DNA from: a virus
IMG/VR virus record: IMGVR_UViG_3300047471_001330
Span: 1 to 37,836 of that record
DNA length: 37,836 nucleotides
Strand: one strand, 5' to 3'
Shown here: piece by piece, positions 1 to 37,836 of the stretch
Layout: each line of letters begins with the position of its first letter
Position numbering within the stretch: the stretch's first letter is position 1
Translations under genes and position numbers: made by a program
Notes under the pieces: model-generated
Told to the model about the DNA's origin: nothing
Seen by the model: the letters and a program-made list of their open reading frames with translations, nothing else
Database searches by the model: none

Positions 1-249
1 GACGTCTTCCGACTTCGTCAGCTCCGAAATCTCCAGCTTGGGCTGGCGCTTCTTGGCCATCCAGCGGGCGACTGCCCGGTGAGGACCGGCGCCGAGAGTT
101 TCCACGCCAGCGCCTTTCTTCATGACCACCAGGTGGAGGCCGCCCGTGGTGACGATTTCGACGACTGGGCTGCCTTCCAGGTTCCCGATTTGCTTCTTGC
201 TGGCGATGTGCGCGTTGGTGAGGTTCACACCCCAAAGATTGCCACGCAC
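1..249 (-). CDS. Hypothetical protein, C-terminus beyond window
   Basis: Open minus-strand frame of 83 codons running off the left edge. Proposed start is GTG at 249-247, because no ATG occurs before about residue 43; no convincing Shine-Dalgarno precedes it. The first residues (RGNLWGVNLTNAHI) resemble one or two pentapeptide repeats. The rest (GSPVVEIVTTGGLHLVVMKK, then PHRAVARWMAKK) looks like a compact folded protein I do not recognise. It contains TKSE near residues 78-81, the motif I propose as a prohead-protease site, which would fit a virion protein. It follows the lipoprotein gene in the same frame, separated by a single TAA. Confidence 0.6.
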   Translation of the reverse strand, partial: MRGNLWGVNLTNAHIASKKQIGNLEGSPVVEIVTTGGLHLVVMKKGAGVETLGAGPHRAVARWMAKKRQPKLEISELTKSEDV

Positions 250-264
250 TGCGTAGCTAAATAA

Positions 265-594
265 TTATTTGAGTACCAAAATCAGGTCTCTACTGACGAC
301 ACACTTGCCGTCTTCCGGCAAGAGCAGCAGGTCCTGAACGGTACGGCTGGGAATGTCCAGACGCATCCTGTTGTTGTCACACTCGACAATCACCGACACC
401 GGCTGGGTGCTGGGATTGGCGACATGCAAGATGGTACGGGATGTCCAGGCGGGGAACCGAACGTCCTCACGGACGTAATTGAGGCGCTCCGCGTAGGCCA
501 AGGGCTCTTCGCCAGCGGGACCGGTGTAGGCCGAGGTTGTGCCGCAACTGGCCGCACCAAGAACGAGACCGAGAAGAATGGTTTTGAGCTTCAT
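265..594 (-). CDS. Small predicted lipoprotein/secreted protein
   Basis: A 109-aa protein with a short basic N-terminus, a hydrophobic stretch (TILLGLVLGAAS) and Cys17 in the context AASC, which fits a signal peptide II lipobox. The mature part is beta-rich and not recognised. It would be anchored in the host envelope, where phage lipoproteins often act in superinfection exclusion or lysis; neither role is shown here. The ATG lies only 4 nt after the TATAAATA of a conserved phage promoter motif, leaving no room for a ribosome-binding site, so the mRNA may be leaderless. The reading frame continues open past its TAA stop into the next gene. Confidence 0.7.
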   Translation of the reverse strand: MKLKTILLGLVLGAASCGTTSAYTGPAGEEPLAYAERLNYVREDVRFPAWTSRTILHVANPSTQPVSVIVECDNNRMRLDIPSRTVQDLLLLPEDGKCVVSRDLILVLK

Positions 595-598
595 GTGA

Positions 599-614
599 TA
601 TTTATAGCGAATCT
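599..614 (-). promoter_or_regulatory. Phage promoter motif copy 1
   Basis: Reads AGATTCGCTATAAATA on the minus strand, 4 nt before the ATG of the lipoprotein gene. Perfect match to the consensus seen at eight places in the window. No -35 element is visible. Confidence 0.8.
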
Positions 615-616
615 GA

Positions 617-1960
617 TTAGACCGTCACCCAGAACCGGTCGATGGCCGTGTCGGGGGGACTCTCCAGGCACGCTGTCTTGAGCTTGGCGAGGCGGGCGAG
701 GCTGGGGGCGGGGTTGATGCCGTAGCGAAGCAGGATGGCCTCCAGAACGCCAGCTGAGAGCCCGGCGACCCACACCTTGAGTCGGTTGGCGACGCGCGGC
801 TCGACGTGGGGTAGGTAGGAGAGCTTTTCATCGGGGGAGAGCGAATTGAAATTCTTGTCCTGGGGCGCCCAAGCACGCAGGTAGGCCGGCACGAAGCTTT
901 TCTTGTCGCCCGCGGGGTCGAACTCGTCGCCCGCAAACGCCGACCCGTGGTCGATGAGCTTCAGCTCGCCTTCGGGGTTGACCATGATGTTGTTCCCGTG
1001 GCTGTCGGGGTTCCCCAGGATGGCGTCCATGAACGCCCACTGGTGAAGCACGCCATCAGACAAGTACGGGTGGAGGGTCTTGCGCGGGAAGTGGGGGTCC
1101 TCCGACTTGCGCTTCTCCATCGACTTGAAGTCCCACGGCATCAGCTGCATGGCCGCAAACTGCTTGCCGTCGATGAGGAGCAATTCAGCTCGGGGATACC
1201 AGTTGTAGAGGCCCCATTCCTTGGCAACGTGGTACCAGGCCGCTTCACGCGCGGACGGGGTGGAGGGGTCCTGTTCTGCACCAGCTTCGGGGCCCGCACC
1301 ACCGCTGCCAGGCTTCAGGAGCCAGGTGATTTTGGTTGCTTGGTCACGGGCAAGCAGCGAGCCCTTCGAGTGCTTGCCGTTGAGCTGCACTTCGACCACG
1401 AATTGGTCCTTGTACGCACGACGGACAGCTTCGGCACAGTCCTCGCCCTCGGGATGAGCAGCCTCGATGGATTGCGCCGTCGGAACGACCGGCTCTGCCT
1501 TCTCGAACTTCCCAACGGCCTGAATGGACTTCAGCGCGTTCAGATTCTCCTCGGTGGGCTCGAATCCGTAAGCGAGCAGAGCTGCGCGCTCGACGTTGCC
1601 GTCCTCGGCGTAGAGAGCTTGATGAATCTCGTTCTCGTTCACTTCGGTGCCACCCGACATCCACTTCGCGGCCATGAAGGCGCTCGTCATGAGCGGCTGG
1701 AACCCCAGCATCTCCTCGACGATGGGTGCCTGCGCGCCCAGGTCGGCTTCGGACTTCGACATGTCGTCGTCTTCGATGGTGACTTCGTACGCAGCCGTCG
1801 AATCGAGGTACTCCAGCGTGCCTTCGAGGTCGCCGCGGTCCTCAAGGTCGAAAGAGCGCAGGAATGGGAAGTCGAAGAGCAAACGCTCTTCAATGTGTTC
1901 GGGCGTACCTTCAAAAAGTCTTTCCCTGCCCGAATAATGGTCCATTACAAGAATCTTCAT
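617..1960 (-). CDS. Atypical (PI3K/HipA-like) kinase-fold protein
   Basis: A 447-aa protein. Its C-terminal half has the layout of an atypical kinase fold: a candidate ATP-binding Lys in TWLLKPG (about 216), a Glu in AREAAWYHVAKEWG (about 239), a hinge-like FAAMQLMPWD, a catalytic-loop-like LGNPDSHGNNIMV (315-327) and a metal-binding LKLIDHG (333-339). This is the pattern of HipA and PI3K-related kinases (DxHxxN then hydrophobic-D). The N-terminal part has a possible UBA-like helical segment (about 108-135, ALYAEDGNVERAALLAYGF). MSKSE (67-71) and FEKAE (152-156) match the proposed protease-site motif. The ATG overlaps the stop of the giant upstream fusion gene, which ends in a similar kinase domain; AAGGGG lies 7 nt before the start. 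The substrate is unknown. Confidence 0.65.
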   Translation of the reverse strand: MKILVMDHYSGRERLFEGTPEHIEERLLFDFPFLRSFDLEDRGDLEGTLEYLDSTAAYEVTIEDDDMSKSEADLGAQAPIVEEMLGFQPLMTSAFMAAKWMSGGTEVNENEIHQALYAEDGNVERAALLAYGFEPTEENLNALKSIQAVGKFEKAEPVVPTAQSIEAAHPEGEDCAEAVRRAYKDQFVVEVQLNGKHSKGSLLARDQATKITWLLKPGSGGAGPEAGAEQDPSTPSAREAAWYHVAKEWGLYNWYPRAELLLIDGKQFAAMQLMPWDFKSMEKRKSEDPHFPRKTLHPYLSDGVLHQWAFMDAILGNPDSHGNNIMVNPEGELKLIDHGSAFAGDEFDPAGDKKSFVPAYLRAWAPQDKNFNSLSPDEKLSYLPHVEPRVANRLKVWVAGLSAGVLEAILLRYGINPAPSLARLAKLKTACLESPPDTAIDRFWVTV

Positions 1961-4900
1961 TCTGGCGCCCCTTCAAGCTGTCGTCTATTCCACCAATCCT
2001 CATTATCTGCTTGGTATTTCTTCCAATCTGGATGATTGTTCTTCTCCGCCCCCTGAAGCCCCTCATCGGCATACAGATGATGAGGATAGGCCGGCTTCTC
2101 CGACAACCATTGTTTGTACTTCTTTTGAGCTTCCAGTTTTTGGTTGCGAGCATCTGCTTTGGCGCCCGCCTTCGCTCGCTGACGAGCTTCGTACTCTTCG
2201 ACGAGCTTGGGGTCCTGCTTCTCCTCGTCGGAAAGTTCGCCCTCGCGATACATCGGAACGGGCGAACTTGTGTGCCAGTCGTTTCCGTAATTGCTAATTC
2301 CGATTCGCGAACGCTCGTCGAGAAAGTCGGCTCGGGCATCAAAATTGCGCTTCAAATGTGCGCGGACCTCAGGGTTCTTGATTTGATTGAGACGGTCGTG
2401 GAAGGTCTGACGAACCCTGGGACCAACTTCGCCCCACCAATCGAATGCGGGCTCGTAGTCTTGCGAGTTCTCATGACCGCCGCCCCAGTGAGGCTTGAAC
2501 GGAATCAACTCCCTGAGAGAGGTATCTTCGACGTAGGGGGCGAAGTGGTCTTCTTGGTCACCCTTCTTCTTCTCGGCGTAACCGCCGGGGGCTACGTACT
2601 GGAAGTTGCGCGACTGGTCGATAGCGAGCGGAGCGCCCGTCTTTTCGTTCACCATCAAGTTTCCGCCATGGCGGTCCTTGTTGTTCGCCAGGAAGTCCAT
2701 CATTGCAATCTTCCGAACATCCATCTTGTTCGCTGCACGCTGTTCCAGGGAGTGCTCGGTCGAATGAAATGCACGGCCGCCGCCGTTAGCCATTGCAGAG
2801 TGGCCCGGAGAAAGATGAACGATAAGCGCCGGCTCCTTTTCATGGCCGGGCCCCATGTCGTGCTCGGCAACGTGAACTTTCTGATGCAGGTGGCCGATGC
2901 CGCCCGCATGGAAAAGCGCCTGGTTGGTCATCTCCGCCCAGCCCTGAATCGGGTGCTTCATCCAGCTTTTCACGCGGCGAATGACTCGCTCGTGATAGGG
3001 CTTCACCATCACCTTGCTCGGCTCTTGGCTTCCAGCGACCTTGATGTTGAAGATTTTTTTGCGGCTGATGCCCTTGTTACGGCTGGCCTCTGGCAGTCCC
3101 CTGGCCGCGCTCACCTTCTTGGGGCTCTTGATGACGCCATTGTGGTATGCCTCGACCTCGGGACCGAGTTCCGGCGGGTGCGCGTTCAGGTCGGGGTGGT
3201 GGTCAACGAGCTTGGAGGCTTCCGGGTCCGACGCCTTGACGATGGAGATAAAATGCGACGGCTCGACATGCTTCAGCAGCGGCTCGGACTTGTGCAGCAT
3301 CGTCGCAAGGTGCGAAGCGCCGAACATGGGATGATTCGAGAGCTGGCCGAGGAATTCCTGGTCGCCGGTCGTGTGAGCGTGCATGACCAGGCCATCGAAG
3401 TGGCCCTGCTGCATGTGCTTGGCGCCGAGTGTGTACCTCATCATTTCGGGCTTGAGGTCGTGGTGGGCGCGCTCGATATCGAATTCCTTGGCCGAGGGGC
3501 CTGCCAGCATCGCCTGCAGGAGGCCGCCGCTAGACGGACTGGGCTTCAGCTGGGCGTCGTGAAAGATGCGCTCCTTGGTCTCGTCCGAAATAACGTGATT
3601 TCGGAGACCGTGCTCAGCAATTGCCTGAATATGCGACGAACCGAGGTCCGCAGCGAGCCGCGCAATCCTGCCGACGGTCTCAGCCGGGGTCGCAGGATGC
3701 TGTATGGCCGCCTGAGCGAGCATTGTAGCCTCTTTGACGGGAACCAGCTGTCCGGCCTGCAGCGCTTGCTCCAGAACGTCCTGGGGCGCGTCTGGGTGGT
3801 TCAGGAGGGCATTGCGGTGCCCATTCTCCACCGAGGGGTCGAGGTAGAGGTTGCGAATCGAGCCTTCGGAGAGCGATGGGTGCAGAACAACGGCATCCAG
3901 GCCCAATTTCTGGTCGGCGGGGCCACCGTTGGCCCTCACGTTCTTCAAAAATGCGTCAATATGTGTCGGCTTGACCCTTTTGTGCTGGTCCAGGAGCGCC
4001 AACTGCTGGTGGATGGGGAATTTGCCGTCCTTGCCCTTCGATGCCTCCATCAGATGGAGCGCCTCGCGGTGCCCGAAGTGGGGGTGATTGATGGCGGTCC
4101 CGTGAACCTGGGGGTCGGGGTCGAGTGACGCCGCCTGCAGGTGGCGGGCGGTGACAGTATTGAGCTTCAGGGCGGCGGTGCGCTCGTTGACGTCGGGGTG
4201 GTCCAGCAGGCGCTCGACCTCGTCTTCGGCCTTCGTCAATTTTTGAGGCACGGGCATGATAGAATAGTTATAGGAAGAGTATCGCTGCCCAGCGGTGGAC
4301 GGGAATCGTTCAATTTGTTTCCCAGCCCTATATCCATATCCCAGTTTCTGGTGAACGCGGCGCGCGCCGGCCGTATGAGCACCTCCCTGAAGACGTGTCT
4401 TCCCTAAAACATCACGAGCGTGTTCAATATATGCGCCATAGAGCGCGGACCCCAATCCCCTACCCCTATGTTCTTCATTCACGTTAGAATTGCTTACGCC
4501 CATGTGTGGGTCGTCGTTCGTGCTCCCGCCGTGAACTACACCCACTACTTTACCGCTGGGATGCACTACACTTGCATTTACAAAACTCCAACGCCCCCTT
4601 TTCTCAGTAGCAACCTGCAGTCTGAACCCATTTGATTTATATTCATCTGGCAAATGATGACTGTAGTCATTCAACTCTTCAGCTTTCGCAAGACCAAGCT
4701 GGGAGGCAGCCCTATTCCCATCCCATGTTTCTTCGCCCGGTTCGTCCTGGTGACGGTGCTCGTCTTCGACGTGTTTCGCTTCGGTGTGGGCTTCGCCGTA
4801 ACCCTCACCCTGGTGCATGAGATTGGCCTCGTCGCACTCGTGAAGCATAACGTACGGGATTTCTTCCGGAGGCGTGTTGTTGTCAATCCAGATTTCTCCC

Positions 4901-5499
4901 TTGGGAATCCATTTGTAGCGTTCGGGATTGCCACCCTGGACGAAGTCCGAGTCGACGTGGTTGCGAATGTGCTCGCCGTTGACGGTGAACGCCTTCAGGC
5001 CGTGCTTGCATGCTCGGTTCAGCGGCGTCTTGAGCAGCATCGGGTCGTCCTTGGGGAGAGCTTCCGCCTTCCCAAAGTTTTCCGACTTCTTCATCTTCTG
5101 AGCTTGTAGCACTTGACGAACCAGATTCGTATCACCTTCGGGGCCATGAAGATGGTCCCAAATACGGGGCGGAATACCGTCTTTGATATCAACAAACTCT
5201 AGAGAATCGCCGAACTCATCATCTGGGTCATTACTATTGTAGGGGGTTCCATGAACATGTGCGCTGAAGCAGTAGAGGTCCAGGTTGTTGGATGATTCAT
5301 GGAACTCATGGAGGTAGGAGAGTGAAAAGGGAATCAGCCCCGTCTCTTCAAACAATTCCCTTTCTGCCCCGTCACGAGGGTCCTCGCCCTCATTGAGATG
5401 TCCACCCGGCAAAGAATATTTCCCATTGTCTTTCCTTTTCCCAAAGAGAAGCTCGCCAGAGCCATTGTAGGCCATTATAAGTGCCACACCAGGCATCAT
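1957..5499 (-). CDS. Giant Nudix / metalloprotein-like / GNAT / repeat / kinase-like fusion
   Basis: A 1180-aa multidomain protein. (1) Residues 1-131 are a Nudix hydrolase with an intact box: GGHLNEGE then REL-EETGL, 32-55. (2) Residues 155-255 carry HECDE (220-224) and YGEAH (234-238) followed by a conserved Glu, a metal-site-like pattern. (3) Residues 290-412 are a GNAT acetyltransferase with the acetyl-CoA loop HRGRGLGSALYG (344-355). (4) Residues 425-785 are helical repeats built around recurring NHP/HP motifs. (5) Residues 815-1065 form an atypical kinase domain with KVMVKPY (829-835), NNKDRHGGNLMV (939-950) and LAID (958-961). Linkers 1-2, 2-3 and 3-4 contain KKSE/GKAE, AKAE and TKAE, suggesting proteolytic separation. 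It lies in the late module, directly downstream of an EndoVII gene whose stop overlaps its ATGATG. I propose an internal head protein delivered to the host; this is inference. Confidence 0.8.
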   Translation of the reverse strand: MMPGVALIMAYNGSGELLFGKRKDNGKYSLPGGHLNEGEDPRDGAERELFEETGLIPFSLSYLHEFHESSNNLDLYCFSAHVHGTPYNSNDPDDEFGDSLEFVDIKDGIPPRIWDHLHGPEGDTNLVRQVLQAQKMKKSENFGKAEALPKDDPMLLKTPLNRACKHGLKAFTVNGEHIRNHVDSDFVQGGNPERYKWIPKGEIWIDNNTPPEEIPYVMLHECDEANLMHQGEGYGEAHTEAKHVEDEHRHQDEPGEETWDGNRAASQLGLAKAEELNDYSHHLPDEYKSNGFRLQVATEKRGRWSFVNASVVHPSGKVVGVVHGGSTNDDPHMGVSNSNVNEEHRGRGLGSALYGAYIEHARDVLGKTRLQGGAHTAGARRVHQKLGYGYRAGKQIERFPSTAGQRYSSYNYSIMPVPQKLTKAEDEVERLLDHPDVNERTAALKLNTVTARHLQAASLDPDPQVHGTAINHPHFGHREALHLMEASKGKDGKFPIHQQLALLDQHKRVKPTHIDAFLKNVRANGGPADQKLGLDAVVLHPSLSEGSIRNLYLDPSVENGHRNALLNHPDAPQDVLEQALQAGQLVPVKEATMLAQAAIQHPATPAETVGRIARLAADLGSSHIQAIAEHGLRNHVISDETKERIFHDAQLKPSPSSGGLLQAMLAGPSAKEFDIERAHHDLKPEMMRYTLGAKHMQQGHFDGLVMHAHTTGDQEFLGQLSNHPMFGASHLATMLHKSEPLLKHVEPSHFISIVKASDPEASKLVDHHPDLNAHPPELGPEVEAYHNGVIKSPKKVSAARGLPEASRNKGISRKKIFNIKVAGSQEPSKVMVKPYHERVIRRVKSWMKHPIQGWAEMTNQALFHAGGIGHLHQKVHVAEHDMGPGHEKEPALIVHLSPGHSAMANGGGRAFHSTEHSLEQRAANKMDVRKIAMMDFLANNKDRHGGNLMVNEKTGAPLAIDQSRNFQYVAPGGYAEKKKGDQEDHFAPYVEDTSLRELIPFKPHWGGGHENSQDYEPAFDWWGEVGPRVRQTFHDRLNQIKNPEVRAHLKRNFDARADFLDERSRIGISNYGNDWHTSSPVPMYREGELSDEEKQDPKLVEEYEARQRAKAGAKADARNQKLEAQKKYKQWLSEKPAYPHHLYADEGLQGAEKNNHPDWKKYQADNEDWWNRRQLEGAPE

Positions 5500-5927
5500 A
5501 CCGCCCCAAACCTGCGAAGATATTCAAGTGTAGAGCCAACAATTGCCGCATCATCCTTCAACAGGCCCAGGGCCCGATTACAAGTACCACAAAGCATGGC
5601 GCGGACGTGCCCCGTAACATGGCTGTGGTCTACCTGAAGTTTTTTGCTTTTTTTGCAAATAGCGCAGCGCCCCTCTTGAGCATTGACCATATTGTCTACT
5701 TGTTCAGGAGTCAGGTCGTACGATGTTCGTAGGTGACGGGCGCTTCTAACTCCAGGATTGGATACGTACCACTTACGCGTCGCCCTCTTTACGGACTCGG
5801 GATGAGCCGCACGCCATTCCCGTGTGTATTTATTCGTACAAGACCGGCACTGAGACAGCAGCCTTCCATTTTGGCTACCGAACTCCGATTCATCCTTCTC
5901 TGTCAAGCACTTGGTGCACGTCTTCAT
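5496..5927 (-). CDS. Endonuclease VII-family HNH homing-type endonuclease
   Basis: A 143-aa protein. Zinc-binding Cys pairs (CTKC near residue 4, CRSC near 27) are followed by the EndoVII/HNH core: YDLTPEQVDNM, CAICKK, LQVDHSHVTG, VRAMLCGTCNRALG. It would cleave DNA as a mobile intergenic endonuclease; T4 endonuclease VII, which resolves branched DNA, belongs to the same family. It sits between the connector-like gene and the giant fusion gene, and its stop overlaps the fusion's start (GTATGATG). No strong Shine-Dalgarno is visible. Its base composition is more AT-rich than the neighbours, fitting independent acquisition. Confidence 0.85.
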   Translation of the reverse strand: MKTCTKCLTEKDESEFGSQNGRLLSQCRSCTNKYTREWRAAHPESVKRATRKWYVSNPGVRSARHLRTSYDLTPEQVDNMVNAQEGRCAICKKSKKLQVDHSHVTGHVRAMLCGTCNRALGLLKDDAAIVGSTLEYLRRFGAV

Positions 5928-5939
5928 TACACGCCAATA

Positions 5940-6794
5940 TCAGACATTTCCTACCTGGAAGGTCCCTACGCCGTAGTACGATTTGATTTTCTTGGTGAGG
6001 CGCTGACGTTTTTCCGCGAGGTCCTTGAGGCGGGGGACGAAGATTTCGGAACCCGGCGTCGAGACGCTCTGCGAGAGCCCGTCGATGCTCATCGACGAGC
6101 CTTGCGTGCGGCCGTACGTGGCCGAGAGCTGCGAGAGCACTTCCATCGCAGCGATGCAGCCAATGAGGTCGTTCATGACCTTGGGAATCATGCCATCTGG
6201 GAAGCCTGCCGTCCCTTTGATTTTCCAGAACGACGCCATCCAGTACTGACCCTTGCCCTGGAACACCGAGAGCATGAGAGCGCCGGCCGCGGTGGTCGGA
6301 ATCTGGGGTTGGTTGCCGCTGGTCAAAGCGATGGTGATGGGGACGAGGTTGAGCTGGCCCTGGTGGGCGTTCGCCATCTCAATCCACTCCAGCGGGACCT
6401 GATACAGGTCGTCGTTGCTGGCGAGGTTGACGGTCATGGACTCGATGGAGGTGATGGGGCGCTTCTTCAGGCGGAAGTAGCCGAAGCTGTCGAAGTCGCC
6501 CTTGTCCCAGGCGTACTTCTCTTCGAACGCGGTCGGGAAGATGATGATGCCGGTCTCCAGCTCTGCGGACGCGACCGCCTGGTCGATGTAGTCCATCAAC
6601 AGGTCGAGGGTCATGACCATCGCCTGCTTGGTGATGGGGTCCTTCAGTGCGGAAACGAGGGGGATACCGAACAGGTGCTTGGTGCGGAGCTTCTCCGGCG
6701 TGATGAGCGGTTCGCACCGCTTCCACATGCTGTCGGTGCCGCCGTCGGGGAAAACATCCCCGAGACCTTTTTTGGTGAAGGTGAAGTCAGCCAC
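5940..6794 (-). CDS. Putative head-tail connector/neck protein
   Basis: A 284-aa protein starting at GTG (6794) with GAGG six nt upstream. It has a mixed alpha/beta, hydrophobic centre (TMDLLMDYIDQAV-like helices, GIIIFPTAFEEKYAW) and a basic C-terminal helix (RLKDLAEKRQRLTKKIKSYYG). Position and length fit an adaptor or neck protein of the head-tail interface, being downstream of the capsid gene and next to another small structural protein. I do not recognise the family with certainty; the role is inferred from position. Confidence 0.5.
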   Translation of the reverse strand: MADFTFTKKGLGDVFPDGGTDSMWKRCEPLITPEKLRTKHLFGIPLVSALKDPITKQAMVMTLDLLMDYIDQAVASAELETGIIIFPTAFEEKYAWDKGDFDSFGYFRLKKRPITSIESMTVNLASNDDLYQVPLEWIEMANAHQGQLNLVPITIALTSGNQPQIPTTAAGALMLSVFQGKGQYWMASFWKIKGTAGFPDGMIPKVMNDLIGCIAAMEVLSQLSATYGRTQGSSMSIDGLSQSVSTPGSEIFVPRLKDLAEKRQRLTKKIKSYYGVGTFQVGNV

Positions 6795-6797
6795 GGA

Positions 6798-7211
6798 TTA
6801 CCTCACCCGCAGCATGACACCGGGAACGGACGTGAAGCTGAGGATGCGAGTCGAGGGGCCGGGGGCGGGCTGGGACAGCTCCATCCTCAAGTTGACGGTC
6901 CCGCGGAGGGGGTCGCTGGCCAGCAGGGGAATGGACCAAATCGACGGGTCTTGCGCGAACGGAATCGAGGCGTAACGACGCACGACCTTCGCGTCGTCCA
7001 CGTTCATGAGGGTCACCACGAGCGTGGAGCCGGCGGGCGGCATGTAGCGGCGGCCGGCGGGGCTGAAGCCCTGTTCTGCGCGGTCCAGGCTCAGGTCGAC
7101 GATTTGGAAGTAGAAGGTCTGGTCGTCGCCAGCGTACATTTCGAGTGAATTGGCGATTTCCATGCTGTTCACGGAAACCACGTCATTCAGAAATCGGGCA
7201 GAGAGGAGCAT
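6798..7211 (-). CDS. Small structural protein, possible head completion/tail protein
   Basis: A 137-aa protein. I take ATG 7211 (MLLSARFLNDVV) as the start, because GGGAGGGCG lies directly before it and the longer frame would overlap the upstream gene with unnatural Arg/Pro/Ser-rich sequence. It is beta-rich, with segments such as GSTLVVTLMNV and GTVNLRMELSQ. It is closely spaced with the connector-like gene (3 nt). The small size and position suggest a head-tail joining or minor virion protein; the family is not recognised. Confidence 0.5.
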   Translation of the reverse strand: MLLSARFLNDVVSVNSMEIANSLEMYAGDDQTFYFQIVDLSLDRAEQGFSPAGRRYMPPAGSTLVVTLMNVDDAKVVRRYASIPFAQDPSIWSIPLLASDPLRGTVNLRMELSQPAPGPSTRILSFTSVPGVMLRVR

Positions 7212-7230
7212 CGCCCTCCCAAGATTGTGT

Positions 7231-7572
7231 CTAGTTTGCCAGGCCGGTCGTGGGCTTGGCTGCCAGGATGGCGTCGACCACCTGCTCCGAGGAAGCGTCC
7301 TCTTCCTTGGTCTTGCGAATGTAGGCGGCCAGCACGTGGGCGACCTTGTAGAAATCCGGGTCGGCATCCATCTGGACCGGCATCACCGTGTCGACGTATT
7401 CCGGAGTGACGATTTGAATGAGGCGGTCGACTTCTTCCCTGCAGCCGAGGAGCGCGTGCTCGTAGGCGAGACAAATCATCCCTTGGTACAGGATGTTCGG
7501 AGCAATCTCTCCACGCTTGGCCATTCCTCGCAGCGCGACCTCGACTTCCTCCATATTCGTCATGTGGCTCAT
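7231..7572 (-). CDS. Hypothetical helical protein (late module)
   Basis: A 113-aa, mainly helical acidic protein (MEEVEVALRGMAKRG, LIQIVTPEYVDTVM, DFYKVAHVLAAYIRKTKEED). The ATG directly abuts the TAG of the small gene upstream, so translation is probably coupled; a second in-frame Met lies three codons in. Not recognised. It is co-directional with the capsid and connector genes. Confidence 0.6.
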   Translation of the reverse strand: MSHMTNMEEVEVALRGMAKRGEIAPNILYQGMICLAYEHALLGCREEVDRLIQIVTPEYVDTVMPVQMDADPDFYKVAHVLAAYIRKTKEEDASSEQVVDAILAAKPTTGLAN

Positions 7573-7737
7573 CTATTCTCCGTTGCGGTACGACTCTTCC
7601 CAGTGCGCCTCGACCTCGGGGTCGCGCTCGGTCATCTCGGTGCCGAGGAGTTGGTCCATTTCCTTCTGGAACTTGTTCGGGTTCGCCCCCGCCCGGATGG
7701 CGGCTGCGATTTCTTCAAGCCTTGCTTGTACGTTCAT
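7573..7737 (-). CDS. Small hypothetical protein, 54 aa
   Basis: Short ORF starting MNVQARLEEIAAAIRAGANP and ending HWEESYRNGE. It is helical and charged. It overlaps the end of the upstream zinc-ribbon gene by 23 nt and abuts the next gene (TAG-ATG). No function can be assigned. Support comes from the tight overlapping gene arrangement and plausible amino-acid composition. Confidence 0.5.
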   Translation of the reverse strand: MNVQARLEEIAAAIRAGANPNKFQKEMDQLLGTEMTERDPEVEAHWEESYRNGE

Positions 7738-7888
7738 TTTGTCTCTTTATTCTCTCGATGAGGTCGCAGTCGTCGCAGATGTACTCGTCGAACGGGACCC
7801 CGGTTATGTACCTCCCCCACTGACCGGTTCGGTTTTTCTTGCAGCGCGGGCACAGACACCCGAACAGCAGGTATTTCAGAAACTCCAT
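7715..7888 (-). CDS. Small zinc-ribbon protein, 57 aa
   Basis: Short ORF starting MEFLKYLLFGCLCPRCKKNR with a second Cys pair (CDDC) near residues 38-41, giving a four-Cys zinc ribbon. Its ATG overlaps the TGA of the upstream gene by one base (TGATG). The N-terminal hydrophobic segment may be structural. Function unknown. It is one of several small zinc-ribbon proteins in this window. Confidence 0.55.
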   Translation of the reverse strand: MEFLKYLLFGCLCPRCKKNRTGQWGRYITGVPFDEYICDDCDLIERIKRQNERTSKA

Positions 7889-8184
7889 CAAAACACGCCT
7901 GGCGGCCGAGGCGACATAGGCGTTTCGCCCCTGGCCTTCAGCTCGTCATTGAATTTGTTGAGCAGCACATTCTCGTAGTGCCTCGTGACCAGGTCCAGCA
8001 GCTCTTTGAACTCCAGGCCGGCAACTCCGGCAGTCAAGGCCAGCGCGAGCGAGAGCGCTCCCACACCGAACGCCACATTCCCTTTCACCAGGTCTGCTGC
8101 CAGCGTGGTGAGCTTGGCACCCGCACGATACACCATCTCCGCATCTTCGTCGGATAGGACTGGTACTGGCTTCTCGGTGGGCAT
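7888..8184 (-). CDS. Hypothetical protein with hydrophobic central segment
   Basis: A 98-aa protein with a Gly/Ala/Leu-rich central stretch (VAFGVGALSLALALTAGVAG, about residues 37-56) that could be a transmembrane helix, flanked by charged helices. It is the first gene after the capsid terminator and has its own copy of the phage promoter motif 8 nt before the ATG; AAGAAG directly before the start is a weak ribosome-binding site. A holin or membrane role is conceivable but not shown. Confidence 0.55.
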   Translation of the reverse strand: MPTEKPVPVLSDEDAEMVYRAGAKLTTLAADLVKGNVAFGVGALSLALALTAGVAGLEFKELLDLVTRHYENVLLNKFNDELKARGETPMSPRPPGVF

Positions 8185-8192
8185 CTTCTTAG

Positions 8193-8208
8193 TATTTATA
8201 GCGAATCC
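8193..8208 (-). promoter_or_regulatory. Phage promoter motif copy 2
   Basis: Reads GGATTCGCTATAAATA on the minus strand, 8 nt before the start of the 98-aa gene and just after the capsid-gene terminator, so it restarts transcription of the late module. Confidence 0.8.
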
Positions 8209-8222
8209 GAAGGCCCAGACGC

Positions 8223-8257
8223 AAAAAACCCCGGAAACCTTTTCGGCGTCCGGGGTC
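8223..8257 (-). terminator. Rho-independent terminator after major capsid gene
   Basis: On the minus strand an 8-bp perfect stem, ACCCCGGA / TCCGGGGT, with a 13-nt loop is followed by a run of six T. It starts about 35 nt after the capsid gene stop. A second small palindrome (GGCC-TGAAAA-GGCC) lies between the two. Confidence 0.85.
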
Positions 8258-8292
8258 TTTGTGGCCTTTTCAGGCCTCGACTGACTGCGGTA

Positions 8293-9696
8293 TTAGCGCA
8301 GATTGTCAATCAAGGCGTTCTTGCGGGGCTGCAGGACCGCGAGGCTCAGGAAGCGGAAGCTGGCTTCCGGCTGGCTGAGGTCGACGACTGCGAGCTTGAG
8401 CCGCGAGTACGGGGCCAGCTCCTTGAGGACCATCGTGTCGCCTTCCAGGAGGAAGCCGGTCACGAAGCCGGGGAGCTTGTTCCCGAGGTCCGTGAAGGAC
8501 ACCGTGCCCGTGTTGTTCACACGACCGATGTACTTCTCCGAGCCCACAGCGCCGCCCGCGAGAGTGCGGTAGACGTTGTAGTAGCGGCTGATGCCCGAGC
8601 CCGCCGTGATGTTCAGGACGACGCCATCGCCCGTGGTGCCGATGGTCACGGAGTAGGCAGCCGCCGGAACGGACTCCCCAACTTCGGTACCCGCGGTGAC
8701 GCGGTAGATGTAGACCTGACCAGCCGTGAAGGCCGTGACTGCGCCCGACACCGCTTCCGATGCGTTCGGAGTCGTGGTCGAGAACGTCGGCGCCGAGGGG
8801 CCGAGGGCCCGAGTCGGAGCCGGACGGGTCTTGCCCGACAGGAAGCGCGAAGCTTCGATGTCGACCGTGCCGTTGCTGACGTACTGCTTGCGCAGGTCGC
8901 CACCAGTGTTGCCCTGTGCGCTGCCGGAGAGCACGATGCGCTCCTTGGCGAAGACGAGCTTGTTGTAGGCCGAGAGGACCTTGGGGTCGACGACCAGCTT
9001 CTCCGCGTTCCCGTGGTTCATGGCCGAGCGCACGTGTGCGTCCTCAATCATGTCCTGGGTCATGGTGCCACCGCCGCTGATGACCACGCTGTCGTCCGAG
9101 CCGAACTCGGCGAACATCAGGTCACGCGTCTGGCGCTGGCTGTCCGACTGACGAATCTGCAGGTCGAGACCGTGCATATTCGGCAGGGTTGCCACCGACA
9201 GGGGGTTGCCGTCGAACACGCCGCCGTTGCTGAAGTCGGCGAGGCCACGGAAGCAATCGAACTCCACGTCGCCGGCCAATTTCTTGGCTGCGTCGGAAGC
9301 TGCGCGCTCTTCGGCCTTGATGCCGTCGACAGTTGCGACCATGTTTGCAACGATGGTCACACGACGAGTGTGCGAGTAGTAGGCCATGGGAACGGTGCAA
9401 CGGACGAAGTCGGAGACCTCTTCCTGCCCAATCCCGCCCTCGATTTGCGCCGACCCGCCGAAGATGCCGTACGACAGCTGCCTGTCGAATTGCGCGAGGG
9501 TGCTCTTGCACGACTCGATTTTGAGCATCTTCTGGAGGATGAGGGCCTTGTCCTGGAAGCACACGTTCTCCATGACGGTCGAAAGGTCTTCGACCTGGAG
9601 AGCTGCGCCCTGGACGAGAGTCCCCGGTGCTGCGTTGTAGCTGCTTGCTTCGAGGGCTTTTACGAGGCCCTGGATTTGCTCGATGACGTCTGACAT
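8293..9696 (-). CDS. Major capsid protein with inserted Ig/fibronectin-like domain
   Basis: A 467-aa protein, last of the ordered portal-protease-scaffold-capsid run and followed by a strong terminator, as expected for the most abundant head protein. Residues 302-405 form an Ig/fibronectin-III-like insertion (YIYRVTAGTEVGES, YYNVYRTLAGG, VSFTDLG), probably displayed on the capsid surface. The N-terminal region (19-38) reads SYNAAPGTLVQGAALQVEDL and nearly repeats a segment of the protease fusion, suggesting a shared assembly or processing signal. AAAGGA lies about 8 nt before the ATG. The capsid identity rests on position, terminator and general pattern rather than a motif. Confidence 0.75.
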   Translation of the reverse strand: MSDVIEQIQGLVKALEASSYNAAPGTLVQGAALQVEDLSTVMENVCFQDKALILQKMLKIESCKSTLAQFDRQLSYGIFGGSAQIEGGIGQEEVSDFVRCTVPMAYYSHTRRVTIVANMVATVDGIKAEERAASDAAKKLAGDVEFDCFRGLADFSNGGVFDGNPLSVATLPNMHGLDLQIRQSDSQRQTRDLMFAEFGSDDSVVISGGGTMTQDMIEDAHVRSAMNHGNAEKLVVDPKVLSAYNKLVFAKERIVLSGSAQGNTGGDLRKQYVSNGTVDIEASRFLSGKTRPAPTRALGPSAPTFSTTTPNASEAVSGAVTAFTAGQVYIYRVTAGTEVGESVPAAAYSVTIGTTGDGVVLNITAGSGISRYYNVYRTLAGGAVGSEKYIGRVNNTGTVSFTDLGNKLPGFVTGFLLEGDTMVLKELAPYSRLKLAVVDLSQPEASFRFLSLAVLQPRKNALIDNLR

Positions 9697-9763
9697 GTTC
9701 GTTTTCCTTTGTGTTCCTGAAATTTGTGGGGTTTGCCCGGCTGAATTCTGGGGTTACCCCCGA

Positions 9764-10681
9764 TTACTTGACCTCGAACAGATGGGCAATCTGGTCGACA
9801 GAGCTGAAACCGAGGCAGAAAGAAGAAATCTTCTCTCGGTCGGACTTCTTGAGGTCGGGGCGCTGCACGATGTCTTTCAACTTCGCGTCGATTTCCGACT
9901 TCGACATTGCTTCCACGTTCGCCGTCTTGGGCTTCGTGTTCGGCATCTCGGTGATGGAGGTCACCGACTTGCGCATCGGGGTCGTCAGAAAGACTTCGAC
10001 AGCCTTCGAGAGGACACCGACCGAAGCTTCCAGCGTCGCGATGCGAGCTGCGTCTTCGGACTTCTTGACGGCATGGAGAGGATTCTCACCGTTGGCTTCC
10101 GGGTGCTCCGTCATGCCGACCTCGGCCTTGAGGGCCGGAGTTGCATCGGGGGCGGGGGGCGCCGAAGCGTCCGCCGGGGGGCCTGCGGGGGGAGCACCTG
10201 CGTCTGCGCCGGGAGCTGCCGGGGGCGCCGAAGCGTCCGGAGCGCCCTGACCGAGAGAAGCGAAAATCACTTCCTTGGCAGCGAGATAGAGAGCCCTCAC
10301 GTGCTCGATGGGCATCTGGGCCAGCTCTGCCTGAATGGCTGCCGGGTCCACTGCACTTGCGTCGGCCATGGGGTCGCCGCTTGCACCGTCTGCCGGAGGA
10401 GCGCCTGCCGATGCCGAAGCATCTGCCGGAGGCGCGTCGTCCGCGTCGCCATCACCTGCCGGAGGACCATCCGTCCCCGCTGGAGGCGAGGCGTCGCCGG
10501 CCGGAGCCGAGGACGCGGAGGCGTCGGAAGATGCGGACGTGTCGGGCTGAACCTCTGCTGAGGTTTCCTCACCTGGTGCGGCCTTGACCAATTTCTCGGC
10601 CTCGCCCTTCACCAGACCCTCAACCTCTGTCGCCACATCAGCGAGCAGCTGCTTGAGGTCTTTGTCCTTGATATTTTTCAT
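9764..10681 (-). CDS. Scaffold/prohead-core-like protein, Ala-Pro-Asp rich
   Basis: A 305-aa protein directly upstream of the capsid gene. An N-terminal charged helix (1-35) is followed by a long low-complexity Ala/Pro/Asp/Ser/Gly region (about 45-180, repeating ADASAPPA-like units), then a helical C-terminus (MSKSEIDAKLKDIVQRPDLK, 259-278). Composition and position fit a scaffold or prohead core. LKAE (184-187), KKSE (206-209) and SKSE (260-263) are candidate prohead-protease sites, as expected for a core protein degraded during maturation. AGGAG lies 8 nt before the ATG. Sequence conservation of scaffolds is poor, so this is positional inference. Confidence 0.65.
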   Translation of the reverse strand: MKNIKDKDLKQLLADVATEVEGLVKGEAEKLVKAAPGEETSAEVQPDTSASSDASASSAPAGDASPPAGTDGPPAGDGDADDAPPADASASAGAPPADGASGDPMADASAVDPAAIQAELAQMPIEHVRALYLAAKEVIFASLGQGAPDASAPPAAPGADAGAPPAGPPADASAPPAPDATPALKAEVGMTEHPEANGENPLHAVKKSEDAARIATLEASVGVLSKAVEVFLTTPMRKSVTSITEMPNTKPKTANVEAMSKSEIDAKLKDIVQRPDLKKSDREKISSFCLGFSSVDQIAHLFEVK

Positions 10682-10698
10682 GGTTGTGGCTCCTATGG

Positions 10699-10712
10699 CC
10701 CCTGTTTAGGGG
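10699..10712 (-). other. Intercistronic hairpin
   Basis: Perfect 5-bp stem CCCCT / AGGGG with a 4-nt loop, between the stop of the 153-aa gene and the Shine-Dalgarno of the scaffold-like gene. No T-run follows, so it is more likely an mRNA stability or processing element than a terminator. Confidence 0.35.
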
Positions 10713-10713
10713 A

Positions 10714-11175
10714 TTACTGAGCCGCCTGCATCGGGAAGTAGAGCGAAGCCTCGTAAACGGCCTTCTGCTTGTTCGCCGTATTGAACGTGGTCACGGCAGG
10801 AACCGTACCATTCGTTTCCTTCCACAGCTCGACGCGGGTACCGAGGGTCATCACCTCGCCCAAGACGTAGAGGAGGGTGGTGTCGGCAAGGAACTGGTCC
10901 GTCGCATCGTCACCGGCTTCGATGGCCAGCTGCACGACAGAGGGAGTGAAAACTTCCTGGTCGAGGCCGAGAACGTTCTTCGTGAGCGCCCAGGCAATGG
11001 CCTTCACGCGGATGAAGATGTTCTGCTCGGTCGTTGCGGGGGTCGAGTCGGCCGTGATGCTCAGGGTCGCGTCGCCGTTCGTGTCGAAGGCCTCCGTGAA
11101 GACGAAGGTCGACGGCAGCCGCTTCTTGAGGCGGTCACCGAGTTCGAGGGCGAGTTTGTTTGCTTTTGCGCTCAT
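10714..11175 (-). CDS. Small putative virion protein between protease and scaffold
   Basis: A 153-aa protein. I choose ATG 11175 (MSAKANKLALELGDRLKKRL); the longer frame reads through a structured leader with implausible composition. GGAG lies 12 nt upstream, which is a loose spacing. After the N-terminal helix it is beta-rich (TLSITADSTPATTEQNIFIR, LLYVLGEVMTLG). Its place inside the head cluster suggests a capsid decoration or minor head protein; not recognised. Its leader contains two interleaved inverted repeats. Confidence 0.5.
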   Translation of the reverse strand: MSAKANKLALELGDRLKKRLPSTFVFTEAFDTNGDATLSITADSTPATTEQNIFIRVKAIAWALTKNVLGLDQEVFTPSVVQLAIEAGDDATDQFLADTTLLYVLGEVMTLGTRVELWKETNGTVPAVTTFNTANKQKAVYEASLYFPMQAAQ

Positions 11176-11210
11176 AATTTCAAAAATCTCCGTGGAGTGT
11201 TGGTGGGCAA

Positions 11211-11282
11211 CTTTCGCAGCCGCCCTTGGTAAAGAAAAGATTGAGCCGCCGCCGAGACAAAAAACTGCGAAAGGCAATCTTT
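11211..11282 (-). promoter_or_regulatory. Interleaved inverted repeats, possible RNA pseudoknot
   Basis: CTTTCGCAG (11211-11219) is complementary to CTGCGAAAG (11265-11273), and AAAGATTG (11236-11243) to CAATCTTT (11275-11282). The two perfect stems are interleaved (A-B-A'-B'), the order of an H-type pseudoknot, in the leader of the 153-aa gene. A T-run also lies inside it on the minus strand. Role unknown. Confidence 0.4.
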
Positions 11283-11291
11283 GATTACTGA

Positions 11292-11636
11292 ATGACCAAG
11301 TACACATGCTCGAAGTGCGGCCTGGAGCAGCCTTCGAACAAATTTCACGAATCGATTGCGAACGGCCGAAAAAGAACCGTCACATCCCGATGCAAGGGAT
11401 GCCGAAGCGAAGCCAGGTACGCAAGGAAATACTCAACGGTTTGCAGGCAATGCCTGAAGCACCGCAAACTGGACCAGAACTCGTACTGCAATAAATGCAA
11501 CGAGGAGAATTACCTGCGGCAATGTCGTGGGGCATGCGGAGCCCTACTGCCGGTTCTGCTCGAATTCTACGGGAAGCGCCGAATCTGTAAGCGCTGCGAG
11601 CAGGCGCTCCGGGTCCTTAGGGACTTCCGGGTGTAG
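11292..11636 (+). CDS. Cys-rich multi-zinc-finger protein on the opposite strand
   Basis: A 114-aa protein with at least five Cys pairs (CSKC, CKGC, CRQC, CNKC, CKRC). The N-terminus (MTKYTCSKCGLEQPSNKFHE) resembles the zinc-binding head of the EndoVII-type genes in this window, but no HNH core follows. It points against the surrounding head operon and overlaps the end of the protease fusion gene by 20 nt. It could be a degenerate relative of a homing endonuclease or a small DNA-binding protein. No clear ribosome-binding site is seen. Confidence 0.5.
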   Translation: MTKYTCSKCGLEQPSNKFHESIANGRKRTVTSRCKGCRSEARYARKYSTVCRQCLKHRKLDQNSYCNKCNEENYLRQCRGACGALLPVLLEFYGKRRICKRCEQALRVLRDFRV

Positions 11637-14600
11637 GAGCGACCTCAGGGGTCGCAGCCGGCGTGGGTGCCGGGGTCGGCTTCAGAATTTCGCTGACCGC
11701 TGCCGCCTTCGGCTGAGTCACGGGCAGAGGACCTTCATTGCCGGGCACCAGGGAGTGTGCCAGGTTGGGGACCTGACCGATTTTCCACTTGTCCTGGCCC
11801 GTCTTGGGGTCGATTTTCTGCTTCTTGGCCTCGTACATCGCCTGGTCGGCAACATGAGCCGTGTGGCCGAAGCCGAATGCCATGGAGAGCTGGTGATGCC
11901 CTTGAATTGGAGGCATCTTTTCGAGCTTCGAGCTGAGAGAGCGGGCGAACTTGGCCGCATGCTCGTGGCTGGGCACGTGGGCGACGAATTCGTCGCCGCC
12001 GCTACGGAACAGCTTCCCGTGGACGTCACCAACGGACTCGTCCATCGCCTCGCGAGCTGCTTTGCCGAACGCTTGAATGGCCGAGTCACCCGCTTCATGA
12101 CCCATGGTATCGTTCAGGGCCTTGAAGTTGTTGCCGTCCATCTGGATGTACGTGCCGGGCTGCTTCTTCGCAGCGAAGTCGAGCCATGCCTTCTTGTTGC
12201 CCATGCCCGGCGTCATCGAGTCTTCGTAAATGTGCTTGGTTGCCGCCGCGGAGGAACCCTTCGGCAAGTGGCCTGCGTCTTCTGCTGCACGCATGTACTG
12301 CAGAAGGGCGCCAGGGTCCATGTTGAAATTTTCTGCCTTCTGCAGCAGGTCTTGCAACTGGGCCTCCATTTTCTGAATCTGCTGGAGCACTCCGCCGGTC
12401 TTGTAACGAAGCTTGGCCCGGCCCGTGTGAGCGTTGCTCAGAATGGTCTGAACCTCGGGATGGGTGAGGCGGTTGCCGTCGAGCAGGTACTGCCCGCTGT
12501 GGACTTCGAGCGTGTGTGGATTGTCCATGCCGGCGCGGTGGTACTCGAACACCGACGGGGGACGAGGACTGGCCTGGGGCATGGGCGTGTCGACGAGAGG
12601 GGTTGCGGCAGCCGACTCGGGCGGTTTGTCGGCCGCGGGAGGGGTTTCGACGGTCAGGCTAAGGTGGGGCGACATCTTCATCCCGTGAATGGTCGAGACT
12701 TCCTTGGTCGTCAACGGACCCTCGGGGAGGAATCGCTTCAGGAGGCCGTAGTAATCCTCCAGGTGATGGATATCACCGTCGTGGAGCATGAAGCGCCCTG
12801 CGCGGTGTTCCTTGCCGTTGATGCGGAGACGAAGCGCGTGCACCGTCGGGATTTTGGGGTCCGCCAGCGCGGCGACCGCGAGGTCCGAGGTTGCTTTGCG
12901 AAGCTGGATGTCCAGAACGTCGGCGCGAACCGACTTGGCGAAGTCGGGGAGGTCATCGTGTTCCTCACGGTAGCGGGAGGCCTCCAACAGGTGGGGAACC
13001 AGGTGGGCGAAGAACATCATCTGCGCCGGCACTTCGCCATGGTCCTGGCGGTACTGCGCATGGAGGGCCAGGAGCTTTGCGTGGAGCTTGTCGTCCAGCT
13101 CGGCTTCAGACTTCTTCACCGGGTTGACGAATTTGTCGATGCCCATCCAGAAGGGCATGTGCGTGGAGCCCTCGTTGGCCGCAGCTCCGTTGGCGATGCC
13201 GCGATTGCGCTCGTCCTGAGCAATGGAGGTCCAGTGGCGCCAGAACGCAGGGAAGTTGGCCTGCTCGGGGTCATCCTTGAAGTGGTGCCCGTAAATCGGG
13301 TGCTTCTGCATGATTTGCGCAGCCGGATGATTCTTGGCATACCAGCGGTCGATGCCTTCGAGAATGTGGTGGTTGTTGGCGTTCCAGAGCACGGACTTCA
13401 GGTAGGCCAGGGTATGGCTGTCGTGGTCCGTGTCCATTCCGAAGAGGTGGCGAACGATATGGGTGTCGGGAACGAAGCTGTTGCCGCCGCCGAGCATCGT
13501 GAACGCGAATCGTCCGGTCTTGGGAGCAAGGCCGGGGATGGGAACGCCCTGGTACTCGCCGAACTTCTTGTGGGCCTCGGCCTCTGCGTGGGCCTGGAGG
13601 TCGTCCTTGAGCCCGAGCTTGTCGGCCTCGGCTTCAATCGCCTTTTTCTTCTGGGAGTCACCAGTGACGGATGCGCCCTTCGGCCCCATCCCACCAGCGG
13701 CGCGAGCCTCGGCAATCTTCTGGGCGATGTAGTCCGACTTGTGATTTGCCAGGCCCAGCTCGACCTTTGCTTTCCCGGCCACCTTCGACTTGAATTGCTG
13801 ACGCTGAGCCTTCCAAGCAACCTGAGCCGCCTTGTGCTTCATCAGCTCGGCGGATGCAGCGCGGGCATCGGTTCCGTGGCGCTTGACCATGTCGACGAGG
13901 GTCGAGTGAAGCTTGTGGTACTGGGCGATGTTCTTGAACTTGTTCTCGCCGAGCATGAACGACATCAGCTCGCCAGCCTTGCGGCCCTTGCCTTCGGAGT
14001 CGTTGCTCAGGTGGACGTCGGGCTGCTCTTTGAAGTATTCGCCCGCGTTGCGGGGATAGTTCGTGCCCTGGTCCTTCATCATCCAATGCTTCTTGGCCTT
14101 TTTGAAGTCGGGGTCGCGGGCGTCGATGCCGAGGTCTTCGAACGTGTCGGCCATGTGCGAGTACATCAGCTCGTGAGGCCGAATCGGGGTGTTCGGGGAG
14201 AGCATCGAGAAGACGGCCGCGTGCATGACGACTTCTTCGGGCAGCTTCCCGTTCTTGGTCAGCTCATGGACGCGCGCCCAGTTGGGCATGACCTTGTTGG
14301 TGTGGAATTCTTCGATGGGCTTCGAGGTGTACAGCTCGCGGAAGCCTGGGTTGGGCCCGTTTGCTGGAACCTTGGACATGTCGGTCCCAGCCGGAACGTG
14401 GAGCGCGCCATCTTTGTAGAACGGCTTGCCCTTCGTTGCCACGGTCTTCGTTTCGAAACCCTTATCGGGGTTGTACAGCGGGAAGCTACCTTTCGGGGTA
14501 TGAAGGATGCCCTTCTCCTCGTCGAAATGGTAGCCCTTCATCTTCACGGGCTGAGTGGGAATGCCGCGAATGGTGCCGTTGGCGATTTTGACCGGCGCTG

Positions 14601-15603
14601 CGTCCTCTTCGTCCGGCTCTGCGACCTTCGGAGCTGCTTTGGGAGCGGCAGTGGGCGCTGTCGTGGGGGCCGCAACCTTCGCCGCCTCTTTCTTCTTCAG
14701 CGCGCCCTGCTTGACGTGAATATCGTCGACGGCGTCGCGAAAGTGGTCGAGGAATTCTTCGCTGGCTTCGGGAAGCTCGGAGCGCAGGAACTCCTTGAAC
14801 TCCGCCTTGTCGAAATCCTTCTTGTCCTTGCTGTATTTCTTGTAGGCCGAGAACACCTTGCGGCCGAGGTCCTCGCGCTGCAACGCTGCGCCTCCAACGA
14901 GAGACCCGGGCGCGCCCGCGTACGAGCCCGCCGAGAGAGCGTCCTTTGTCAGGGGCTCAGACTCGATGATGCTGGAGTTGATTTCGGTGGTCCCGCCGAG
15001 CCGTTGGTACAGCGGGTTCTCGCTCTTTGCCGAATCCTCGAAGTCGAGGAGGTCTTTGACCTTCTCCTTGGTGTGTTTCTTCTCGAAACCCTCGGGAGCG
15101 TTCGGGTCCTCAATCAGGTCGCTGGTCGCGGTGCGGTTGCAGGGCTTGATGGTGCAGGCGAGACGGCGAACCACGCTCTGCTTGAGGCGGTTGCCTTCTT
15201 TTTCGAGAGTTGAGCCCTCGACCGACCAACGGCAGGAGATGGGCTCCCCGTTGGCAACGTTGTCGCGAATGATGGCAGCGATGGCTTGTGCCTGCGGGTG
15301 GCCGGCGCCGTCGAACAGGCGCACGATGCCGGTGATGAAGGGGAGTTTGATTTGCTTCCACTGGGCGCGCTGGAGGTCGTTCTCGCAGTCACCCTCGGTA
15401 TAGATTTTCTTGGCGAAGATGACCTTGCCGACGATGGAGCTGGGGCCTTTCTCATCTCCCGAGTGCTCCCAATTAACTGCCATACCTCCAGGAGATTCCC
15501 AATCAGAAATGTCAGCACCAGCAACATCCAAAATCTCTCCAGAGCTATCCACGGCCTCGGAACCAAGAACTGCAGCAATGAGCATACCGGTAGAAAATGC
15601 CAT
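11617..15603 (-). CDS. Prohead protease fused to long central region and C-terminal GGDEF domain
   Basis: A 1328-aa protein. Residues 1-160 look like an XkdF-type prohead serine protease, with candidate catalytic His47 (NWEHSG) and Ser127 (CRWSVEG) and conserved KIYTE, LPFITG and CTIKPCNRT. At 227-246 SYAGAPGSLVGGAALQREDL repeats a capsid-protein N-terminal segment. Residues 450-825 are helical, with GGGNSFVPDTHIVRHLFG (705-722) weakly resembling the end of a HhH-GPD DNA glycosylase. Residues 1150-1275 are a GGDEF domain: MDGNNFKALND (1155-1165), GHEAGD, FRSGGDEF (1199-1206), ADQAMYEAKK. The first metal Asp, the guanine-contacting Asn and GGDEF itself are intact; no RxxD inhibitory site is seen. 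AKSE (192-195), KKSE (830-833) and QKAE (1088-1091) fall between domains. GAGG precedes the ATG, which abuts the GIY-YIG stop. It presumably matures heads; the cyclase role is inferred. Confidence 0.8.
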   Translation of the reverse strand: MAFSTGMLIAAVLGSEAVDSSGEILDVAGADISDWESPGGMAVNWEHSGDEKGPSSIVGKVIFAKKIYTEGDCENDLQRAQWKQIKLPFITGIVRLFDGAGHPQAQAIAAIIRDNVANGEPISCRWSVEGSTLEKEGNRLKQSVVRRLACTIKPCNRTATSDLIEDPNAPEGFEKKHTKEKVKDLLDFEDSAKSENPLYQRLGGTTEINSSIIESEPLTKDALSAGSYAGAPGSLVGGAALQREDLGRKVFSAYKKYSKDKKDFDKAEFKEFLRSELPEASEEFLDHFRDAVDDIHVKQGALKKKEAAKVAAPTTAPTAAPKAAPKVAEPDEEDAAPVKIANGTIRGIPTQPVKMKGYHFDEEKGILHTPKGSFPLYNPDKGFETKTVATKGKPFYKDGALHVPAGTDMSKVPANGPNPGFRELYTSKPIEEFHTNKVMPNWARVHELTKNGKLPEEVVMHAAVFSMLSPNTPIRPHELMYSHMADTFEDLGIDARDPDFKKAKKHWMMKDQGTNYPRNAGEYFKEQPDVHLSNDSEGKGRKAGELMSFMLGENKFKNIAQYHKLHSTLVDMVKRHGTDARAASAELMKHKAAQVAWKAQRQQFKSKVAGKAKVELGLANHKSDYIAQKIAEARAAGGMGPKGASVTGDSQKKKAIEAEADKLGLKDDLQAHAEAEAHKKFGEYQGVPIPGLAPKTGRFAFTMLGGGNSFVPDTHIVRHLFGMDTDHDSHTLAYLKSVLWNANNHHILEGIDRWYAKNHPAAQIMQKHPIYGHHFKDDPEQANFPAFWRHWTSIAQDERNRGIANGAAANEGSTHMPFWMGIDKFVNPVKKSEAELDDKLHAKLLALHAQYRQDHGEVPAQMMFFAHLVPHLLEASRYREEHDDLPDFAKSVRADVLDIQLRKATSDLAVAALADPKIPTVHALRLRINGKEHRAGRFMLHDGDIHHLEDYYGLLKRFLPEGPLTTKEVSTIHGMKMSPHLSLTVETPPAADKPPESAAATPLVDTPMPQASPRPPSVFEYHRAGMDNPHTLEVHSGQYLLDGNRLTHPEVQTILSNAHTGRAKLRYKTGGVLQQIQKMEAQLQDLLQKAENFNMDPGALLQYMRAAEDAGHLPKGSSAAATKHIYEDSMTPGMGNKKAWLDFAAKKQPGTYIQMDGNNFKALNDTMGHEAGDSAIQAFGKAAREAMDESVGDVHGKLFRSGGDEFVAHVPSHEHAAKFARSLSSKLEKMPPIQGHHQLSMAFGFGHTAHVADQAMYEAKKQKIDPKTGQDKWKIGQVPNLAHSLVPGNEGPLPVTQPKAAAVSEILKPTPAPTPAATPEVAPTPGSP

Positions 15604-16143
15604 TTACGCCTCTACCCGATTTCTAAATCCACGGGAACGCGTAATCGCGCCTTCCATTTTCAGCACCCTCCATGCTACTTTTGCTCCCGTTTTTACAACG
15701 GCAGCCACAGCTCGCGTCGACATTCCTTGCCTATAGAGACGAACTACTTCCGCACGCTGCCCATCACTCAGGCCTGCGCGAGTACGCGACATCTTCAACC
15801 TGGTTTCTTTACTGTGCTTCCTACCCCAAAGGCCGCCATCTCCCCCGTCTGTGCTGTTCGTAAGACGAATTCCGACCCTACGAGCTTCCGCAATCCATTC
15901 TTGTTCCATTGTTCCCAGGTCTTGCGGATTTTCAGCTTCTTCCAAAATCTCAATCCGGGGCGCCAGTCCTACACCCAAAAGCTCTCGTACCCAATTATTT
16001 TTATGGGTTGGGTCACGCAATTCCCAAATCCTTTGATGGCGCTTGGGCCTGAGCACCCCACTACAGCTTTTCCCTATGTACCGCCACTGCCCATCTCGGG
16101 GGTCGACGAGAGCATAAATCAGGTACTTAGAAACGTGGCTCAC
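15604..16143 (-). CDS. GIY-YIG homing endonuclease
   Basis: A 179-aa protein with a GIY-YIG nuclease domain (LIYALVDP, then WRYIGKS near 20-26; downstream EQEWIAEA supplies the catalytic Glu), a NUMOD3-like DNA-binding patch (GRKHSKETRLKMS) and a C-terminal helix-turn-helix (LSDGQRAEVVRLYRQGMSTR). This is a typical modular phage homing endonuclease that nicks or cuts DNA to spread its own gene. It starts at GTG 16143. It lies directly before the protease fusion gene, TAA abutting ATG, and is more AT-rich than its neighbours. Confidence 0.9.
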   Translation of the reverse strand: MSHVSKYLIYALVDPRDGQWRYIGKSCSGVLRPKRHQRIWELRDPTHKNNWVRELLGVGLAPRIEILEEAENPQDLGTMEQEWIAEARRVGIRLTNSTDGGDGGLWGRKHSKETRLKMSRTRAGLSDGQRAEVVRLYRQGMSTRAVAAVVKTGAKVAWRVLKMEGAITRSRGFRNRVEA

Positions 16144-16144
16144 C

Positions 16145-16190
16145 TACCCAAGATTGCTGGCCCAACTCTCTACTTGACAAAGCTTGGGTA
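16145..16190. other. Inverted repeat overlapping candidate promoter
   Basis: Perfect 8-bp inverted repeat TACCCAAG (16145-16152) / CTTGGGTA (16183-16190). The right arm lies in the spacer of the candidate sigma-70 promoter, so it could be an operator, or a hairpin between divergent genes. Confidence 0.35.
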
Positions 16191-16203
16191 AGTGTGGTAA
16201 TCT
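16174..16203 (+). promoter_or_regulatory. Candidate host sigma-70 promoter
   Basis: TTGACA at 16174-16179 and TAATCT at 16198-16203, spacer 18 nt, upstream of the plus-strand three-gene cassette. It differs from the phage 16-bp motif and would suit early transcription by unmodified host polymerase. Confidence 0.45.
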
Positions 16204-16256
16204 TACAAGTTCCAATGAAGCCCGGCAACAATCCGATAAGTCCGTAGACCTCCGTC

Positions 16257-16502
16257 ATGGGTGTCATGCGCAGGCTCGAAGCACCGGCCCTTCTTTTCAG
16301 GAAAGAGGGGTCTGCGGCCAGCGTACTAGTGCTCGGGCACGGGGCAGGTAGGACGGTCCGCAAGGACGCCACGGTCCATCTGGCGGCTGGGAATGTCTAC
16401 CAGAGGCGAAATTCCTTGCCCGAGTACGGGAAAATTGTTAGAGTAATTCAACACAACGGCCAAGTCGGCCTCTACTTCGAAGGATACGGAGAAAACCCCT
16501 GA
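16257..16502 (+). CDS. Small hypothetical protein, cassette gene 1
   Basis: An 81-aa protein (ATG 16257; ATG 16266 is an alternative). It is basic and beta-like, with segments such as SVLVLGHGAG and KIVRVIQHNGQVGLYFEG. No strong ribosome-binding site. Its TGA overlaps the next ATG (TGATG), showing translational coupling in a plus-strand cassette embedded in minus-strand head genes. Function unknown; an early host-takeover protein is possible given the sigma-70-like promoter. Confidence 0.55.
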   Translation: MGVMRRLEAPALLFRKEGSAASVLVLGHGAGRTVRKDATVHLAAGNVYQRRNSLPEYGKIVRVIQHNGQVGLYFEGYGENP

Positions 16503-16726
16503 TGGCCCAGCTGCGCAGACTCAAGGATGAACATTCGGTAGATTTCTTGACAAGGGCAGCCAAGATGGCAGGACCAAAGGGGTATGTGGAGACGCTGGAC
16601 GGACCGCTGTGCGCCAACTGCGCTCCATTCGGAGACGTGGGACCCGAAATCAAGTGGCTCGCGGTCTCGATGATTGACTTGAGCTGCTACAACTGCCCGG
16701 CCGGGGCCGAAGAAGAGGCGGCGTGA
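16502..16726 (+). CDS. Small zinc-ribbon-like protein, cassette gene 2
   Basis: A 74-aa protein with two Cys pairs, CANC and CYNC, about 30 residues apart (LCANCAPFG, LSCYNCPAG), giving a probable zinc ribbon. It is coupled to the genes on both sides (TGATG upstream, GTGA downstream). Function unknown. Confidence 0.55.
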   Translation: MAQLRRLKDEHSVDFLTRAAKMAGPKGYVETLDGPLCANCAPFGDVGPEIKWLAVSMIDLSCYNCPAGAEEEAA

Positions 16727-17160
16727 GCAGCCTCGCAGAGGAATCCCCCGACTACCCCACCAAGGTGGCCGAGTTTCTCGCGAAACACAAAATGGAGCGC
16801 CTGCCTTGGGGCTTTATCGTCGCCCACGGGAACCTGGTGTGCGTGTCAACCTTCCAGGAACGGAAGGACCACGAGCTAGGCGTGCTGCCGAGCGAACTCG
16901 TCGTGGTCGAAGGCGATAAACTTGACACCCCCGTCACCATCGAACCCGTAACCGCGGCTGAGGTAAGCGAGAGTGCACCGGCAGTGCGGGTGGAGACCCC
17001 CCATCGAGGGACTGGCGTCACCGCGTTTGTGGTACCCCGAAGCAATCTGGCTGAGCTTCCATACCCGGGGCACGGGGGAGTCCTTCAGGAGATGGAGCCG
17101 CTCGCACTCGTCACAGAGGGCGAGGTCGCGGACGACAACGAAGAAGACGTTCGGGTCTGA
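16723..17160 (+). CDS. Hypothetical protein, cassette gene 3, antisense to MuF gene end
   Basis: A 145-aa protein from GTG 16723, overlapping the previous stop. The first 50 residues (including FLAKHKMERLPWGFIVAHG) look folded; the rest is acidic and low in structure. Its last 285 nt are antisense to the MuF-like gene, whose conserved Cys-His motif lies in the overlap. Either both strands are coding here or the plus frame simply runs on through antisense sequence. The start is well supported by coupling. Confidence 0.45.
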   Translation: MSSLAEESPDYPTKVAEFLAKHKMERLPWGFIVAHGNLVCVSTFQERKDHELGVLPSELVVVEGDKLDTPVTIEPVTAAEVSESAPAVRVETPHRGTGVTAFVVPRSNLAELPYPGHGGVLQEMEPLALVTEGEVADDNEEDVRV

Positions 17161-17649
17161 TTCGCCGGCCGAGGCCGCCACCTTCACAATTCCTTCAGCG
17201 GTGCCCAGGTTGCGGGCCCCCGTTGCTTCCGTGTCGACGATACGGGTGACGTCGGCCGTGACCTTACCCCAGAGACCGGCCAGCTCGCCGCCGAGGACCG
17301 TTTCCATGTTGGTTTTGACGCCCTTGCGAGACGATTCGGTGAGCCAGGAGTTCACGGCGTGCACGACCTTGGCCTTGGTCGCCGCTTGTTGGGCATCCAG
17401 GTAAGATTCGACGACGCTGGTCAGATTATGGAGCGTGCCCTCATCGGGCCTGGTGCTCTCTTCGGCGGCGGCGGCGCGGTAGATGCCGGGGATGGACAGC
17501 TCGGGCCTGAACCCAACGAGAATTTGCTTGTCGGTCCGACGCTTGAGGTAGTCGGGCCCGAGAACACGTAGTTTGAGCCGCTCGAAGACTTGGTCCACTG
17601 CGGTGTGGACGAGTTTGAGGCCCCCGCGACTGAGCGTCTTGGTGGCCAT
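16876..17649 (-). CDS. MuF-like minor head protein
   Basis: A 257-aa protein directly downstream of the portal gene, the classic position for phage Mu F / SPP1 gp7-type head morphogenesis proteins. The C-terminal region has the family's Cys-His signature: CDECERLH followed some 40 residues later by LHPHCRCTLAYL. The N-terminal two-thirds are helical (VFERLKLRVLGPDYLKRR, TKAKVVHAVNSWLTESS). It would bind the portal or DNA-entry vertex and may be injected. The ATG is 2 nt after the portal stop. It overlaps convergently with a plus-strand gene. Confidence 0.8.
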   Translation of the reverse strand: MATKTLSRGGLKLVHTAVDQVFERLKLRVLGPDYLKRRTDKQILVGFRPELSIPGIYRAAAAEESTRPDEGTLHNLTSVVESYLDAQQAATKAKVVHAVNSWLTESSRKGVKTNMETVLGGELAGLWGKVTADVTRIVDTEATGARNLGTAEGIVKVAASAGESDPNVFFVVVRDLALCDECERLHLLKDSPVPRVWKLSQIASGYHKRGDASPSMGGLHPHCRCTLAYLSRGYGFDGDGGVKFIAFDHDEFARQHA

Positions 17650-17651
17650 CG

Positions 17652-19784
17652 TTACCTCTTCTTGTGTTGCTCGACGACTGCCAGAATTTCCTTCGTCGCC
17701 AGCCGAGTTTCGTCGGCCAGGCCGCGCTGGAAGTGCTGGAGGGTCTGACGGTGTTGCGCCAGGAGCTTCTGCTTGGACCGCGGGAGCGAGGATTCACTCT
17801 TGGTCAGGAGTCCGATGGCTTGGTCGATGGAACGGGTCAGGTCTTGGCCCTGGTCGGGCTGCTGGGGAGGTGCACCTGCTTCGGTCGGCTGTTCGCTCGC
17901 GTCGGTCGGAGTCTGTTCCTGCTGTCCGGGGGCGTCGCCCTCTTCACCGCCTGCGGGCGCCTTGTCGTCGCCACCGCCTTCTCCCCCTCCGTCGTCACCA
18001 CCACCCTCACCGCCGCCGGGAGGGCCGCCAGCCGCAGCCTGTTGCTGCTGGGCCTGCGCCTGTTGCTGCATCTGCTGTTGAGCTTGCTGCAGCTGCTGGA
18101 ACTGGAACCAGAACGGGTCACGAAGATACTGGAGGTTTGGGTCCTTGGAGGCGCCTTCGACGCCGAAGAATTTCTCGACAATTTGCCCCACGGGGATGTA
18201 TTTGTCGATGATGGCCTGCCATTGGGGATTCAGCAGGAACTCGCCGCCGAACTCTTTGCCAATGGGCTTCTTCTCGACCTTTTCGAGGACCTGGTCCGTG
18301 GTCATGTGGACCGGCATGACCTGAATCAGGCCAACGGTCTCTTTTTCCTCGGTCTCCGCATCGAGCCCCTTCAGCTTCAGTCGGCAGAGCGTCGAAAGTT
18401 TCTTGTCGATGAGGGGGAGCAGGTGCGAGTTGATGAAATCTTCGAATTGAGCGAGCAGCGGGCGAATGCCGATGTCTCGGCCTGCCTCCAAGCGGTATTC
18501 GTTGTTCGACTCGCTGAGTGCTTGGTTGTTGGTACCTCGCGAGAGGTAGCCCCAGCCGGGAAGCTCGTCGGGGGACATCTGGAACGCCGAAAGGATGATG
18601 CGGGCGTTCTGGTCCGTCAGGTACTGGAACTCGGCATCGCGGGAGCCGTTGTCGATGGGCTGCCAGGTGACTTCGTCCGTGGTCGACACGCCGAACACGG
18701 GCATACGCCAAGCGTTGTTGACGCTGTTGATGCGCGCGTTGAATTCTTGCTTGACGCGAGAGATGGTCGTCTCATCGATGTCGTCCGACTTGAAGACGAG
18801 CATGCCACGGGCAGCACGGCCAGTCTGGAAGTAGATTTTGTTGTGCGACGTGATGTTGATGTGCGTCGTCACCGCCGAAATCATCGTGTCGATGGGCGTG
18901 ACGGGGTACCCGTCCAGCTCGACGTCGAGGACGGGGTAGAAGTTGCGCACAATCATTTCTTGGTCGGTGAAGGCCTGGATAGCCTGCGAGTCGATGACCT
19001 GAATCCACTCGTACTCGTCCTTCTGATAGCGCTCGGGAATCAGCTTCTCGTTCTTCATCCTCTGCAGGATGTTGAGCGCTTGAGCACGAACCGCGTCTTC
19101 GGCAGATTTCTGAGGCGTTGCCTTGAAGATGGTGCCGGCGTCAGTCGGACGGAAAGAGTGGAACGTCTTCTCTTTGGTCTGCGGGTCCGTCGTGTAGATG
19201 ATTTCCGTCGCCGTACGACCCAAACCTACCGCGTTGCGCGTGGTCAGCATCAGGTAGTCGGAGAAGGAGAGCATGTCCTTCGTCTTGACGCCCTCGGTGG
19301 AACCGCAAGTGGAGAAGAGGGTCACTGCACGCTGAATGCGCTCCGCCAGCTCTTGCTTCTGGGTCTTGTTGTACCGGTCGATGACGCCGGGGTTCGTCTC
19401 AATGACGAAGCCGGGCTCGTGGCGGTCAACACGGGGACGGCCGAACGAAGAAACGTGAGTCTCGCGAGCGCGAACGATTGCCGAGACGAGGTCGTCCTGG
19501 ATGATGATGCGCTTGAGGATGTAGTCGGGGATGAGGCGCTGCTTCGCCTTGTAGACCGACTGGTAGGTATTAATTAAATTCGGGTCGGTCTCAAATGCAA
19601 GACGATTGATGGAGTCCTTCGGCCCATTCAGGATGTTGAGAATGGACTTTTCGAGGGTGTTCTTCCCCTTGATTTGCGGCTCGGCCTCCAGCGGGTCACC
19701 ATGGAAGCTGACCTTCCTACCCTTGGGTTTCTCCACCTTGGCGAGGGCCTCGATAGGAGCGATTATGCTCGACGAGGAGGCCAT
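17652..19784 (-). CDS. Portal protein with Gln/Gly-rich C-terminal extension
   Basis: A 710-aa protein. The core matches the phage portal family, with GRAARGMLVFKSDDIDE, RMPVFGV and SAFQMSPDELPGWGYLS typical of the stem and wing region; it forms the dodecameric DNA channel at one head vertex. After about residue 560 come poly-Gln (QQAQQQMQQQAQAQQQQ), Gly/Asp/Glu-rich and Pro/Gln-rich tracts, then a helical C-terminus with LLTKSESSL, a candidate prohead-protease site. The order TerL, beta-rich protein, portal, MuF is standard. Its ATG overlaps the TAA of the upstream gene. Confidence 0.85.
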   Translation of the reverse strand: MASSSSIIAPIEALAKVEKPKGRKVSFHGDPLEAEPQIKGKNTLEKSILNILNGPKDSINRLAFETDPNLINTYQSVYKAKQRLIPDYILKRIIIQDDLVSAIVRARETHVSSFGRPRVDRHEPGFVIETNPGVIDRYNKTQKQELAERIQRAVTLFSTCGSTEGVKTKDMLSFSDYLMLTTRNAVGLGRTATEIIYTTDPQTKEKTFHSFRPTDAGTIFKATPQKSAEDAVRAQALNILQRMKNEKLIPERYQKDEYEWIQVIDSQAIQAFTDQEMIVRNFYPVLDVELDGYPVTPIDTMISAVTTHINITSHNKIYFQTGRAARGMLVFKSDDIDETTISRVKQEFNARINSVNNAWRMPVFGVSTTDEVTWQPIDNGSRDAEFQYLTDQNARIILSAFQMSPDELPGWGYLSRGTNNQALSESNNEYRLEAGRDIGIRPLLAQFEDFINSHLLPLIDKKLSTLCRLKLKGLDAETEEKETVGLIQVMPVHMTTDQVLEKVEKKPIGKEFGGEFLLNPQWQAIIDKYIPVGQIVEKFFGVEGASKDPNLQYLRDPFWFQFQQLQQAQQQMQQQAQAQQQQAAAGGPPGGGEGGGDDGGGEGGGDDKAPAGGEEGDAPGQQEQTPTDASEQPTEAGAPPQQPDQGQDLTRSIDQAIGLLTKSESSLPRSKQKLLAQHRQTLQHFQRGLADETRLATKEILAVVEQHKKR

Positions 19785-20764
19785 TACTCAGCTGAAATGA
19801 CGAGGACGTTGGCGACGGTGCTTGCTTGGTTGACGACTTCGAGCTTCCACACGGTCCCGATTTTCAAAAAGGCCCCAATGAACTTGGGGTCACCAGGAAT
19901 CAGTGGCTCCACAAGGCTCGTGTCTCCGGTATCCCCATTCAGTCGCACAGAGATTTCCTGGTCAGACTCGATGACGATGAAACGCTTGGCGCGAGTATAG
20001 AAAGCGAGACTAGTGTTGGTGGGTGTGATGCCAGTCTGGGGACCAAGGGGTGAAGTGCTTTGAAACTCAATCCAGAAAGGATTGACAGACAAAACGTCGT
20101 AAGAATGTCGAGCTGGCGCTGCCCAGGCAGCTCCCAGCTTGACGGTGTCACCGACTTGAACGCCTACCGCGGAGAATGCCTGGAACTGAACGTTGGAAAT
20201 GGGAGTAATATTCTCATTAACCCCAGAGAAAACCTCTCCGTCGTTGCGGGCAAGTGAAAGAACAGTGCTTGAAGCAGAAAGAACTTTCCAGTAGCCCTCA
20301 TTCAAGGTGTTGAATGGAGAGATGACATCTCCCGTGCTGACGCCTGGAATAAAAACAACGTCACCAACTAGAACTCCCGCGAAGGGGGTGCCAGAGCCGG
20401 CTGTGACAGTCGCAGTCTGGTTTGGGTTGACCACCACCGAGAGCAAGATGCTGGTTACGACAAGAGCGCGGTCTGTACGAAATACAGGAGGAGTCCCGCC
20501 CGTGTTGGTGATTCGATACCGAGTAGGCTCCAGAGGACTGAGAGCGAGCGAGAACGCGGAAGTATTGTCGATGGCCGTGGCGCGGGTGCCGTCGAGGATG
20601 GTGAGCGCCGCCAAGGGGTCGATGGGGTACGACTGGGTGCCCGGATTGTCGACCGAAATATTGGAGATGGTCCGGCTCCAGTCAATGGGGCTCTGAACCG
20701 GATTACTTGTGGCCGCAGGGTCGTTGAACGCGAGGGCTTTGTAAATTAGCGTCAGTGCGGACAT
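19784..20764 (-). CDS. Beta-rich virion structural protein
   Basis: A 326-aa protein between terminase and portal. It is rich in Thr/Ser/Val beta-type segments (ALVVTSILLSVVVNPNQTAT, VGDVVFIPGVSTGDV, FIVIESDQEISVRLNGDTGD). The composition resembles virion decoration or baseplate-type proteins. No family recognised; the role is inferred from composition and place. The stop overlaps the portal start by one base. Confidence 0.6.
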   Translation of the reverse strand: MSALTLIYKALAFNDPAATSNPVQSPIDWSRTISNISVDNPGTQSYPIDPLAALTILDGTRATAIDNTSAFSLALSPLEPTRYRITNTGGTPPVFRTDRALVVTSILLSVVVNPNQTATVTAGSGTPFAGVLVGDVVFIPGVSTGDVISPFNTLNEGYWKVLSASSTVLSLARNDGEVFSGVNENITPISNVQFQAFSAVGVQVGDTVKLGAAWAAPARHSYDVLSVNPFWIEFQSTSPLGPQTGITPTNTSLAFYTRAKRFIVIESDQEISVRLNGDTGDTSLVEPLIPGDPKFIGAFLKIGTVWKLEVVNQASTVANVLVISAE

Positions 20765-20799
20765 GGGTTCTGAGCTGAAGATTGTGGGCGGGTGCGGGG

Positions 20800-22740
20800 T
20801 TACCAGCTGATTTTGATGCCACCAGTGGTAATCGCTAGACTGCCGTCTGGAGCGCTGGTCGCCCCGTGCTCCTGAAGTACCTTGGCGAACCAGTTTTCCT
20901 TGGTGTAGACCCCATCTGGGGACGAGTCAGCCTGGGACTTCTCGTTCTTTTTCTGAATCGAGGAGGCAATTACGGTTCCCTTGCCCGAGAGCACATTCAT
21001 CACGAGGTACCGAAGGGCGTCGCACTCGTCATCGTCAGTTTCATCGGGGACATCGGATGGTTTGCCGGCGGCGTCCAGCTTCCAGTGGTACTGGCTCATG
21101 CGCCGGATGAGCAGCTCGACCTGGGGGTCACCCGTCAGGAAGAACAGCCGCGGGTCGGCCATGGGCGGGGTGAGGTGCATGCGGACGATATTTATTCCGT
21201 CCAGCACCGAGCCAGGGCCCTTGACCCAGTTACGCATCTTGAAGCCCGACTTGCGGAACACCATGACCATCTGGCGGTTTTCCGGGTCTGCGAAAATGGA
21301 GGGGTTCAACGGCTTGATAATACTGCACGCCAAAACCTGCTGGTCTGGCAGCAGCTCGGCCTGGGCGATGACGTCCACGATGAAAATCCGCTGACCGTCC
21401 TGGAATCCAGTGACCACAGCGAAATTGTGCGTGAAACCGAAGTCCATCCCAGAGAAGGGCTTGAGCCCTTTCTCCCGCATCAGGGCGATGAGCTGCTCTT
21501 TGGTGAAGTTGTCGGGGTACTTCTCCCCGGTGATTTCCTCCGCCATCTCCGACGGGTCCATTCCGTGGACGTCACGGTCGAAGTTGGGGTAAATCAAGCC
21601 TTCGGTGCTGGGCTTCTTGCACAGCAGCTGGGCAAGCGCCATCGGCACAGACAGCCCGATGCCGGTAAACTGGTTGGTCGTGTGCGAAATCGGCCTGAGC
21701 AGCTTTGATTTCGAAGCCTGACGAGTAGCGAGGTTGCCATGGCAGGAGGCAAAGAGTTTGCAGTTTTGGAGGCAGCCGGCGTAGCCCTCCTCCGGCTTGA
21801 AATTCTCCTTGTCGTCATCGGAGAGAGCGTTGTACTTCTCTTCGGACACCGCACGGAGCTTGTTTTGGTCGACGTAGATGGGAATCTTGGGCAGCATCGG
21901 CAGGTGGCGGGTCGGAGGACACGCCTCGGTGACGTCGATGATGTTCCAGTGCCTGATTTGGAGCCGCTGCTCGCCGTCGCTGTCGGTCTGGTTGTCGATT
22001 TCCTTCTGGACCATACCGAACGAGAACTTTCGGGTGGACGCCAGGACGGTGATGGGCAAGAGCCCGTTGATGGGGGCAGGAATCAGCTTTGCTTCTTCGT
22101 AAGCTGCAGGGTTCCTAACAACGTCGACCTCGTCGACCACGAAGAATGGAACGTGGTCGGAGTTCGCGCCCTGCATGGTGCAGACAACGACCTTCACGTA
22201 GTTTTTGACTTCGATGTAGTCGTTGTTCTCGCCCTTCGGGAGCGCCTTGTACTCTTCCTTGTTCAGGTTTTTCCCGGTGCGCGGGTTGTTGTACCTGGTG
22301 ACGACGGTCATTTCCTTGGCGTCACCATCGAGGTAGTCACGAAGGACAGGGCGAGAGAGAAACTTCTTCAGGTAGCTCTGCGCCTTACCACTCTGCGCCT
22401 TGATGGCGGCCATGTGGCAGACGTCCCTGCCCAAGTGCAGAATCATCAGCAGCTCCAGCACGGCGGCGCCGAGCGTCTTGAACGAGTCACGGGCGGCGTA
22501 GTAGAGCACCCGGTTGAAGGCCGGGTCGTCGTTCTTCATCGCCCGCTCGTAGACCTCCCAAATCATGTCCATGGGGGACGAGGTACTCTCTGGGTCGACG
22601 ATGCAGTCGGGAAAGTCGAGGTCGAGGAATAGCCGAATCCAGCGATGCAGCATCGCCTTGGTGACGCACTTCGTGAAGATGATTTTCTTCTTGAGCGCCT
22701 CTTCGCGGTCTTTGTCGGGCTTACTCTGTGGTTTCTGCAT
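20800..22740 (-). CDS. terL: Terminase large subunit
   Basis: A 646-aa DNA-packaging motor. It has an atypical Walker A-like AARDSFKT (82-89), Walker B with catalytic Glu FFVVDEVD (199-206), a coupling-like VLASTRK (232-238), and a C-terminal RNase-H-like nuclease with acidic residues in SGMDFGF (430-436), FADPENR (483-489) and DDDECDALRY (569-578). A Cys cluster (GCLQNCKLFASC, 322-333) between ATPase and nuclease could bind metal and is unusual. It overlaps the putative small terminase by 20 nt. It would cut concatemeric DNA and pump it through the portal. Confidence 0.92.
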   Translation of the reverse strand: MQKPQSKPDKDREEALKKKIIFTKCVTKAMLHRWIRLFLDLDFPDCIVDPESTSSPMDMIWEVYERAMKNDDPAFNRVLYYAARDSFKTLGAAVLELLMILHLGRDVCHMAAIKAQSGKAQSYLKKFLSRPVLRDYLDGDAKEMTVVTRYNNPRTGKNLNKEEYKALPKGENNDYIEVKNYVKVVVCTMQGANSDHVPFFVVDEVDVVRNPAAYEEAKLIPAPINGLLPITVLASTRKFSFGMVQKEIDNQTDSDGEQRLQIRHWNIIDVTEACPPTRHLPMLPKIPIYVDQNKLRAVSEEKYNALSDDDKENFKPEEGYAGCLQNCKLFASCHGNLATRQASKSKLLRPISHTTNQFTGIGLSVPMALAQLLCKKPSTEGLIYPNFDRDVHGMDPSEMAEEITGEKYPDNFTKEQLIALMREKGLKPFSGMDFGFTHNFAVVTGFQDGQRIFIVDVIAQAELLPDQQVLACSIIKPLNPSIFADPENRQMVMVFRKSGFKMRNWVKGPGSVLDGINIVRMHLTPPMADPRLFFLTGDPQVELLIRRMSQYHWKLDAAGKPSDVPDETDDDECDALRYLVMNVLSGKGTVIASSIQKKNEKSQADSSPDGVYTKENWFAKVLQEHGATSAPDGSLAITTGGIKISW

Positions 22741-23362
22741 CGGTGAATTCTGCGTCGGTCACTTCTCCGAGCAGCTCCCTCATGACCTTGTCGGCATCTT
22801 CGGCCGACACCGCAGCAGCGGCACCTTGGTGGTCGACCGTCAGGCCGCCCGTCACCTCGATGCGCTTCTTCTCCTGGCCGGTCATCTTCAGGAACAGCTC
22901 GACAAGGGCCTGCACTTCCTTGATGGTCTTCGGCAACGGGATACCGTCGAGCAGCTTGTCGTCGCCCGTGGCGATATACTGCTTGTATTTCTCAATCCAC
23001 TTCTTGTTCGTGGCCTGCAGCATCGCGCTGACAAGCTCGACGCTTTCGAGCTGGGTCTGGGCGGCACGCTCGGGAATGGTCTGGATGAGAATGGCACGGT
23101 ACTCAGCCAGTCGGCCATCCCAGTTTCCAGTGACCCTGGCAACCACGACCTGTCCGAGCGAGTACGACACCATCTGGCGACGAATCCCCTCGCACGTTGA
23201 GCCGGAAGCGAATAGGCCGTACATCTCCTCTGCCATCTCGGGCTTGACGTCCGGTTGGCTCATGTCGACAGCGTATTTGTAGGCGTCCAGCTCGCGCTTA
23301 TTCAGAGACTTCAGGGAGGTTGCAATCCTGGCCTCTTTTGCGGACACCAATTCCGTACTCAT
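22721..23362 (-). CDS. Putative terminase small subunit
   Basis: A 213-aa protein. I use ATG 23362 (MSTELVSAKEARIATSLKSL), just after the upstream stop. It has a helix-turn-helix-like segment (ASGSTCEGIRRQMVSYSLGQ), long helices and an acidic C-terminal tail (VMRELLGEVTDAEFTDAE). It lies immediately upstream of and overlaps terL, the usual small-terminase position. The small subunit recognises viral DNA and regulates TerL. No strong family motif is visible, so the call rests on position and the HTH-like region. Confidence 0.6.
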   Translation of the reverse strand: MSTELVSAKEARIATSLKSLNKRELDAYKYAVDMSQPDVKPEMAEEMYGLFASGSTCEGIRRQMVSYSLGQVVVARVTGNWDGRLAEYRAILIQTIPERAAQTQLESVELVSAMLQATNKKWIEKYKQYIATGDDKLLDGIPLPKTIKEVQALVELFLKMTGQEKKRIEVTGGLTVDHQGAAAAVSAEDADKVMRELLGEVTDAEFTDAETTE

Positions 23363-23367
23363 TTCAG

Positions 23368-23715
23368 TTACTTGAAGATTACCGTTTTGCCCACCTTGAC
23401 TCTGGTGACCCATTCGTCACCGAACAGCCACTTCACGCTCCTCTTCACAGCCTCGAACCGCCTGGTGGCCCTTTTGGGCAACTTCCCCTTGATTTTGCCG
23501 CGGTACTCGACGAATTTCTGCTCGGGGTCGACCTCGAATTCGAGCCTGGTCATGAAATCGTCGAACGCGAGCCGTCCCCAATTCTTGAGCTGGAAGATTT
23601 GGGCATCGTGAACCACCTCTGTCGTCTGGGTCAATCCCCGCAGCACCATGAGCTGCTCTTCGGGAGAGGCCTCTGCTTGGATGCTCGACTGCAGTTTCTC
23701 TTCCCTAGATGCCAT
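23368..23715 (-). CDS. Hypothetical basic protein, 115 aa
   Basis: Start chosen at ATG 23715 (MASREEKLQSSIQAEASPEE) because GAAGGAG lies 7 nt upstream. Helical N-terminus, then a basic C-terminal half (YRGKIKGKLPKRATRRFEAV, KVGKTVIFK) that could bind nucleic acid. It overlaps the phosphoesterase gene by 11 nt and precedes the putative small terminase. Not recognised. Confidence 0.55.
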   Translation of the reverse strand: MASREEKLQSSIQAEASPEEQLMVLRGLTQTTEVVHDAQIFQLKNWGRLAFDDFMTRLEFEVDPEQKFVEYRGKIKGKLPKRATRRFEAVKRSVKWLFGDEWVTRVKVGKTVIFK

Positions 23716-24673
23716 GAATTCTCTCCTTCGCCATTGATGCCAAGACTTCGTTCGGCGTCCCAAACTTCGAGACAGACTTCGCCAAGTACGCTGCGAAGGC
23801 GAAGGGGATGCCCTCAGACTCCCTGACGGGGCCTACGCTGCGCTGTGTGTTGAACGTTCTGAGTTTGACACCTGGACCAGCCAAGAGCGCCTTGCGCGTC
23901 TCCAGGAAGCTCGCAGGGCCCTTCACGTCGATGCGGTAGTCGTGCTTCGGGTCGATGACGCCGTCGAAGGGAGCTTCGGGCGTGTCCAGCACGTAACGAA
24001 TTTGCCTGACGACCTCTCCCGTGTCGAACGACTGCTTCGAGACGACTTTCCCGTCATCGAAATCGTAAAGCCAGAGAGCCCGGTCGGTGCCGGCGTCACT
24101 GAGCGAGCGCCAGCGGGGGGCGCCCACGTAGTGAACCTTCCCGAATTCCTGCGGCAGGTGGATGTGACCCGAGATGATGGTGTCCTGCGGCACCTTGTCG
24201 GGGTCGATGCCCTCGGGGGCGTAGAATCCGTTCTCGTACTGGGAGCCCCAGAAGGTTCCGTGGCAAATCACCGACCGGCCGCCCATCTTGCAGGCGTCCA
24301 GGAACTCGTCGTTATCGTGGAAATACGGCAGGAACAGGACATTGCCGTTGATGAGCGGCTTGTCAATCACCGTGATTTGCTCTTCGTGAGCAAGCATGGC
24401 GTGGACGCGCGGGTCACCCGACTCAGCACCCAGGTCGTGGTTGCCGACCAAGGAAGCGACGTTGAGCCCAGCCCGCATCAGCTGCCTGAAGGCGTTGCGC
24501 CAGAAGGCGAGAACCTCCACTCGGATTACATTATGGCAGTGGTACTGGTCTCCCAGGAACAGTACTTGGGCATCATGCGCCTTAGCAGTCTTCGCGATGA
24601 AGTCAACCAGAGCTTGGCAGTCGTCAAGCTCGTCGGGCGTGGCGTGAACGTCGCCGACGAGAAGGACTTTCAA
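23705..24673 (-). CDS. SbcD/Mre11/gp47-like metallophosphoesterase
   Basis: A 322-aa protein with the full calcineurin-type motif series: GDVHA (7-11), GDQ (41-43), GNHD (77-80), CHGTFWGS (about 137) and GHIH (about 170). It is the nuclease subunit of the recombination complex that processes DNA ends; the SbcC-like ATPase partner is encoded 10 kb away on the other strand. Translation starts at TTG 24673, overlapping the TGA of the previous gene. In T4 the equivalent pair is gp47/gp46. Confidence 0.88.
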   Translation of the reverse strand: MKVLLVGDVHATPDELDDCQALVDFIAKTAKAHDAQVLFLGDQYHCHNVIRVEVLAFWRNAFRQLMRAGLNVASLVGNHDLGAESGDPRVHAMLAHEEQITVIDKPLINGNVLFLPYFHDNDEFLDACKMGGRSVICHGTFWGSQYENGFYAPEGIDPDKVPQDTIISGHIHLPQEFGKVHYVGAPRWRSLSDAGTDRALWLYDFDDGKVVSKQSFDTGEVVRQIRYVLDTPEAPFDGVIDPKHDYRIDVKGPASFLETRKALLAGPGVKLRTFNTQRSVGPVRESEGIPFAFAAYLAKSVSKFGTPNEVLASMAKERIHGI

Positions 24674-24993
24674 AACGCCTGAACCGGAGGGGTGATGCTC
24701 GGAGGCGGTCGAACACCCAAGGGCTTGCGGTCGACCAGCAAGATGAATTGCGGCGGGCAGATGACGACCTTCTGGTCACCGACCTCGTACTCGTCCTTGC
24801 CCCATGACTTCTGGCCATCTCGCTTCACGTAAATCGTGTCGCCAGGACGAATTTCGTCATTACCGAAAATCACCTTGAGACCGACGAGGCTGCTCATGTG
24901 AGCGACCTCAGCAAATCCGTTGACGACCTTCAGCTCGACGCCCTTTTTCGTGAAGGGCTCACAAGCGACCGCTTTGTTTGTAGCCACAATCAT
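24670..24993 (-). CDS. Small beta-barrel protein, possible GroES-like co-chaperonin
   Basis: A 107-aa beta-rich protein. The segments LVGLKVIFGNDEIRPGDTIY, a loop, EYEVGDQKVVICPPQ and FILLV resemble the second half of a GroES barrel (GD-V-F then E-LI-ESDILA-V). Because the phage encodes a GroEL-type chaperonin, a matching co-chaperonin (as T4 gp31) is attractive, but the mobile-loop region is not clearly recognisable. It overlaps the EndoVII stop (ATGA) and the phosphoesterase start. Confidence 0.5.
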   Translation of the reverse strand: MIVATNKAVACEPFTKKGVELKVVNGFAEVAHMSSLVGLKVIFGNDEIRPGDTIYVKRDGQKSWGKDEYEVGDQKVVICPPQFILLVDRKPLGVRPPPSITPPVQAF

Positions 24994-25427
24994 TTTCCTG
25001 CCTCCAAGTACAGCCTAATTTGTTCACCACGGTCTAGCCCGTGATTTTCTACATGCCCAATTGCAATATTACAGGGGTAACAAACAATTCCACGAAACCT
25101 GCCAGTTACATGATTGTGGTCAGCTTGCCACCCCAGCTTATGACGAGGATGAATGCTTTTGCAAACATCACAACAAACAGCTACGAGGCGCGCTTGCTCA
25201 GCCTTCTCGTGCTCTCCTGGAGCCCAAGAAAATCGATGGGCTCTGCGTGAATGCCAGCCAGCTCTTGACATGTTGTTGGCCTTCCAGGTTTTGGAAGTTG
25301 CATTATGCCTCTCGCGGTTTGCAGCAAGCCACGCTCGGCTTGACTTTGTACAACAAGGCCTACACCTTCCGTCTTTGTAACGGTCTACCGATTTGCACTT
25401 CACACACGGCTTGAGAGACATCGACAC
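24990..25427 (-). CDS. Endonuclease VII-family HNH protein
   Basis: About 145 aa from GTG 25427, or 142 aa from ATG 25421, which is 8 nt after the promoter motif. N-terminal zinc Cys pairs (CVKC, CRPCC) are followed by CCDVCKSIH, GWQADHNHVTG, RGIVCYPCNIAIG: the EndoVII/HNH core with metal-binding Cys and catalytic His. It sits between the sigma-like gene and the GroES-like gene and overlaps the latter's start. It is probably a mobile intergenic endonuclease. It carries its own promoter copy. Confidence 0.85.
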   Translation of the reverse strand: MSMSLKPCVKCKSVDRYKDGRCRPCCTKSSRAWLAANRERHNATSKTWKANNMSRAGWHSRRAHRFSWAPGEHEKAEQARLVAVCCDVCKSIHPRHKLGWQADHNHVTGRFRGIVCYPCNIAIGHVENHGLDRGEQIRLYLEAGK

Positions 25428-26465
25428 CTAATTTATAGCGAATCTGACGCCGTGCAGTCGCAATACCTTGCGTTCGAATATTGTCAAACCCTGGATTGCG
25501 ACAACCATCAGGTCGTTTGCCGAGGCCTCCTCGACCATGACGTCTGGACGGGTGGATTCGGGAGCTGCGTAGCGGTCGACGAGCCCGATGGTGTCGGGGT
25601 CGGTGTCCGTCGGAGTCATCGAGACTGTGGAGGCTGCCGCCAGGAGGTCTGCGATTTCATCCGGGGTCGTGAGCTGCTGGAGCTGGTCGGGTTTGACACA
25701 CTCGTTGACCTGGGCGGCAAGCAATTCACAATCGACGATGCCGATGAGCTTGCTGAGCGCCTTGTTCGCTCGATAGAGCTTGCGCTTGTCGGCCGGGAAA
25801 AAATGCAGCGCAGTCTCCGAGTACTCCTCGATGAAGTTGCCCGTCATGCGCCCCATGGAGGTCGAACGAAACTGCCTCGGGACGATGGCTTCACCGGGGG
25901 CGTACTTGTCAATTCCCGAGAGCAGGCCTTCGAAGGCGATTTGGACGACGTCCATGCGCTCCAAATGGCTCTTGGGCGTGCTGCCGAAGAACACCCGGGC
26001 CCGGTTGATGGCCAGGGGGATGTTCATCTCGACGATTTCAGTGCGCAGCGTGAAAATCTGCTCCGACAACTGCGGCAGCTTCGACTTCCGGGGCCACTTC
26101 CGCAGCCCCATGATGAATTTCACGAATTGCGTGTTGAAGTCGAACGGGTAGAGACCCACAGCCGACTTCGCCTTCAGGACGGGAGCAATGGCTGCGGTGA
26201 ACTTCTCCTGGCGCTCGCGGAAGTAGGGGCGCGCGGCGAGGATATTGCGCTTGGTGTCCGAGATGAACCGGATGAAGTCCTGGTAGGAACTCTCCCCGAG
26301 GGGATTGGCGATGAGGGTGGCGCGGAACTCCCGCTCCAGGCCGATGAGCCGGGTCAGCTGGTCCTTTTGGAGCACGTCGTCATTCTCGACGCCACCGTAC
26401 TTGGCGATTTCCCGCTCGACCGACTTGGCGAATTGCTTGAAATTATCCTCTACAAACACGGTCAT
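25428..26465 (-). CDS. Sigma-70-family-like transcription factor
   Basis: A 345-aa protein. Residues 147-235 match sigma region 2: MNIPLAINRARVFF (core-binding helix), MDVVQIAFEGLLSGIDKYAP (171-190), then FRSTSMGRMTGNFIEEYSE (199-217), the -10-recognition segment. The C-terminus GLTIFERKVLRLHG (326-339) looks like the start of region 4. By analogy with T4 gp55 it could direct host RNA polymerase to the TATAAATA-containing motif found here. It overlaps the helicase stop (ATGA). Its last codons (RFAIN-stop) are themselves a copy of the promoter motif. Confidence 0.7.
   Translation of the reverse strand: MTVFVEDNFKQFAKSVEREIAKYGGVENDDVLQKDQLTRLIGLEREFRATLIANPLGESSYQDFIRFISDTKRNILAARPYFRERQEKFTAAIAPVLKAKSAVGLYPFDFNTQFVKFIMGLRKWPRKSKLPQLSEQIFTLRTEIVEMNIPLAINRARVFFGSTPKSHLERMDVVQIAFEGLLSGIDKYAPGEAIVPRQFRSTSMGRMTGNFIEEYSETALHFFPADKRKLYRANKALSKLIGIVDCELLAAQVNECVKPDQLQQLTTPDEIADLLAAASTVSMTPTDTDPDTIGLVDRYAAPESTRPDVMVEEASANDLMVVAIQGLTIFERKVLRLHGVRFAIN
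25430..25445 (-). promoter_or_regulatory. Phage promoter motif copy 3
   Basis: Reads AGATTCGCTATAAATT on the minus strand. It overlaps the last codons and stop of the sigma-like gene and lies 8 nt before ATG 25421 of the EndoVII gene. Confidence 0.75.
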
Positions 26466-27940
26466 GGCCCTATCTCGGCGTAACTTGGGTAAATGTCTTG
26501 ATAGATTTTACGTCTGGCCAAAGCATGCTTCTTGAGCACCTCGACGTTGGCGATGCCAAAGTCGATGAACGTGCAGTTGGCCTTGCCGGGGAAGAGCCGC
26601 GTGCCTCTGCCGACCGCCTGGCGAACCTCGATTTCAGACTTGCCGCCGCGGAGGTAGAGAATGGAACCAACTCGGGTGATGTCGGTGCCCATCACGATGC
26701 AGCTGGTGCCGACCAGGATGGGGAACTCGCCGCGGTTGAACGCAGCCACGAGCGCCTTGGGGTCGGAGTCGTGGAACTCGGGCGGGATTTTCTCTTTGTT
26801 CTCCTTGGTGACGCCGCCATGGGCGAATCGAGTCTCGTAGCGCAGGTGCGGCAGCAGGTACGAGAGCTGCTCCAGCTCGTCGATGAGAATCACCGTGGGG
26901 CGACCTTGTAGACTAACCGACTTGTTGGCGATTTCCGCCGCCCTGGCCGTGATGGTGTTGTTGTAAAACACGTGGGCGCGGGTCATGTCGTTCGCGTCCT
27001 TGCTGTCGAACTCGGAGTCGGTGTTGGCCCAAATCATCCGGAACACTGGCTTGCTCAGGAAGCCCTCGTCGACACCCTCCTGGACCGTCTTGCGGTACAC
27101 GATGGGGCCGGTGATGCCTTCGAGCACGAGGTCTAGGCCGTCGTTGCGCATCTGGGTGCCGCTGAAGAAGAACCGGTACGGAGCATTGGCTACGAGGCCG
27201 AAGCAGACCTTCTGCAGCGTGGCCGCGGGGCACATGTGGCTCTCGTCCGAGACGAATACCTGCGCCTTGCTCAGCACCTTCCAGGCAGGGGAGTCGGGGG
27301 CCATGCGGGTCAACGAAGCTCCGATGGCGACCGTGATGAGCTTCTTGAAATCCTTCTTGCCGTCGCCGACGTAGCCGACGCGTGCTTTGCCAAAGTGCTT
27401 GGAGAGGTCGTCGTAGAGCTGCTCGGCGATGCTCTTCGAAGGAGCCATGACTACTGCCTGGAGGCCGATGGTCTTGAGCAGGTTGCGGATGATACGGGAC
27501 TTCCCCAGCCCTGTACCGATTTCAACTGCGGCATGACCTTCGGCCAGCAGCGCGTCGTGTGCAAGAACCTGGTAGTACCGGTCGTCGTTCTCGGGGACTG
27601 TAGCCCAGGGGATGAGTTTGTGCTGGGGCAGCTTGAAAGTTTTCTGGACGTCATCGTCATCCAGAATTTCAGAGACCTGCTTCTGCAGCCCCGAGTAGGT
27701 CCAGATGCCGGTCTCGTCTTCGAAGAGGAGCTGCTTGTGCTGTTCTTCCTTCAGCGCCTTGAGCCGGTTGGTGAATGCCTCTTGTCCGTATTTCTGAACG
27801 AACCACCTACGCCCTGCGAGCGCTGACTTGATTTCCCAGTCGACCTTCTTGTCGGTGTACTTCAGAAATTCACGAAGCTTCCCAAGGTTCCCCTCATGAC
27901 CAATGATTTGTATTTGAGTAGGGGAGCGGAGCTTTAGCAT
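26462..27940 (-). CDS. Superfamily 2 DNA helicase (UvsW-like)
   Basis: A 492-aa protein with SF2 motifs in order: GTGLGKS (142-148, Walker A), VVMAPSKS (motif Ia), SDESH (231-235, DEAH-type Walker B), FFFSGT (motif III), VILID and ILVGTSCIVMGTDI (motifs IV-V) and RQAVGRGTRLF (motif VI with Arg finger). An N-terminal domain of about 110 aa (LRSPTQIQIIGHEGNLGKLR) fits T4 UvsW, which remodels branched DNA and R-loops during recombination-dependent replication. It is the first minus-strand gene from the divergent region, with its own promoter motif and GAAGG before the ATG. Confidence 0.88.
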   Translation of the reverse strand: MLKLRSPTQIQIIGHEGNLGKLREFLKYTDKKVDWEIKSALAGRRWFVQKYGQEAFTNRLKALKEEQHKQLLFEDETGIWTYSGLQKQVSEILDDDDVQKTFKLPQHKLIPWATVPENDDRYYQVLAHDALLAEGHAAVEIGTGLGKSRIIRNLLKTIGLQAVVMAPSKSIAEQLYDDLSKHFGKARVGYVGDGKKDFKKLITVAIGASLTRMAPDSPAWKVLSKAQVFVSDESHMCPAATLQKVCFGLVANAPYRFFFSGTQMRNDGLDLVLEGITGPIVYRKTVQEGVDEGFLSKPVFRMIWANTDSEFDSKDANDMTRAHVFYNNTITARAAEIANKSVSLQGRPTVILIDELEQLSYLLPHLRYETRFAHGGVTKENKEKIPPEFHDSDPKALVAAFNRGEFPILVGTSCIVMGTDITRVGSILYLRGGKSEIEVRQAVGRGTRLFPGKANCTFIDFGIANVEVLKKHALARRKIYQDIYPSYAEIGP

Positions 27941-27956
27941 CGTGCCTTCACTTTAG

Positions 27957-27972
27957 TATCTATAGCGAATCC
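27957..27972 (-). promoter_or_regulatory. Phage promoter motif copy 4
   Basis: Reads GGATTCGCTATAGATA on the minus strand, 16 nt before the helicase ATG, leaving room for a GAAGG ribosome-binding site. Confidence 0.8.
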
Positions 27973-28020
27973 GATTGCTGCAGCTCGTTAATTAAATATT
28001 CCTCTGATAGCTAGAAAGTA

Positions 28021-28041
28021 AAGTAAGAGTTAAGTAAGAGT
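28021..28041. repeat. Short direct repeat, AAGTAAGAGT x2
   Basis: Exact 10-bp repeat at 28021-28030 and 28032-28041 (11-bp period, one helical turn), preceded by a partial copy. Possible protein-binding iterons. Confidence 0.6.
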
Positions 28042-28049
28042 GCTCAGGC

Positions 28050-28093
28050 ATTTCGCCATGGTAGCACCCTAATGGGGTGCCATATAGCTACCC
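28050..28093. other. Bulged hairpin
   Basis: GCACCC-TAATG-GGGTGC forms a 6-bp stem, with an outer complementary pair GGTAGC ... GCTACC around it. A second small palindrome, GTAACGAGCGTTAC, follows at about 28104. Possible terminator or operator structures in the divergent region. Confidence 0.4.
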
Positions 28094-28142
28094 ATTAACG
28101 GGAGTAACGAGCGTTACCCATCGTTATATAATAGCCAACCCC

Positions 28143-28158
28143 AGATTCACTATAGAAT
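28143..28158 (+). promoter_or_regulatory. Phage promoter motif copy 5
   Basis: Reads AGATTCACTATAGAAT, 5 nt before the ATG of the replication-initiator-like gene. It contains CACTATAG, identical to the core of T7-type promoters. Confidence 0.7.
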
Positions 28159-28163
28159 CAACC

Positions 28164-28925
28164 ATGGCGAAACAGAACTACATCGCAATTAATCAGATGA
28201 TTTGGACAGACCCAGAGGCACGCGCTCTCAGCCCCTCTGCATTTTCACGCTTCGTATTTCTAATTGCTTGGTCCAAGTCGACCAAGAAGAATGGTCGCTT
28301 TTCCGACTTCGCGCTCCAGATTTGTGGCGGCAGTCAGGAAGACCTGCAGGAATTAATTAATGCCAAGGTTGTTGTGAGGACCGAGGAGGGTGACTACCTC
28401 ATCCGCACCTTCGGTGAATGGCAACAAACTGCTGAGGTCGTCTCCCAGGCTGCCAGTGAAGCTGGTAGACTTGGTGCAGAAAAGCGCTGGAAGCCTCCGG
28501 CTCCAGCTGTCGTAGACGGCAATTTCGATATCGACCAAGCTGCTGCAGCTTCTTGGGCTTTGTGGCCTGATGCTTCGGAACCCAAGTTCCGCGAGAAGCG
28601 CACCGAGGGGATTCAGGCCTTCAAAGAAAATATCACCAGCGCCGAAGACTACCTCGCGTTTCAGGCTGCTCTCCAGCATCGGCTTTCAGCCTACCGCTCC
28701 GAACAGAGTCATGAGCGCCGCCGCTTCCTTGGAGCCTTCAAAAATTTCTGCACGAAGTGGCCCGACTGGGTACCCAAGAATTACGGAGTGACAGCAGCCC
28801 CGCCTGCAGCTCCAGCAATTCCAGTCGCAGTAGAAACTGCTCCCCCAGTCGAGGCTGTGTTCGATTCCTCGAAGCCCCTCAGTGAAAATCCAGAAGACTT
28901 CAAATTCCTCTTCAAGGACGAATAA
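28164..28925 (+). CDS. Putative replisome organizer / helicase-loader-like protein
   Basis: A 253-aa protein from ATG 28164 (MAKQNYIAINQMIW); the frame extends upstream, but through the promoter. The N-terminal 80 residues (DPEARALSPSAFSRFVFLIA, NGRFSDFALQICGGSQEDL) look like the winged-helix domain of phage replisome organizers. A linker leads to a helical second domain (REKRTEGIQAFKENITSAED) and a Pro/Ala-rich tail. It lies directly upstream of the DnaB-like helicase, the usual place for an initiator or loader. Its start is almost adjacent to the promoter, with no ribosome-binding site. Confidence 0.6.
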   Translation: MAKQNYIAINQMIWTDPEARALSPSAFSRFVFLIAWSKSTKKNGRFSDFALQICGGSQEDLQELINAKVVVRTEEGDYLIRTFGEWQQTAEVVSQAASEAGRLGAEKRWKPPAPAVVDGNFDIDQAAAASWALWPDASEPKFREKRTEGIQAFKENITSAEDYLAFQAALQHRLSAYRSEQSHERRRFLGAFKNFCTKWPDWVPKNYGVTAAPPAAPAIPVAVETAPPVEAVFDSSKPLSENPEDFKFLFKDE

Positions 28926-30410
28926 GTGCCGAACATTATTTTTTCGACAGACCAGCAGACGGCGCTGCTGGGGTACGCGATTACGCAGGAGAGGGTCTAC
29001 GAAGCTGCGGTCAAATTCGGCATCAGCGCTCCGTGGTTCTACGGCGTCAATTGCAAATCGGTCTGGGAAGCACTGACTCTGTTCCATGGGTCGATGCACC
29101 GTCACCCGACCCTCTCCGAGCTGAAGTCACAGCCCACCTTCACGTCCGAAGAGCCCAAAATCCGCGACGCTCGTCTGAAGTCCATCGACGAGGCGCTCGC
29201 GATGCGAGTAGAAATTGGGTTCGATACTCTGGTCACCCAGATTCGAGAGTGGGCGAAGGCTCAGCGCTTCCGTGAGGGGCTGGAGAAGTCGGCTGGATTC
29301 TACCAAAAAGGCGACACCACCCAGGCATACAAAATCTACGACGAGACCAACCTGGAGCTGCAGCGAATCGACCAGCAGGGGATGGCAATCAGGTACCAGA
29401 ACGCTTACGAACGAGCCAAGACCGAACGCTCAGCTCGTATTGAGCAGGTCCCGAATGTGCTCAAGTATGGCGTCACCTACCTCGACGAGGCCACAGGTGG
29501 AATCGGGCAGAACGAGTTGGTTCTCCTCGGTGCCAAGACGGGTGTCGGCAAGACTCAGCTGATTACCCGCATCGCCGCCACGAATGCCAACGCAGGCAAG
29601 CGAGTCGCGGTGTTCGCGCTCGAAGCCGAAGAAGCGGAAATCGAGCGTCGAATCAAGTACACTATTCTGGCTCGGTTCTACAAAAACGACAACTCAGTCA
29701 GGGTCAAGAAGCCGATTGACTACATGACCTGGCGGCTCGGTCAGGCGGAGAAAGAGCTGGGCAAGTACGAGGATTTTGCTCTGAAATTGATGGAGCCCCT
29801 CGTGAATCTGAACACGCTCTACCGCATCAGCGGCGACTACGGCATCAGCGACCTGGAGAAAGACATCATCCGCGTCGCCCAGGACAACGACCTCATCATC
29901 ATCGACCACTTGCACTACGTCGACCTCGACGGTGACAACGAAAACCTGGAGATGAAAAAGCTCGTCAAGCGCTTGCGCGACCTGGCGCTCGGCCTCAGCA
30001 AACCCATCATCGCAGTCGCCCACCTGAAGAAATCCCAGAAGGGCAAGTATGCGCCGCTGATGCCCGACATCGAGGACTTCCACGGCTCGTCTGACCTCAT
30101 CAAAATCCCGACGACAGCAATTCTGCTCGCGCCCTGCTACTCGGCTGTCTGGCGCGACCCGCGCGTGGCCGATTTCTCCGATACCTGGCCGACTTTCATG
30201 AAACTCGTGAAATGCCGGATGGAGGGCTCCCGTATTCGTTACACGGCCATTGCAATGTTCGACCCGATGACCGGTACGTACCGCAACGACTACGCCATCG
30301 GGCAGCTGAACGGGGGCGACTGTCATTGGGAGCCGGTCACCTTGGAAACCCTTCCCAAGAAGCCGTATTGGGCAAAGAGTGGAAATTTGATTCTCGGAGA
30401 GATTGAGTGA
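28926..30410 (+). CDS. DnaB-like replicative helicase
   Basis: A 494-aa protein from GTG 28926, immediately after the previous TAA, with AAGGA 9-10 nt upstream. The N-terminal helical domain (about 1-110) and linker are followed by the RecA-like core: GVTYLDEATGGIGQNELVLL, Walker A GAKTGVGKT (202-210), FALEAEEAEIERR, Walker B DLIIIDHLHYVDLD and IAVAHLKKSQKGK. It would form the hexamer that unwinds the phage replication fork. It is followed by a truncated EndoVII-like ORF and the chaperonin gene. Confidence 0.92.
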   Translation: MPNIIFSTDQQTALLGYAITQERVYEAAVKFGISAPWFYGVNCKSVWEALTLFHGSMHRHPTLSELKSQPTFTSEEPKIRDARLKSIDEALAMRVEIGFDTLVTQIREWAKAQRFREGLEKSAGFYQKGDTTQAYKIYDETNLELQRIDQQGMAIRYQNAYERAKTERSARIEQVPNVLKYGVTYLDEATGGIGQNELVLLGAKTGVGKTQLITRIAATNANAGKRVAVFALEAEEAEIERRIKYTILARFYKNDNSVRVKKPIDYMTWRLGQAEKELGKYEDFALKLMEPLVNLNTLYRISGDYGISDLEKDIIRVAQDNDLIIIDHLHYVDLDGDNENLEMKKLVKRLRDLALGLSKPIIAVAHLKKSQKGKYAPLMPDIEDFHGSSDLIKIPTTAILLAPCYSAVWRDPRVADFSDTWPTFMKLVKCRMEGSRIRYTAIAMFDPMTGTYRNDYAIGQLNGGDCHWEPVTLETLPKKPYWAKSGNLILGEIE

Positions 30411-30550
30411 AGGTTTGTACTCGGTGCAGTATTTCAAAACCAGAAGCTGAGTTCGCTCATCAGACCAGAGTCAAAACCGGACTACAGCCTTGGTGCAGGC
30501 CATGTCATGTCGCCTGGGCTAGAGAAAATATCCAAAAAGGGATGAGGTAG
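30407..30550 (+). CDS. Small zinc-binding ORF, likely EndoVII remnant
   Basis: A 47-aa ORF from GTG 30407 (overlapping the helicase stop). It reads MKVCTRCSISKPEAEFAHQ and then CRPC, matching the N-terminal zinc head of the EndoVII-type genes in this window, but stops at TAG 30548 before any HNH core. The stop lies at the start of a promoter motif. It is probably the relic of a homing endonuclease, though a functional mini zinc protein is possible. Confidence 0.55.
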   Translation: MKVCTRCSISKPEAEFAHQTRVKTGLQPWCRPCHVAWARENIQKGMR

Positions 30551-30564
30551 ATTCGCTATAGATA
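30549..30564 (+). promoter_or_regulatory. Phage promoter motif copy 6
   Basis: Reads AGATTCGCTATAGATA, 10 nt before the chaperonin ATG, with GGAG between, so this copy leaves a normal ribosome-binding site. Confidence 0.8.
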
Positions 30565-30574
30565 TAGGAGCAGG

Positions 30575-32335
30575 ATGGAATACCAAAAAGTAAAGAGTGT
30601 GGCGAAGCGAGTCGACGTCAACGGCCCCAAGCTCGACCAGATAATTCTGGCGACTGCCAAGGTCATCCGGGACGTCGTTGGAGGGACCCTCGGTCCCGGT
30701 GGCCGCCCGGTTCTCATCGAGCGCTACGAACACGACCTGCCGCCCATCATCACGAAGGACGGGGTCACCGTTTTCAATTCACTGGGATTCGAGAATGCAG
30801 CGGCTCAGTGCCTCTTCGAGGCGTCGCGCGACTCGGCCACCAGGACTGCCGCGGAAGCCGGCGACGGCACCACGACGGCGACGATTCTGTTCGAGGCCAT
30901 CGTGCGGAACGTTCAGGAATTCTGCAGGGCCAATCCTCGCATCAGCAAGCAGCGGGTGGTTCGGCACCTGGAGCGAGTCTTCACCGACCATATCGAGCCG
31001 ACCATCCGTCAGCTCGCCCGCAAGCTCAACCCAGACAAGGAAGCAGACGCAAAGCTGCTCCAGGCCGTCGCTCGCGTATCCGGGAACGGCGACGAAGACC
31101 TGGCCAAGGCGGTCATGGAGTGCTTCGCCATCACGGGCGATTCGGGCAACGTGACCATCCAGGAGATGGGTGGCCCGAGCGGCTACAAGACCGAGCAAAT
31201 CAAGGGCTACTCCATCCCCATGGGGTACGACCAGTCGTGCGGCAAATGGGCTCCCGTGTTCATCACGAACCAAGGCACCCAGATGGTCTCGATGGAGAAA
31301 CCGCTGTTCTTGCTCTACCACGGCGCCATCACCGAAATCCAGACCATCAAGCTCCTCATGGAGAAGGTCGGTCTGAAGTGGGCCAACGAAGGATTCAACC
31401 ACAACGTGGTCGTGGCGGCAGTGGGCTTCAGTGACTCGGTCCTCGCCCAGCTGGCAGCCAACTTTCGCGAGGCAGGCGCCATCAACGTCTTCCCGCTGGT
31501 GATTCCACAGAACATCCAAGCCAACAGCCAGCTCGCCTTCCTGCAGGACCTCCAGGCCATCACAGGCGCGAACATCCTCGACCCTGTGAACTCTCCGGCA
31601 GAGGTCGCAGAAATCGAGGACCTCGGCCCAGGTGTGGACCTGTTCGAGTGTTCGCGCACGCGAGCCTCTGTCATCGGTAACGCCGACGAGGACCTGCTCA
31701 ATGCCCGCATCGAAGAGTTGGAAGAGCAGCTGAAAGCGCCCGAGTCGGACTACGACGAAATCATGCTGCGTGAGCGCCTGGCCAAGGTGTCAGGTGGCAT
31801 CGCCAAGCTCAACGTCATCGGCTCGTCGAACGGTGAGACCAAGGAAAAGCGTGACCGTGCGGAGGACGCCGTCTGCGCCGTCCGCGGGGCCATCAAGCAC
31901 GGCTGTCTCCCTGGTGGCGCCTGGACGCTTCTGAAGCTCTGCCACTCGCTCCCGCGCGACCAAATCACGGACGAGATTCTCAGGAAGGCCCTCATCGAGC
32001 CTTTCAACCAGCTCCTGTCCAACTGTGGCATCATGGACGCCACCGAGGCTCAGAACGTCCTGGGCCCCATTCTGGTGGCGCTGACGGAGGACAAGGTTCT
32101 CGTGTACGACTTCCTGGAGGGAAAGCACGTCGACCCGTATGTCGACGGCATTCTCGACTCAACCCCTGCTGTGTTGGAGGCCATTCGGAACTCGATTTCG
32201 ATTGCCTCACTGCACGGCACCCTCGGCGGCGTGGTGTCGTTTGCGAGGGACCACGACCTGGAGCGCAGCGAGGCCCAGATAACATCGCAGTTTCTGCGAG
32301 ATTCCAACGTCAACGAGGCAAACGAAAGACCATGA
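30575..32335 (+). CDS. groEL: GroEL-type (Hsp60) chaperonin
   Basis: A 586-aa protein with group I chaperonin landmarks: GGTLGPGGRPVLIE (36-49), ITKDGVTV (59-66, nucleotide-binding Asp), AGDGTTTATIL (95-105, with the GDGTTT nucleotide loop), AKVSGGIAKLNVIG (403-416) and RAEDAVCAVRGAIKHGCLPG (428-447, hydrolysis Asp). It is longer than the usual ~545 aa and lacks the C-terminal GGM repeat; the tail is charged. It would fold phage proteins, perhaps the capsid or giant fusion proteins, with a host or phage co-chaperonin. It has its own promoter motif and GGAG; its stop overlaps the next ATG. Confidence 0.95.
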   Translation: MEYQKVKSVAKRVDVNGPKLDQIILATAKVIRDVVGGTLGPGGRPVLIERYEHDLPPIITKDGVTVFNSLGFENAAAQCLFEASRDSATRTAAEAGDGTTTATILFEAIVRNVQEFCRANPRISKQRVVRHLERVFTDHIEPTIRQLARKLNPDKEADAKLLQAVARVSGNGDEDLAKAVMECFAITGDSGNVTIQEMGGPSGYKTEQIKGYSIPMGYDQSCGKWAPVFITNQGTQMVSMEKPLFLLYHGAITEIQTIKLLMEKVGLKWANEGFNHNVVVAAVGFSDSVLAQLAANFREAGAINVFPLVIPQNIQANSQLAFLQDLQAITGANILDPVNSPAEVAEIEDLGPGVDLFECSRTRASVIGNADEDLLNARIEELEEQLKAPESDYDEIMLRERLAKVSGGIAKLNVIGSSNGETKEKRDRAEDAVCAVRGAIKHGCLPGGAWTLLKLCHSLPRDQITDEILRKALIEPFNQLLSNCGIMDATEAQNVLGPILVALTEDKVLVYDFLEGKHVDPYVDGILDSTPAVLEAIRNSISIASLHGTLGGVVSFARDHDLERSEAQITSQFLRDSNVNEANERP

Positions 32336-33000
32336 GTAAATTCAGCATCAAGTACCAAATCGCCGGCAACTGGTTCACTTCCAGACTGGCCGTGTTCGTA
32401 GGTTTCTTCGCCACGAAGCTCCTGCTCCTCCAGGCCTACCTGGCGGAAGCGTTCTGCCCGGCGCCGACCATCGGCTTCGGCGGTCAGGTGGTCCCTCGGA
32501 CCGGCCTTCCGACCCCGACCCTTCTCATCAGGACCGAGGGCTCCAGTGTCGAAAACGAAGACATCGAGTCGCTGGAAGACATCGAGGAGCTGGAAAACGC
32601 AGAGCTTTGCGAGAGCCTGACTGGAGGACCGCCCCGCAGCGACTGTTTCTTCGAGAAGCCGATGGAGGAATCTCTCGGCGAGGCGATTGTCAAAAAGGAA
32701 GCAGAACCGGCTCCCTACAGCAACACCCAGCTCAATGATGCGCTCGACCGGCTCACGACAGCGCTACAGAAGTTCATGGCCGCATGTGAAGCGTCCCCGC
32801 CTCCCCCGCCGGTCGGCCCCGTGTCCGATGAGGAATTTCTCGCCCACTTCGGTCTCGATGAAGAACCTGTCGACGAGTCGGCCGCTCGACTGCCCACCAA
32901 GGCAGAAATCGACGAGCTGTTCGAAACCTGCCCCCTTCCCCACAAGCGGGCGAAGAAGTCCAAGAAGAAGTCCAAGAAGAAGAGCAAGAAGGCAAAGTGA
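32332..33000 (+). CDS. Hypothetical protein with hydrophobic N-terminus and Lys-rich tail
   Basis: A 222-aa protein. A hydrophobic segment near residues 17-42 (RLAVFVGFFATKLLLLQAYL) could be a membrane anchor. It is followed by an acidic region (SVENEDIESLEDIEELENAE), a helical segment, a Pro-rich run (ASPPPPPVGP), and a C-terminal tail of KKSK-type repeats that could bind nucleic acid or membrane. It is coupled to the chaperonin (ATGA). Function unknown. Confidence 0.55.
   Translation: MSKFSIKYQIAGNWFTSRLAVFVGFFATKLLLLQAYLAEAFCPAPTIGFGGQVVPRTGLPTPTLLIRTEGSSVENEDIESLEDIEELENAELCESLTGGPPRSDCFFEKPMEESLGEAIVKKEAEPAPYSNTQLNDALDRLTTALQKFMAACEASPPPPPVGPVSDEEFLAHFGLDEEPVDESAARLPTKAEIDELFETCPLPHKRAKKSKKKSKKKSKKAK
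32953..32988 (+). repeat. Three 12-bp tandem repeats encoding Lys/Ser tail
   Basis: AAGAAGTCCAAG occurs twice in tandem followed by the variant AAGAAGAGCAAG, encoding the basic C-terminus of the 222-aa protein. Confidence 0.8.
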
Positions 33001-33641
33001 ACCTTCGAATCGCCAAGAAGGTGCTGAAACACCAGCACCGCAAGCGAGAGTACAAGCTGGTCTACTCGGGCCAGCAGTGCTACTTCGCTGCCCACCGCCT
33101 GTTTCGCTATGCCAGCCGATTCGAGCTGGCGAAGCTTGCTTTGCAGGCCCTCCGGCTGAAGCCGCAGAATTCGTTTCAGGTTGACGACCAGGTCGACTTG
33201 AAGTACGAGCTGCTCATCGGTCAGGAGGGGCGCAGAGAGACACTGACCTGCTCGCGTGCCAAGGTCGTTCCGCCGCCGCCAATCAACAAGCCGGCGTACC
33301 GACGAGACGGCCAGGTTCACAATTTCAACTGCCTCCCCTATCCAGGGGCCAAGCAGAACAAAATCACGCTGGCTCGGTACCAGATGCGCGACCAGAATCA
33401 TCGCGCACGCCCGCGTCGTAGCGTGGCTGATTTCGCTCAGGACACGCCCGAGACGCAGCGGAACATGCCGCCGGAGAATCATCGCGCCTACGAGATGCAG
33501 CGTTACCTCGATGAGACAAAGAAATGGCTTTCCGAAACTGTTTGCGAGTGTGGGGACCCAGCCGGTCACCACGATGACGAACCCGCTGGGTGCTGGGATT
33601 GTGAATGTTCCGGCTACACTCTGAAGTCAGATTCGCTATAA
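32997..33641 (+). CDS. Hypothetical protein with C-terminal Cys/His cluster
   Basis: A 214-aa basic protein from GTG 32997, overlapping the previous stop. The N-terminal part (including YKLVYSGQQCYFAAHRLFRY) is helical and Arg/Lys-rich; the C-terminus has a dense Cys/His cluster (CECGDPAGHHDD, CWDCECSG) that probably binds zinc. The last codons (SDSL-stop) overlap promoter motif copy 7. Not recognised; the basic charge suggests nucleic-acid binding. Confidence 0.55.
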   Translation: MNLRIAKKVLKHQHRKREYKLVYSGQQCYFAAHRLFRYASRFELAKLALQALRLKPQNSFQVDDQVDLKYELLIGQEGRRETLTCSRAKVVPPPPINKPAYRRDGQVHNFNCLPYPGAKQNKITLARYQMRDQNHRARPRRSVADFAQDTPETQRNMPPENHRAYEMQRYLDETKKWLSETVCECGDPAGHHDDEPAGCWDCECSGYTLKSDSL

Positions 33642-33644
33642 ATA
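33629..33644 (+). promoter_or_regulatory. Phage promoter motif copy 7
   Basis: Reads AGATTCGCTATAAATA, 4 nt before the ATG of the 77-aa gene and overlapping the stop of the previous one. Same spacing as copy 1. Confidence 0.8.
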
Positions 33645-33648
33645 CAGT

Positions 33649-33882
33649 ATGCTTTCCACCGTTTTGCTTCTCGGCGTCCTTGCGCTCTTCACCGCCTACG
33701 GCATTCGCCGGGCAGTCCAGGTCGCCAAGCGCATCAAGATGGCGGGCTTCGACCAGCTGACCGATGACCCGGAGCTGGAGAAGGAAGCTCTCGCGGTACC
33801 CGACAGCCAGCCGTGCAAATTCTGCAACCAAGACGGTCTGGCCTACGCTCCCGGCTGTTACCACTGCGACCCCGTGGTGTGA
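33649..33882 (+). CDS. Small membrane-anchored zinc protein
   Basis: A 77-aa protein. The N-terminal hydrophobic helix (MLSTVLLLGVLALFTAYGIR) is followed by basic residues, placing the C-terminus in the cytoplasm. The C-terminal part has paired cysteines (CKFC, then CYHC) forming a probable zinc ribbon. The ATG is 4 nt after the promoter TATAAATA, so the message is probably leaderless. Function unknown. Confidence 0.65.
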   Translation: MLSTVLLLGVLALFTAYGIRRAVQVAKRIKMAGFDQLTDDPELEKEALAVPDSQPCKFCNQDGLAYAPGCYHCDPVV

Positions 33883-33885
33883 AAA

Positions 33886-34125
33886 TTGCCCAGCTACAAG
33901 TTTCTGTGCCCGTCGTGCGGAGAGAAGGTTCGCAAGCTGCTTGAGGCAGGAGAGCAGAAGAAGCCTCGCAACTGCCCGAAGTGCGACACGGTCATGGAAC
34001 GCGACACCGACGTCCCCAGCCAGCAGGTCATGGAGACCATCGACAACGGCGTCATGGCCCATCGGGTGGTCCGACTGAAGGACGCAGAAGAGCTTCACCG
34101 CAAGCGGAACAAGGCGAATGGCTAG
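33886..34125 (+). CDS. FmdB-type zinc-ribbon protein
   Basis: A 79-aa protein starting at TTG 33886 (MPSYKFLCPSCGEKV), the characteristic start of FmdB-family CxxC zinc ribbons, with the second pair in NCPKCDTVM. The TTG start is supported by the family's invariant N-terminus. The gene overlaps the SbcC-like ATG by 8 nt. The family is common and its exact role is unclear; regulatory or nucleic-acid-binding functions are proposed. Confidence 0.7.
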   Translation: MPSYKFLCPSCGEKVRKLLEAGEQKKPRNCPKCDTVMERDTDVPSQQVMETIDNGVMAHRVVRLKDAEELHRKRNKANG

Positions 34126-36232
34126 AATTCGTCTCGTACGCCTGGAGCTGTCCAACTTTCGCTCGTATCGGCGCAAGTCCGTCATCGAGTTCCCCGCGAG
34201 CGGGCTGGTCCTACTCGAAGGCAAGAACCTCGACACGAAGGGCTCATCTGGCGCAGGTAAGAGCACTATTCCTCTCGCCATCAACTTCGCCCTCGGTTGG
34301 TGCGACATCCCCGCCACCGAGCTGCTCTCCTGGGGCTCCGACACGCCGGCCAAGGTCGGCTTGACGCTCGACTGCGACGGTCAGGAAGTACGCATCGGCC
34401 GCGGGAAGTCCTTCACGCTGAAAATCGACGGTGTGGAATTCGAAGGTTCCGTCAAGCAGAAGGACGAGAAGCTTCGCGCCCTGTTGAGCATCGACCCCGA
34501 GCTGATGGAAGCCCTTACTTACCGTGGGCAGCGAGAACCTGGACTTTTGTTGTCGAAGAAGGACGCCGAGAAGAAGGAATTCTTCACCAAAGTCCTGCGC
34601 CTCGACCGTTTCGAGGTCGCTGTCGAGACAGGCAGCAAGAAGGTCACGGAGCTGGAGGCCAAGGTGGCCACCCTCAAGACCGAGAAGGAAACTCTCGCCA
34701 GCACGCTGAAGGAACTCTGCCACCCCGAGACGGTGGACAGCCTGAAGAACCACTTGGTGTTGTTGGACGACGTGCTCACCAAGAAAGAGAAGGCGTACGA
34801 AGATGCGGGCCGAGTCGCGGCCACGAAGCGTCTGGAAATCGCCGCACACAGGGCGAGCAGCGAAAAGTTGGTCAAGCATGCCTTCGACACATACGCCGAC
34901 GACATCGCCGCTGCGCTTGCGCTGGTGAACGCGCCCTCTGTAAAATTTGAAAGCACATCTTCCCCCGAGCTGGCCAAGCTCAATCAGACCGAAGAGCAGC
35001 TGCGAACCCGTGTGCAGCGTCTCGGAGTGGAGGAAGACCAAAAACGAGCTGCCATCGACAAGCAAAAGTCCGACCTCAACAAGGTTGCCTTGGGCCTGAC
35101 CATGAAGCTCGGGGCTGCAGCCGGGTTCAAGAAAGAGAGGGCTCGTCTTGAAGCCGAGCTGGGCAAATTACTCGTTTCTGTTTGCCCTACTTGCGACCGC
35201 GACTGGGACAAGGTGGGAGAGACGAGGGATAGGGTTCGTGCAGCTCTCGCCGAGGTCACCAATCAGATTCTCGCGCTGCAGGATGTAGAAGCCCAAATCA
35301 AGGACCTGAGGGCCCAGATAGCTGCCATCCCCGCCTTTGAACCCAACCCCTTGTTGGCGAAGATGGAGGAAGCCTACATGCAGGCCAGGGCTAAGGTAGC
35401 CGCCGAGTTGGCACGCCTGAGGGCCGCACAGGCGCTCCACGAGGCGGAAGCCCAGAGAGGGAGGGCGGTGGCCAAGGCAGCTCATGCCGCGGTCCTGGCG
35501 ACAGCTAAAGAGGCTGAGGCTAGCGTCCGAGCTGTCACCCAGAAGCAGCTGGAAGAGCTGAACACCGAGTTCGAGGCACTCAGGCTTGTGTGTCAGGAAG
35601 CTGACGACGAGGTCAAGCGGGGGCGCCAAATCAAGGATTGGATTAACGAAAAGCTGACCCAGGCCGAGAAGCTGCGGGTCCGGGTGGTCGCGGCTGAGAT
35701 GAACGAGGTCGAGGTCCAGACCAAGCTGAATGCCGAGAAGGACTTCCTCATCACCATCAAGGGATTCCTCGGGTCGATATTCGACGAAGCGCTGGAGGAA
35801 ATCAGCGACGAGACCAACAAGATTTTGGCCGCCGTGGCGAACACTCGGCACTGCACCCTCCAATTCAGGAGCGAGGGCGTGACGCAGAAGGGCACCATTC
35901 GTAAGGAAATCAAACCAATTATCACCATCGGGGGCTACGAGGCCCCGCTGGAGTCAGGTCTGAGCGGCGGCATGTACTCGGCGGTGGAGCTGGCAGTCGA
36001 CCTCGCCGCGGGTCGGGTCATCAGCCAGCGCTCGGGCGTGCAGCCGGGGTGGCTGGTACTCGACGAAAGTTTCGACGGGCTCGACGTGGTTTCCAAGGAA
36101 GCATGCCTGGAGGTCCTCAATCGGTTCGCGCAGGACCGCCTGGTGCTCGTTGCCGACCACATGAGCGAGACGAAGGGAATTTTCACTCAACGAATCACCG
36201 TAACCTTCTCCAAAGGCGAAAGCACAGTCTAA
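34118..36232 (+). CDS. SbcC/Rad50/gp46-like ATPase
   Basis: A 704-aa SMC-type ATPase. Walker A GSSGAGKST (42-50) and a Q-loop-like YRGQREPG lie at the N-terminus; the long middle is coiled coil interrupted by a zinc hook CPTC (356-359). The C-terminus has the ABC signature LSGGMYSAVELA (615-626) and Walker B WLVLDESFDGLD (645-656). It pairs with the SbcD-like phosphoesterase at 23.7-24.7 kb to process DNA ends in recombination-dependent replication. The stop overlaps the next ATG (TAATG). Confidence 0.92.
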   Translation: MARIRLVRLELSNFRSYRRKSVIEFPASGLVLLEGKNLDTKGSSGAGKSTIPLAINFALGWCDIPATELLSWGSDTPAKVGLTLDCDGQEVRIGRGKSFTLKIDGVEFEGSVKQKDEKLRALLSIDPELMEALTYRGQREPGLLLSKKDAEKKEFFTKVLRLDRFEVAVETGSKKVTELEAKVATLKTEKETLASTLKELCHPETVDSLKNHLVLLDDVLTKKEKAYEDAGRVAATKRLEIAAHRASSEKLVKHAFDTYADDIAAALALVNAPSVKFESTSSPELAKLNQTEEQLRTRVQRLGVEEDQKRAAIDKQKSDLNKVALGLTMKLGAAAGFKKERARLEAELGKLLVSVCPTCDRDWDKVGETRDRVRAALAEVTNQILALQDVEAQIKDLRAQIAAIPAFEPNPLLAKMEEAYMQARAKVAAELARLRAAQALHEAEAQRGRAVAKAAHAAVLATAKEAEASVRAVTQKQLEELNTEFEALRLVCQEADDEVKRGRQIKDWINEKLTQAEKLRVRVVAAEMNEVEVQTKLNAEKDFLITIKGFLGSIFDEALEEISDETNKILAAVANTRHCTLQFRSEGVTQKGTIRKEIKPIITIGGYEAPLESGLSGGMYSAVELAVDLAAGRVISQRSGVQPGWLVLDESFDGLDVVSKEACLEVLNRFAQDRLVLVADHMSETKGIFTQRITVTFSKGESTV

Positions 36233-36486
36233 TGTTCACCATCCAAGACCTCTACGCCGTCTACTCTCGCGCATGCGATGAACTCATCAAACTCCCTGCC
36301 CGAGTGCGCCTCAAGGGCGACACGAGGGACCTGACCGCCGACGAGATGCGAACCCTGGCATTCTACCAGGCGTCGCTCATTCACGCGTACACCAAAGTCG
36401 GCACTGGCGACCCCGCGGAGCTGGAGGAGCTGTTCCCCAAGTTCGAGGCGAGCGACCTGGAGAAGACCCTCGACGAGGGATTTTGA
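36232..36486 (+). CDS. Hypothetical protein, 84 aa
   Basis: Starts MFTIQDLYAVYSRACDELIK and is predicted all-helical, with an acidic C-terminus (ELEELFPKFEASDLEKTLDE). It is coupled to the SbcC-like gene (TAATG) and to the next gene (TTGA). A longer in-frame extension exists but lies inside the SbcC-like gene. Not recognised. Confidence 0.6.
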   Translation: MFTIQDLYAVYSRACDELIKLPARVRLKGDTRDLTADEMRTLAFYQASLIHAYTKVGTGDPAELEELFPKFEASDLEKTLDEGF

Positions 36487-36824
36487 TTACTCAAGCACCG
36501 GTTTACGTGTACTGGCTCGTTGTCGGGAAGAAGCCCTACTTTGAGCCCGGCAGCCTGGACATGGAGCTGCCGTCGGTGTTGCATTTGTTCCTGACCAAGG
36601 AAGCATGCGATGCGTACCGGCGGGACGTTGACAAATTCCACCTGGGTGCACTAATTACCCGCGCCGTCGAGCTGGCTGAGGTTTGGGAGAAGCTGGACAA
36701 AATGAACATCGATTCGGAGACGCACTTCCAATCGACGTTGACTGTGTCTCTGAGCCACGTTGACGAGGATGGTGAAATAATCGAGCTGAACCATCTTTGG
36801 GACGCAATGGCCACAATTCACTGA
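36483..36824 (+). CDS. Hypothetical protein, 113 aa
   Basis: From TTG 36483, overlapping the previous TGA. It reads MITQAPVYVYWLVVGKKPYF, then an alpha/beta region (LTKEACDAYRRDVDKFH, TLTVSLSHVDEDGEI). It looks like a small folded domain, but I do not recognise it. Its TGA overlaps the ATG of the EndoVII gene. Confidence 0.55.
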   Translation: MITQAPVYVYWLVVGKKPYFEPGSLDMELPSVLHLFLTKEACDAYRRDVDKFHLGALITRAVELAEVWEKLDKMNIDSETHFQSTLTVSLSHVDEDGEIIELNHLWDAMATIH

Positions 36825-37321
36825 TGAAAACCTGCACTAAATGCAGAGCCGAGAAGGAAGACAGCTTCTTTGCTTGGAGAATTAAAAGCCGCGGTCTCCG
36901 CAGGGCTATGTGCATGGCCTGCGTAAACAAGGGTGAACATCAGAGGCGGCTCAATACGCCTGGCTACGCAGCCAAGAGACATTCTGAATATGTTGAAAAC
37001 AGAGACAGGGTGTATCTCCAACATTTATTAAGAAAATATAACCTCACTGCTGAAGAACTAGAATCTCTCATTCGTTTTCAAAACAACCTCTGCGCCGCTT
37101 GTGGTTTGCCGCCGAGCGGACGCGGGCTAAATTCAAAACTGCATGTGGACCATGACCACGACACTGGTCGTGTTCGTGCATTATTATGCGGCGACTGCAA
37201 TAAATCACTGGGCATGCTGAAAGAAAGCCCAGAACGATGTATGGCCCTAGCTGTGTACGCAAACAAGAATTGCCGAACCAGATTCACTATAAATACCACG
37301 ACCCTTAACACAGGAGATTGA
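36824..37321 (+). CDS. Endonuclease VII-family HNH endonuclease
   Basis: A 165-aa protein from ATG 36824 (MKTCTKCRAEKEDSFF), overlapping the previous TGA. Zinc head CTKC / CMAC, then YNLTAEELESL, CAACGLPP, KLHVDHDHDTG, VRALLCGDCNKSLGMLKE: the EndoVII core with catalytic Asp-His. It is closely similar in layout to the gene at 5.5-5.9 kb. The C-terminal codons (RFTINTT) contain promoter motif copy 8, serving the next gene. It is probably a mobile intergenic endonuclease. Confidence 0.88.
   Translation: MKTCTKCRAEKEDSFFAWRIKSRGLRRAMCMACVNKGEHQRRLNTPGYAAKRHSEYVENRDRVYLQHLLRKYNLTAEELESLIRFQNNLCAACGLPPSGRGLNSKLHVDHDHDTGRVRALLCGDCNKSLGMLKESPERCMALAVYANKNCRTRFTINTTTLNTGD
37280..37295 (+). promoter_or_regulatory. 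Phage promoter motif copy 8
   Basis: Reads AGATTCACTATAAATA inside the 3' end of the EndoVII gene, 28 nt before ATG 37324; AGGAG lies between. Confidence 0.75.
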
Positions 37322-37323
37322 AC

Positions 37324-37626
37324 ATGGGATTTCGTGGTAGGCCTCGTAAGGACAAATTCGCTGACTTGGACCAGTACTTCAAGGACACGGCAGCCGCTCT
37401 GAGCGAAGCCGACCTTCGTGACCGGGTTGCCAAGACGGCGCTCGACCTCGCAGCCCTTCAGGAGGCGAAGGAGAAGGACTTCGACCTCAAGGAGAAGAAG
37501 GAAATCGCCAAGGAGGCCGGCGCCGTCTATCGTGAGGGCATCAAAGCCAGCAAGCTCCGCACGTCCTACCTGCGGATGATGCTCGAAGCCAAGGGCAAGG
37601 AAGCCGGTTCGTTCGAGACCGCGTAA
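37324..37626 (+). CDS. Hypothetical basic/helical protein, 100 aa
   Basis: From ATG 37324 (an in-frame TTG six bases earlier is less likely), with AGGAG at 37312-37316. N-terminus MGFRGRPRKDKF is basic; the rest is a charged helix, probably coiled coil (TALDLAALQEAKEKDFDLKE). It could bind nucleic acid. Its stop overlaps the next start (TAATG). Confidence 0.6.
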   Translation: MGFRGRPRKDKFADLDQYFKDTAAALSEADLRDRVAKTALDLAALQEAKEKDFDLKEKKEIAKEAGAVYREGIKASKLRTSYLRMMLEAKGKEAGSFETA

Positions 37627-37805
37627 TGCCCTACGTTGCTTTGGAGCTGATTCGGGGCTACGACGGCAACCTCGTCAACATCGAGTCCATCGACCCCAAG
37701 ACCCTCTACCAGCTCGTGCACGGGGGATGGGTTCAAATCATCGATGACAAGATAGTGGCCGAATTCAAGAAGAGCGAAATCCTGATTGCGGAGGTTTCAG
37801 AGTGA
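37626..37805 (+). CDS. Small hypothetical protein, 59 aa
   Basis: Short ORF MPYVALELIRGYDGNLVNIE, ending KSEILIAEVSE. A compact alpha/beta composition; coupled to its neighbours by overlapping start/stop (TAATG before, GTGA after). Not recognised. Confidence 0.55.
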   Translation: MPYVALELIRGYDGNLVNIESIDPKTLYQLVHGGWVQIIDDKIVAEFKKSEILIAEVSE

Positions 37806-37836
37806 ACGACGAGAAAATCGACTTCGAGGACGTGAC
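37802..37836 (+). CDS. Start of a gene running off the right edge
   Basis: GTG at 37802 overlaps the previous TGA and opens MNDEKIDFEDV before the window ends. Too short to identify. Confidence 0.4.
   Translation, partial: MNDEKIDFEDV

Follow-up and report, generated by a model that had tools for sequence, protein, structure and literature searches.

A phage prohead protease joined in one reading frame to an intact GGDEF domain and a copy of the capsid protein arm

Introduction

Phage polyvalent proteins, as presented in the sections of Iyer et al. 2017 (PMC5512222) considered here, are multi-domain proteins from late-gene contexts for which packaging and injection have been proposed. Some of them carry GGDEF domains, and the same sections put forward, in 2017, a possible interference of these domains with host nucleotide signalling. 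The prohead protease gp245 of phage SPN3US autocleaves a C-terminal propeptide of 64 residues at a site whose motif is common to itself and to head proteins, and cleaved prohead propeptides often leave the head (PMC10052503). Myxococcus phage Mx1, a relative of the virus studied here, infects Myxococcus xanthus (PMC10720576), a bacterium in which c-di-GMP has been studied (for example PMC7156744).

Here we analyse a 37.8-kb virus record (the window, by which we mean the whole stretch of DNA studied), which is probably a fragment. An earlier note on its sequence had described a prohead protease-like N-terminus and a distant, intact GGDEF domain in one frame, and had proposed that a c-di-GMP synthase is packaged in the head and released into the host. 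We compare this locus with its relatives and with described systems.

Results

A single reading frame within the head module

The fusion gene (11617–15603, minus strand) has an ATG start and encodes a protein of 1328 residues in a frame without internal stop. Every motif quoted in the earlier note is found in this protein: NWEHSG at residues 44–49, CRWSVEG at 124–130, MDGNNFKALND at 1155–1165, GHEAGD at 1168–1173, RSGGDEF at 1200–1206 and YEAKK from residue 1257. The uninterrupted frame that the note had described, with its protease-like N-terminus and distant GGDEF, is thus present as stated. Opposite the gene lies a 1228-aa open frame (11527–15213, plus strand), which we judge to be a coding shadow because conservation favours the minus strand frame.

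The gene occupies a conserved position in a head module whose order on the minus strand is terminase, portal, fusion gene, probable scaffold and major capsid protein (MCP). The terminase large subunit (20800–22740) matches phrog_5653 with an E value of 1.1e-18 and the portal protein (17652–19784) matches the Pfam Phage_portal profile with an E value of 7.3e-11, while the gene between the fusion gene and the MCP gene (9764–10681) is a probable scaffold gene, a putative function for a position that is conserved in relatives. Directly upstream of the fusion gene is a small homing-endonuclease-like gene (NUMOD3/HTH; 15604–16143, minus strand), and endonuclease VII-like genes are found at 5496–5927, 24990–25427 and 36797–37321. 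A GroEL-like chaperonin is encoded at 30575–32335 (plus strand; phrog_5725, E value 1.2e-79), and one is also annotated in Mx1.

Further along the minus strand, a gene at 617–1960 encodes a PI3/PI4-kinase-like protein related to the kinase domain that other proteases of this family carry as cargo. Next to the tail and head genes lies an 1180-aa protein (1957–5499, minus strand) with NUDIX, GNAT acetyltransferase and PI3/PI4-kinase-like domains, and its Mx1 counterpart also has ART-PolyVal. The genes near the fusion fit a virion-effector cluster.

The prohead protease domain

Residues 1–205 (14989–15603, minus strand, as are all segments of the fusion protein given below) form the prohead serine protease domain, with His47 in NWEHSG and Ser127 in CRWSVEG; both residues are invariant among 42 sequences. 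An AlphaFold2 model made from 41 sequences has pLDDT values near 95 over most of residues 11–170. Foldseek searches with this model against BFVD, a set of predicted viral structures, returned many annotated prohead proteases with E values from 1.7e-10, and the best match is a 39% identical protein of an uncultured phage, whose label, PI3K/PI4K catalytic domain-containing, agrees with the kinase-cargo version of the protease described below. Against the PDB, herpesvirus proteases rank first, weakly (E value 0.015). A protease HMM matched the annotated prohead proteases of the Herelleviridae phages Goe9 (E value 1e-16), P200 (4e-12) and A5W (4e-8). Pfam gave no protease match in the ten members tested, although a curated profile is a check that does not define prohead proteases, and PDB sequence profiles did not recognise the domain. 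Fold, conserved catalytic His and Ser, and gene position between portal and capsid protein are those of a prohead protease, and the assignment made in the earlier note, which had called for a structure model, thereby holds. That this protease cuts the capsid protein is suggested by just one feature, the arm shared by the two proteins.

The GGDEF domain and the segments that precede it

At the other end of the chain, residues 1139–1263 match Pfam PF00990 with an E value of 7.2e-15 and 55.6 bits (cut-off 23.8), and the domain is complete over about residues 1122–1267 (11803–12240) when the DxLT-like turn (DSMT at 1128) is counted. Searched by sequence against the PDB, the single protein matched diguanylate cyclases and GGDEF proteins. 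The domain retains the metal-binding Asp1156, the guanine-contacting Asn1164 and Asp1173, the A-site GGDEF at 1202–1206 and Lys1260, and the domain that the note had called intact is so in its catalytic residues. Across the family, the metal Asp, the guanine Asn and the RxGGDE motif are intact in 12 of 12 fused copies and in 18 of 23 separate copies; the catalytic set is partly lost in the five others (L014, L048, L050, L051 and L052). The RxxD I-site for product inhibition, which is present in some GGDEF members only and is not required for membership, is absent from all 35 GGDEF copies. When the window is compared with L066, every other domain has a higher dN than GGDEF (dN 0.20, dS 1.31; 72% identity). 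The domain is likely, to a good degree of confidence, to be an active cyclase.

The window and all fused copies have the guanine-contacting Asp (D344 in PleD numbering), in place of which several split copies have Asn. Because of this Asp, the predicted product of the window enzyme is c-di-GMP, a prediction that is less certain for the split relatives with Asn. The split copies L010, L012, L015, L033, L038, L065 and L084 have Asn in place of the guanine Asp and often Gly in place of Lys332, and their product might differ from c-di-GMP. Many relatives have Gly for K332, and the window lacks the GRN-motif Arg that corresponds to R446 in PleD. We assume that the window GGDEF domain dimerises. A probable coiled-coil linker recognised in the aligned sequences (residues 1070–1105, VLQQIQKMEAQLQDLLQKAE; 12289–12396) could support the GGDEF dimer that is needed for catalysis.

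Between the protease and this linker the chain contains a helical segment behind the arm (residues 240–310; 14674–14886), most of it modelled with high confidence by AlphaFold2, a mostly helical domain that we call MID (residues 342–909; 12877–14580) and a domain called D150 (residues 925–1069; 12397–12831), which precedes GGDEF in all fused relatives and is a separate gene in Mx1. The AlphaFold2 model of MID and D150 has a mean pLDDT of 82.9. A fold search with MID against the PDB gave no match better than an E value of 1.3, and its sequence had no match in Pfam or PDB profiles. A resemblance in motifs had suggested an HhH-GPD DNA glycosylase, and we dropped this candidate because neither Pfam nor the PDB, by sequence or by fold, gave a match.

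A copy of the capsid protein N-arm behind the protease

Immediately behind the protease domain, residues 217–245 of the fusion protein (PLTKDALSAGSYAGAPGSLVGGAALQRED; 14869–14955) repeat the start of the capsid protein of the same phage (VKALEASSYNAAPGTLVQGAALQVED). The MCP (8293–9696, minus strand; phrog_752, E value 4.5e-46) has this arm at residues 13–40; an apparent Ig/fibronectin-like insertion lies towards its C-terminal half, at about residues 300–410 (phrog_19622 match). The arm pattern is seen in nearly all of the 45 proteases with an arm, and among the other protein kinds examined it was not found outside protease and MCP frames. Alignment scores between each protease and its own MCP average 71, compared with a mean of 18 and a maximum of 35 for shuffles, and own pairs scored above cross pairs in 20,000 of 20,000 permutations, in which relatedness is not controlled.

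An independent check of the arm was made in the Herelleviridae because their capsid proteins are related to the window MCP (492 records matched). The proteases of A5W, P200 and Goe9 each carry the arm of their own MCP, each of different sequence; in A5W, the protease has KSFLTGHGTSPDTQVDAGALRKE and the capsid protein KSFQTGYGITPDTQIDAGALRRE. Own-pair arm scores in these phages are 85–111 and shuffles reach at most 37. Three Herelleviridae pairs of protease and capsid genes that share an N-arm were located at L093 (4080–4853 and 5944–7335), L094 (3055–3849 and 4914–6320) and L096 (4935–5696 and 6484–7890), and in three Herelleviridae genera the own capsid N-arm is copied behind the catalytic domain of the prohead protease. 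Prohead proteases in general may follow this rule, which would then have been overlooked.

Where the arm would be cut is indicated by the Kayvirus MCP, whose chain in the PDB (9row, 9rox and 9roz) starts at residue 25 (SFQTGYG), which directly follows the conserved Lys in the shared segment. We take residue 25 as the mature N-terminus of this capsid protein, and the shared segment therefore begins at the maturation cut. By analogy of position, the predicted cuts are K13/A14 in the window MCP and about D221/A222 in the fusion protein. Confidence is lower for the latter, as Lys occupies the position of D221 in most relatives, and the exact scissile bond is one that we infer. We also considered a cut after the conserved Glu (E244), as in the motifs of T4 or SPN3US; the Kayvirus chain start favours D221/A222.

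Fused, split and cargo-swapped relatives

A scan of viral contigs with the single protein matched nothing, and a two-sequence alignment was needed to find relatives. Among viral contigs, profile-guided scans found 8, 42 and 23 loci, with some overlap between the sets, a scan of genome-bin contigs gave one locus only (L065, in a MAG labelled Saccharibacteria, which we do not take as a host assignment), and HMMs run over all frames led to 48 distinct records. Protease and GGDEF share one frame in 11 of the 48, plus one fragment that starts inside MID; the search for phage proteins with both domains that the earlier note had suggested thus yielded ten further distinct contigs and one contig fragment. 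Two fused forms are short and do not have MID (L072 and L079, of 727 and 746 aa).

In 22 of the 48 records the protease gene is followed downstream, on its own strand, by GGDEF in a frame of its own. In these split records the D150/GGDEF frame mostly begins within a few tens of bases of the protease gene, and the GGDEF frame lies before the capsid gene wherever the capsid gene is covered. The remaining records are cut off or have no GGDEF nearby. The separate GGDEF genes of the 22 relatives carry no arm, and because the separate gene is untagged, GGDEF can presumably function in these split relatives without delivery in the virion. A tree of the protease domain requires at least three changes between the fused and split states, is compatible with one origin, and places the window within a supported clade of four fused members.

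The cargo at the C-terminus of the protease is a kinase domain in 24 cases, GGDEF in 11 and both in none; the protease–kinase form is a second kind of protease–cargo fusion. A PI3/PI4-kinase-like domain stands behind the arm copy, and behind MID in members that have it, in the proteases of L047/L049, L051, L052, L054, L056, L057, L084 and others. The minimal relative, L060, is a 328-aa protease without GGDEF that ends 60 residues after its motif, as compared with the 64-residue propeptide of SPN3US gp245. Three other kinds of phage GGDEF match were considered and set aside: neither a dgcN-like gene at one edge of a P2-like record nor a small gene in a non-structural region of Bordetella phage FP1 has this architecture, and none of the GGDEF matches in unannotated fecal scaffolds has it.

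Discussion

The simplest reading of these data is that a propeptide has been turned into cargo in the protease family of the window. The protease, the arm copy and MID, D150 and GGDEF, all in one chain, would enter the prohead together with scaffold and capsid protein, and the protease, as its homologues suggest, would cut both the capsid protein (K13/A14) and itself (about D221/A222) at the shared arm. The self-cut would free an ARM-MID-D150-GGDEF product of roughly 1107 aa, with an N-terminus resembling that of the mature capsid protein, which would stay inside the head and exit with the DNA. Once ejected, the GGDEF domain would turn host GTP into c-di-GMP or a related dinucleotide without product feedback, and host signalling would be changed early, before phage gene expression. 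The proposal as a whole, a prohead protease with built-in GGDEF cargo, seems to us to have a slightly better than even chance of being right. Its parts differ in strength: it is very likely that the fusion protein is inside the prohead and fairly likely that the cargo is present in mature virions, while ejection of the cargo and signalling in the host are possible at somewhat less than even chance. The cargo might be lost from the head because cleaved propeptides often leave. Of what the earlier note had proposed, packaging in the head gains indirect support, as the link copies the capsid N-arm at the maturation site and homologous proteases are recorded as virion components, that of A5W by annotation and that of CKA15 by mass spectrometry of virions (PMC12282133), whereas release into the host, and any change that this would bring to motility, biofilm or defence, are steps that we still infer.

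Several other explanations have to be weighed. An assembly error, akin to the sequencing error that the earlier note had named as something that would undo its reading, could have joined two genes by the loss of a stop codon, since the two parts are adjacent genes in many relatives; the same join, with D150 in between, occurs in independent contigs and contradicts this, purifying selection extends across the join, and the chance of such an artefact is negligible. Because the one-frame architecture recurs in ten further contigs and one fragment, the fusion is neither a product of chance nor a joining error, and the protease–GGDEF fusion is real and maintained. The strongest rival is that GGDEF acts only in the producing cell, where a late polyprotein would serve as a cytoplasmic cyclase before lysis and affect c-di-GMP, GTP pools or lysis timing, with its presence in the head incidental. 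The separate, arm-less GGDEF gene that follows the protease gene in 22 relatives agrees with such a role, as does the expectation that prohead propeptides leave heads (PMC10052503). However, GGDEF stays covalently attached to the protease in 12 distinct contigs on a tree with about three changes, the catalytic residues are all kept in those 12 fused copies, and the alternative C-terminal domain is a kinase, which is the pattern expected of a delivery carrier; we hold a role confined to the producing cell to be unlikely.

The arm itself could also be a docking peptide, in which case the tail would bind scaffold or capsid subunits by imitating the capsid N-arm and the 1328-aa protein would be left uncut. 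The similarity to the capsid protein does reach far past the few residues that a protease usually needs, but the Kayvirus capsid chain in the PDB starts exactly where the shared segment starts and the SPN3US protease cleaves itself C-terminally at the motif of its head substrates (PMC10052503), which makes pure docking quite unlikely. Docking and cleavage alike place the protein in the prohead. Lastly, GGDEF might be a regulatory or structural module in which binding of GTP or c-di-GMP gates protease activation or head assembly and catalysis is secondary. Its fusion to a protease and the degenerate copies in L014, L048, L050, L051 and L052 speak for this; the full catalytic set in 12 of 12 fused copies and the absence of the product-binding I-site from all copies speak against it, and the existence of the minimal, 328-aa L060 means that GGDEF is not needed for protease work. 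We regard such a regulatory function as improbable.

The reading of the GGDEF domain as cargo built into the head extends tentatively to a general delivery scheme in this and related phage lineages, to which we give a chance of about one in three: an enzyme placed behind the arm copy would become part of the head, be released there by cleavage and reach the host along with the DNA, so that the phage of the window would inject an unregulated c-di-GMP synthase and its relatives a PI3/PI4-kinase-like enzyme. In the literature searched, which comprised titles and abstracts and few subscription journals, we did not find a combination of GGDEF, head-maturation protease and capsid-arm copy. If the proposal is true, host-modifying enzymes are loaded into phage heads in a modular way via the maturation protease, and it would mark, to our knowledge, the first demonstrated entry of a second-messenger synthase along with phage DNA. 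The matching of the protease tail to the capsid arm across lineages is a testable rule for head-maturation sites and for further virion-borne effectors.

Comparison with known systems

Mx1 (OR576727.2) is the only isolate in the phage collection that matches most of the query, with 92% covered at 35.6% identity and an E value of 9e-95. It resembles the window in gene order and in having a homologous protease, the arm, MID, D150 and an intact GGDEF. In Mx1, however, these parts are spread over three consecutive genes (WNM70322–WNM70324; 1239, 150 and 243 aa), annotated as 'putative prohead protease', 'hypothetical protein' and 'nucleotide cyclase', and its protease ends in a PI3/PI4-kinase-like domain whereas that of the window ends in GGDEF. 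Because Mx1 is cultured and its host M. xanthus has been studied for c-di-GMP, the questions raised here are directly testable.

The proteases of A5W, P200 and Goe9 are homologous to the fusion protein in their catalytic domain and likewise have a tail that repeats the N-arm of their own capsid protein, but these Herelleviridae proteins are about 255 aa long and have no cargo domain. SPN3US gp245 resembles the proposed scheme in that its own C-terminal propeptide is removed at a site resembling the head-substrate sites, and differs in that the propeptide has 64 residues, is cut after A-X-E and holds no enzyme cargo (PMC10052503). The A-site motifs, the metal Asp, the Asn and the guanine Asp of the GGDEF domain are shared with PleD, WspR and DosC; unlike these bacterial diguanylate cyclases, the domain has no I-site and no bacterial sensor domain, and it is joined to a virion assembly protease.

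With polyvalent proteins the fusion shares unrelated catalytic domains in one chain (protease and GGDEF) and a late structural gene context. Pfam found no curated PolyVal domain on it, and the sections of PMC5512222 considered here describe no carrier made of a head protease and a capsid arm. MuF/portal-PBECR fusions, as covered in the same sections (PMC5512222), are similar in that a head protein carries exchangeable C-terminal effectors; here, by contrast, the carrier is a protease and the effectors are GGDEF or kinase domains. By this analogy, a constant N-terminal part followed by interchangeable enzymes is reminiscent of other head effector carriers.
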